A DNA stretch of 42,422 bases from Halioglobus sp. (GTDB lineage: Bacteria; Pseudomonadota; Gammaproteobacteria; Pseudomonadales; Halieaceae): the NCBI GenBank assembly GCA_020443325.1, contig JAGRIK010000019.1, positions 1-42,422 of the forward strand, given 5' to 3'. The notes below the pieces were generated by a model that did not search any database, was not told where the DNA came from, and worked only from the letters and a program-made list of their open reading frames with translations. The translations under genes were made by a program, and so were the position numbers. The first letter of the stretch is position 1, and each line of letters begins with the position of its first letter. Shown piece by piece: positions 1 through 42,422 of this stretch.

Positions 1-69
1 CCTGTTCCCCAGAGGCCGATCCGACTCTGAAAAATGTTTTGCTCTAATTTGCGGCAGTGCTGGGAAAGA

Positions 70-185
70 GGCCTTGGCAAGGTTGCAACGCCTCACAGGA
101 CTGTGCGAGGCAGGGACGCCGAGCTCAAGCCCCCATGGAGGGGTTCACGGCGGGTCCTGTGAGGCGTTGCGACCTTACCGAGGCC
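70..185. repeat. Long imperfect palindrome (nested hairpin), 32-bp arms
   Basis: Arms 70-101 and 154-185 are reverse complements at 29 of 32 positions; on the strand shown, two of the three mismatches are G-T wobble pairs. Inside the 52-base centre two more stems nest: 117-121 with 148-152 (CGCCG/CGGCG) and 131-134 with 140-143 (CCCC/GGGG). The element lies just past the 3' end of the leftward SDR gene, so it would be transcribed as a long hairpin at the end of that message. There is no T-run on either side, so it is not a typical intrinsic terminator. It looks like a dispersed intergenic palindromic repeat; I see no second copy in this window. The 69 bases to its left hold nothing I recognise. 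Confidence 0.75.
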
Positions 186-216
186 GGAGGCCCAATAGAA
201 CCCCAAACAGCCAGCA

Positions 217-1164
217 TCAATAGTCGAACGACTGCCCCACCAACTCCTCAGACAACAACCACAGCCGATCAGCCGCCGCCGGATTGACCGCGTAGGATTC
301 GACGCCAGTGCTCTTGCCTTCCACCGCGGCCGCCGCAATCTGGCAGTCTTCCAGGTATATCCCGCCACGTCCCGAAAGCTGCGGCGACGAGGCCGCCCAC
401 ACTGTTGTGGCCGCGCCCTGCTCCACGGTTTTGAACTCCAGCCCCTTGCTGGAGGGGCTTCGCTCGTTGAGCGTGGCGAGATCCGCCGCATCCATATGCC
501 GGCCAAGATTGGTCATGATCGCGCCCGGATGGACCGCGAAGGAGCGCACGCCCCGTTCGCGGGTGCGTCGGTCCAGGCCGACGGTAAACAGCACATTGGC
601 GGTTTTGGACTCACCGTAAGCCTGCCACTTGTCGTAGTCGCGGTGGTGGTAGGAAGGGTCGTCGAAATTGAACCGCGCAAACTTGTGTCCGGCAGAGCTG
701 AGGTTGATCACTCTGCCCGGGGCACCCTCGAGCAGCGCTTCTGACAGCAACCCCGTAAACAGGAAATGCCCGAGGTGATTGGTGCCAAACTGCATTTCAA
801 AATCCTGCTTCGTGCGCTGGAGCGGACAGGCCATCACCCCGGCGTTATTGATCAGCAGCTGGATTTCGGAGTGGTACAGGAGTATTTCTGTGGCAGCGCT
901 GTGCACACTGTCGAGATCTGCGAGGTCCATGCGCTGTGTCAAAAACTGCGCATCCGGCTGCTGTCGCTGCAGCTCTGCTGCGACGGCTTCCAGTTTCTCC
1001 TCATCACGCGCAACCATCAGCACGGTGGCTCCGGCCGAGGCCAGCACGCGACAGGTCTCTATACCCAACCCGGAGGAGGCACCGGTGACAACGGCGAGTT
1101 TCCCCTCCAGGGAGATTCCCTCAATCACCTGCTCGGCGGTGGAGTTTGCATCAAAGCGCTTCAT
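217..1164 (-). CDS. Short-chain dehydrogenase/reductase, retinol-dehydrogenase-like
   Basis: This is an NAD(P)-dependent oxidoreductase of the classical SDR family, 315 residues, cytoplasmic. The glycine-rich nucleotide site TGASSGLG is at residues 27-34, the NNAG motif at 106-109, the catalytic serine pair at 156-157 and YGESK (YxxxK) at 183-187. The segment after NNAG (FGTNHLGHF) and the overall length resemble the RDH/WWOX-like subgroup of SDRs, which act on alcohols or ketones of lipophilic substrates. The true substrate cannot be read from the sequence. The ATG start gives a roughly 18-residue lead before the first beta strand, normal for this subgroup. It is divergent from the PPOX-fold gene at 1272 and shares a 107-base promoter region with it. 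Confidence 0.85.
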   Translation of the reverse strand: MKRFDANSTAEQVIEGISLEGKLAVVTGASSGLGIETCRVLASAGATVLMVARDEEKLEAVAAELQRQQPDAQFLTQRMDLADLDSVHSAATEILLYHSEIQLLINNAGVMACPLQRTKQDFEMQFGTNHLGHFLFTGLLSEALLEGAPGRVINLSSAGHKFARFNFDDPSYHHRDYDKWQAYGESKTANVLFTVGLDRRTRERGVRSFAVHPGAIMTNLGRHMDAADLATLNERSPSSKGLEFKTVEQGAATTVWAASSPQLSGRGGIYLEDCQIAAAAVEGKSTGVESYAVNPAAADRLWLLSEELVGQSFDY

Positions 1165-1213
1165 GTTGAAGTTTCCCCAATTGTTTCAGTACAAGTATTG
1201 TGGCTCCTGGCGA

Positions 1214-1234
1214 TTGCCGTTTTAATGGCGGCAA
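1214..1234. promoter_or_regulatory. Dyad TTGCCG-N9-CGGCAA in the divergent SDR/PPOX promoter region
   Basis: Perfect 6-base arms lie at 1214-1219 and 1229-1234 in the short gap between two divergent genes. That is a position where a dimeric repressor commonly binds. No clear sigma-70 hexamers stand out, so the assignment as an operator is only a guess. Confidence 0.2.
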
Positions 1235-1271
1235 CGGTCAGAGACCATGACGTAAGCTTACAGGTTTTTTT

Positions 1272-1655
1272 ATGAACGCCAATGATACAAATTTGCTGGA
1301 AAAGGGCAGCTACATCAGTTTCGCTACCAAAAAGCGCTCCGGCGAGTGGGTGTCCACGCCTGTCTGGTTCGCACCCGACAAGGGAAACTACTACCTTTTC
1401 AGTGCCGGCAACGCAGGCAAGGTGAAACGCCTGCGTAATTTCAGCGAATCGCGTATCGCGCCCTGCACGATGAGTGGCACAGTGACGGGGGATTGGCATG
1501 ACACCCGGGCATTCGTGCTCGATGATCCCGCTGACCAGGCGATCGCCCTGAAAGCCCTGCGCCGCAAATACGGGTTGCAGATGCTGACGGCTGACTTTTT
1601 CTCCCGACTCACCGGCAAGATGGGCCGGCGCGCGTACATCCGTATCGAACCCTGA
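1272..1655 (+). CDS. PPOX-class (split-barrel flavin/F420-type) oxidoreductase
   Basis: A small single-domain protein of 127 residues with the pyridoxamine-phosphate-oxidase-like split-barrel fold. The opening (SYISFATKKRSGEWVSTPVWFA), the KVKRLRNF stretch and the APC segment followed by a GTVTGDW turn match the Rv2061c-type group annotated as PPOX-class F420-dependent oxidoreductases. Members bind FMN, F420 or sometimes heme; the cofactor here is unknown. The lead-in has only a weak ribosome site (AGG about 7 bases before ATG). The 3' end converges with the lipoprotein gene after 34 bases without a visible terminator hairpin. The family call is firm; cofactor use is open. Confidence 0.75.
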   Translation: MNANDTNLLEKGSYISFATKKRSGEWVSTPVWFAPDKGNYYLFSAGNAGKVKRLRNFSESRIAPCTMSGTVTGDWHDTRAFVLDDPADQAIALKALRRKYGLQMLTADFFSRLTGKMGRRAYIRIEP

Positions 1656-1689
1656 CACACTTCCTCCCCACGCCTCGCCTGCCGGGGTA

Positions 1690-2778
1690 CTAGGACCCCG
1701 CCGTGAGGGTGTCCAGCAAATACAGGAGACGGCTGTCCTCCGGCGCCAGTTGCAGGGCTCTTTCGTAATGGCTCGCCGCCCGCGCCAGGTCGCCCGCTGC
1801 TGCGGCCTCCTGTCCCAGTGATGCGTGATAGTAAGGGTTTCCTTCACGATGCCGCGCGACGCGCTCGGCCCAAAGTTCACGCTCCGCCGGCCGGCCCTCC
1901 AACTCGTAGAGCACCACGAGGTTATTCATGGCCGAATGCTCGCCCGGATCGAGCTGCAGCGCACTGAGGTAACTGAACTCGGCGTCGCGGTGCTGCCCGT
2001 TGACGCGGTATATGGCTCCCAGGTTGACCCAGAGGTGGGCAGTCCCAGGGCTCAGCTGCACGGCGCGCACCGCGTGCAGCCAGGCCTCTTCAATCGCCTG
2101 GCCGGCCAGTGCATCCATAGCGAGATTGCTGTGGTAAAGCGCCTGCGCGTCCACATCACTGATCCGACGGGAATCGACTATATCCTGTGACGGCAGGGGG
2201 TCGATATCAACCCGGTATTGCTCGTTTGTGCCGAGCGATACGAACGCATTTACATGCTTTCGCAGAACCACCCGCTCACCCTGGCGCACCCACTGTGGAC
2301 GGACCTCATGCCACTGGTAGCTGGCAGAAAGGCCCGCCTCCCGCGCCAGCGCGATAAACAGGGTGGCGTAGGCCAGGCAGTTCGCCGACCCCCGGTGAAA
2401 GGTGTCGCGCGCAGTCCCCTCTGCCTGCGGGTCGTACTCAATACCCAGCGTGGCCGCGCCCCGGATCGCCCTGTGCAACATCATCAGACGCTGTCGTTTG
2501 GTGCGGATACCGCCTGTGTAGTGCTGGACAAAGTCACGCATGTCCGCGTCCACGGCCAGCAGATCGGGGGTAGGCGCGCGTTCGTACGCCTGCGCGGCGG
2601 TGACCAGGTGATCATTCAGTTGCAGTGGAGGCAGATCGGCAGCGCGGCGGGCGTTCGAACCGGATGTGGTACAGGCGCCTGTGAAGGCTGTCAGCAGCAG
2701 GGCGAGCACGGCAAACCGGTAGCGCCCACAGAATGACCCGCGGGGGTATCGCGCAGTGATCTGCCCGGAATTAGCCAT
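1690..2778 (-). CDS. Lipoprotein with transglutaminase-like domain and TPR repeats
   Basis: This 362-residue protein has an N-terminal export signal with a hydrophobic core at about residues 22-34 and a lipobox-like TGAC with Cys36. The -3 position is Thr rather than Leu/Val, so lipidation is probable, not certain. Next comes a transglutaminase/cysteine-peptidase-like domain with the expected order of residues: Cys in SANCLAYATLF, His in KHVNAFV and Asp in RVDIDP. The C-terminal half is tetratricopeptide repeats (AWLHAVRAVQLSPG, AEFSYLSALQLDPG, AASHYERALQLAPED). I chose ATG 2778 over GTG 2790 because GGAGGG lies just upstream of that ATG and the GTG is itself part of the ribosome site. It probably acts at the periplasmic face of an envelope membrane. 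The substrate is unknown. Confidence 0.75.
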   Translation of the reverse strand: MANSGQITARYPRGSFCGRYRFAVLALLLTAFTGACTTSGSNARRAADLPPLQLNDHLVTAAQAYERAPTPDLLAVDADMRDFVQHYTGGIRTKRQRLMMLHRAIRGAATLGIEYDPQAEGTARDTFHRGSANCLAYATLFIALAREAGLSASYQWHEVRPQWVRQGERVVLRKHVNAFVSLGTNEQYRVDIDPLPSQDIVDSRRISDVDAQALYHSNLAMDALAGQAIEEAWLHAVRAVQLSPGTAHLWVNLGAIYRVNGQHRDAEFSYLSALQLDPGEHSAMNNLVVLYELEGRPAERELWAERVARHREGNPYYHASLGQEAAAAGDLARAASHYERALQLAPEDSRLLYLLDTLTAGS

Positions 2779-2832
2779 GACGCCCTCCACTGCCTGGAGT
2801 ATAGCGCACTCACCGGAGCATAAACTCCAGCT

Positions 2833-2846
2833 TTGATCTGCATCAA
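2833..2846 (+). promoter_or_regulatory. FNR/ANR-type binding site, perfect TTGAT-N4-ATCAA
   Basis: TTGAT at 2833-2837 and ATCAA at 2842-2846, four bases apart, match the FNR/ANR consensus exactly. The centre lies about 82 bases before the ATG of the small membrane protein at 2922. An AT-rich candidate -10 (ACTTTAAAT, 2872-2880) would put the transcription start near 2883-2886, so the site would sit at about -43 to -47, close to the class II activator position. It also lies 55 bases upstream of the leftward lipoprotein gene and could affect that promoter. Oxygen control is an inference from the consensus. Confidence 0.7.
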
Positions 2847-2921
2847 TATTCCGCTGTCGCGAATGCGGGACACTTTAAATCAAGCAGTATTTCAGTAGAA
2901 CTCAAAAAGGGGAGTACCTGC

Positions 2922-3053
2922 ATGACCCAGCACCTGTCAATGAACGACACACTTGATGATCGTCGCGCCATGCGTCGCCTCGCGCTGGTGGTCGCCTGTT
3001 TTATTGCCTTCACCGCAGCCATGGCTGTCGGCGTTTGGGTCGCAACCGGCTAG
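2922..3053 (+). CDS. Small single-span membrane protein, 43 residues
   Basis: An unrecognised 43-codon gene running from ATG 2922 to TAG 3053. A strong ribosome site (AAGGGGAG) ends 7 bases before the ATG, which supports translation. The product has a polar, charged N-terminus of about 17 residues rich in Asp and Arg, followed by a hydrophobic stretch at about 20-40 that should form one inner-membrane helix, and a very short tail. A perfect FNR-type site lies upstream. Small membrane proteins under FNR/ANR control often assist respiratory enzymes, but nothing in the sequence links this one to a particular complex. It converges with cysH 56 bases later. The coding call is fairly confident; the role is unknown. 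Confidence 0.65.
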   Translation: MTQHLSMNDTLDDRRAMRRLALVVACFIAFTAAMAVGVWVATG

Positions 3054-3109
3054 ACACGATGTAGCGGTTGTCTGGCGCTTGGTGAACAGAGGCTAACCGG
3101 CCAACTGCC

Positions 3110-3736
3110 TCAGGTTGTGGTGTGCAGCCCGCATTCGCGGCCATCGTGCACCTTGGTGGGGTCGAAATAGTGCTTGCAGGTGGGCAGTTCGAAGCGCGCC
3201 ATATAATCGTCCACATCATCCTCGCTCCAGTGGAACAGCGGCGCCACCTTGATGATGCCGCGGCCATCCATTGACACGATATCCAGGCTCTTGCGCAATT
3301 CGGTTTCCTCGCGGCGAATGCCGGTCAGCCAGATATCCGGCTTGAAATCATCCAGCGCACGCGCAAACGGTTCCAGCTTCACCTGCCGCGTAAATTCCTG
3401 GTGGCGCTCTTCCTCATCTACGGTGGGGATACCCCCCATGATGGCATTGCGACGCTCTGAGGTCATTTCAGGGGAGTAGACGTGGATATTCAGGTCGAGA
3501 TCCCGAATCAGGCGCTCGGCCACCACATAGGTATCGCGCAGGTTGTAGCCGGTATCGACCCAGATAGTGGGCACCGACTTGTCGATTTCACTCACCAGGT
3601 GCAGCATCACGGCCGCATTGCGCCCCATACTGGTGGTCGCAATCGTCTTGTGGCCGAGGCTCAATGCCCAAGCCACAATCTCGGCAGCACTGGCATTGCG
3701 CAGGCTGTCGTTAATGCTGTCGAGATCCAGTTTCAA
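3110..3736 (-). CDS. cysH: Phosphoadenosine phosphosulfate (PAPS) reductase
   Basis: Reduces activated sulfate (PAPS) to sulfite in assimilatory sulfate reduction, in the cytoplasm. The PP-loop (TTSMGRNAAVML) is at about residues 34-45, the GIRREET segment follows the middle, and the catalytic ECGLH motif has Cys202 seven residues from the end. There is no CC pair and no CxxC, so this is the thioredoxin-dependent PAPS type rather than the iron-sulfur APS type. At 208 residues it is shorter than the E. coli enzyme (about 244). The only in-frame start after the upstream stop is TTG at 3736. It overlaps the stop of a tiny upstream frame (ATG at 3753). Either coupled translation from a leader or a one-base indel could explain this. 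Confidence 0.85.
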   Translation of the reverse strand: MKLDLDSINDSLRNASAAEIVAWALSLGHKTIATTSMGRNAAVMLHLVSEIDKSVPTIWVDTGYNLRDTYVVAERLIRDLDLNIHVYSPEMTSERRNAIMGGIPTVDEEERHQEFTRQVKLEPFARALDDFKPDIWLTGIRREETELRKSLDIVSMDGRGIIKVAPLFHWSEDDVDDYMARFELPTCKHYFDPTKVHDGRECGLHTTT

Positions 3737-3864
3737 GCGGCGTTCATACTCATGTTTGTGCTATCGGGGATGCGCACTGTATAGAATCAAAAAGGGAGTT
3801 ACAAATAACCGGGAAGTATAAGGATATAGCCGATTTGCGGCCAATGCCGGGGTGAACAGGCCGC

Positions 3865-4665
3865 TCAAGCCGCCGCGCGCGCGGCAGACTTCTCCAACTC
3901 CGCGTGCAGATCCAGGAACTGCCCGGTCAGCTTGTGACTGGGCGCCATATCAATCAGGGGCCGGTGATCGCGGTGCGACTCCTTCATTTTCACAGAGCTG
4001 TTGAGGTAGGTCTTGAAGACCGGCAGACCCTCGGCCTCCAGTTCCGCGACCAGTTCCCCCGGCAATCTCGCCTGCGAGTTGAACTGGTTGATGATAATGC
4101 CCTCCACTGCCAGGTCGGGGTTGTGGTCCTCCTGCAACTCGCCGATGTTATCCAGCAGGGAGTACAGGCTCTGGCGCGCGAAGCTGTCGCAATCAAAGGG
4201 GATCAGCACGGTGTCTGCGGCAATCAGGGCAGATTTGGAATAGAAGTTGAAGCTGGGCGGAGTGTCGATGTACACCCGGTCGTACTCATCGTTGAGTTTT
4301 TCCAGCGCGTCGCGCAGTTTGTAGATCTTGTAGCGGGATTCCAGCTCCTTTTCCATATCCGAGAGCACGGGACTGGAGGGCAGCAGGAACAGGTTCTCGT
4401 AAGGGGTCTCCCAGACAAAGGAATCCGGGTTCTTGCGCATCTTGCGCGAGCCCACTGTCTGCCGGTACAGGCCAGCGACACCCTGCGCCTCGGCCGGGAA
4501 CGCGTCCGCGTCGATTTCTCCCACCAGGTAGTCCGTGGTGTTGCCCTGCACATCCAGGTCTACCACCAGCGTACGGTAACCCATCGCCGCTGATATCGCC
4601 GCCAGATTGCAGGCAATACTGGTCTTGCCGACCCCGCCTTTTTGATTGAATACGACGCGTTTCAT
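3865..4665 (-). CDS. ParA/MinD-family ATPase, orphan
   Basis: A P-loop partition-type ATPase of 266 residues. The deviant Walker A motif KGGVGKT is at residues 9-15 with the extra lysine at position 9, Walker A' DLDVQGN follows the second strand, and the switch II region shows DTPPSFNFYS. Family members dimerise on ATP and bind DNA or membrane to position plasmids, chromosomes or protein complexes. No ParB, no partition site and no replication gene is adjacent, and no N-terminal DNA-binding domain is present. So this is probably not the main chromosomal Soj/ParA but an orphan that positions some other cargo. A dyad lies 34-69 bases upstream. The C-terminus is alanine-rich and acidic-basic mixed. 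Confidence 0.85.
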   Translation of the reverse strand: MKRVVFNQKGGVGKTSIACNLAAISAAMGYRTLVVDLDVQGNTTDYLVGEIDADAFPAEAQGVAGLYRQTVGSRKMRKNPDSFVWETPYENLFLLPSSPVLSDMEKELESRYKIYKLRDALEKLNDEYDRVYIDTPPSFNFYSKSALIAADTVLIPFDCDSFARQSLYSLLDNIGELQEDHNPDLAVEGIIINQFNSQARLPGELVAELEAEGLPVFKTYLNSSVKMKESHRDHRPLIDMAPSHKLTGQFLDLHAELEKSAARAAA

Positions 4666-4698
4666 AAGCAGATGACCCAGCGTAATTTAGAGGAGTGA

Positions 4699-4734
4699 AT
4701 TACCGCGTTAGTTTAAACAATGGCGGGCGGTAAT
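4699..4734. promoter_or_regulatory. Dyad operator candidate upstream of the ParA-family gene
   Basis: Perfect 8-base arms ATTACCGC (4699-4706) and GCGGTAAT (4727-4734) flank a central palindrome GTTTAAAC (4711-4718). The nested dyads lie 34-69 bases upstream of the ATG at 4665, where a promoter would be. ParA proteins or a separate dimeric regulator may bind here. The rest of the gap 4666-4801 holds only GC-rich sequence without a clear terminator. Confidence 0.35.
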
Positions 4735-4801
4735 GTAAGCGCCGGGCCGGGCCAAAACGGCGATTTTCTGACCACCGCGCAGCGGCACTGGCTTGCCGGC
4801 G

Positions 4802-5956
4802 CTACCAGATGGCCTCGTACAGTTGCACGATTTCGCTGGCGACGGGCACGCGGGGGTTATTCGCCGGCGAGCCCGAATCCAGCGCCTGCACCGCCATCAG
4901 TTCGAGGGAATCAAACCAGGCGTCACGGTCAATACCAAAGGCCTGCGGGCCCGGCACCTGCAAATCCGCCGTCAGCGCACTCAGTGCGTCTACGAGCTTC
5001 ACACAGGCCGCCTGATCGGTATCTGTCGCCGCTGCCACGCCGATATAACGCGCGCAATCAGCGTAACGCAGCGGTGCATGGCCGACCGTCCACGCCGTGA
5101 CCTCGGGCAGTAGCATCGCATTACTCAAACCGTGGGGAACATGGAACAGCGCGCCGATCGGGCGGCTCATGCCGTGAATTAACGTCACCGAAGCATTGGC
5201 AAACGCAATACCGCCCTGGGTCGCCGCCAGCATCATTGCCTCCCTCGCGGCCCGATTGTCCGGCTCGGCGCAGGCAATGCGAATATTCTGGTAAATGGTG
5301 CGCATGGCCGTGAGCGCAATACTGTCGGTAAACGGGTTGGCCTTGCGGCTGACATACGCTTCCAGCGCATGACACAGGCTGTCTATGCCGGTGTCTGCCG
5401 TGAGTCGGTAGGGCATTGTCATCGTCAGCTCAAAATCGACCAGCGCTGCGACGGGCATCAGGCCCAGCCCCATACACAACATTTTCTCCTGCGTCCCGGT
5501 GTCGGTAATAATGGCCACGCGCGTGGCCTCGGAACCCGTCCCGGCAGTGGTCGGGATCGCGACAATCGGCAGGCCGGAATCCACCTGGCGCGGCACCTTG
5601 TAGTCGCGCATCGCGCCACCGTGCTCGGCCAGCACCGCGACAGCCTTGGCCGTGTCCAGAGAACTGCCGCCGCCGAGGGCAACGACACAATCAAAACTCC
5701 CGCCGTGCAGCAGTGCCAGGGCAGCATTCACGCTGTCAGTGGTGGGATCGGGAACGCAGTCACCGAACAGGCCGTAGGCGATACCGGCCTCATCCAGCGG
5801 TGCCAGCAATTTCGCGCAGTTGCCACACTCCACCATGTACGGATCTGTGACCAGCAGGGGCCGGGACAAGCCCAGCTCGGCGAGCGTCTGCACCAGCAGT
5901 CCGCTGGCGCCCGCCCCCACCCGCAGGATACGCGGCAGATTGATATTGGCCGGCAT
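4802..5956 (-). CDS. Iron-containing (group III) alcohol dehydrogenase
   Basis: NAD(P)-dependent alcohol dehydrogenase of the iron-activated family, 384 residues, the usual length. GGGSSLDTAK, which binds the dinucleotide phosphates, is at residues 95-104. The four metal ligands are all present by alignment to FucO-type enzymes: Asp192 and His196 in DSLCHALEAY, His261 in LIHGMSRP and His275 in HVPHGLSNA. The substrate may be a primary alcohol, diol or aldehyde and cannot be fixed from sequence. Its ATG lies one base after the fklB stop (TGATATG), so the two are almost certainly co-transcribed and translationally coupled, although no functional tie between an isomerase and this enzyme is known to me. 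Confidence 0.9.
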   Translation of the reverse strand: MPANINLPRILRVGAGASGLLVQTLAELGLSRPLLVTDPYMVECGNCAKLLAPLDEAGIAYGLFGDCVPDPTTDSVNAALALLHGGSFDCVVALGGGSSLDTAKAVAVLAEHGGAMRDYKVPRQVDSGLPIVAIPTTAGTGSEATRVAIITDTGTQEKMLCMGLGLMPVAALVDFELTMTMPYRLTADTGIDSLCHALEAYVSRKANPFTDSIALTAMRTIYQNIRIACAEPDNRAAREAMMLAATQGGIAFANASVTLIHGMSRPIGALFHVPHGLSNAMLLPEVTAWTVGHAPLRYADCARYIGVAAATDTDQAACVKLVDALSALTADLQVPGPQAFGIDRDAWFDSLELMAVQALDSGSPANNPRVPVASEIVQLYEAIW

Positions 5957-5957
5957 A

Positions 5958-6590
5958 TCAGCCCTTGATATCGATCAGGTGGATTTCAAAAACCAGCGCG
6001 GTGTTAGGGGGAATGGCATCACCGGCGCCCTGCTCGCCGTAGGCCAGCTGTGGCGGGCAGGCGATGCGCCACTTGTCTCCCACCGACATCATCTGCAGCG
6101 CCTCCGTCCAGGCCGGAATCACCTGGTGGACGCCGAATTCAGCGGGCTCGCCGCGCTCCACCGAGCTGTCGAACACCGTGCCGTCCACCAGCGTCCCGTG
6201 GTAGTGTGTGACAACATTAGCCCGCGGGCCAGGGCTGGCGCCACTGCCACTTTCCAATACTTCGTATTGCAGGCCGCTGGCGGTGGTGGACACTTCCTCG
6301 CGTGCGGCATTGGCCTTGAGGAATTGCTCGGCCAGCGCCGCACGCTTGCCCGCCAATTCGGCCGCCTTCTCCTGCTGGCGGCGCTGGATCACCTCGTAGC
6401 TGGGGTTAATCTGCTCCTGCGTCACGGCCGATTGCCGGTGCCCGTACCAGTGCTGGATACCGGCGATAACCGCCTCGACATCCAGGCCGTCAAAGTCGTT
6501 GCGCAGCAGTTGATTGCCGAATTGCAGGCCAAACCCGTAGCTGGCTTTTTGCTCGTCTGTGTCCAGGGTGACTTCAGGCAGTAGTGACAT
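5958..6590 (-). CDS. fklB: FKBP-type peptidyl-prolyl cis-trans isomerase, FklB-like
   Basis: Catalyses cis-trans isomerisation of X-Pro bonds during protein folding. The 210-residue product has the two-part layout of FklB/FKBP22. An N-terminal helical dimerisation domain (about 1-95, including FGLQFGNQLLRND and a charged helix rich in Lys, Glu and Ala) is followed by the catalytic FKBP domain (about 105-210, with HYHGTLVDGTVFDSS, VIPAWTEALQMM and AYGEQGAG-IPPNTALVFEIHL). No signal peptide is visible, which argues for the cytoplasmic FklB type rather than periplasmic FkpA or FklB-like Mip proteins. Ribosome site is weak. It heads a two-gene unit with the alcohol dehydrogenase and is divergent from the DUF924 gene. 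Confidence 0.9.
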   Translation of the reverse strand: MSLLPEVTLDTDEQKASYGFGLQFGNQLLRNDFDGLDVEAVIAGIQHWYGHRQSAVTQEQINPSYEVIQRRQQEKAAELAGKRAALAEQFLKANAAREEVSTTASGLQYEVLESGSGASPGPRANVVTHYHGTLVDGTVFDSSVERGEPAEFGVHQVIPAWTEALQMMSVGDKWRIACPPQLAYGEQGAGDAIPPNTALVFEIHLIDIKG

Positions 6591-6668
6591 AAGTAGTTTC
6601 CGCTATCATGAGTTCAAAAGAAGGGGCGCACTTTACCATATTCGAATAGCAACAGGAGACTCACAGCG

Positions 6669-7259
6669 ATGCAGGATACTATCGAGGCCATTCATACATT
6701 CTGGTTCGGTGAACTGGACGGAAGCGGCCTCAGTAAAACCGACATGCACTCGCTGTGGTTTGGTGCCAGTGCGGAAACTGACGCTTTCTGCCGCGAACAA
6801 TTCGGCGCATCGCTTGCGCTGGCGCTGCAGGGACAACTGCAGGACTGGGCGCAGACCGACCGGGGACTGGTTGCGCTGGTGGTATTACTGGACCAGTTTT
6901 CGCGCAATATCCACCGGGGCACGGCACAGGCGTTCGCCGGTGACCCGATCGCGCTTGCGCTGGCACAGGACGCGATCGCCTCAGGCCGCCATCTGCAGCT
7001 ACCGGCGATTCATCGCGTGTTTCTCTATCTGCCGCTGGAGCACTGCGAGAATCTGGCAATACAGGAAAACTCTGTCGCGCTGTTCGGGGCGTTGGCGAAT
7101 GAGGCCGCGCACCCGCAATTCGATAGCTTCAGTCGCTACGCCATCGCCCACCGGGATGTGATCGCCCGATTTGGCCGGTTTCCGCATCGCAACGAAGCCC
7201 TCGGGCGGGAACCCACTACTGCGGAACTTGCTTACCTGAAAGAACACGGCGGTTTTTAG
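6669..7259 (+). CDS. DUF924 family protein
   Basis: A 196-residue all-helical protein of the DUF924 family (TPR-like fold), widespread in Proteobacteria. Typical features are the FWFGEL opening, the LVVLLDQFSRNIHRGTAQAF motif near the middle, FLYLPLEH, and the terminal RFGRFPHRNEALGR followed by ELAYL. No catalytic activity is established for the family. AGGAG lies about 12 bases before the ATG, a slightly long spacing. It is divergent from fklB (78-base gap) and converges with the NUDIX gene 20 bases after its stop. Confidence 0.85.
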   Translation: MQDTIEAIHTFWFGELDGSGLSKTDMHSLWFGASAETDAFCREQFGASLALALQGQLQDWAQTDRGLVALVVLLDQFSRNIHRGTAQAFAGDPIALALAQDAIASGRHLQLPAIHRVFLYLPLEHCENLAIQENSVALFGALANEAAHPQFDSFSRYAIAHRDVIARFGRFPHRNEALGREPTTAELAYLKEHGGF

Positions 7260-7279
7260 TTCGGCCGCGCCGCGCCAAC

Positions 7280-7873
7280 TCAGCGTTTTTGAGACACCGG
7301 GCGCAGTTCATAGTGACTCCCCGTCATCTGCGCCTGCCACACCTCGAAGCGGCCGCTGTCCAGGTCGTCGTAGGCCTGGCGGATGGAGTCATTGACCTGT
7401 GGGTACGCCACTTCCTCCCACGGGCACTCCTCGCGCGAAAAAAACTGGCAGGTCATGGATTCCACACCGGGATGGCACGCCTGTGACGCCACCGTCGCCC
7501 GAAATCCCACGTACATCTGGTTGATGAAGGTGATGCTGCCGATCATGTACAGCTGCATTTGATCGGGCGACAGGCGAACACCCGCCTCCTCGTAGAGTTC
7601 ACGCGCTGCGCCCTCGGCGAGTGTCTCCTCCTGCTCCAGGAAACCGCCGGGAATTGCCCACTTACCGCGCTGGGGCGGGAGATCGCGCTGTACCCATAAC
7701 AGGCGTTTGCCGCAGGCGACAAATGCGGTGACGACAACGCGCGGATAGGCGTGATGTGGGACCTGGCAGCGGTGGCAAAACCAGTGATTGCGCTGCTCGC
7801 CGGCCACCACATGTTGCAGCAGCGGCCCGCCGCAGTCGGGGCAAAAATTCATCTCGGGCAGGGGCGCACTCAT
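7280..7873 (-). CDS. NUDIX hydrolase with N-terminal zinc ribbon
   Basis: Hydrolyses a nucleoside diphosphate linked to another moiety. The complete Nudix box (G-x5-E-x7-REL-x-EEAGV) reads from GGFLEQEETLAEG to EEAGV in the middle of the 197-residue product. A CPDC-CHRC zinc ribbon (about residues 10-36) precedes it, as in NudC-like and related bacterial NUDIX proteins. I start it at ATG 7873, where recognisable protein begins. The same frame stays open far upstream, but that part is antisense to cinA and has no family resemblance. A TTG four codons before is a possible alternative. Divergent from cinA with a 79-base gap. Confidence 0.85.
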   Translation of the reverse strand: MSAPLPEMNFCPDCGGPLLQHVVAGEQRNHWFCHRCQVPHHAYPRVVVTAFVACGKRLLWVQRDLPPQRGKWAIPGGFLEQEETLAEGAARELYEEAGVRLSPDQMQLYMIGSITFINQMYVGFRATVASQACHPGVESMTCQFFSREECPWEEVAYPQVNDSIRQAYDDLDSGRFEVWQAQMTGSHYELRPVSQKR

Positions 7874-7892
7874 CGTGTCCAAACGATAGCAC

Positions 7893-7923
7893 TTTGCCTT
7901 GGCAAAAGCATTGGGGCTATGCT
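7893..7923 (+). promoter_or_regulatory. Candidate sigma-70 promoter of cinA, with an overlapping dyad
   Basis: TTGCCT (7894-7899) and TATGCT (7918-7923) are 18 bases apart and about 30 bases before the cinA ATG. The -35 box lies inside a small perfect dyad TTTGCC-TT-GGCAAA (7893-7906), a possible operator that would also face the NUDIX gene. Confidence 0.35.
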
Positions 7924-7952
7924 GTCGCCCTCGCAAAGGACACAGGGTTCCC

Positions 7953-9239
7953 ATGACAGGCTCACCACTGAACGTACAACTGCTGCTCACCGGCAATGAA
8001 ATCATGAGCGGCGATACCGTGGACTCCAACTCCGCGATGATTGCCCAGCGCTTGGGCGAACTCGCGATCGGCGTGTACCGCAAGGTCACCGTGGGGGACG
8101 ATGTCCCGCTATTGAAAGAGGAACTGGCCGCGATGACCGCTACCGCGGACCTCGTGATCGTCAACGGCGGGCTCGGCCCCACCATCGACGATCTCACCGC
8201 GGAAATCCTGGCGGCCGTGGCCGGCGTGCCGCTCGAGGAACACCCCGAGGCCGTCGCACACCTGCAACGATGGTGTGAAAAGCGCAACCTGCACCTGAAC
8301 GCCGCCAATAGGAAACAGGCCATGCTCCCGGCTGGCGCGGCCATTGTCGACAACCCGATCGGCAGCGCTGTAGGGTTTGAGATGACAGTCGGCACGTGTC
8401 GCGTGATCTGCACACCCGGGGTGCCCGGGGAGTTGCGGTCCATGCTGGACGGTATCGTGGCCGATCTTTCCGCACGATTGCAGCGCCCGATGGAGCGCAA
8501 TATCCTGCGCCTACAGACATTCGGACTGGGTGAATCCACGGCGCAGCAGATGATCACCGACAATATGCCCGACTGGCCGCAGGAGGTGGAACTGGGCTTT
8601 CGCGCCGGCGCGCCGCAGATGGAAATCAAGCTCACCGTTAACAATGCAGCAGCCGCTGCTGCCCAGCGGCGCTGTCGCGAGCAACTGGAGCAGTTATTCG
8701 CCGGGCACATCATCGGCGAGGGCAACATAACGCTGGCACAGCGAGTACTGCAGCTACTGCGCGAGCGCGGTGCCACCCTCACCACCGCGGAATCCTGCAC
8801 CGGGGGCCTGATCGCTTCCCTGCTCACTGCGGTGCCCGGGTCGTCGGAGGGCTTCCACGCCGGCTTTGTCACCTACTCCAATGCGATCAAACAGTCAGTA
8901 CTGGGTGTGCGCGAGGACACCCTGGCACAACACGGCGCCGTCAGTGAGGAGGTGGTACGGGAAATGGCGCTGGGCGCGCTGGACCGCGCCAGCGCGGACT
9001 ACGCGATCGCTGTCTCGGGCATCGCCGGCCCTGACGGCGGCTCACCGGAGAAACCGGTGGGGACCGTGTGGCTGGCCTGGGGGGATCGCGACCACATTCG
9101 CACGCGCGGGCTGTGCTGGCCGGTAGAGCGCACACTGTTCCAGACCATGATCGCCGCGGCGGGCCTGGATATGATACGTCGTATACTGCTGGGCATTGAG
9201 GAGGAGCCGCGCTATTTCGGGCAGCGCCGGATGCGCTAG
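7953..9239 (+). CDS. cinA: CinA-family protein with nicotinamide-nucleotide amidase domain
   Basis: A two-domain CinA of 428 residues. The N-terminal half is the MoCF/MogA-like domain (LLTGNEIMSGDTVDSN, VNGGLGPTIDDLT). The C-terminal half is the PncC-type domain (TTAESCTGGLIAS, FVTYSNAIKQSVLGV, AVSGIAGPDGGSPEKPVGTVWLAW). PncC deamidates nicotinamide mononucleotide in pyridine-nucleotide recycling. CinA proteins are also tied to competence and RecA in some bacteria. ATG 7953 starts the recognisable domain and follows AGGG at a suitable distance, so I reject the longer frame from 7899. There is no recA downstream; it converges with pdxH after 13 bases. Confidence 0.92.
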   Translation: MTGSPLNVQLLLTGNEIMSGDTVDSNSAMIAQRLGELAIGVYRKVTVGDDVPLLKEELAAMTATADLVIVNGGLGPTIDDLTAEILAAVAGVPLEEHPEAVAHLQRWCEKRNLHLNAANRKQAMLPAGAAIVDNPIGSAVGFEMTVGTCRVICTPGVPGELRSMLDGIVADLSARLQRPMERNILRLQTFGLGESTAQQMITDNMPDWPQEVELGFRAGAPQMEIKLTVNNAAAAAAQRRCREQLEQLFAGHIIGEGNITLAQRVLQLLRERGATLTTAESCTGGLIASLLTAVPGSSEGFHAGFVTYSNAIKQSVLGVREDTLAQHGAVSEEVVREMALGALDRASADYAIAVSGIAGPDGGSPEKPVGTVWLAWGDRDHIRTRGLCWPVERTLFQTMIAAAGLDMIRRILLGIEEEPRYFGQRRMR

Positions 9240-9252
9240 CTGCGCTGCTGCT

Positions 9253-9897
9253 TCAGGGCTGTAACTGCTCGATCTCCCACTCGCGCCCTGCGCCGCGCCT
9301 GTAGACAAAGCGGTCGTGCAACCGGTGCTCGCCGCCCTGCCAGAACTCCATGCGCGTCGGCAACACCCGGTACCCCCCCCAGAACTCCGGTTTCGGGATG
9401 TCCCCGTCGCCGAACCTCTCGCGAATACGCAGCGCCTCTTTTTCCAGCGCTGCGCGATCGCTGATGGCCTCGCTCTGGCGGGACGCCCAGGCGGCAATCT
9501 GGCTCTCACGCGGGCGCGACGCGAAATAGGCCGCCGACTCGGCACTGCTCGTTTTTTGTGCAGCCCCTGTGACAATGACCTGCCGATCCAGCGCATTCCA
9601 CGGAAAGTGCAGGCAGACGCGCGGCTCACGCTCGATCGCACGCGCCTTGTCGCTGTGGTAGTTGGTATAGAAGACGAAGCCGCCCTCCGACAACCCCTTC
9701 AACAATACAATACGCTGCCGGGGCGCGCCTTGTTCATCCACTGTGCCCAGCACCATCGCGGTGGGGTCGTTCAACTGCGCTGCGGTGGCCTGTTCAAACC
9801 ATTTTTCAAACTGGTGCATCGGGCACGCATCGAGCATGTCCCGGCTGAGGCCGGCGGCGGTATATTCGCGTCGGAATTGCTCGTATCGCACTGTCAT
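9253..9897 (-). CDS. pdxH: Pyridoxamine/pyridoxine 5'-phosphate oxidase
   Basis: FMN-dependent enzyme that makes pyridoxal 5'-phosphate from PNP or PMP, in the cytoplasm. At 214 residues it is full length. Landmarks are FEKWFEQATAAQLNDPTAM, the FMN-binding run RIVLLKGL-GFVFYTNYHSDKA, FPWNALDRQVIV, SRPRESQIAAWASRQSE, and the terminal substrate-binding MEFWQGGEHRLHDRF with the essential Arg and His of the RLHDR motif. It is a stand-alone gene that converges with cinA and is divergent from a GNAT gene. Confidence 0.93.
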   Translation of the reverse strand: MTVRYEQFRREYTAAGLSRDMLDACPMHQFEKWFEQATAAQLNDPTAMVLGTVDEQGAPRQRIVLLKGLSEGGFVFYTNYHSDKARAIEREPRVCLHFPWNALDRQVIVTGAAQKTSSAESAAYFASRPRESQIAAWASRQSEAISDRAALEKEALRIRERFGDGDIPKPEFWGGYRVLPTRMEFWQGGEHRLHDRFVYRRGAGREWEIEQLQP

Positions 9898-9960
9898 ATC
9901 CTGCTACGCTGTGGAGCGCTATAGTAGCCGCCGGAGAAGGCAGAGGCAAAGTCGCGCACA

Positions 9961-10560
9961 ATGGATACAGCACCCACAATTCGAGACGCAGTCGAGAGTG
10001 ACCTGGATATCCTGGTGGACACGCTCAGCGACAGTTTTGCCGAAGATCCCATGTTCAACTGGCTATTCCCCACCACGCAGTTGTACCCGTTTTTCTTTCG
10101 TATGCTGGTGAAGGAGGTATACCTGCCGCGTGGCATCGTGCATCTCGACGATAAGGATCGCGCCGCAGCGCTGTGGTTACCGCCGGAAGAGCGCCTCAAG
10201 ATTGCACCACGGCTGCGCCTGCTCCGCTTCGGCCTGAAGCTGATGCGTGTCAACGGCCTGCGGCCTGTGTGGCGGGTCTCGCGGCAGAGTTCGATTTTCG
10301 CCAGGCACCACCCGAAGGAGCCTCACTATTACCTGCAGTTCATCGGCTGCCGCCGCAGCGAACAGGGGCGCGGCATTGGCGCTGCGCTGCTGAAGCAGGG
10401 TACCCGCATTTGTGATGAGCGCGGTATGCCGGCCTATCTGGAGTGCTCCAACCCCCGCAACATCCCCCTGTACGAACGCCACGGCTTCAGAATCACTGGC
10501 CAGCAGGCTGTGGGCAGCAATGGCCCGATGGCGTGGTTTATGTGGCGCGATGCGCGCTGA
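9961..10560 (+). CDS. GNAT-family N-acetyltransferase
   Basis: A 199-residue acyl-CoA-dependent acetyltransferase. The acetyl-CoA pyrophosphate-binding loop EQGRGIGAALL is at about residues 139-149. The following helix, AYLECSNPRNIPLYERHGF, is the usual motif B region. The N-terminal part (DTLSDSFAEDPMFNWLF) resembles the group of GNATs related to puromycin acetyltransferase-like proteins found in many bacteria. The substrate is unknown. Divergent from pdxH, convergent with a small unknown gene 11 bases later. The ribosome site before ATG 9961 is poor. Confidence 0.8.
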   Translation: MDTAPTIRDAVESDLDILVDTLSDSFAEDPMFNWLFPTTQLYPFFFRMLVKEVYLPRGIVHLDDKDRAAALWLPPEERLKIAPRLRLLRFGLKLMRVNGLRPVWRVSRQSSIFARHHPKEPHYYLQFIGCRRSEQGRGIGAALLKQGTRICDERGMPAYLECSNPRNIPLYERHGFRITGQQAVGSNGPMAWFMWRDAR

Positions 10561-10571
10561 ATGGCGCTGCC

Positions 10572-10871
10572 TCAATCTTTCGTGCTGGGATACACCGGCG
10601 CCCGCTGCGCCATTGCGGGAATCTGTGGAAAGGTGAAGAAGTCCTGCCAGTCGCCACCAAAGTCATCCGCAATCCCGCGATTGTAGACAGACCGATAGCA
10701 GTGATCCATCGCGTCTAGCAACGCCGCGGGCGTGGCGACGTCCATCAACACCGCCGCCTCCATGATACCCTCGGCGCGCAGGCGCTGTGTGGGTGAGACA
10801 TCGTCGCCGGCTGCCAGTGCTGTAAACATCGCGCGCCAGCGTTGCTCGAGTTCGGCTTCCAGTACCTGCAT
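10572..10871 (-). CDS. Small unknown helical protein, 99 residues
   Basis: I do not recognise this family. The gene has a good ribosome site (AGAGGAAA, about 9 bases before ATG 10871), and its stop sits 11 bases from that of the convergent GNAT gene, so it fills the gap neatly. The product is acidic and predicted mainly helical in the first two thirds (ELEQRWRAMFTALAAGDD, AEGIMEAAVLMDVATPAALLDAMDHCY). It ends in an aromatic and proline-rich tail (DWQDFFTFPQIP). No signal peptide or membrane span is visible, so a cytoplasmic location is likely. Its start region is divergent from ggt. Confidence 0.6.
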   Translation of the reverse strand: MQVLEAELEQRWRAMFTALAAGDDVSPTQRLRAEGIMEAAVLMDVATPAALLDAMDHCYRSVYNRGIADDFGGDWQDFFTFPQIPAMAQRAPVYPSTKD

Positions 10872-10925
10872 TTTTACGATTTCCTCTCAAAGTGAATACG
10901 CCTGCCCCTGCATCGAAGGCTGCCT

Positions 10926-12785
10926 GTGAGTATGCGTGGCAAAACAAAACAGTTAAAGTCGGTTCTTTTGAAAGAGCGAGGCGCCTTCACTGTGACGATT
11001 CTGCGGCAATCATTCCTGTTAACGAGCCTATTGAGCATTGCCCTGGCGTCATATGCAGCGCCCGACCCACAAAAAACCGCAACGACACCTGCTCCCGCAG
11101 CGGCGACAGCAAACACCGTCACGGCAACAGCCGAGCCGATCATCGATTACCGCGAGCGTTTCATCCCGGTTGTCGCGCGCCACGGCATGGTGGTGGGCCC
11201 CGAGCAACTGGCCGCGGAAGTCGGCACGCAGATGCTGCGCCAGGGAGGCAACGCCGTGGACGCGGCGGTGGCCACCGGGTTTGCGCTGGCAGTGACCTAT
11301 CCCCGTGCCGGCAACCTCGGCGGCGGCGGCTTTATGCTGATCCACCTCGCCGATGACGACCGGCAGACACTTATCGATTACCGCGAGAGCGCCCCCGCCG
11401 CTGCCACCCGCGATATGTTCCTGAATGCGCAGGGCGAACTTGATCAACAGCGCGAGTATTTCAGCCTGCAGTCAGCCGGCGTGCCCGGCACCGTGGGAGG
11501 ATTGCTCTACGCACTGGACAAATACGGCACGCTGAGCCGTGAGCAGGTGCTGGCGCCCGCCATCGAACTCGCCAAAAAGGGCTTCCCCGTCTCCTTTGCG
11601 CTGTCCTTCGAAATTGCGGCCAGCGCGGAGCGCCTGCGGCAAAACCCGGCGGCAAAGCAGTTGTTTTTCAAGGCGGACGGCACGGCCTATGAGATAGGCG
11701 ATACCTGGCGCCAGCCCGACCTGGCGTGGACACTGGGCCAGATCAGTGAACGCGGCGCAGACGGTTTTTACCGCGGCGAGGTGGCGCAGCGCATCAGCGC
11801 CGAAATGGCCGCGGGGGAAGGCTTGATCACCGCGCAGGACCTCGCCGACTACCGTGTCGTCGAGCGACAACCGGTGCGCGGGACCTACCGCGGCTTTGAA
11901 GTGGTCTCCACTCCCCCGCCTTCGTCCGGCGGTATACACATACTGCAGATTCTCAACGTGCTGGAGGGCTATGATTTGCAGGCGATGGGCCACAACTCCG
12001 CCGAGTACCTGCACCACCTGACCGAAAGCATGAAACTGGCCTACGCCGACCGCAGCCTCTACCTGGCCGACCCGGACTTCGTCGATGTGCCGGTGGCAAA
12101 ACTGATCGACAAGGGCTATGCCACCCGCCAGCGGGCGCGCATCGACAGCAAACAGGCAACCCCGTCGGTAGACATCGCGCCCGGCCGACCACTGGGCAAT
12201 GAAAGTACCGAGACCACCCACTACAGCGTGGCCGATCGCTTCGGCAATGTCGTCAGCAACACCTACACACTCAACTTCAGCTTCGGCTCCCACATCGCAG
12301 TACCAGGAACAGGCATGCTGCTGAACAACGAAATGGCCGATTTTGCCGCCAGCCCCGGCAATGCCAATGCCTTCGGGCTGGTACAGGGCGAGGCCAATAA
12401 AATCGAACCGGGCAAACGCCCGCTGTCATCGATGAGCCCGACCATTGTTATGCGCGATGGAAAACCCTGGCTGGCCACCGGCAGCCCCGGCGGCAGCGTG
12501 ATAATCACCACGGTATTGCAGATGGCGCTGAACGCTATGGAATTCGATATGAATGTCTCCACCGCAGCAGCGGAACCCAGGATCCACCACCAGTGGATGC
12601 CCGATGTGCTGAGAATGGAAGAGGGTTTCAGCCCGGACACCGTGCGCCTACTGCAAGCGATGGGGCAACCCGTGGAGATCGCGGGGCGCACTTCCGGTCG
12701 CACCAATTCCATTATGTTGGAGGACGGCTGGCTGTATGGGGCATCGGATACGCGGCGGCCTGGAGGCTGGGTGGCGGGGTATTAG
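10926..12785 (+). CDS. ggt: Gamma-glutamyltransferase (glutathione hydrolase) proenzyme
   Basis: Cleaves the gamma-glutamyl bond of glutathione in the periplasm; the precursor self-processes into large and small subunits. The nucleophile is the first Thr of TTHYSV, about residue 430 from this start. It is preceded by the substrate-binding region LGGGGFML-YRESAP and followed by FSFGSHIA and the oxyanion/substrate segment SPGGSVIITT. The 619-residue frame starts at GTG 10926, which has GAAGG six bases upstream. A second candidate, GTG 10992, has GAGG ten bases upstream and would give a more typical short signal peptide (residues 23-45 of the long form, ending ASYA). ATG 10932 is also possible. 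The mature enzyme is the same either way. Confidence 0.93.
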   Translation: MSMRGKTKQLKSVLLKERGAFTVTILRQSFLLTSLLSIALASYAAPDPQKTATTPAPAAATANTVTATAEPIIDYRERFIPVVARHGMVVGPEQLAAEVGTQMLRQGGNAVDAAVATGFALAVTYPRAGNLGGGGFMLIHLADDDRQTLIDYRESAPAAATRDMFLNAQGELDQQREYFSLQSAGVPGTVGGLLYALDKYGTLSREQVLAPAIELAKKGFPVSFALSFEIAASAERLRQNPAAKQLFFKADGTAYEIGDTWRQPDLAWTLGQISERGADGFYRGEVAQRISAEMAAGEGLITAQDLADYRVVERQPVRGTYRGFEVVSTPPPSSGGIHILQILNVLEGYDLQAMGHNSAEYLHHLTESMKLAYADRSLYLADPDFVDVPVAKLIDKGYATRQRARIDSKQATPSVDIAPGRPLGNESTETTHYSVADRFGNVVSNTYTLNFSFGSHIAVPGTGMLLNNEMADFAASPGNANAFGLVQGEANKIEPGKRPLSSMSPTIVMRDGKPWLATGSPGGSVIITTVLQMALNAMEFDMNVSTAAAEPRIHHQWMPDVLRMEEGFSPDTVRLLQAMGQPVEIAGRTSGRTNSIMLEDGWLYGASDTRRPGGWVAGY

Positions 12786-12795
12786 TGCTAACGCG

Positions 12796-13353
12796 CTAAA
12801 CAAAAGGCTTTTCAGCCACGACCTGCGCGATGGCGCGCCGTTGTCCACTGTCGGGGTCGTGCTCGATACCCTCGAAATAGTGCAGGATGTTCCACTCTGA
12901 AAAGCAGTCTTTGAGCTCTGCGTGCCGCAACAGGAAATCCGGGTTACGGGGTCGGCCTATTGCAGCCTGTTCCTCTGTGAACGTTTCGTAAACCACCAAC
13001 CCGCCGGGGATCACCGCGTTTTTTATTGCGTCCAGCAACGGGCGGTGCAGGTAGCGAAACACCATGATGGCCCCGAAAGTACGGCCATCCAGCGGATGTG
13101 AGCCGGGGATTTCGAGATCGACCTGCCACAGGCTAGCCAATTGCCGCTGCCGATCAGGGGAAAGGGTATCCAGGTGTTGCCTGATGTGTTCGAGCTTCTC
13201 GTTATCCCTGTCGGCAAACACCACGGGGATATCGCTGGCCAGCAGATGGAGGCCGTTCCTGCCGGTACCACAGGCGAGATCGAGCGCCGGTGCCGTGCGG
13301 CAGGCACGTGCGAGTTGCTGCATGTACTGTGAGAGGAGCTTTGATGCGGACAA
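12796..13353 (-). CDS. Class I SAM-dependent methyltransferase, TehB-like
   Basis: A 185-residue Rossmann-fold methyltransferase. The SAM-binding motif I is ALDLACGTGRNG at residues 23-34, an acidic residue ends strand 2 (VFADRDNEKL), motif II/III contains FGAIMVFRYLHRP, and VIPGGLVVYETF is the post-II motif. The layout and the GRNG ending of motif I resemble the TehB/tellurite-resistance-type group, but the substrate cannot be told. TTG 13353 is chosen because AGGA lies 7 bases upstream; ATG at residue 11 (13323) would cut into the helix before motif I. It converges with ggt after 10 bases. Confidence 0.8.
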   Translation of the reverse strand: MSASKLLSQYMQQLARACRTAPALDLACGTGRNGLHLLASDIPVVFADRDNEKLEHIRQHLDTLSPDRQRQLASLWQVDLEIPGSHPLDGRTFGAIMVFRYLHRPLLDAIKNAVIPGGLVVYETFTEEQAAIGRPRNPDFLLRHAELKDCFSEWNILHYFEGIEHDPDSGQRRAIAQVVAEKPFV

Positions 13354-13428
13354 ATCACTGTTCCTGCGCGAAACTGTTCGGGCAGCATACTCGCGACACT
13401 TGTGGAATCAAAATCCCGCGGCGCAGTC

Positions 13429-13434
13429 TATAAT
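13429..13434 (+). promoter_or_regulatory. Consensus -10 box (TATAAT) of the following secreted-protein gene
   Basis: A perfect TATAAT lies 34 bases before ATG 13468, giving a predicted transcript start near 13441 and a short leader that contains the AGGAG ribosome site. No good -35 hexamer is visible at 16-18 bases upstream, so an activator or an unusual spacing may be involved. Confidence 0.45.
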
Positions 13435-13467
13435 GCGCGTTTTAACCCAATCCGGCAGGAGAATGGA

Positions 13468-14055
13468 ATGAAGTTATGGAAAGCAGTATTTGTCGCAACG
13501 GTGTTGGCATGCACCTCGGCCGGGCAGGCGCTCGGTGACGAGTTGGTGCAAATCGTGCAGCAGGATTTGACCACCCTGGGCTACGATACCGGCCCGGCGG
13601 ACGGCGAGGCCACCACGAAGACAATTATTGCGGTATCGAAATTCCAGGCCGAGCACAATCTGGAAGTGACGGGTGAAATCACCCCGCAGTTGGCCGGTGT
13701 AATACAAGCGGCTATCTCGAAACAAGGCAATTCGACGGGCAGTGTGCAGGTAGCAGCGACAGCAGAGGTCACACCGGAACAGGCACAGGCCGACCTCAAG
13801 GCGCGACAGGAGGCCTGCCTGCAGGAAAAAGTTGAGGCCGCGCAGCAGGCGTCGAAAACCCAAAGCGGGCTGGGTAAGTTATTCAGCGCCGTCACTCGCT
13901 CGACATCCCAGTACGGCAGTGTGGAATCAGTGGCAAAGATCAACGATACCGCCAGCCAGATCTATTCAGCCGGCGCCACGATGGGTGACCTGAAGGGCGC
14001 TGCTGCAGACCTGGGAATTTCGGACAGCGACATCGACGCCTGCCGGAATCCATAA
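13468..14055 (+). CDS. Secreted protein with peptidoglycan-binding-like domain
   Basis: A 195-residue exported protein. Residues 1-22 form a typical signal peptide (charged MKLWK, hydrophobic core, cleavage after AGQALG or nearby). Residues about 25-80 are a PG_binding_1-type three-helix domain (VQIVQQDLTTLGYDTGPADG, KFQAEHNLEVTGEIT). The rest is low-complexity and helical, rich in Ala, Gln and Ser, with two cysteines (in EACLQEK and near the end, DIDACRNP) that could form a disulfide. AGGAG lies 8 bases before ATG 13468; the frame is open upstream from 13402 but without resemblance to a signal. It likely sits in the periplasm at the cell wall. No catalytic domain is present. Confidence 0.8.
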   Translation: MKLWKAVFVATVLACTSAGQALGDELVQIVQQDLTTLGYDTGPADGEATTKTIIAVSKFQAEHNLEVTGEITPQLAGVIQAAISKQGNSTGSVQVAATAEVTPEQAQADLKARQEACLQEKVEAAQQASKTQSGLGKLFSAVTRSTSQYGSVESVAKINDTASQIYSAGATMGDLKGAAADLGISDSDIDACRNP

Positions 14056-14099
14056 CGGCACACGCGTGAATGGCCGCCAGATTTGGGAGTGCTACCGGA

Positions 14100-14519
14100 A
14101 TGTATGTGAGGGAATTTGCAGAGCGCGACCGGGACGCAGTGATTGCGCTCTGGGAGGCCTGCCAGCTGACCCGACCCTGGAATGATCCGGACAAGGACAT
14201 CACACGGAAGCTGGCAGTCCAGCCGGAGCTGTTTCTGGTCGGCGAATTGGATGGCGGCATTATTGCCTCGGCCATGGCCGGGTACGATGGCCACAGAGGT
14301 TCGGTGTTTTATCTGGCGGTCGCACCCTGGTTGCAAAAAGCCGGTTACGGCCGAGTGCTAATGAAGGAAGTGGAAGAGCGTCTCACTGCAATGGGCTGCC
14401 CAAAACTCAATATTGTCGTTCGCAGTTCCAACCAGGACGTTCTGGACTTCTACCATAACCTCGGTTACACGACAGACGACGTCGTCAGCCTCGGCAGGCG
14501 ATTGATTCCCGATAGTTAA
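14100..14519 (+). CDS. ypeA: YpeA-type GNAT acetyltransferase
   Basis: A 139-residue GNAT protein close in length and sequence pattern to E. coli YpeA: IALWEACQLTRPWNDPDKDI, then FLVGELDGGIIAS, AGYDGHRGSVFYLAV, the CoA loop LQKAGYGRVLM and MGCPKLNIVVR, ending SLGRRLI. The function of YpeA is not established. I start at ATG 14100, preceded by GGGAGTG and aligned with the YpeA N-terminus, rather than at ATG 14070. Its TAA stop is interlocked with the stop of the convergent phosphatase gene (both share TTAA at 14516-14519), which marks the left border of the polysaccharide locus. Confidence 0.85.
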   Translation: MYVREFAERDRDAVIALWEACQLTRPWNDPDKDITRKLAVQPELFLVGELDGGIIASAMAGYDGHRGSVFYLAVAPWLQKAGYGRVLMKEVEERLTAMGCPKLNIVVRSSNQDVLDFYHNLGYTTDDVVSLGRRLIPDS

Positions 14520-15259
14520 GCGGGCGCGGTTGCGCTGGCCTCCGTAATCCCCAGGATCGATGCCGGTCGACCCTGCACGAGGTCATCGGCCGCGGCCTCA
14601 CCAATCAGCCGTGCGGCAGCGGCGCGGCCCGACGCCAACTCCGGCGGCCTGTAGTTGAGGTTGTGGGCATCGGAGGCCAGCACGCTCACCCAGCCGCGCT
14701 CCAGCATCTCGACGGCGCGCTGCTGCGCCATTGCCCCGAATTTTCCCACCACTGAACCAGCGGTCACCTGCAGCAGGCAGCCCGCCTCAAGAAAGGGCAG
14801 AAGCTTGTCCAGGGAACGCATCACATCCTTGTTGCGCTCCGGGTGGGCGATCATAGGGCGAATATTGCGCTCCAGCAGGTGACGCACCAGCTTGTCGGAG
14901 CCCGGCAGTACATGGCTGTGGGGAAACTCCAGCAACATGATCCGGAACCCGTTCTCCTGCCCGAGCATGGGCACCTCTTCCTGGTGAATCATCGCGAGGG
15001 CTTCCACGCTGAGACGCACCTCGCCACCAAGAGTCAGTTGCAGGTTGATCTGGTGCTGTGCCAGCGCTTTCCGGTAGGCGGCCAGTTGCGGTTGCAGTGT
15101 ACTCAACTGGTTTTCGTACCGCCCCGGATGGATATGCGGGGTAATCACCGAATGGGAGATGCCATTGGCCACCGCGAGGCGGGCCATATCCAGGGCCTCG
15201 TCGAGCGAATCAGGGCCGTCGTCGACGCCCGGCAACAGATGGCAGTGCAGGTCAATCAT
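14516..15259 (-). CDS. PHP-type tyrosine-protein phosphatase (CpsB/Wzb-like)
   Basis: A 247-residue manganese-dependent phosphotyrosine phosphatase of the PHP fold, the group that includes CpsB and YwqE. The first metal motif DLHCHLLPGVDDGP is at residues 3-16, with further metal ligands in TPHIHPGRY, GGEVRL, AHPERN and ASDAHNL. In polysaccharide loci such enzymes dephosphorylate the tyrosine-rich tail of the BY-kinase. The kinase gene lies in the divergent operon 2.3 kb away, which fits that role. It is read leftward, alone, from the control region it shares with the export genes. Gram-negative Wzc systems more often use a low-molecular-weight phosphatase, so this choice is noteworthy. Confidence 0.88.
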   Translation of the reverse strand: MIDLHCHLLPGVDDGPDSLDEALDMARLAVANGISHSVITPHIHPGRYENQLSTLQPQLAAYRKALAQHQINLQLTLGGEVRLSVEALAMIHQEEVPMLGQENGFRIMLLEFPHSHVLPGSDKLVRHLLERNIRPMIAHPERNKDVMRSLDKLLPFLEAGCLLQVTAGSVVGKFGAMAQQRAVEMLERGWVSVLASDAHNLNYRPPELASGRAAAARLIGEAAADDLVQGRPASILGITEASATAPA

Positions 15260-15287
15260 GGCATATTGTCATCGCGGCAGTATTTCA

Positions 15288-15373
15288 CAGTGCACTGATA
15301 TAATTAGAACAGATAGGTAAAATCAACTACCTAATGCGGAACGCTCAGATATAATGGCCGATTTGAAGCGTTC
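15288..15373. promoter_or_regulatory. Divergent control region of the polysaccharide locus: two -10 boxes and three dyads
   Basis: The 195-base gap 15260-15454 holds several signals. A perfect palindrome CAGTGCACTG is at 15288-15297. TATAAT occurs at 15299-15304 and again at 15350-15355. A dyad TAGGTA-N8-TACCTA is at 15314-15319/15328-15333. A third dyad, GAACGCT (15339-15345) and AGCGTTC (15367-15373), encloses the second TATAAT. Good -35 boxes are absent, so activator-dependent promoters are likely. The rest of the gap, near 15410-15445, has an A-run and a T-run but no GC stem, so I do not call a terminator. Confidence 0.45.
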
Positions 15374-15454
15374 TGGCAGTAGGGGTATCCTCCTCCGGTA
15401 CAGATTTATCTTAAAAAAAACAACGCTATTCCCCCGCTTTTTTGGCAGAGTACC

Positions 15455-16945
15455 GTGGCCGATTTATCATTAGTGAGAGAAATATTGAGCGGACGATTCG
15501 CATATCATGAGTCTGGGTTGACCGCGCGTAACTATCTCGTGGCAGCACTGCTTGTCGCTGCCACGGTGATGGTCGTACCTGCGTGGGCGCAGGAAGAGGA
15601 GGGCCTCATTGAAGGCACCACCAGTACAGCAGAGTCTGCGGCCCAGTCTGCATCGAGCACCCCTGAAGATTCCAGCGGGGGTGTTGCCGATCACGAGCTG
15701 GCTTTCGACTACGGCAACCTCACCTTCTATCCACTGCTCAACGTGGGACTTGGCTTCAGCAATGACCTCTACGACGACGAAGGCCAGAAGAAGAGCGCAG
15801 CCTTCACCACTACTCGCGCCGGCGGCGGGGTACAGGGGGAGAACCGCGGCCACCTGTATGGCGTGGAGTACTCGGCGGAGCGCTTCTGGTATCTGGACAA
15901 CGACATCCCGGACGACGACGAGATCAGCCAGCGCACAGTAGGCTACTGGGGCACAGGCTTTGATGTACGCAATAATCTCGACCTGGGCGTAGAGTACCTG
16001 GATTCCTACGATCCTCGCGGACAGGACGACCCGTTGCGCGACATCCGCGACACTACTACCGAGGAAGATCCGGACACCTGGACCCAGCTCGCCTACGGTG
16101 CCAATTACGGCTACGGCGCACCCGGGGCACAGGGACGCATAGAACTCGGTGCCTGTGAAACCTGCAAGCGCTATGACGACAACGACCAGGAATACCGCGA
16201 CAGGGACATCACCGACCTCGGCGCCACCCTGTATGTCCGCATGACCGGTCGCACCGAGGGCTTTGCCCAGATGGTGTACTCCGACTTCGACTACCGCAAC
16301 GACACACCCGATGACCCCGCCCTGGGCCGCAATCTCGACAGTGAGGAGTGGCGGTACATGCTGGGGGCCACCTGGCTGGCGTCAGAAAAAACCACCGGTA
16401 TTGCACGGATTGGCACGGTGAAAAAGGAATTCAAGGACCCGGTCCGCAATAACAGCAATTACGATGAAATTACCTGGGACGCGGTCCTGAACTGGACCCC
16501 CACATCCCGAGACAACATTGCCGTGGGATACTTCCGCATGCCCCAGGAGCCACTGGTGTGGGAACTGGACGAGTTGCAGGACGACTTTGTTGAAACCGAG
16601 CAGCTGAGCGTCGACTGGTCGCGCCAGTTGCGCGCTGACCTGGTCTTCGACGTCGGCGGCTACGCGGGAACCGCTGACTGGAAGCCCAGCGGTCGCAACG
16701 ATGACCTCTGGGGCGCCACGGCCGGCCTGCGCTTCAACCTGCCCCGATGGGGCTCGCTCGGCATCAGCTACTACCACCGGGAGCGCGACTCCAGCGACTC
16801 GGTCCATAACTACAGCGACGACGGGTTTATTATTGATTTCAATCTCGGCAGCCTATTCGGCTTCGGCGACAGTCGGGCACCGGCCATCTGCCTGCTGCGT
16901 GGTTTTTCTTCCAATAATGATTACAACGGCTTTTCCGGGTATTGA
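15455..16945 (+). CDS. Outer-membrane beta-barrel protein of the polysaccharide locus
   Basis: A 496-residue exported protein. A signal peptide ends at AWA-Q (about residue 45). Then comes a short acidic, Ser/Ala/Glu-rich linker, and from about residue 82 repeated amphipathic strands with alternating aromatic and charged residues (ELAFDYGNLTFYPLLNVGLG, GVEYSAERFWYL, LGISYYHRERD). These are characteristic of the BBP2-like barrels that accompany exopolysaccharide export genes. Likely location is the outer membrane, perhaps as a pore or partner for the Wza-like protein just downstream. The start is uncertain: GTG 15455 gives a long n-region, while TTG 15518 would give a compact signal peptide. 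Odd features are a CETC pair at about residue 230 and a C-terminal tail past the last apparent strand. Confidence 0.75.
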   Translation: MADLSLVREILSGRFAYHESGLTARNYLVAALLVAATVMVVPAWAQEEEGLIEGTTSTAESAAQSASSTPEDSSGGVADHELAFDYGNLTFYPLLNVGLGFSNDLYDDEGQKKSAAFTTTRAGGGVQGENRGHLYGVEYSAERFWYLDNDIPDDDEISQRTVGYWGTGFDVRNNLDLGVEYLDSYDPRGQDDPLRDIRDTTTEEDPDTWTQLAYGANYGYGAPGAQGRIELGACETCKRYDDNDQEYRDRDITDLGATLYVRMTGRTEGFAQMVYSDFDYRNDTPDDPALGRNLDSEEWRYMLGATWLASEKTTGIARIGTVKKEFKDPVRNNSNYDEITWDAVLNWTPTSRDNIAVGYFRMPQEPLVWELDELQDDFVETEQLSVDWSRQLRADLVFDVGGYAGTADWKPSGRNDDLWGATAGLRFNLPRWGSLGISYYHRERDSSDSVHNYSDDGFIIDFNLGSLFGFGDSRAPAICLLRGFSSNNDYNGFSGY

Positions 16946-16973
16946 TCCGGGCGATGCGGTATCGGTGTAGTAA

Positions 16974-17543
16974 ATGACGAAAGGGCTGTTAACCCGGATC
17001 TACAGGCTGGCCAGCAGGCTTCCACTGCTGGCGGCTGTAGTGTGGCTGCTGCCTCATGCGGGGCTGGCCCAGGAGGGTGAGAGTGCTGCCTATCACCTGT
17101 CGCCGGGGGATATCATCAAGGTGCATGTGATGGGCCAGGAAGATCTCAGCGTCGAAGTACCGGTGAGCGATACCGGCGAGATCATCTACCCGCTGCTGGG
17201 AGAGCTGAAGGTAGAGGGCCTCACCCGGGAGGAGACAGAGCGACTGGTTTACCAGAAGCTGAAGCCGGATTACCTGGTGGAACCAGTCGTGAGTGTCACG
17301 ATCGTGAAATACCGCCAGATCTTCCTGCAGGGCCAGGTGAAGCAAGCGGGACCCTATCCCTACACCCCCGGACTGAGCTTGCGCCGCGCGATACTGGACG
17401 CCGGCGGTTTTACCGACCTGGCCAACCAGGACAAGATTTACGTTGTGAACGAATTCGAACCGCAGGGCAAGGAGCGACAGGTAGATATGAATTACCAGCT
17501 CAAGCCCGGTGACATCGTCACCATCAAGGCCAGTTTCTTCTAA
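16974..17543 (+). CDS. Polysaccharide export protein, Wza/OtnA-like
   Basis: Outer-membrane polysaccharide export component, 189 residues. A signal peptide ends near GLAQ (about 33). The Poly_export domain follows (YHLSPGDIIKVHVMGQEDLS, VSDTGEIIYPLLGELKVEGLT), then one SLBB-like domain (IFLQGQVKQAGPYPYTPGLSLRRAILDAGGFT). It ends with the conserved LKPGDIVTI. It is much shorter than E. coli Wza (about 379) and has no lipobox cysteine, so it is the short soluble or periplasmic type. Such short forms need another outer-membrane protein, and the barrel gene immediately upstream is the obvious candidate. Its stop overlaps the start of the kinase gene by one base (TAATG). Confidence 0.9.
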   Translation: MTKGLLTRIYRLASRLPLLAAVVWLLPHAGLAQEGESAAYHLSPGDIIKVHVMGQEDLSVEVPVSDTGEIIYPLLGELKVEGLTREETERLVYQKLKPDYLVEPVVSVTIVKYRQIFLQGQVKQAGPYPYTPGLSLRRAILDAGGFTDLANQDKIYVVNEFEPQGKERQVDMNYQLKPGDIVTIKASFF

Positions 17544-19978
17544 TGAACAAGCACGCCGCCATCAATAACGACCAGTTGCTCAGCTCCCTGCTGGGGGAGA
17601 TGTCCGCAGGCCAGGCGGAAAAGAACGGCTTTGATGTCCTCGCCTACCTGCAGGTGGTGCTCAAGTACAAGTGGGGCATCCTCTCACTGGCCCTGCTGGT
17701 AGCCCTGCTATCCACCATTTATGTGTCCACCCTGGTGCCGCTTTACCAGGCCGAGACCTCCCTGCTGTTCGACCCGCCCTCCGCGAGCAACTACGGCACG
17801 GTGCGCGACCAAACCGCGATGGATGTCTACAGCAGTTACAGCCGCAACTTCCGCCTGTTCAAGGCGCAGCAGGAAATCATGCGCTCACGCAAATTCGCCG
17901 CGGAAATGGTGGATCGCTACAAGCTGTGGAGCCACCCGTATTTCGTGGCCCAGGCCGATGCCAGCGCCATCGAGCCGGGCTGGAAGACGGAAGTGCGCAA
18001 GTGGCTGCCCCCCTGGGCGCTGGATTTGAAGCAATGGGTGCCGGAGTGGCTGCTTGAGCTTACCCGCCCCGAGTTCCTGAGCCCACCGCAGCTCAGCGAT
18101 GCCCAGCTCAAGGCGCGCTACCGCGATGCCGCGATGGCCGCGGTGCGCGATGGCCTGACCATCGACGCCAACGAGGAGATCATGCTGATCAAGCTGGGCT
18201 TCGTGTCGCGCGACCCGGAATTTGCCGCCGACATGGCCAACAAGCTGGCGGATTACTACATCCGGCACGACCTGGAGTCGCGCATGGAGTCCTTCGCGGA
18301 GGCCACTTCCTGGCTCACGGAGCGCACCGCCGAGTTGCGCGAGAATGTGGTCAAGTCTGACCAGGAACTGCAGCAATTCCGCGAGCAGGAGAATCTCGTG
18401 AGCCTGGAGGGTGGCAGCATCCTGGGGCGTGAGGCGGAGGACGTGTTTCAACGCCTCACCGAGGCGCGCCAGAAAACGCAGTCCCTGAGCCTCGCACACG
18501 ACCGCCTCAACAACAGTAGCAGCTCCCTGAGCCTGCTGGCAGGCAGCCCGGAGTTGATCAAGTATCCGAGCGTGACCGAGGCACTGGCGGCGACGCTCGA
18601 CGCGGAAAAAAATATCGACCAGCTCGCCCGTGTGTATGGGCCCAAGCACCCGAAAATGATAGAAGCGCGCAGCGGCTACGACCGCCTGAAGGAAAAGCTG
18701 GCAGCGGAGCAGGCACTGGTCAAGCTGGGAGTCAGCGCAGACCTGGCGGCGGCCCGCGCAGAGGTGGAACGCCTGAGCGCCAAGTTTGACCTGCTCAAGG
18801 ACGAGGTACAGGAGACCGACAAGAAGAAATTCCAGCTGGAAGCACTGGAGCGCAACCAGCAGACCGACCAGGAGCTGTACGACCTGTTCGTCACCCGCTT
18901 CAAGGAGTTGAATATCGGCTCCGATGTCAGCTCGCCCAACGCCAAGATCATCGACGACGCCCAGGTGCCTGCCGCCCCGTACTGGCCCGACAAACCACGC
19001 CTGGTGATGATATACACCGTTGTCGCGCTCTTCCTCGGCGTCGTCCTGGCCTTCCTGCGTGAATACCTGGACAAGACCATCAAGAGTCCCGAGGAGGTCG
19101 AGGAAAAACTCGGGGTGCCGCTACTGGGCGGACTGGCACAGCTGGATATCGAACCCGGCAACGAGAACTCCGCGGAACGCATGTTTATCGACAAGAACAA
19201 GTCGCTGTTTGCCGAGTCCATCCGCACCATCCGCACCGGCATCATGCTGTCCGGACTGGACGACCCGCACAAGATCCTGGCCATCACCTCTACCGTGCCC
19301 GGCGAGGGCAAGACCACTGTCTCAATGAACATCGCCTGCGCACTGGGCCAGCTGGGTAAAGTACTGCTGATCGACGCCGACATGCGCCGTGCCGCGCTGG
19401 GCCCGCACTTCGGCTTTGCCCGCAACACCCCGGGGCTGGCCGATGTCGCTGCGGGCATCAAGCAACTCGACGAGTGCATCCACCATTTTGAGGAGGGTAA
19501 TATCGACCTCCTCCCGGCCGGGACGATTCCGCCCAACCCCCAGGAACTGCTGTCCTCCTCCCGCTTCGAGGAGATCCTGCGAGAGGTGTCCGGCAGGTAC
19601 GACCGGATCGTGATCGACACGGCCCCGACGCACCTGGTGAGTGACCCGATGCTGGTGGCGCGCTGGGCCTCCGCGCTGATCTACGTGGTCCGGGCCGAGA
19701 CCACTTACTACCAGCTGGCCCGGGAGCAACTGCGCGCCCTGGAAAAAGTCGGCAAGCCCATTCTGGGGGTCGTCCTCAACGGCGTGTCAGAGCACAGCAC
19801 GTCTCACCGGCGCTACCGTCGTTACGGCAGGAAAGGATACGGTTACGGCGGCTATGACGGCTACGGCATGCACCCCTATGCGGGTTACGTGGAAGCAGAC
19901 CAAACGAAGACGCCCGGGAGGCGCTGGCCCTGGAGCAGAAGGGCTGCTGAAGCGCCAGGACAGGACGGGCAACAATAA
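17543..19978 (+). CDS. Polysaccharide co-polymerase/BY-kinase (Wzc-like)
   Basis: An inner-membrane bacterial tyrosine kinase of 811 residues that sets chain length and drives export. A Wzz domain with a first membrane span at about residues 45-65 (GILSLALLVALLSTIY) is followed by a long periplasmic coiled-coil region. The second span is near residues 485-510 (PRLVMIYTVVALFLGVVLAFL). The cytoplasmic kinase domain has Walker A PGEGKTT at about 586-592, Walker A' LIDADMRRA around 609-617 and a Walker B region (IVIDTAPTH). The tail (about 757-782) holds eight tyrosines among Gly and Arg, the autophosphorylation cluster. Kinase and adaptor are fused, as in Gram-negative PCP-2a proteins. The PHP phosphatase of the divergent gene is the probable antagonist. 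Confidence 0.93.
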   Translation: MNKHAAINNDQLLSSLLGEMSAGQAEKNGFDVLAYLQVVLKYKWGILSLALLVALLSTIYVSTLVPLYQAETSLLFDPPSASNYGTVRDQTAMDVYSSYSRNFRLFKAQQEIMRSRKFAAEMVDRYKLWSHPYFVAQADASAIEPGWKTEVRKWLPPWALDLKQWVPEWLLELTRPEFLSPPQLSDAQLKARYRDAAMAAVRDGLTIDANEEIMLIKLGFVSRDPEFAADMANKLADYYIRHDLESRMESFAEATSWLTERTAELRENVVKSDQELQQFREQENLVSLEGGSILGREAEDVFQRLTEARQKTQSLSLAHDRLNNSSSSLSLLAGSPELIKYPSVTEALAATLDAEKNIDQLARVYGPKHPKMIEARSGYDRLKEKLAAEQALVKLGVSADLAAARAEVERLSAKFDLLKDEVQETDKKKFQLEALERNQQTDQELYDLFVTRFKELNIGSDVSSPNAKIIDDAQVPAAPYWPDKPRLVMIYTVVALFLGVVLAFLREYLDKTIKSPEEVEEKLGVPLLGGLAQLDIEPGNENSAERMFIDKNKSLFAESIRTIRTGIMLSGLDDPHKILAITSTVPGEGKTTVSMNIACALGQLGKVLLIDADMRRAALGPHFGFARNTPGLADVAAGIKQLDECIHHFEEGNIDLLPAGTIPPNPQELLSSSRFEEILREVSGRYDRIVIDTAPTHLVSDPMLVARWASALIYVVRAETTYYQLAREQLRALEKVGKPILGVVLNGVSEHSTSHRRYRRYGRKGYGYGGYDGYGMHPYAGYVEADQTKTPGRRWPWSRRAAEAPGQDGQQ

Positions 19979-20016
19979 TGCTATTGCTTAACAGGCACCG
20001 AGCGAGGGTTGGCACA

Positions 20017-21339
20017 ATGATCAGGCAATTCAGGAAAACAGTACTGGCAACGACACTGCTGGTGTGCAACCTTGCGCACGCCGCGCCCGATGAGGTGAGG
20101 GTGGAAACCGGCACCGATGATATCGGTGTGGACTTCTATCAACAAAATGATTTCTATGCCGCCACCCTCAATAGCCCGGAGAGCACGGCCGGCTTCTACG
20201 AGCGGCAGATCAACTGGATGCTGCAGAACGATTACCCTCCCGCATCCATCATCATGAGCTCGGTGGGCCGGGGAATGACCCTGGCGGATACGGCGTACTT
20301 CATGAGCAAGGCCAACCCGGAGCAGGCGGAGGCCATTTTCGCGCTGGCGGTGGACATCATGCCCACGCTGCCGGGCTGGGCGTGCAGCGCTGACAGCGGC
20401 ATGGCCAATCGCTACGACTCCCCGATCAACGCCGGCGAACTGCCCGCCAACCCCACATTGGCGACTTTTACCAGCCTGTACTTCGACCAGCACAAGCGCT
20501 TTATGGACTACCCCAACTGGCAGCAGAATGAAGGGCAGGCGACTATCAACGTAGATGAACTGCTGGATTTCAAGCAAAAGGAAATCGACCTGGCCGGGCG
20601 GGACAGCTGGTGGTACCGGCCCGATGACCGGGTGCACACCGATGTGATAATGGCAACCCTCTACCCCACCGGTCGCCGCGTGGTTATCGACGCCAGGCTG
20701 GAGGAGCTACAGAAGTTACGGCAGAGCGGCACTGCGCAGGTACCCGTGATGCTCCTGTACGCGGAAACGGGCCAGGTACCACTCAGCGACCTCCAGAACG
20801 TGGCTGATCGCGAGGTCCAGTCCAATCAAGCGCCCTACGACGACTTTGGCATCAGCGCCAGCGATGTCATCGCCCGCTTCACCACTACGGGTGAGCGCGC
20901 CTCCCCCACCCGCGACTGGCACAAGGGCGACCACCATTTACAGGTCCGGGTCGCGGAGTTACAGGAGCTGTTTGAGGTTCCCAAAAAAGAGGACGTGAGC
21001 GCGGCGGACTGGCAGCGCTGGGAGCAGGAACTGGACAAGGCACAGGCATTGACCCCGCTGCGGATGAGCCTGTACCAGAGCGCCGGAGAGGACCGCTGGC
21101 TGAGCGAGCCCGGCCTGGTGGCGGTGGCAGCGGAGCGCCAGATGGAGGCCCTGCCCGTGGTGTTCTTTTACCACACCAACCAGCGCCAGGCCTGTGGCGT
21201 ACCTGCAGACTGCATCGACCACGTGAAAGAAGCCGTACAGCAGGGCAGCCAGCGGGCGGATTTCTCACCGATTGCACCACCGCCACGGCCGTCCGGACCG
21301 GCGGTTTACCCGCCGTTGCCGCCGGTGAGCCCCAATTGA
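20017..21339 (+). CDS. Unrecognised secreted protein of the polysaccharide locus
   Basis: I do not recognise this 440-residue protein. ATG 20017 is preceded by GAGGG at 8 bases and opens a clear signal peptide (MIRQFRKTVLATTLL, cleavage after LAHA). A longer frame from ATG 19978, overlapping the kinase stop, is possible. The mature part is acidic, with many Trp, Tyr and Gln. Two similar segments appear: VVIDARLEELQKL ending in VPVMLLYAETGQVP, and LVAVAAERQMEA ending in LPVVFFYHTNQ-ACGVP. They suggest an internal duplication. The C-terminus is proline-rich (IAPPPRPSGPAVYPPLPP). No enzyme motif is visible. Its place between the BY-kinase and RfaH genes argues for a periplasmic part in polymer export or modification. 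Confidence 0.7.
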   Translation: MIRQFRKTVLATTLLVCNLAHAAPDEVRVETGTDDIGVDFYQQNDFYAATLNSPESTAGFYERQINWMLQNDYPPASIIMSSVGRGMTLADTAYFMSKANPEQAEAIFALAVDIMPTLPGWACSADSGMANRYDSPINAGELPANPTLATFTSLYFDQHKRFMDYPNWQQNEGQATINVDELLDFKQKEIDLAGRDSWWYRPDDRVHTDVIMATLYPTGRRVVIDARLEELQKLRQSGTAQVPVMLLYAETGQVPLSDLQNVADREVQSNQAPYDDFGISASDVIARFTTTGERASPTRDWHKGDHHLQVRVAELQELFEVPKKEDVSAADWQRWEQELDKAQALTPLRMSLYQSAGEDRWLSEPGLVAVAAERQMEALPVVFFYHTNQRQACGVPADCIDHVKEAVQQGSQRADFSPIAPPPRPSGPAVYPPLPPVSPN

Positions 21340-21872
21340 ACCGCAGTAAGCCAGCCCGGGACGACAGCACCGTGACCACCGCACGCTGGTACGTGGTGAA
21401 AACCAAGGTGCGCGGCGAGCATGTGGCACAGGAAAACCTCATTCGCCAGGGCTACGAGGCCTGGCTGCCGCAGGTGAGCTGCGAGCGCCGCCGCCGGGGT
21501 AAGTGGCTGCCCGACAGCGAGCCGCTGTTCCCGGGCTACCTGTTTGTAGAGCTTGAAGCGGGGGTACAGAATTTCTCTCCCATCCGGTCCACCAGGGGGG
21601 TGTCAAACCTGGTGAGCTTCGCCCGCGAGCCCAAGGCGATGCCCAGCGGCGCAGTCGAGGCCCTGCGGCAGCTGCACGACAACCTCGAGAATACAGCGGG
21701 GCATGAGACCTTCGAGAAAGGCCAGAAAGTACGTCTCATGGACGGCCCCTTCAGAGGGTGGGAGGGTGTGTACGACACCCGCCGATCAGACGAACGGGTG
21801 ATCATCCTGTTACAGGTACTGGGCAAACAACAGCCCCTGGTGTTCGCCAGGGACGACGTGGTGCCCGCCTGA
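21336..21872 (+). CDS. rfaH: RfaH-type transcription antiterminator (NusG paralogue)
   Basis: A 178-residue specialised NusG paralogue that binds paused RNA polymerase at ops sites and lets it read through long polysaccharide operons. The NGN domain spans about residues 15-120 (ARWYVVKTKVRGEHVAQENL, EAWLPQV, LFPGYLFVEL, STRGVSNLVSF), followed by a linker and a KOW region (FEKGQKVRLMDGPFRGWEGVY). The features favour RfaH over housekeeping NusG: a locus-embedded gene, the FPGYLFVEL segment, and an exact ops sequence 105 bases after its stop. The start is TTG 21336 overlapping the previous stop (TTGA); GTG 21372 is an alternative that would still keep the full NGN domain. Confidence 0.9.
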   Translation: MNRSKPARDDSTVTTARWYVVKTKVRGEHVAQENLIRQGYEAWLPQVSCERRRRGKWLPDSEPLFPGYLFVELEAGVQNFSPIRSTRGVSNLVSFAREPKAMPSGAVEALRQLHDNLENTAGHETFEKGQKVRLMDGPFRGWEGVYDTRRSDERVIILLQVLGKQQPLVFARDDVVPA

Positions 21873-21912
21873 ACACGCGGTAACGCTAAGAAAAGGCCAC
21901 AGCTGCACCCGG

Positions 21913-21940
21913 TGTCCAATGCGTACCACGCATCCGGACA
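21913..21940 (+). promoter_or_regulatory. Leader hairpin 1 between rfaH and the ops site
   Basis: A two-part stem: TGTCC (21913-21917) with GGACA (21936-21940), and ATGCGT (21919-21924) with ACGCAT (21928-21933) around a three-base loop. It has no T-run, so it is not a standard terminator. It may help pause polymerase before the ops site. Confidence 0.5.
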
Positions 21941-21950
21941 TCGCGCTCTA

Positions 21951-21975
21951 TGCGAGACACGATGAGTGTCATGCA
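21951..21975 (+). promoter_or_regulatory. Leader hairpin 2 directly before the ops site
   Basis: GACAC (21956-21960) pairs with GTGTC (21966-21970) around a five-base loop, extended by TGC (21951-21953) with GCA (21973-21975) across a small internal loop. It ends two bases before the ops sequence, a position that suits a pause-stabilising RNA hairpin. Confidence 0.5.
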
Positions 21976-21976
21976 G

Positions 21977-21988
21977 GGCGGTAGCGTG
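21977..21988 (+). promoter_or_regulatory. ops element (RfaH recruitment site), exact GGCGGTAGCGTG
   Basis: The 12 bases GGCGGTAGCGTG match the core of the enterobacterial ops/JUMPstart element that pauses RNA polymerase and loads RfaH onto the non-template strand. It stands in the untranslated leader, 105 bases after the rfaH stop and 43 bases before the AsnB-GT start, at the head of about 20 kb of glycosyltransferase and transport genes. A weaker relative, GCGGTAACGC, occurs at 21877-21886, just after the rfaH stop. The match and the location next to an rfaH gene make the assignment strong. Confidence 0.85.
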
Positions 21989-22031
21989 CCTGCAATACCA
22001 ACCCACAGGAAACCCAGCGGACCCAGCCACC

Positions 22032-24989
22032 ATGTGCGGCATCGCAGCCATCTATGCCTACACGCCTTCAGCGCCCCCGGTAAATCCGGCGGAGTTGAGC
22101 CGCATCCGCGACCAGATGCAAACGCGCGGTCCCGACGGCCACGGCGCCTGGCTCAGCAACAACCAACGCGTGGGCCTTGCGCACCGCCGACTGTCCGTCA
22201 TCGACCTGAGTGACGCTGCAGCCCAGCCCATGCAAACCCCCGACGGGCATGTTCACATCACCTACAACGGAGAAATCTACAACTACCAGGCACTGCGATC
22301 AGGCCTGCAGGACAAGGGCTACCAGTTCACCACCCGCTCCGACACCGAAGTGCTCCTGCATCTCTACCGGGAGGAAGGCGAAAATATGGTGCGCCACTTG
22401 CGGGGCATGTTCGCCTTCGCCATCTGGGATGAACAGAAGCAGGGCATGCTGCTGGCCCGGGACCCGTATGGCATAAAGCCCCTGTATTACGCCGATGACG
22501 GCAACACGCTGCGCATCGCCTCCCAGGTCAAAGCCCTGCTGGCAGGCGGACAGGTACCGCAGGAACCCGACCCCGCAGGCATGGTGGGCTTTTACCTGCT
22601 GGGCAGCGTGCCAGAACCATTTACCACATACGCCGCGATCAGGGCGCTGCCCGCCGGATGCACGATGTGGCTGACAGCAGCCGGGGCCGAGCAGCCCAGG
22701 CCGTTTTTTTCCATCACCGATGCCTGGACGCAGGCGCAGGCGGAACCCGCGGCACCCAAGGAGATCCAGCGGGAGGTGCGCCAGGCAATGCTGGATTCGG
22801 TCGAGCACCATTTGGTCGCGGATGTACCGGTGGCCATCTTTCTTTCCGCGGGAGTAGACTCCGGCGCCATTCTCGGGCTGATGCGCGAATTGGCTCCCGA
22901 GGCAACAATCCGGGCGGTCACCCTGGTCTTCGAGGAATATGTGGGAAGCCAGGATGACGAATCCCCCCTGGCCGAAAAGGTAGCCGCCCTGTACGGTGCA
23001 GAACACACCCGGCGCACTGTCACCCAGGCGGAATTCCAGGAAGACCTGCCTGCGATCCTGGCAGCGATGGACCAGCCCAGCATCGACGGTATCAATGCCT
23101 GGTTCATCAGCAAGGCGGCGAGGGAGCTTGGCATCAAGGTCGCCCTGTCCGGACTGGGTGGCGATGAACTGTTTGGCGGCTATCCCTCATTCCGGGACGT
23201 GCCGCGCTGGCAGCGTTACCTCAGGCTCCCCTCGAAACTGCCGTTACTGGGAAAAGCCGTCCGGACCCTCGCTGCCGGGATGCTGGCCAATTCGAAGTAT
23301 GCCAAGGCCGCCGGCATGATCGAGTACGGGGGCACTGCCGCAGGCGCATGGCTGCTCCGGCGCGGTATTTTCATGCCCTGGGAGTTGCAGTCGTTACTCC
23401 CTGCGGAGCTTGTTGCAGCGGGAATGCAGCGCCTGCAGCCGCTCGCGGCCATAGAGAGCACCATGGATGCCTCGAAAAATGCCTCGTTTGCAAATATCGC
23501 CCGCATGGAATCGGCCCTCTACATGCGCAACCAACTGCTGCGTGACGCCGATTGGGCGGGCATGGCCCATTCCGTCGAACTGCGCGTCCCTCTGGTGGAT
23601 GTTCGGTTATTACAGCGGCTTGCCCCCCTGTTACTTGCGCAGGAAAGAATTGAGGGTAAACAATGGCTGGCCCGCAGCCCGCGGTGCGCACTGCCTGGTG
23701 AGATAGTCGCCCGCAACAAGACGGGGTTTACCACCCCTATCCACTACTGGATGAAATCCACTTTACAAGGCGACGCAAAAACACTCGGCGGCAGCGCTGC
23801 AAACCATGGCAACGAACACTGGTCCCGGTCCTGGGCGCGCTTCGTTATCGGTGCCGGGGCATCGGTGACACCGGTTACCTTGTTGCGGGATTTTCGCGAG
23901 GACAAGCGCACGAGCATGGAGCACTATGCGGACCAATTATTCACGAGCCTGAACACCAACGAGAGTAAAGCTTTTGGCATAGCGCAGTACCAACCCCGCC
24001 TGGGCAACTTCACCCGGCAACTGCCACAAGCCGCCAATTTACAGATGCGCTTCGCGCGCTACGTCGGCTACCCCTGGCAGGCACGAAAAATCGACAGCGG
24101 TATCTACCATATTATCGATCACGGCTATGCTCACTTATTGCAGGTCATTGACCCGGGACGCGCAGTCATCACCGTACACGACATTATCCCGCTGCTTGCG
24201 GGCAGGGGCCTGATTCCAGGTATGCAGATGCGGCGACAGTCGCTCGCGGAATACTCGTTCTCATGGCTCAAACGCGCCGCGAGACTGATTGCGGTGAGCG
24301 AGAACACCCGGTCTGACATCATCGAGCACTGCGGCTGTGACCCGGAGAAAGTCGATGTGGTGTACCAGGGCCTGGGCGATGAATTTGTGCCGCTGACAGG
24401 TGAATCAAAGGAGAGCCTCCGGCGTTCCCTGGGCCTTCCCGCTGACGACCGGAAACTGGTGCTGGTCACCGGGAGCGCGCACTATAAAAACCACCCGACG
24501 AGCCTGAAGATCCTGCAAAAATTACACGCACAACACGGCGATGAACTGGCCCTGGTGCACCTGGGCGGCGAGAGAGCTGTCTGGAAGAGTGCCCTTGCGG
24601 AGTCTGGCTACAATCGTCCTGTGATCGAGCTGACCGGATTGGGCAAAGAGCAACTGGTCCGCCTGTACAACGCGGTAGACTGCCTGTTGTTCCCCTCCTG
24701 GTACGAGGGGTTTGGCTGGCCGCCGCTGGAGGCGATGGCATGCGGCACGCCTGCGGTCACCTCCAACCGCGCCTCTCTCCCGGAAATCATGGGCTCCGTG
24801 GGGCCCACGTTCGAGGCGGCAGATGTCGACGGTATGGCGGCGTGTCTTGGGCGGTTGCTGTTCGAGCCTGGGTATCGGCAGGAGCAGGTCGACAGGGGGA
24901 TAGCGCACGCGGCGAAGTTCAGCTGGGACCGCGCCTCGCGCGAGGTGACAAACGTTTATCACAAACTCCGTGAGAGGCAGGCGGCATGA
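22032..24989 (+). CDS. asnB: Asparagine synthase (glutamine-hydrolysing) fused to a GT4 glycosyltransferase
   Basis: A 985-residue two-enzyme protein. Residues 1-about 611 are a class II glutamine amidotransferase/asparagine synthase. Cys2 after the initiator Met is the glutaminase nucleophile (MCGIAAIY), SAGVDS at 272-277 is the PP-loop, and LGGDELFGGY follows GLSG at about 375-384. Residues from about 612 (VTPVTLLRDFREDKRTSMEHYADQ) to the end are a GT4 family glycosyltransferase: AVITVHDIIP, RLIAVSENTRSDI, VTGSAHYKNH and the E-x7-E motif EGFGWPPLE at 892-900. ATG 22032 is required for the Cys2 nucleophile. In polysaccharide loci such synthases probably amidate acidic sugars. An in-frame GTG at 23865 marks the likely ancestral start of the glycosyltransferase. 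It overlaps the permease gene by ATGA. Confidence 0.9.
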   Translation: MCGIAAIYAYTPSAPPVNPAELSRIRDQMQTRGPDGHGAWLSNNQRVGLAHRRLSVIDLSDAAAQPMQTPDGHVHITYNGEIYNYQALRSGLQDKGYQFTTRSDTEVLLHLYREEGENMVRHLRGMFAFAIWDEQKQGMLLARDPYGIKPLYYADDGNTLRIASQVKALLAGGQVPQEPDPAGMVGFYLLGSVPEPFTTYAAIRALPAGCTMWLTAAGAEQPRPFFSITDAWTQAQAEPAAPKEIQREVRQAMLDSVEHHLVADVPVAIFLSAGVDSGAILGLMRELAPEATIRAVTLVFEEYVGSQDDESPLAEKVAALYGAEHTRRTVTQAEFQEDLPAILAAMDQPSIDGINAWFISKAARELGIKVALSGLGGDELFGGYPSFRDVPRWQRYLRLPSKLPLLGKAVRTLAAGMLANSKYAKAAGMIEYGGTAAGAWLLRRGIFMPWELQSLLPAELVAAGMQRLQPLAAIESTMDASKNASFANIARMESALYMRNQLLRDADWAGMAHSVELRVPLVDVRLLQRLAPLLLAQERIEGKQWLARSPRCALPGEIVARNKTGFTTPIHYWMKSTLQGDAKTLGGSAANHGNEHWSRSWARFVIGAGASVTPVTLLRDFREDKRTSMEHYADQLFTSLNTNESKAFGIAQYQPRLGNFTRQLPQAANLQMRFARYVGYPWQARKIDSGIYHIIDHGYAHLLQVIDPGRAVITVHDIIPLLAGRGLIPGMQMRRQSLAEYSFSWLKRAARLIAVSENTRSDIIEHCGCDPEKVDVVYQGLGDEFVPLTGESKESLRRSLGLPADDRKLVLVTGSAHYKNHPTSLKILQKLHAQHGDELALVHLGGERAVWKSALAESGYNRPVIELTGLGKEQLVRLYNAVDCLLFPSWYEGFGWPPLEAMACGTPAVTSNRASLPEIMGSVGPTFEAADVDGMAACLGRLLFEPGYRQEQVDRGIAHAAKFSWDRASREVTNVYHKLRERQAA

Positions 24990-25867
24990 GCGACCGCAGC
25001 GCACAGCAGCGCCAGGCAGATTACTTCGGCCAGGAGCACGTCACGGTTATCGAACCCCACGGCAGCGTGTTCGACCTGAAGCTGCGCGAACTGTGGAGCT
25101 ACCGCGACCTGATTGTGCTGTTTGTGCGTCGCGATTTCGTCGCGCAGTACAAGCAGACGATACTCGGCCCCGCGTGGCATCTTATCCAGCCCCTGCTGAC
25201 CACGGTAATGTTCACCATCGTCTTCGGCAAGATTGCGCAGCTGTCCACTGACGGTGTACCACCGTTCCTGTTCTATATGGCCGGCACCGTCATCTGGACG
25301 TATTTCGCCAATGTGCTCACCGCGACCTCGGGCACGTTTACTACCAACTCGCACATTTTCGGCAAGGTGTATTTCCCCAGGCTGGCAATACCGGTGGCGA
25401 CCCTGTTTTCCAAGCTGATCGCGTTTGCCATCCAGTACGTGTTCTTCCTGGGGTTCCTGGCGTGGTATTTTTTCGATGGTGCAGCGGTACAACCCAACGC
25501 CTGGGTTCTGCTCACCCCTGTATTACTGCTGATGATGGCGGCGACCGGATTCAGTGGCGGTATTATCATTTCCGCAATGACCACCCGTTACCGCGACCTG
25601 ACCGTGCTGGTCAGTTTTGGGGTGCAGTTATTGATGTATGCGACGCCCATTATTTACCCGGTGTCCAGCCTGCCGGAAAAATGGCAGTTCTGGGTGTCGC
25701 TTAACCCCATCGCGCCGATTGTGGAAGCCTTCCGCTACGCCTACCTGGGACAGGGGACGCTGGATCTCCCCATGCTGGGGGTGAGCGGGCTGGTGATACT
25801 GGTGCTGCTGATCGTGGGAACCGTGATGTTCAACGCGATAGAGCGCACCTTTATGGACACGGTGTAG
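24986..25867 (+). CDS. ABC-2 polysaccharide exporter, permease (Wzm-like)
   Basis: Inner-membrane permease, 293 residues, of the Wzm/TagG family that exports finished, lipid-linked polysaccharide. An N-terminal cytoplasmic part with the LWSYRDLIVLFVRRDFVAQYKQTILGPAW signature leads into six predicted membrane spans (for example LLTTVMFTIVFG, LIAFAIQYVFFLGFLAWYFF, VLLTPVLLLMMAATGF, LVILVLLIVGTVMF). The conserved SLNPIAPIVEAFRYAYLG precedes the last span. The start ATG overlaps the asnB-GT stop (ATGA), and the ATP-binding subunit gene follows after 10 bases, giving the expected Wzm-Wzt pair. Confidence 0.93.
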   Translation: MSDRSAQQRQADYFGQEHVTVIEPHGSVFDLKLRELWSYRDLIVLFVRRDFVAQYKQTILGPAWHLIQPLLTTVMFTIVFGKIAQLSTDGVPPFLFYMAGTVIWTYFANVLTATSGTFTTNSHIFGKVYFPRLAIPVATLFSKLIAFAIQYVFFLGFLAWYFFDGAAVQPNAWVLLTPVLLLMMAATGFSGGIIISAMTTRYRDLTVLVSFGVQLLMYATPIIYPVSSLPEKWQFWVSLNPIAPIVEAFRYAYLGQGTLDLPMLGVSGLVILVLLIVGTVMFNAIERTFMDTV

Positions 25868-25877
25868 GCCGCACACG

Positions 25878-27149
25878 ATGTCGAATACCGTGATCAAGGT
25901 GGAAGACCTGTCCAAGTACTATCGCCTTGGGTTGATCGGCGGCGCTACCCTGCGCGAGGACATCAATCGCTGGCTGGCAAAAATCCAGGGCAAGCCCGAC
26001 CCCCTGCTCAAGATCGGGCAGCAGGATCAATCCCATCGCAAGGGTGACGAGATATGGGCGCTGAAAAATGTAAACTTTGATGTAAAGGAAGGGGAGATTC
26101 TGGGGATTGTCGGTCGCAATGGTGCCGGCAAGAGCACGCTGTTGAAAATCCTCTCCAGAATTACGGCGCCCAGCGCGGGTCGCATCACCCTTAAAGGCCG
26201 GGTTGGCAGCCTGCTTGAGGTCGGCACCGGGTTTCACCCGGAACTCACAGGGCGCGAGAATATCTACCTCAATGGCACGATCCTGGGAATGAGAAAGGCA
26301 GAGGTCGACCGCAAACTCGAGGAGATTGTCGAGTTTGCCGAGATGGGCAAGTTTATCGACACGCCGGTAAAACGGTACTCGTCGGGCATGACGGTACGCC
26401 TCGCTTTTGCCGTGGCAGCACACCTTGAGCCTGAGATTCTTGTCATCGACGAGGTACTTGCAGTCGGCGATGCTGCATTTCAGAAGAAGTGTGTCGGGAA
26501 AATGCAGGCTATTGCCGGCGGCGGACGAACAGTACTGTTTGTAACGCACAACATGGGCACGGCAGCGGAACTTTGTGACAGGGGCCTGGTGATCGCGGAC
26601 GGCCGCGTGGCCTATGACGGCGCTATCGAGGATGCGATCAGGGAGTATTTGCGGCCATCGAGCACGCAGAAACTGGAACTTGGGAAGCAGCACTTCCGCG
26701 GTCATTTACTGGATGATATTTCGATACGCACATTATCCGTTAACGGCATAGACCTCGGGCAACAGATACTGATCACCCCGGAGAGCGACCTGGTGTTTAC
26801 GTTCTCCGGCACCAGCAACATTGCGCTAAAGGACTTTGACCTGTTGATAACGCTGCACAAGGATGGCGCGAGAATCGTGACGGTACACGACAGTGAGCCC
26901 GGTACCGCATTGCTCGAAGGTCATTTCACTTCCACCATCACGATACCCGCTCGCACGCTTCGGCCGGGAACCTATACGGTTGGCCTGGGCGGGGAGCGAC
27001 CCGGTGGCGGGCAATGGTTCGCCGGTACCGACCTGGGTGAAATAACGATTCTGGAAGGCTGGGCACCGGGTTATGAACGCAGAAGCGTTGGCGTCATCAA
27101 TATCAGCGCGGTCGGCGAGCGGCGCATGGAGAGCGGGCCTGCACGCTAG
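25878..27149 (+). CDS. ABC polysaccharide exporter, ATP-binding protein with C-terminal glycan-binding domain (Wzt-like)
   Basis: Energises the Wzm permease. The 423-residue product has Walker A GRNGAGKST at 79-87, the signature YSSGMTVRLAFAVA, Walker B EILVIDEVLAVGD and a switch His in FVTHN, all within residues about 1-250. The remaining 170 residues form the beta-rich Wzt C-terminal domain (DLVFTFSGTSN, TSTITIPARTLRPGTYTVGLG). In the established systems that domain recognises the non-reducing end of the polymer. Its presence suggests export of a finished chain with a particular terminal structure, although no capping methyltransferase or kinase is in the window. Confidence 0.93.
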   Translation: MSNTVIKVEDLSKYYRLGLIGGATLREDINRWLAKIQGKPDPLLKIGQQDQSHRKGDEIWALKNVNFDVKEGEILGIVGRNGAGKSTLLKILSRITAPSAGRITLKGRVGSLLEVGTGFHPELTGRENIYLNGTILGMRKAEVDRKLEEIVEFAEMGKFIDTPVKRYSSGMTVRLAFAVAAHLEPEILVIDEVLAVGDAAFQKKCVGKMQAIAGGGRTVLFVTHNMGTAAELCDRGLVIADGRVAYDGAIEDAIREYLRPSSTQKLELGKQHFRGHLLDDISIRTLSVNGIDLGQQILITPESDLVFTFSGTSNIALKDFDLLITLHKDGARIVTVHDSEPGTALLEGHFTSTITIPARTLRPGTYTVGLGGERPGGGQWFAGTDLGEITILEGWAPGYERRSVGVINISAVGERRMESGPAR

Positions 27150-27186
27150 GGATCAAGGCTTCGAAACCATTTCTTAAACAAAAGGT

Positions 27187-28323
27187 ATGACACTGAACAC
27201 TCACGGAAAAATATTCCAGATAGGCAGGCCCAACGTCGGCGACAGAGAGCGCATGAAACTGCGCCTTGATGAGATACTGGCCAATAACTACTTAACCAAC
27301 AACGGCCCCCTGGTGCAGGAACTGGAGGACAAGCTCGCCCGTTACTGCGGCGTCAAGCACTGCATAGCGATGTCAAACGGCACCGTTGCACTCGAGTTGG
27401 CCATCCGCGCGACGGACCTGCAAGATGAAGTCATCGTGCCCTCCATGACCTTTATTGCGACGGCACATGCGTTGCAGTGGCAGGGAATCAGGCCGCTCTT
27501 CGCAGACATCGACAACACCACATTGAATATCTGCCCCGCGAGTGTGGAAAAACTCATCACGCCCAGGACCACAGGAATCATCGGAGTCCACCTGTACGGC
27601 AGGCCCTGCGATATCGAGGGGCTGCAACGCATCGCCGACGAGCACGGCCTGAAACTCCTGTTCGATTCGGCCCACGCGTTTGGCAGCAGCCACAACGGTA
27701 TGAGAGTGGGCAACTTTGGTGATTGTGAAGCCTTCAGTTTTCACGCGACAAAAGTGTTCAATACGTTCGAGGGCGGCGCGGTCACGACCAATGATGATGA
27801 ACTGGCCAGGAAACTGCGACTGATGCGCAACTTCGGGTTTGAGGGTGAGGACAACGTTTCCTATATTGGCACCAACGGAAAAATGTCGGAAATCTGTGCC
27901 GCGATGGGACTGACCAATCTTGAGAGCCTGGATGGCTTCATCGCCATCAACAAGGAAAACTACAGCCGCTATCGCGATGAGCTCTGTGGTATCGAGGGTA
28001 TCTCTCTCGAGCCCTATAATGCCGATGAGGAGAGCAACTACCAGTACGTGATCCTACGGGTCGATAGCGCGCGCTTCGGCAAAAGCAGGGACGCGCTGAA
28101 AAGCAAACTCGAAAGTGAGGGTATCATGGCGCGTCGCTACTTCTATCCGGGTTGTCACCGGATGCAGCCCTACCGCTCGCTCTATCCGGGCCTGGGCAGC
28201 AGCCTGCCCGTGACGGAATCATTCAGTGAGGAGGTGCTCGCCTTGCCCAACGGCAAACAGATAACCCCGGAGGAAGTGAGCTGGGTGTGCCAGCTGATCA
28301 GGGCATTTGGCAGCGAATCATGA
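27187..28323 (+). CDS. DegT/DnrJ/EryC1-family sugar aminotransferase
   Basis: A PLP-dependent aminotransferase, 378 residues, that puts an amino group on a nucleotide-linked keto-sugar. The PLP lysine is Lys189 in FHATKVFNTFEGGA; VPSMTFIATAHAL, FADIDNTTLNI and LLFDSAHAFGS are further family landmarks. The NNYLTNNGPLV opening and the HATK-FNTFEGG motif resemble the VioA-type enzymes that make 4-amino-4,6-dideoxy sugars, but the exact product is an inference. The next gene is an acetyltransferase whose start overlaps this stop (ATGA), so the pair probably makes an N-acylated amino sugar. The 4,6-dehydratase that should supply its substrate is not in the window. Confidence 0.88.
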   Translation: MTLNTHGKIFQIGRPNVGDRERMKLRLDEILANNYLTNNGPLVQELEDKLARYCGVKHCIAMSNGTVALELAIRATDLQDEVIVPSMTFIATAHALQWQGIRPLFADIDNTTLNICPASVEKLITPRTTGIIGVHLYGRPCDIEGLQRIADEHGLKLLFDSAHAFGSSHNGMRVGNFGDCEAFSFHATKVFNTFEGGAVTTNDDELARKLRLMRNFGFEGEDNVSYIGTNGKMSEICAAMGLTNLESLDGFIAINKENYSRYRDELCGIEGISLEPYNADEESNYQYVILRVDSARFGKSRDALKSKLESEGIMARRYFYPGCHRMQPYRSLYPGLGSSLPVTESFSEEVLALPNGKQITPEEVSWVCQLIRAFGSES

Positions 28324-28997
28324 GCAGCAGCAAGAAACAGCCGCTATTGGTATTCGGCGCTGGGGGACACGGCAAGTCCGTCCTGGATACCCTGCAGGCC
28401 GAAGGCAGGTATGACGTGGTGGGCTTGATCGACTCGACCAGGGAAGTGGGCTACCGGGTGCTCGGTGTCCCCGTGCTGGGCGGGGAAAGCGACCTGCCCG
28501 CGATTGTGCAGGAACTGGGTTGCCATAACGTCTTCGTCGCCGTCGGCGATAACTTCCAGCGCAGTGCAATATCCGGGCGCCTGCTGGCCGCCTTTCCCGA
28601 TATCGCGTTTGTGACGCCCGTGCACCCTTCGGCCGTGGTAAGCCCCAGCGCAGAACTCGGCGCCGGCACTGTCGTCATGGCCGGCGCGGTGATCAACGCG
28701 CAAAGCGTCATCCATCCCGGCTGCATCATCAACACCCGCGCGAGCGTCGACCACGATTGCACACTGGCGCCCTTCAGCAGCGTGGCCCCGGGGGCCACAC
28801 TGGGTGGCGGCGTGGTCGTGGGACAGCGCACCGCAATTGGCCTGGGCAGCAGTGTCAGCCAACAGCTGGAAATCGGTGCGGATACGGTGATCGGCACAGG
28901 CGCCTGTGTGGTGAGCGGGATACCCGCATCCGTCGTGGCCTACGGGTGTCCCTGTAAAGTGATGCGATCGCGCAAGAGTGATGAGCGCTATCTCTGA
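28320..28997 (+). CDS. NeuD/PglD-family sugar O- or N-acetyltransferase
   Basis: A 225-residue acyltransferase with an N-terminal Rossmann-like domain (PLLVFGAGGHGKSVLDTL, VGLIDSTREVG) and a C-terminal left-handed beta-helix of hexapeptide repeats (VVMAGAVINAQSVIHPGCIINTRASVDHDCTLAP). His in SVDHDC is the expected general base. Acetyl-CoA is the usual donor. NeuD acts on sialic acid precursors, while PglD-like relatives acetylate 4-amino sugars; next to a DegT aminotransferase and without sialic acid synthase genes, the PglD-like role is more likely. ATG 28320 overlaps the upstream stop; the gene overlaps the next glycosyltransferase by 17 bases. Confidence 0.88.
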   Translation: MSSSKKQPLLVFGAGGHGKSVLDTLQAEGRYDVVGLIDSTREVGYRVLGVPVLGGESDLPAIVQELGCHNVFVAVGDNFQRSAISGRLLAAFPDIAFVTPVHPSAVVSPSAELGAGTVVMAGAVINAQSVIHPGCIINTRASVDHDCTLAPFSSVAPGATLGGGVVVGQRTAIGLGSSVSQQLEIGADTVIGTGACVVSGIPASVVAYGCPCKVMRSRKSDERYL

Positions 28998-29976
28998 CTC
29001 TGCACCGGGCGCCGGCAGCGCAATCGTTGAAGGTCTCGTCTCTACGATCATTCCGGTCTACAACCGCCCACAGATGGTATTGAAGGCCGTGGACAGCGTG
29101 ATTGCGCAAACCTATCGCCCGATAGAAATCGTACTGGTAAACGACGGCTCCTCGGACAACACGGGTGAGGTGCTGGATCAGCTCGCGCTAAAGTACCCCG
29201 AGGTAGTTCGGGTGCTCCACCAGGAAAATGGCGGCGCCGGCCTGGCGAGAGAAGCGGGAAGGCAGGCGGCCAGGGGCGAGTATCTGCAGTATCTCGACAG
29301 TGACGACTGGTTAATGCCCTCGAAGTTTGAGGTGCAGGTTGCCGCGCTCAGGCAGCACCCGGAGTGCGGTATTGCCTACGGAGTCACCCAGCTGGTCAAT
29401 GAACGCGGTGAGATTGTGAACGCCACAAGCAAGTGGACCGGGGAAGCACACGACTACCTCTTCCCGGGTCTTTTGCTGGACCGCTGGTGGCACACCCATA
29501 CCCCGCTGTACTCGCGGCACATATCCGACCTGGCGGGAGCCTGGCCCAGGCAGCGCCCTGAAGACTGGGACCTGGAGGCGCGGATGGGCGCGCATCGGGT
29601 GAAGCTGGTTTACTGCAACACCGTGGTGTCCTGTCACCTGGATCACGATTCTGACACGCGTTTCAGTCGCGGCAACCACGAGGCCTATCTCCGGGACGAG
29701 GCGTGGTTTTTGCCGCGTTTGTACGAGTGTGCGATCAAGGCCGGTGTTGCAGGCACCGCTCCCGAGCTGGCGCATTTCGGCCGCTGGGTATTCATGCGTG
29801 CCAGGCATCTCGGCGCGATGGGTGAAACTGAAGTCGCGCGGTCGTTGTTTGCGCTGGCGCGCAGGGCATCGCCGCACACCACATTCAAAATGAGAGTCAC
29901 GGGAATACTGGCGGGACTGGTGGGTTGGAAAGCAGTGGGGAAAATGGCCCGGTTGAGGGAGAGGCTGTCGTCCTGA
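28981..29976 (+). CDS. Family 2 glycosyltransferase
   Basis: A 331-residue GT-A fold enzyme that transfers a sugar from a nucleotide donor to a growing oligosaccharide at the inner membrane face. Motifs are STIIPVYNRPQMV, the donor-binding VNDGSSDNTGEV, and the metal motif YLDSDDWLMP. The acceptor-side region contains DWDLEARMG. The C-terminal tail is basic and helical (GKMARLRERL), which may bind membrane. ATG 28981 is chosen over GTG 28978; both lie within the end of the preceding acetyltransferase gene. Linkage and sugar cannot be predicted. Confidence 0.88.
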   Translation: MSAISDSAPGAGSAIVEGLVSTIIPVYNRPQMVLKAVDSVIAQTYRPIEIVLVNDGSSDNTGEVLDQLALKYPEVVRVLHQENGGAGLAREAGRQAARGEYLQYLDSDDWLMPSKFEVQVAALRQHPECGIAYGVTQLVNERGEIVNATSKWTGEAHDYLFPGLLLDRWWHTHTPLYSRHISDLAGAWPRQRPEDWDLEARMGAHRVKLVYCNTVVSCHLDHDSDTRFSRGNHEAYLRDEAWFLPRLYECAIKAGVAGTAPELAHFGRWVFMRARHLGAMGETEVARSLFALARRASPHTTFKMRVTGILAGLVGWKAVGKMARLRERLSS

Positions 29977-30007
29977 TGCGCTGCCGCCATGGCCACGGTG
30001 CGTACGC

Positions 30008-30964
30008 ATGAGTCGCCCGCTCGTCAGTGTGCTGATGCTGGCCTGGGAGCACGGGCCCTATATCCGCCAGGCCATAGAGAGCGTGCTGGCGCAGCAATCT
30101 CCCTATCCCTATGAACTGCTCATTGGCGAGGACGCCTCCACCGACGATACCCTGGCTGTCTGCGAAGAATACCAGACGCGGTTCCCAGCGGTTGTGAAGG
30201 TAATGGCAACACCCGAAAACCTCGGCATGCACCGCAATTTCGCCCGCCTCTGGGAGAGTGCCGAAGGCGAGTATGTGGCGTTTTGCGAGGGGGATGATTA
30301 CTGGTGCGACACGGCAAAGATCACGAGGCAGGTGGAGTTCCTGCGCAGTCATTCCGATTGCACGCTCTGCGGTACGTTCACCGACAAAGTGGCGGAGGAT
30401 GCGGCCGGGCACTGGGTGCCTGCGGGCGAGGTAAGGCCCAAAGCTATCAAGCAAAAATACAGCTTTGAGGAGTTGGTCACGGGCTATCATTTCCACTTCT
30501 CGAGCGTGATGCTGCGCAAGGACTCACTCCACTTCCCCGCCTGGTTCAGTTCGGTGTACTGCGTGGACAGGCCCCTGTACCTGCTCGCTGCCGTGAAGGG
30601 TTTCGCGGGGCTCCTGCCCGACGTCATGTCTGTCTACAGGCTGCACGGGGGCGGCAACTGGTCCTCCATTTCGATGGAGCGCAAGGCGCAGCGCAGTACC
30701 GAATTATTCCTCACCATGCGCGATTACTTCGACGAGAAATACCGCAGGCTGTTCGAGCAGACCCTCGCGGCCATCCTGTGGTCCTACATGTCCGAAGACC
30801 TGCACAGGGGGCAGCGACGACCGGCCCGCAAGGCCTTCTGGCAGTCTTTGCGGTTGAGCACGAGCACCATTCTTGGCGCTAACCCGCTGCAGTTTCTCAA
30901 GGTGCTCATACTGCTCTATGCGCCAGGCGCCAGCAGCCGCCTGCCCCGGCAAAGCCATGACTGA
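30008..30964 (+). CDS. Family 2 glycosyltransferase
   Basis: A 318-residue GT2 enzyme. It opens with PLVSVLMLAWEHGPYIRQAIESVLAQ, has the donor site LLIGEDASTDDTL and the metal motif FCEGDDYWCD. The GEDAS-EGDDYW pattern marks the GT2 group common in O-antigen and capsule loci that often transfers hexoses or amino sugars. It differs clearly from the preceding GT2. The central part includes FHFSSVMLRKD, typical of the acceptor-binding half. Its stop overlaps the start of the next gene by 8 bases. Confidence 0.88.
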   Translation: MSRPLVSVLMLAWEHGPYIRQAIESVLAQQSPYPYELLIGEDASTDDTLAVCEEYQTRFPAVVKVMATPENLGMHRNFARLWESAEGEYVAFCEGDDYWCDTAKITRQVEFLRSHSDCTLCGTFTDKVAEDAAGHWVPAGEVRPKAIKQKYSFEELVTGYHFHFSSVMLRKDSLHFPAWFSSVYCVDRPLYLLAAVKGFAGLLPDVMSVYRLHGGGNWSSISMERKAQRSTELFLTMRDYFDEKYRRLFEQTLAAILWSYMSEDLHRGQRRPARKAFWQSLRLSTSTILGANPLQFLKVLILLYAPGASSRLPRQSHD

Positions 30965-31916
30965 CTCGCCGCAGGTATCCGTGGTAATGGGCGTCTACAA
31001 CGGCGCCAGCTGTCTCGGGGAGTCCATCGACAGTGTTCTGGGACAGTCCTTCGAGGACTTCGAATTCCTGGTTGTCGATGACGGCTCCACCGACCCGCAG
31101 GTGGCGAGGATTCTCGCGGACTATGCGGCTAACGATGAACGGCTCAGGGTAGTTTCCCGGCGTAACGAAGGACTCACGCGTGCGCTAATAGCAGGCTGTG
31201 GTCTGGCATCCGGCGCTTATATCGCACGCATCGATGTCGGCGACGCCATGGAACCGGGGCGACTGCTGGCGCAGAAACGGGCCCTGGATGCGTTTCCCGA
31301 CTGCCACCTGGTGAGTTCCGCGGTGCGCTTTAATGGCCCCCAATGGGAGCCACTGTGGGTCAATGCGGGGGCACCGCAATCCGATGCGCCTCGCACTGTC
31401 GTGAGTGATGAGCCCGATAGCGGCCTCACTGCGGATATTCCACACCACGGCTCGGTGATGTTTCGCAAATCAGCCTATGACATGGCAGGCGGCTACCGAC
31501 CGCAATTCTACTACGGGCAGGACTGGGACCTGTGGTATCGCCTGGCGGAACGTGGCCAGTTTTTCCTGCTGTCCGAGGTATTGTATCGGGCCCGGTTTTT
31601 CCCGAACGCCATCAGCATGGCGAACAGCGACAGGCAGCGTCGTATCGCGCACCTGTCGTTACAGGCCCATTGCCTGAGAAAGCGGGGGCACGCCGACGAC
31701 CCTGTACTCGAGCAGGCCGCCGCTATCAGGCCCGCGAACGGTGAGAGGATTGCACCCGCGCGCAAGCAACAGTCCGGTGGGTACTACTTTATTGGCGAAG
31801 CGCTGCGACGCCAGGGAAACCCCAAATGCCGGGACTACCTGAAGGCGGCGATAAAGGCCTCCCCCTTCTCAGCCAGGAGTTGGTACCGCCTGGCGCAGTC
31901 GATGCCGCTCAGGTGA
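30957..31916 (+). CDS. Family 2 glycosyltransferase
   Basis: A 319-residue GT2 enzyme with VSVVMGVYNGASCLGESIDSVL, VVDDGSTDPQ, and ARIDVGDAMEPGRL in place of the usual D-x-D-D, that is, Asp-Val-Gly-Asp. The acceptor half shows HHGSVMFRKSAYDMAGGYRP and GQDWDLWYRLAE. This arrangement is common in GT2 members from capsule loci. ATG 30957 overlaps the upstream stop; the frame extends upstream but without resemblance. The last 60 residues resemble a helical repeat (FIGEALRRQGNPKCRDYLKAAI), an addition seen in some members. Confidence 0.87.
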   Translation: MTDSPQVSVVMGVYNGASCLGESIDSVLGQSFEDFEFLVVDDGSTDPQVARILADYAANDERLRVVSRRNEGLTRALIAGCGLASGAYIARIDVGDAMEPGRLLAQKRALDAFPDCHLVSSAVRFNGPQWEPLWVNAGAPQSDAPRTVVSDEPDSGLTADIPHHGSVMFRKSAYDMAGGYRPQFYYGQDWDLWYRLAERGQFFLLSEVLYRARFFPNAISMANSDRQRRIAHLSLQAHCLRKRGHADDPVLEQAAAIRPANGERIAPARKQQSGGYYFIGEALRRQGNPKCRDYLKAAIKASPFSARSWYRLAQSMPLR

Positions 31917-31952
31917 TCGAATGTTTCGCTATTGCCCGATGGCACTGAGACC

Positions 31953-33098
31953 ATGAAGCGATTACTGATCGTACAGAATGTGCCCACGCAGTTTGATGTG
32001 CCGCTGTACAACAAACTCGCGCAAGAAGCCGTCTTCGCACTGACAGTGATTTACACCCAGACAACAGGCAGCCGCAACAACCGCTACGACGCCGAAATTG
32101 GGCGAGCGCCGCAGTGGGATCATATCACTGCGGAATGTTACGAGAGAATTGACCTGAGCGCTGCGCAGGCCGGGCGACCCGCCGACGTGGTGGCCTTGAT
32201 CGCCGCAAAAGAGCCAGACCTTGTGCTGATCAGTGGCTATTACCCCGCCCTGCACAGAAAGCTGGTATTGCCACTGAAAAAATTGCGGCTGAGGGTGGGA
32301 TTACGCTCCGACAACACGCTGTGGCACTCCGATTTCAGCGGCATCAAGGGGCTGGTAAAGAAGCTGGTGCTGCCAATCTGGCTGCGTCGATACGACACCT
32401 GGCACCCGGTGGGCACCCTGGCGCAGGACTACCTGGAAACAGTGTCGCGCGCACAACGCCCCACATTCCTGTTTCCGTACAACGTGGACAACACATGGTT
32501 TGCGCAGCAATCAGGGGCTTTTCGCAGCCGGCGGAACACCTACCTTGAGGAGATGGGGCTCTCGCCGCAGCATTTTATCGTTCTGGGCATCATGAAATGG
32601 CATCAGCGCGAGGATCCGCTGGTACTGGTCAGGGCCTTCCGGCAACTGCTGGACGACAAGCCGGAGGCGCGCCTGATCCTGGTGGGCGACGGCCCGCTCA
32701 GGGCCGAGGTGAAGGCGATGATCGGCGACATTGTCGATAAGGTCTGCCTGCCGGGGTACGCGCCCTATTCCGAACTGCCGAAATACTACGCGCTGGCGGA
32801 TGTGTTCGTGCACCCGGCGGCGAGCGAGCCCTGGGGTGTGTCGGTGAATGAAGCCATGGCCTGCGGAGTCCCCGTCGTGGTATCCAGCGGTGTGGGTGCC
32901 GCGACAGACCTCGTGGTAGAGGGAGAAACCGGGTTTGTTTTCAGGGTGGGAGACAGCGCCGCGCTCGCGCGGACATTGGCGGACTGTGGGCAGCGGAAAA
33001 ACGGCGAGGCCATGCGGAACGCCTGTATCGGGAAAATCCGTGATTGGAGTTATGCGCAAACGCAGGCGAGCTTCGAGCGTGCGGTCCTGGGAGCGTGA
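31953..33098 (+). CDS. Family 4 glycosyltransferase
   Basis: A retaining GT-B fold glycosyltransferase of 381 residues. The N-terminal domain begins RLLIVQNVPTQFDVPLYNKL. The C-terminal domain has FIVLGIMKWHQREDP, ARLILVGDGPLR and the E-x7-E motif EPWGVSVNEAMACG. ATG 31953 is preferred over TTG 31932 because family members begin directly with the first beta strand. Two segments, ASYYPALHRKLVLPLKKL-like (YYPALHRKLVLPL) and RSDNTLWHSD, lie in the acceptor side and may define specificity. Sugar and linkage are unknown. Confidence 0.88.
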   Translation: MKRLLIVQNVPTQFDVPLYNKLAQEAVFALTVIYTQTTGSRNNRYDAEIGRAPQWDHITAECYERIDLSAAQAGRPADVVALIAAKEPDLVLISGYYPALHRKLVLPLKKLRLRVGLRSDNTLWHSDFSGIKGLVKKLVLPIWLRRYDTWHPVGTLAQDYLETVSRAQRPTFLFPYNVDNTWFAQQSGAFRSRRNTYLEEMGLSPQHFIVLGIMKWHQREDPLVLVRAFRQLLDDKPEARLILVGDGPLRAEVKAMIGDIVDKVCLPGYAPYSELPKYYALADVFVHPAASEPWGVSVNEAMACGVPVVVSSGVGAATDLVVEGETGFVFRVGDSAALARTLADCGQRKNGEAMRNACIGKIRDWSYAQTQASFERAVLGA

Positions 33099-33104
33099 CA
33101 GGCA

Positions 33105-34040
33105 ATGGGTAGTCCGCGTCTCAGTATCGTAATCATTACCTACAACCGGGAACAGGTGCTGGTGGACACCATCCGTTACCTGTTGCCGCAGGTCCAGGCC
33201 TGTGCGGCATTCGATGACATCATTGTGGTGGACCAGACAACAGCGCACGAGCGGGAGACCGAAAAAGCCCTCAGTGGTTGGAATGAATCCGGTGCCATTC
33301 GTTGGGTTCGCCTGCGCAAGCCAGACCTGACGGGTGCGATGAACCGGGGGCTCCTTGAGGCGACCAGTGATCTCGTGCTGTACCTTGATGACGATATCGT
33401 TCCGGGAGACGAACTGTTGCACAACCACCTGGCCGCGCATACCGCGAGGCCACATCTGGCTGCCGTTGTCGGCCAGGTACTGCAGCCCGGCGAACATCCC
33501 GAGCCACTCACGTATCTACCCAGAGGCGGCAGCCTGCTGCGTTACATGCAGTTTCCTTTTCGCAGCACGATTGCCTGTTATGTCGAGAACGCAATGGCGG
33601 GAAACCTGAGTGTCAATCGGGAAAAGGCGCTCGCAGCAGGCGGGTTCGATGAAAACTTCACGCCCCCGGTGGCCTCCCGGTTTGAGAGCGAGTTCGCGAA
33701 ACGGCTGGTGGCGCGGGGCGAGTCCCTGTGGTTCGAGCCGGCGGCATCGATACGCCACCTGGCCGCCAGCGCTGGCGGCACACGCTCCAGGGGCAGCCAT
33801 CTGAATTCGGGCTCTCCGCGCTACGGGGTAGGCGACTACTACTTCGCGATGCTGCACGGCAACAGCTGGGAGACCCTGCGCTACTGTATCCGGCGCTTTT
33901 TCAGGGAGGTGCGAACCCGCTACCACCTTGCACACCCCTGGTACATTCCCGTAAAGCTCTGGGGCGAGTTCCGCGCTATTTTGCAGGCACTCGCCCTGTC
34001 GCGACGCCCGCAGAAACTCCTCAAGGGACAGCACGATTAA
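33105..34040 (+). CDS. Family 2 glycosyltransferase
   Basis: A 311-residue GT2 enzyme: RLSIVIITYNREQVLVDTI, the donor site VVDQTTAHERET (unusual: the common DGS is replaced by DQT) and the metal motif YLDDDIVPGDE. The acceptor half contains AMAGNLSVNREKALAAGGFDE and ESEFAKRLVARGESLWF, the ED-type catalytic region with Glu replacing the first Asp. The variation in both donor and catalytic motifs resembles the GT2 subgroup with DDD-ExE patterns found in exopolysaccharide loci. The terminal 60 residues are basic and aromatic. Confidence 0.85.
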   Translation: MGSPRLSIVIITYNREQVLVDTIRYLLPQVQACAAFDDIIVVDQTTAHERETEKALSGWNESGAIRWVRLRKPDLTGAMNRGLLEATSDLVLYLDDDIVPGDELLHNHLAAHTARPHLAAVVGQVLQPGEHPEPLTYLPRGGSLLRYMQFPFRSTIACYVENAMAGNLSVNREKALAAGGFDENFTPPVASRFESEFAKRLVARGESLWFEPAASIRHLAASAGGTRSRGSHLNSGSPRYGVGDYYFAMLHGNSWETLRYCIRRFFREVRTRYHLAHPWYIPVKLWGEFRAILQALALSRRPQKLLKGQHD

Positions 34041-34050
34041 CACCAGCCGT

Positions 34051-35217
34051 TTGAAAATACTGCATGTGGTGCCAACCTACCTGCCCGCCATTCGCTATGG
34101 CGGACCGATTTATTCTGTCCACGGCCTGTGTAAAAGCCTCGCGAGTGCCGGGCACGATGTCACCGTGTTCACCACCAGTGTCGATGGCGAGGGCGATAGC
34201 GATGTACCGCTGGCCACCCCCGTGTTGCTGGACGGCGTGAAGGTCTGCTACTTCCCATCGCGTCTGGGCCGCAGGTTGTACTGGTCGCCGCCCATGTGGC
34301 GGGCGCTGCAAGCGTCTGTGGCCTCCTACGATGTCGTGCACCTGCATTCCGTCTTCCTGTGGCCGACCTGGGCCGCAGCGCGGCTCGCCCACCGGTTCCG
34401 CGTACCCTATGTGATTTCGCCTCGCGGCATGCTGGTAAAGGACCTGATCCGGCGAAAAAGTCGCGCGATCAAGACGGCCTGGATCTGCCTGATTGAGAAG
34501 CAGAATATCGAACGCTCAGCGCTGATGCATTTTACCGCCGGGGTGGAGAGCCGGGAGTTTGCGCTGTTCGGGTTCAGGGTTGCCAGGGAGTGTATCGTGC
34601 CCAATGGTGTGGACTTTAGTGACGCGGATACCGTTGGCGAGGTTGCAGGCGATGTCCGCCAGGCAATAGCCCCGGGCGCCTATATCCTGTTTCTCGGCCG
34701 CCTGAACTGGAAGAAGGGACTGGACAGGTTGATCGCCGCAATGCCATCCGTCGAGGGCTACCGCCTGGTCATCGCCGGCAACGATGAGGAAGGCTATCTG
34801 GACACCATTCGCTCCCTGCTGCTGGAGCACGGCGTCACGGAAAAAGTGACGTTGCTACCCCGATACGTCAGCGGCGCGGATAAAGCGGCCCTGTACAGGG
34901 GCGCCTCACTGTTTGCGCTGCCCTCCTATTCGGAAAACTTTGGCAATACCGTAACAGAGGCCATGGCCTTCGGCTGCCCTGCCGTAGTGACCAGTGAAGT
35001 GGGAGCTGCAGAGCTGGTTCAATCGGCCGACTGCGGTGCGGTGACAACTGAAAGCCAACTGGCGGCGACGCTGGCATCACTGCTGCGAGACCCGCAAACA
35101 CTCCGGGAAAAAGGCCTGGCAGGCAAGGCCTGGGTAGAGGGTCATCTCTCCTGGGCATCTGTGGCCCAGGCGATGGCCGGCCAGTACGCCCGGTTGGTGG
35201 AAGGCGAAAACGCTTGA
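34051..35217 (+). CDS. Family 4 glycosyltransferase
   Basis: A GT-B fold enzyme of 388 residues. The N-terminal domain opens LKILHVVPTYLPAIRYGGPIYSVHGL, a pattern typical of GT4 proteins of capsule loci, with DVVHLHSVF in the middle. The C-terminal domain has LFLGRLNWKKGLDRL, LVIAGNDEEGYL, VTLLPRYV and the E-x7-E motif ENFGNTVTEAMAFGCP. The only clear start in frame is TTG 34051, ten bases after the preceding stop and without a good ribosome site; translation by coupling to the upstream gene is likely. Confidence 0.87.
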   Translation: MKILHVVPTYLPAIRYGGPIYSVHGLCKSLASAGHDVTVFTTSVDGEGDSDVPLATPVLLDGVKVCYFPSRLGRRLYWSPPMWRALQASVASYDVVHLHSVFLWPTWAAARLAHRFRVPYVISPRGMLVKDLIRRKSRAIKTAWICLIEKQNIERSALMHFTAGVESREFALFGFRVARECIVPNGVDFSDADTVGEVAGDVRQAIAPGAYILFLGRLNWKKGLDRLIAAMPSVEGYRLVIAGNDEEGYLDTIRSLLLEHGVTEKVTLLPRYVSGADKAALYRGASLFALPSYSENFGNTVTEAMAFGCPAVVTSEVGAAELVQSADCGAVTTESQLAATLASLLRDPQTLREKGLAGKAWVEGHLSWASVAQAMAGQYARLVEGENA

Positions 35218-35236
35218 AATCCCCGGGGCACTATTG

Positions 35237-36667
35237 ATGACCGCCGCTCCCGTTGTTGCCCTGCTGGTCTCCGCTATTGTCGTACTGATCACCATCAGCA
35301 ACTGGCGCTATGGGCTGATCAGCATTGTTGCGATTGCTGTTCTGCAGGATGTGCTGCGAAAGCTGACGCCCGACGTTCCGTCCTACTATATTCTCTGGTC
35401 GGTGGTCATGTTCGCGATGGTGGCCATGGTGGCCCTTTCGCGCAATGCGCTGCAAAACCAGGCTACGCTGTGGCTGGGTGATGAGCGCCTGAAGGGGGCC
35501 TTCTATCTCTACTTTGCGTTGGTGGCTTTCCACAGCCTGCACGCATTGCTTCGATGGGGCACTCCTGTGGTCCCCATCTTTGGCCTCCTGTTCTACCTTG
35601 GACCGATTATCGCCCTGCTAGTGGTGCTTGCGTTTGCCAGGCACCCGGTCTGGATGAAACGCTTTGTCGGCGCTTACCTGCTGATCATGGTGCCGGTTTG
35701 CCTGACGGTGTACCTGTCTCCCCAGTTCAAGGACAGCATACCCGTACTGCGCGAGGTGGGCTCATTCGTAGAACGGGAACTCATTATTTATGACGCGGGC
35801 ACCATACTTTATTCCTACTCCGGCCTGCTGCGGGTCGGGGAAATCGCCGCGTTTCATGCGGCCATATCGGCAGGTTTACTCTCGATCGTGTTGTACCAGC
35901 GGGATTCCAGTACGTTCAAACGTGCGCTGGCGCTCCTGCTGATCATCCTGTTGCTCGGAGCCATCTCGCTCACCGGTCGCAGGAAAATGCTGATGGCATT
36001 GAGTATTTACTGGATATTGCAATTCACCCTGTTGAACATACTGAGAACCGGTTACTCCCGGCGGATGCTCGTGTTTGCGATTCTGGGGCTCTCCGTCACC
36101 CTCGGTGTGGGCCTGGTCTCTGGTGACAGCGAGTCATCCCTGTACCTGACACGCGGCGCATCGGTATTTGGTTCCGTCAGTGCGCGGGTAGAAACATCGG
36201 TAGACCTGTTCCAGTCAGCGCTCGACCGGTCTTCCTGGCTCGGCCTGGGTGCGGGCGTCGCCTCCCAGGGGATGCGCTACACCGGCGTTGACCTGTTCCG
36301 CTATGTCGGCGGCTCATCGGAATCGGGTATCGGTTTGATCGCAGTAGAACTGGGTGTCCCGGGCATCCTGGTCATCGCATGGCTCGCGTTCAATATCGCC
36401 AGGGTGATCTGGAACAAATTGCGCATGATCGCAGAGGTGGATGATACGTTACTGATTCAATCTGTCTCGTATGTGGCTTTGCTTTTAGCCAATGCAGCAA
36501 CTTTTGCCACCGCAACGCAATTGTACGGTGACTACTTCGTGCTCATTACCCTGGGTGTGCTGGCCGGCGGCCTGTATGCCTGTGTCTACCGGGCATCCCG
36601 CAGGCAATTGCTGATACGGTATTTGCGCTCGACCCTGCCCCGGCAGGGCATTGTGGCATCGACATGA
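35237..36667 (+). CDS. Wzy-like polymerase / O-antigen-ligase-family membrane protein
   Basis: An integral membrane protein of 476 residues with about ten to twelve predicted hydrophobic spans (for example VVALLVSAIVVLITI, PIFGLLFYLGPIIALLVVLAFA, ALLLIILLLGAISL, GIGLIAVELGVPGILVIAWLAFNIA). The large extracytoplasmic loop after SLTGRRKMLM contains SSWLGLGAGVASQ and YVGGSSESGIGLIAVELG, the pattern seen in WaaL/Wzy proteins. It likely polymerises or ligates undecaprenyl-linked units in the periplasm. ATG 35237 is preferred over TTG 35234. It overlaps the acyltransferase gene by ATGA. Confidence 0.83.
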   Translation: MTAAPVVALLVSAIVVLITISNWRYGLISIVAIAVLQDVLRKLTPDVPSYYILWSVVMFAMVAMVALSRNALQNQATLWLGDERLKGAFYLYFALVAFHSLHALLRWGTPVVPIFGLLFYLGPIIALLVVLAFARHPVWMKRFVGAYLLIMVPVCLTVYLSPQFKDSIPVLREVGSFVERELIIYDAGTILYSYSGLLRVGEIAAFHAAISAGLLSIVLYQRDSSTFKRALALLLIILLLGAISLTGRRKMLMALSIYWILQFTLLNILRTGYSRRMLVFAILGLSVTLGVGLVSGDSESSLYLTRGASVFGSVSARVETSVDLFQSALDRSSWLGLGAGVASQGMRYTGVDLFRYVGGSSESGIGLIAVELGVPGILVIAWLAFNIARVIWNKLRMIAEVDDTLLIQSVSYVALLLANAATFATATQLYGDYFVLITLGVLAGGLYACVYRASRRQLLIRYLRSTLPRQGIVAST

Positions 36668-37728
36668 ATTCTCACGCGAGAGACCCCGGGCTGGACCGGT
36701 TCAAAGGCCTTTTGATCTGCCTGATTGTGCTGGGACACAACTATGTCTTCTCCCACCACTACCCGCTGCTGTTTTCCTGGCTCTACGGTTTCCACGTGGT
36801 TTCGTTTTTGCTGTTTCCCTTCCTGTTCCTGAAAACCGGCGTACCCCTCCACGCCCTCGGGGAAAAGTTGCGCAGGATACTGGTGCCCCATGTCTTCTTC
36901 CTGCTTATTGCTGCTGTTGTATTTGTAATCCTGAACAGTGTTATCGGCTCAAAGCCATTCCTGCCCTGGCTACAGGATGTGGGCGTGGCCCTGCTGCTGG
37001 AACGGGAAACGCCATTCAGGCAGACTCTCGGGGCCGGGTTCCTGTGGTTCCTGCCGGCTCTGGCCGCGCAAACGCTGTTGCTGTTTCTCTATCAAAATGC
37101 GAACACCGGTATTCAATGGCTGGCCATCGGCCTCGCGGTGGTGATACACCTCTTCATGGGTTTAGTCGACAGTACTGCCGTGTATCAATTACCGTTCTCG
37201 CTGTCGCTGGTGAGCTATATTTTTGTACTCGGGTTGCTCGTCAACGCGATACATACACGCGTGGCCTGGTCCCCACGCACGAGCTTCGCCCTGGTGTGCG
37301 CCTGGCTGGTAGCGTCGTATGTCGCGATCGCAAACCGGTTTTTCCATCCGCTGGCGGGCGACTTTTACCGCAGCCCGGTGTCTATTGTGGAGCCTTTTAC
37401 GCTGCTCATGCAGGACGGTCTGATCGTACTGAGTTTCTTTGCCCTGCTGCGCCTCGCACACAGCATCCCCGCTGCGCTACTGTCTTCCCTGGGCAGGTAC
37501 TCGCTACAGATTTTCCTGCTGCACCCGTTCGTTTGGCAGCTTCTCTGGCGGGCAGGCCTCGATGATTTCAGTTCCGACAATCCGGCACTGCTCGCGATGA
37601 CCATCGCCGTCTCATTCGCCGTGACACTCGGCCTCTCGCTGACGCTGGCGAAGGCTTTTGCGCGGACGCCCATCGAGGGTATCGTATTTCCCGGAACGGT
37701 AGCCGAAGGGAGATTGCACCGTGACTAG
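36664..37728 (+). CDS. Acyltransferase-3-family membrane protein (OafA-like)
   Basis: A polytopic membrane acyltransferase of 354 residues. It opens with DRFKGLLICLIVLGHNY, whose His in the first span is the family's hallmark. This is followed by about ten spans (LVPHVFFLLIAAVVFVIL, FLWFLPALAAQTLLLFLY, YSLQIFLLHPFVWQLLW). Such proteins move acyl groups, usually acetyl, from the cytoplasm onto sugars of surface polysaccharides. There is no C-terminal SGNH domain, so the acceptor step must occur on its own or with a partner. Start ATG overlaps the polymerase stop; its stop region overlaps the next gene by 8 bases. Confidence 0.83.
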   Translation: MNSHARDPGLDRFKGLLICLIVLGHNYVFSHHYPLLFSWLYGFHVVSFLLFPFLFLKTGVPLHALGEKLRRILVPHVFFLLIAAVVFVILNSVIGSKPFLPWLQDVGVALLLERETPFRQTLGAGFLWFLPALAAQTLLLFLYQNANTGIQWLAIGLAVVIHLFMGLVDSTAVYQLPFSLSLVSYIFVLGLLVNAIHTRVAWSPRTSFALVCAWLVASYVAIANRFFHPLAGDFYRSPVSIVEPFTLLMQDGLIVLSFFALLRLAHSIPAALLSSLGRYSLQIFLLHPFVWQLLWRAGLDDFSSDNPALLAMTIAVSFAVTLGLSLTLAKAFARTPIEGIVFPGTVAEGRLHRD

Positions 37729-38506
37729 GGAGAGTGTGACGGGAGAAAACAGCCTCTGTGCCATGGTCATTACTCACAATGAACAGGACAATATTGGCCG
37801 GACGCTCGAGAGCATCGCATGGCTGGATCACATCCTGGTGATCGACAGCGGCAGCACCGACGCCACACTCGAGATTGTGGCGCAATACCCCCAGGCCAGG
37901 GTGGTGCATCGCGACTTCACCACCTTCGCCGAGCAGTGCAATTTCGGACTGCAGCAGATCGATACCGAGTGGGTGCTATCCATGGACGCCGACTATGTAT
38001 TTCCGCATGAGGCCCGTGAGGCGCTGATCAGTACAACCGCCCCGGGAAAGGCCGACGGCTATCAGGCGGAGTTCTTCTACGCCATACATGGCAAAGTGGT
38101 AAAGGGCAGCATCCTGCCGCCGAGAACCGTGCTCTACCGGCGTGATCTGGCCCACTATGAAGATGATGGCCACGGTCATCGGGTCCGGGTTCGCGGACGC
38201 GTCGACAGGCTGCCCTTTCGCATCGTTCACGACGACCGCAAGCCCCTGAGTCGCTGGGCGACATCCCAGATCAGGTATGCGGCGCAGGAAGCGGATAAAC
38301 TGCTGGCCACACCCCCCGGCGAGCTTTCGCTACAGGACAGGCTCCGACGGCTTGTTATTGTGGCCCCGCTCGCTGTTTTTGTGCTGGTGTATTTTGTTCG
38401 CGGCGGCATTCTCAGCGGGTGGCACGGGCTCTACTATGCGCTCCAGCGGTCTACGTTTGAAATACTGCTGTCCCTGTCTCTAATAGAAAGGAAGTTCAGG
38501 CGATGA
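37721..38506 (+). CDS. Family 2 glycosyltransferase, WaaE/LgtF-like
   Basis: A 261-residue GT2 enzyme of the WaaE/KdtX/LgtF group, which adds beta-linked glucose in lipopolysaccharide cores. Motifs are LCAMVITHNEQDNIGRTLESI, VIDSGSTDATLEIV, the metal motif SMDADYVFP, and a C-terminal segment with a hydrophobic span (LVIVAPLAVFVLVYFV) that would hold it to the inner membrane. Start is GTG 37721, inside the end of the preceding gene. The match to the group is by motif pattern; the actual acceptor in this locus is probably an exopolysaccharide intermediate. Confidence 0.86.
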   Translation: MTRESVTGENSLCAMVITHNEQDNIGRTLESIAWLDHILVIDSGSTDATLEIVAQYPQARVVHRDFTTFAEQCNFGLQQIDTEWVLSMDADYVFPHEAREALISTTAPGKADGYQAEFFYAIHGKVVKGSILPPRTVLYRRDLAHYEDDGHGHRVRVRGRVDRLPFRIVHDDRKPLSRWATSQIRYAAQEADKLLATPPGELSLQDRLRRLVIVAPLAVFVLVYFVRGGILSGWHGLYYALQRSTFEILLSLSLIERKFRR

Positions 38507-39045
38507 GGCTGGATCGATTCAGCAATCCCGCTTTCCAGCGTGGCCGGCCGCGCTGGATGGAAGCGTTATGGATGCTGTTTGCCGGCACCTGTTTTTCAAC
38601 GTGGCTGCCCGGTTCCCGCTGGCGCTGCGCATTACTGCGGCTGTTCGGTGCGAACATCGGGCGCGGGGTTATCATCAAGCCCCGGGTGCGTATCAAGTTT
38701 CCCTGGCGGCTTTCTGTAGGCGACTTCAGCTGGCTCGGCGAGGGTGTGTGGATAGACAACCTCGACCAGGTCACCATCGGCTCGCACTGCTGTATTTCGC
38801 AGGGCGCCTATTTCTGCACGGGCAGTCACCGCTGGGATAAAGAGACCTTCGATCTTGTCACCACGCCGATCGTGATCGAGGACCAGTGCTGGGTGGCGGC
38901 TATGGTGCGCCTGGCACCCGGCGTTGTCGTGCGGCGAAATACCGTTCTGGGTATGGGGTTGCAGGCTGCAGGTGAATACGGTCCCGACAGCGTGTACCAG
39001 ATCGACAGCAGTGAACCGCGCAGGCGGTCTCGCCTGAGCCGGTAA
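38503..39045 (+). CDS. WcaF-family sugar acetyltransferase
   Basis: A 180-residue left-handed beta-helix acetyltransferase of the WcaF type (colanic acid biosynthesis). An N-terminal hydrophobic helix (WMLFAGTCFSTWLP) is followed by hexapeptide repeats (ANIGRGVIIKPRVRIKFPWRLSVGD, WLGEGVWIDNLDQVTIGSHCCIS). The usual active-site region YFCTGSHRWDKETFD carries the catalytic His. The coil ends with PIVIEDQCWVAAMVRLAPGVVV. It would acetylate a sugar, probably with acetyl-CoA, on the cytoplasmic side. It overlaps the preceding GT2 by ATGA, so the two are coupled. Confidence 0.86.
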   Translation: MRLDRFSNPAFQRGRPRWMEALWMLFAGTCFSTWLPGSRWRCALLRLFGANIGRGVIIKPRVRIKFPWRLSVGDFSWLGEGVWIDNLDQVTIGSHCCISQGAYFCTGSHRWDKETFDLVTTPIVIEDQCWVAAMVRLAPGVVVRRNTVLGMGLQAAGEYGPDSVYQIDSSEPRRRSRLSR

Positions 39046-39055
39046 AATCGTACGT

Positions 39056-40033
39056 ATGAAAACAATCCTGGTCACCGGTGGCGCCGGGTATATCGGCAGC
39101 CACGCCTGCAAAGCCCTCGCTACAGCAGGCTACCTCCCCGTCGCCTACGACAACCTTGTCTATGGCCATGAGCGGGCTGTGCAGTGGGGGCCGCTGGAGC
39201 GCGGCGACCTGCTGGATCGCGATCGCCTGGCCGCAGTCGTGGCGCAGTACCGCCCGGCGGCGGTGATGCACTTTGCCGCGTACGCCTACGTGGGTGAGTC
39301 TGTTGGCGACCCGGGAAAGTACTATCACAACAACGTGACCGGCTCCCTTGCCCTGCTGCAAACGATGTGCGCACACGGCATCGATAAACTGGTGTTCTCC
39401 AGCACCTGCGCCACCTACGGCAACCCCGTTCACGCTGTACTCGATGAATCCCATCCCCAGGCGCCCATCAACCCTTACGGCCAGTCCAAGCTGATGGTGG
39501 AAACCATGCTGCGGGATTTTGATCGCGCCCACGCGCTGCGCGCGATAGCGCTGCGTTACTTCAATGCCGCCGGGGCGGATCTGGAAGGCGTGATTGGTGA
39601 GGATCACGACCCTGAAACCCATCTTATTCCGCTGGCACTCGGGGCGGCGGCGGGCAAGCGCGAGCCTCTTGCGGTGTTTGGCACAGACTACCCCACAGCC
39701 GACGGCACCTGTATTCGCGACTACATCCATGTGCAGGATCTCGCCGATGCCCACGTCAGCGCACTGCAGGCTCTGGAGCAGGGCGCACCCTCCGGCGCCT
39801 ACAACCTGGGCACAGGCGAGGGCCGCTCCGTCAAGGAGGTACTCGACGCCATTGAAAAGGTTACCGGAATATCGGTTCCCCACGTTTTTGGCGACCGCCG
39901 TGAAGGCGACCCGGCCAGACTGGTGGCAGATGCCGCGCTGTTCCAGCGCGCGTTTGGCTGGCGCCCTCAGCACTCTGATTTGCCAACCATTATTCGCAGC
40001 GCCTGGCAGTGGCTGAATCGCACCGCGTCGTGA
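39056..40033 (+). CDS. galE: UDP-glucose 4-epimerase
   Basis: Interconverts UDP-glucose and UDP-galactose (and often the N-acetyl forms), supplying galactose-type donors for the glycosyltransferases of this locus. The extended-SDR features are intact over 325 residues: NAD site TGGAGYIGSH at 7-16, FSSTCATYG with the catalytic Ser/Thr region, YGQSK with the catalytic Tyr and Lys, and YFNAAGAD. The TCIRDYIHVQDLADAHV segment is typical of GalE rather than Gne/WbpP. The ATG lies 11 bases after the WcaF-like stop. Its stop overlaps the next gene by GTGA. Confidence 0.92.
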   Translation: MKTILVTGGAGYIGSHACKALATAGYLPVAYDNLVYGHERAVQWGPLERGDLLDRDRLAAVVAQYRPAAVMHFAAYAYVGESVGDPGKYYHNNVTGSLALLQTMCAHGIDKLVFSSTCATYGNPVHAVLDESHPQAPINPYGQSKLMVETMLRDFDRAHALRAIALRYFNAAGADLEGVIGEDHDPETHLIPLALGAAAGKREPLAVFGTDYPTADGTCIRDYIHVQDLADAHVSALQALEQGAPSGAYNLGTGEGRSVKEVLDAIEKVTGISVPHVFGDRREGDPARLVADAALFQRAFGWRPQHSDLPTIIRSAWQWLNRTAS

Positions 40034-41172
40034 AGCCGCAACACATGGAACCCGTCTCACCTCAAAACTGGATGACCGGTTTCTTTCAGGGAGAGCAGCC
40101 GCGCTGGCAACCCGGCAAAGGTTTCTTACCCCGCTTGTTAGCGTGTGCCCAGACCCAGCGGGCACATGTACTGCTGGTCGAGCAGCTGTTGACGCAACAG
40201 GAAACGCTCGAATTGTCGCCCGCTGTTGTGCGGGAACTCGCCACTCGCCAGCGCCAGGAATTCGCATTGGAGATGCTGCGCCGGGAGGAAGTGAGCCGCA
40301 TGGTTGCGGCCCTTGGCGAGGCGGGCCTGCCCTTCCTGCTGTTCAAGGGCACCCCGCTGGCCTACACCCTGTATCCCGATGCCTGCCTGCGCGACCGCAG
40401 CGACACCGATCTGTTGTTCGAGAGCAGGGCGGCCGCGGAAGAGGCCTGGCAGGTGCTGCAGGACCTGGGTTACGAGCGTATGAACACGCCGGGCGGCGAG
40501 CTGGTCAGTTACCAGTTTCCCTGCATCCTGCGCGGTGGACAGGTGGCGGAGATGCTGGACGTGCACTGGGCGACCAGCAACGCCGCGGAATTGCGCCCGC
40601 TGTCCTTCCGGGAACTGTGGGATCAGTCCATTGCCGTACCCAGCCTGGGAGCGGCAGCGCGCAGCCCCTGCCACGAGCACGCCCTGGTGCTGGCCTGTCT
40701 CCACCGGCTCGCGCATGTAAAGGACGGTGAGGAGAACAGGCTGATCTGGCTGTACGACATACACCTGTTGCTGCAGTCACTGGATGAGGCGCAATGGCAG
40801 CGGTTTCTGGCCTGTGCCCGGGACAAGGGTGTTGCCGGCGCCTGCTGCGATGGCGTGGAACACGCGGCAGACCGCTTTGGTATCTCGGACCGCGGGGCGC
40901 TTCGCCGCGAGGAACTCCGTCAGCTGGCGGCACTGCCGGGACAACACGTGGTCGTACACGCGACAATGCTGGAGCGGGACATTGCGCAGTTGCGCGCCGC
41001 CCAGGGTTTGAGGCGCGTGCAATTGCTGGGCGAATACCTGTTTCCGCCGGCGGACTATATGCAGGCCCGGTACCAGCCCCGCTGGCGCTGGCTGCTGCCC
41101 TGGTACTACGCACGGCGTATTGCACAGGGCACCGGTCGGCGCCTGCGCAGCCACCGGGACGGGAGCCGCTAA
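40030..41172 (+). CDS. Nucleotidyltransferase-family protein (NTP_transf_5-like)
   Basis: A 380-residue cytoplasmic protein of the NTP_transf_5 family, often found in polysaccharide loci and in peptide-modification loci. The characteristic region is EAGLPFLLFKGTPLAYTLYPDACLRDRSDTDLLF, with the DTDLLF acidic pair as in the pol-beta nucleotidyltransferase fold, followed by a helical C-terminal half (ALVLACLHRLAHVK, LIWLYDIHLLLQ). No activity is established for this family to my knowledge. I choose GTG 40030, which overlaps the galE stop; GTG 40009 and ATG 40045 are possible. A tight TAATG junction links it to the next gene. Confidence 0.75.
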   Translation: MKPQHMEPVSPQNWMTGFFQGEQPRWQPGKGFLPRLLACAQTQRAHVLLVEQLLTQQETLELSPAVVRELATRQRQEFALEMLRREEVSRMVAALGEAGLPFLLFKGTPLAYTLYPDACLRDRSDTDLLFESRAAAEEAWQVLQDLGYERMNTPGGELVSYQFPCILRGGQVAEMLDVHWATSNAAELRPLSFRELWDQSIAVPSLGAAARSPCHEHALVLACLHRLAHVKDGEENRLIWLYDIHLLLQSLDEAQWQRFLACARDKGVAGACCDGVEHAADRFGISDRGALRREELRQLAALPGQHVVVHATMLERDIAQLRAAQGLRRVQLLGEYLFPPADYMQARYQPRWRWLLPWYYARRIAQGTGRRLRSHRDGSR

Positions 41173-41870
41173 TGGCACGGCAGAGCGCGCCGGGGCTCCT
41201 GCGGCTGCTGGCTGTGGTACTGGCACTGGGTCTCCTGTGGCTGGCCCAGCAGGCCGGGCGGGCGGGTATTGCCGGCATTTACGGGGACTCGGTGGCCCGG
41301 TACCAGCAGCAGATGCGCGACAAACCGGCGCTGGTCGCCGACTATGCCAGTGAAGGTGCAGGCAAGATCGCCATCGCCCGCCGCTATGCGCCCGGCCATG
41401 CCGACTATGCGCTGCAGGCGGCGACCTTAGCCGCCGCGGTCGGAAACTACGATGAGGCCATTCCCCTGCTGCAGCATGCGCTGGCCCGTTCCCCGGTGCG
41501 GGCAGACCTGTGGTCGCGCCTGGCCACTTACGCCTACGCAGCACAAGGCACTACTGACATGACCGTACACGCCCTGGACAGCGCCCTGTATTTCGGCCCG
41601 CGCGAGTACGACGCACACCTGGCCAACGCCACCATCATCCTGGGTTCAGGTAACCAGCTGGATGTGGCGCGCAGGGTGCGCGGCTGGAACGACCTGGTGG
41701 CTGCCGCCGCCATGCCGCAGTTGTCGCAAAGCATCACCGACATGGCCAGGGCCGCCGGCCTGGAGCGACAACTGCAGACCCAGGTGCGGGAAAAAGCCAG
41801 TGCGCGGGCGGCGCTGGAGCAGCGCGACCAGGACAAACAGCGGCAGGGCCAGCGCGGTGCCAGACCCTAG
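41172..41870 (+). CDS. Membrane-anchored TPR-like protein of the polysaccharide locus
   Basis: A 232-residue protein I can place only by architecture. A membrane anchor at about residues 10-28 (LLRLLAVVLALGLLWLA) is followed by a periplasmic helical region with TPR-like repeats (YALQAATLAAAVGNYDEAIPLLQHALARSPV, LWSRLATYAYAAQG, HALDSALYFGP). It ends with a charged Gln/Arg-rich coiled tail. Such proteins often accompany O-antigen-ligase-like proteins in exopolysaccharide loci and may act as scaffolds in polymerisation. Start ATG 41172 overlaps the preceding stop (TAATG). It overlaps the following gene by 14 bases. Confidence 0.72.
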   Translation: MARQSAPGLLRLLAVVLALGLLWLAQQAGRAGIAGIYGDSVARYQQQMRDKPALVADYASEGAGKIAIARRYAPGHADYALQAATLAAAVGNYDEAIPLLQHALARSPVRADLWSRLATYAYAAQGTTDMTVHALDSALYFGPREYDAHLANATIILGSGNQLDVARRVRGWNDLVAAAAMPQLSQSITDMARAAGLERQLQTQVREKASARAALEQRDQDKQRQGQRGARP

Positions 41871-42422
41871 CGTGCGCCACCACAACCTGTTCAACCGGTG
41901 CCTGTTCCTGGGGTTGCTGTTACTGCTCGTGTGGGCGCCCCTGCCCCTGGGCAGCAACCGCAGCTGGTCACTGGCCCTGCTGGAGGTCTGGGTGTTCGCG
42001 CTGGGCGCATTGGCACTGCTGGGCTGGGCCATCAGCCCGCGCCAGTTTTCCCGGACGCTGCGGCGCGAGTGGCGGGTCGTTATCCTGCTGGCAATGGGGC
42101 TGCTGTATCTCGGCCTCCAGCTGCTGCCGCTGCCGCTGTGGTTACTCGAAATGATTGCCCCCGCCAATGCGGTGTGGTGGCAGGTCCTGCCCACGGCCAT
42201 AGCAGCGGATACCGGCAGGCTGGCCGCATCACTCGACGCGGCCGTTGCGGAGGCGCTCAGGCAGAGTGCCTGCGTGGTGTTGTTCTGTCTCACTCTGGCG
42301 CTGGTCGACAGCGACAAACGCCTGCGGATGGTGATCTACGCAATGATTGGCGTCGCGCTCTTCGAGGCCGCTTATGGCCTGCAGGCCCATTTCATGCGCG
42401 GCACCTTCGCGTTCTGGACCCC
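41857..42422 (+). CDS. O-antigen-ligase-family membrane protein, 3' end beyond the window
   Basis: An open frame from GTG 41857 to the window edge, at least 188 codons, with no stop. Several hydrophobic spans are visible (LFLGLLLLLVWAPLPLG, LEVWVFALGALALLGWA, VVILLAMGLLYLGLQLLPL, CVVLFCLTLALV). The opening APLPLGSNRSWS and LQLLPLPLWLLEMIAP are typical of O-antigen-ligase-like proteins of exopolysaccharide loci. AGGG eight bases before GTG 41857 supports that start over GTG 41872. This would be a second polymerase/ligase-like protein besides the one at 35.2 kb. The C-terminal half, with the catalytic loop, is outside. Confidence 0.72.
   Translation, partial: MPDPSVRHHNLFNRCLFLGLLLLLVWAPLPLGSNRSWSLALLEVWVFALGALALLGWAISPRQFSRTLRREWRVVILLAMGLLYLGLQLLPLPLWLLEMIAPANAVWWQVLPTAIAADTGRLAASLDAAVAEALRQSACVVLFCLTLALVDSDKRLRMVIYAMIGVALFEAAYGLQAHFMRGTFAFWT

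Follow-up and report, generated by a model that had tools for sequence, protein, structure and literature searches.

An rfaH-family gene followed by its own ops element in a Halioglobus polysaccharide cluster: one member of a recurrent arrangement

Inside a polysaccharide gene cluster of Halioglobus sp., an rfaH-family gene is followed, 104 bases past its stop, by an exact 12-base ops element, GGCGGTAGCGTG, and the same pairing of RfaH with a site of its own is met repeatedly at other loci. The window, meaning the whole stretch of 42,422 nucleotides analysed here, is an entire contig (C141) of a 4.7 Mb assembly that comprises 365 contigs and is about 90% complete. We infer that RfaH binds this ops, that one transcript covers both parts of the cluster, and that the distal part depends on RfaH. 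The locus is probably a dedicated rfaH-ops module within a polysaccharide operon, where RfaH would be recruited at the ops behind its gene and would carry the polymerase through the distal 20 kb.

As listed in Table 1, the cluster begins with a short series of proximal genes that leads into rfaH. In total, 22 genes run on a single strand from 15455 to 41172, and the gaps between them do not exceed 37 bases apart from one of 159 bases, which is the largest of the run, separates rfaH from the next gene and holds ops. In the proximal part (15455-21339, plus strand) the intergenic gaps are at most 28 bases, and rfaH, when read from its TTG start, overlaps the stop of the preceding gene. The roughly 20 kb of unidirectional downstream genes reported in the preliminary description were recovered as same-strand genes from 22032 to at least 41172. 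The relative G006 has the same cluster, with protein identities of 71-89% over the compared genes, and its same-strand run past ops ends about 22 kb on.

Several side observations were made on the gene content. In G006 the leader is kept, as is the glycosyltransferase half of the first gene past ops, but the synthase half has been lost (L274, 30-1142). Besides the 453-aa product of the proximal part, a 477-aa protein (35234-36667) gave no Pfam or NCBIfam match under the limits applied, and the G006 counterparts of these two proteins show 74% and 83% identity, respectively. Divergent to the cluster start lies a CpsB/CapC-family gene, whose product is perhaps a phosphatase that pairs with the Wzc-like kinase.

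Table 1. Positions of genes and leader elements in the window
Feature	Position	Strand	Basis and remarks
CpsB/CapC-family gene	14516-15259	-	divergent to cluster start
Promoter-like site	15295-15323		before the cluster
Promoter-like site	15442-15470		at the cluster start
Beta-barrel protein	15455-16945	+	Pfam/NCBIfam matches; proximal gene
Polysaccharide export protein	16974-17543	+	Pfam/NCBIfam matches; proximal gene
Wzc-like chain-length/tyrosine-kinase protein	17543-19978	+	Pfam/NCBIfam matches; proximal gene
453-aa protein	19978-21339	+	without Pfam or NCBIfam match at the limits used; proximal gene
rfaH-family gene	21336-21872	+	TIGR01955, PF02357; start codon TTG (21336) or GTG (21372)
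Predicted hairpin 1	21910-21943	+	fold; inner palindrome ATGCGT-ACC-ACGCAT
Predicted hairpin 2	21956-21970	+	fold; GACAC-GATGA-GTGTC
ops element, exact 12 bases	21977-21988	+	GGCGGTAGCGTG; single exact match in the window
Asparagine-synthase-like half fused to glycosyltransferase	22032-24989	+	Pfam/NCBIfam; first gene past ops
Distal cluster: ABC exporter pair, sugar aminotransferase, acetyl-/acyltransferases, several glycosyltransferases, epimerase, others	24986-41172	+	Pfam/NCBIfam; reaches near contig end

The protein passes the RfaH model TIGR01955 (149.9 bits, cut-off 144.5) and matches the NGN domain PF02357. It falls below the cut-offs of a second RfaH model, NF006534 (113 vs 124), and of the models for housekeeping NusG (TIGR00922, 59.9 vs 135.7 bits), UpxY (NF033644, 72.7 vs 100 bits) and LoaP (NF033641, 59.8 vs 125 bits). 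Its closest solved structures are RfaH chains (8.4e-20), which we take to be those of E. coli RfaH. Residues K10, Q24, R40, E48, F51, P52, T72, R73, G74 and R138 of E. coli RfaH are kept; among these, F51 and P52 are RNA-polymerase-binding residues. In the alignment to the solved chain, H20, R16 and T68 are replaced by N, V and P. These three positions belong to the ops-contacting set, of which K10, Q24, R40, T72, R73 and G74 are kept; the kept residues would speak for, and the three replacements against, an RfaH that loads at its own ops. A NusG-domain search of the same genome returned the window RfaH and no housekeeping NusG, the latter presumably missing because the assembly is incomplete.

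In PMC7593976, K10 and R73 of RfaH are named for DNA contact and E48, I93 and F130 for autoinhibition; at the autoinhibition positions the window protein keeps E48, with V in place of I93 and Y in place of F130. AlphaFold2, supplied with 52 sequences, predicted the KOW domain of the window RfaH as a beta-barrel (mean pLDDT 87.8, pTM 0.65). The KOW domain of the control L272, which is 96% identical to E. coli RfaH and was run with 51 of the same rows, likewise came out as a beta-barrel, although free E. coli RfaH is described as alpha-helical in PMC13015549. Hence, the prediction says nothing on autoinhibition, and the beta-barrel result was dropped as evidence for a constitutively active beta-fold.

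The exact ops core that the preliminary description had placed 105 bases after the gene thus stands, at a distance of 104 bases, and it occurs here in the extended form GCAG-ops-CCTGCA. Genome-wide there are two exact matches, the second of which lies on contig C121, apparently within a coding frame as judged by eye; that frame we take, again by eye, to be enoyl-CoA hydratase-like. A degenerate relative of the site had also been noted just behind the rfaH stop. The letters GCGGTAACGC are indeed present at 21877-21886, but as an ops copy they are unsupported and at chance level: 4 of 12 positions mismatch, 165 of 500 shuffled leaders were as good or better, and the copy is absent in G006. A stem enclosing ops (TGCAGG...CCTGCA) was rejected as a conserved structure; it is perfect in the window, and the pairing over 51 sites equals that of shuffled sequences (p 0.45, offset 0).

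The pair of gene and site is conserved in close relatives. Fifteen of 18 genomes searched in the genus gave some match, and relatives of the window RfaH with at least 39% identity occur in five of the 18. All five carry an exact ops 104-125 bp after the gene, the stop-to-ops distances being 104 (the window genome, G000), 106 (G006) and 125 bases (G010, G009 and G001). The other matches in the genus are NusG-like or partial, with 23-28% identity, and ops was found at none of them. The nearest named locus, Halioglobus sp. HKST-UBA215 (L192), shares 86% RfaH identity. Loss of the site where the gene is kept, the outcome that the preliminary description regarded as damaging, was not seen in the genus; across the order, 66 of 95 RfaH-like genes are without an exact ops within 600 bp.

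The order-wide sample was drawn by a TIGR01955 search of 293 genomes, in which 93 places were listed at E up to 1.4e-26, the window included. G278, cut by a contig edge, was left out, the other genus loci were added and duplicate loci were removed, giving 95 RfaH-like loci and 15 NusG/other loci, two weaker RfaH-like places being counted among the 15; other weak or partial TIGR01955 matches lie outside these counts. An exact ops on the gene's strand lies downstream within 600 bp in 29 of the 95 loci and within 300 bp in 26, four of the 95 having fewer than 600 bases downstream. The count becomes 30 within 1000 bases, and 35 within 600 bases when up to one mismatch is allowed. The reversed, complement and reverse-complement words were each found at 0/95, and 200 permuted words gave a mean of 0.005 loci (maximum 1). 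Exact ops occurs at none of the 15 NusG/other loci. Upstream of rfaH, exact ops was found pointing away in 4/95 and on the same strand in 1/95. Among the 29 linked loci, 12 of the sample's 47 family codes are represented, and L092, one of the 66 unlinked loci, has an exact ops 834 bases downstream. As an exact ops is missing from the 600 bases behind these 66 genes, the arrangement is common rather than universal, and the family does not require linkage.

A second sample was taken from named GTDB genomes by an alignment-based scan that yielded 568 relatives. Among the best 80 of the 568, namely those most like the window protein, 26 have an exact ops within 600 bases downstream (74 of the 80 had the full 600 bases), compared with 0/80 for the three control words. 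Five of these 80 loci were already in the order-wide sample; when they are excluded, 23 of 75 carry an exact ops. The named carriers include Halioglobus, Seongchinamella, Amphritea, Granulosicoccus, Gallionella, Tepidicella, Burkholderiaceae and Oxalobacteraceae records, and two carriers titled as a Planctomycetaceae MAG and a Bacteroidetes MAG are probably mis-binned. A related RfaH was found in 215 plasmid records; stretches from two of them were inspected, and neither carries an exact ops.

Same-strand homologues of the polysaccharide cluster lie within 8 kb after the gene in 32 of 40 linked-site loci (20/24 plus 12/16) and in 30 of 85 unlinked rfaH loci (20/46 plus 10/39), loci with less than 3 kb downstream being excluded. 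It should also be pointed out that a variant, TGCGGTAGCCTG, stands behind rfaH where ops would lie, and does so in several families: in L095 and L111-L115, which are six of the 66, and in L226, L261 and L267. As far as its letters tell, it may possibly be a diverged ops with an RfaH specificity of its own. When any linked site was scored (exact, one mismatch or TGCGGTAGCCTG; 41 of 95 rows) against none, at least 20 changes were required on a quick tree of the 95 RfaH-like and 5 NusG proteins, a tree with many weak forks and two long branches that meet. Thus, linkage has been gained and lost often.

The linked sites are conserved beyond the 12-base core. Fifty-one of them share the extended consensus GYAG-GGCGGTAGCGTG-YCTGAA. 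In the upstream flank, G stands at -4 in 37, A at -2 in 33 and G at -1 in 42 sites; downstream, C or T is found at +13 in 49, C at +14 in 39, T at +15 in 34, G or A at +16 in 47, and A at +17 and at +18 in 33 each. At 17 other exact ops (plus strand, 30 loci L162-L191) the flanks show such preferences weakly or not at all; this comparison set is mixed in that it holds a few sites near rfaH, either divergent (G172) or 834 bases downstream (G045). On both strands of the same loci there are 31 exact ops, 16 of them inside long open frames and 8 partly like the extended form. Judged by their letters, the linked sites have the appearance of functional elements some 22 bases long, and many of the remaining ones resemble chance matches.

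Counts over whole genomes agree with a small number of targets where the site is linked. Thirty genomes, namely G123 with its one-mismatch site and 29 whose linked site is exact, contain 58 exact ops, of which 29 are linked; the reversed word has 52 matches, more than the remaining 29 ops. Of the 29 genomes with an exact linked site, 14 have no other exact ops. By comparison, 54 genomes with an RfaH but no exact linked site within 600 bases, a set that includes divergent cases, hold 128 exact ops vs 84 control matches, with up to 13 per genome. The pattern fits one operon served in the linked set and some wider target sets in the unlinked one.

The leader between rfaH and the distal genes is predicted to fold with unusual stability. 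The fold of 21873-21990 has -51.5 kcal/mol (z -4.06), and 0 of 200 shuffles were equally stable. Two hairpins before ops, which the preliminary description had noted with slightly different limits, were recovered in this fold, the second being the smaller. Comparison with G006 shows that all 8 pairs of the outer stem of hairpin 1 are kept, with one two-sided and one one-sided change, that its inner part is mostly lost, and that hairpin 2 is weakened; two further two-sided changes fall in a three-pair stem in a poorly aligned part. As this comparison comprises two sequences, it offers little evidence. The suggestion of a composite pause leader is a weak one: the outer stem of hairpin 1 is kept in one relative, but hairpin 2 is weakened there and the ops-enclosing stem shows no covariation over 51 sites. 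Neither JUMPstart (RF01707) nor any other family of the whole Rfam library matched within 21700-22300 at E up to 1, and among 20 related loci JUMPstart gave one sub-threshold match (26 vs 35 bits). No Shine-Dalgarno sequence well placed before 22032 was found by eye. A scan limited to the sigma-70 consensus found no sigma-70-like promoter in the leader; a promoter there is possible, the scan knowing that consensus only.

In relatives, a second regulator often accompanies the pair. A MarR_EPS gene (TIGR04176) lies close to rfaH in 10 of 14 genomes, and 8 of these adjoin a linked site or variant; no MarR_EPS match was found in the window genome, G006, G009 or G063. A profile built from two MarR_EPS members retrieved 53 distinct genes in the fetched loci, the lowest scores being doubtful, and ops with up to two mismatches lies within 400 bases upstream of 26 of these 53. 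The palindrome GTTCAN-N3-NTGAAC is present upstream of 27 of the 53 MarR_EPS-like genes (L006, L058, L004, L046, L077, L093 and others), compared with a mean of 0.04/53 and a maximum of 1 in random pieces of the same loci. Where the gene order is rfaH, ops, marR, the palindrome often begins 50-65 bases before ops. It is a candidate operator of the MarR_EPS family. The window has another palindrome, ATGCGT-ACC-ACGCAT, at the corresponding position.

Taken as a dedicated module, the locus would work as follows. Transcription from a promoter before 15455 would cover the proximal genes and rfaH, and the polymerase would then pause at ops, 104 bases past the rfaH stop. RfaH would bind the exposed non-template strand at ops and remain on the polymerase, where it would exclude NusG and Rho and help to bring ribosomes to the next gene. 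The distal 20 kb would thereby be finished, the proximal part of the operon supplying the RfaH needed for it.

Other explanations have to be weighed against this mechanism. That ops is a chance 12-mer match can hardly be credited. This genome does contain a second exact match, which seems to lie in a coding frame; however, the site behind rfaH is not due to chance, because it was found at 29/95 and 26/80 loci compared with 0 for the control words in either set, and at 0/15 NusG/other loci. A more serious alternative, unlikely in our estimate, is that RfaH acts in trans in the ordinary way: the distal part would have its own promoter in the leader, ops would be a normal 5'-leader element, and the adjacency would come from regulator and target being inherited as a transferable block. 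The lability of the linkage on the quick tree (at least 20 changes, 41/95 rows with any linked site) agrees with this, as does the excess of exact ops over the reversed word (128 vs 84) in the 54 genomes without an exact linked site. The operator-like palindrome upstream of ops in the MarR_EPS relatives points the same way, as it would imply a transcription start there. In the window, however, rfaH overlaps the preceding gene and the sigma-70 scan gave no promoter-like site in the leader, and in the linked-site genomes ops elsewhere is not above background.

It has also been proposed for linked RfaHs, in PMC13015549, that the protein acts co-translationally in cis without ops, an open beta-fold RfaH being caught by the polymerase that transcribes it; ops would then be a pause or a relic. 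The same preprint, dated 2026, argues for ops-free action in cis by putative monomorphic, operon-linked RfaHs, which it reports to be active like the E48A mutant, and the beta-barrel KOW predicted for the window RfaH would be in keeping with this. Yet the E. coli-type control was predicted as a beta-barrel too, so that the prediction does not discriminate, and the exact 12-mer and its extended flanks are kept across many families, unlike a relic. We consider ops-free action at this locus quite improbable.

With loading of the operon-encoded RfaH at its own ops as our preferred reading, we tentatively suggest, at somewhat less than even chance, that the linked loci form a so far unnamed class in gamma- and betaproteobacteria. 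In such a class an operon-encoded RfaH would keep ops-dependent loading and serve a single operon, as a step between ops-free cis control and the E. coli-type trans control of many operons. Some members of the class would also have a MarR_EPS repressor site immediately before ops that regulates initiation, a single leader then governing the start of a polysaccharide operon as well as its completion. The mode of recruitment of operon-encoded NusG paralogues is given as unknown in PMC7593976. A linked RfaH with an exact, conserved and often genome-unique ops opens this question to a test in which a single 12-base site is altered. Should ops prove necessary, dispersed targets would not be required for site-specific recruitment, and the proposed order of events in RfaH evolution would change.

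Compared with known systems, the window resembles E. coli RfaH with ops/JUMPstart in its TIGR01955 family, its exact 12-base ops, its long envelope operon and the lack, by eye, of a well-placed ribosome site. It differs in that rfaH lies inside the target cluster with ops between it and the distal genes, whereas E. coli rfaH is unlinked, and in that its leader has no Rfam match, JUMPstart included, at E up to 1. For ops beside rfaH as a class, no report was found in the open-licence literature without supplements (including PMC7593976, PMC13015549, PMC7819879, PMC2864571, PMC6748792 and PMC7247339). UpxY of Bacteroides and TaA of Myxococcus are NusG paralogues encoded within their own operons (PMC7593976), so the regulator gene lies inside the operon served, as in the window; unlike UpxY, the window RfaH is below the UpxY cut-off (72.7 vs 100 bits) and has a recognisable ops. 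The RfaH clusters CL2-CL8 (Wang et al. 2020, PMC7593976) have rfaH near envelope or exopolysaccharide genes, as here, and CL4 adjoins an HTH regulator, but the main text of that paper, supplement aside, reports no ops beside rfaH for them. AnfA1 of the Serratia entomophila plasmid pADAP, according to PMC6748792, is a distant RfaH homologue tightly linked to afp with an ops-type site before the operon, and it shares with the window both the linked regulator and the site ahead of the operon. That system is a plasmid-borne anti-feeding prophage cluster, whereas the arrangement in the window is chromosomal, concerns polysaccharide genes and is found repeatedly across an order. What appears distinct here, as far as sequence can tell, is the linked, exact-ops and often single-site arrangement across an order and beyond.
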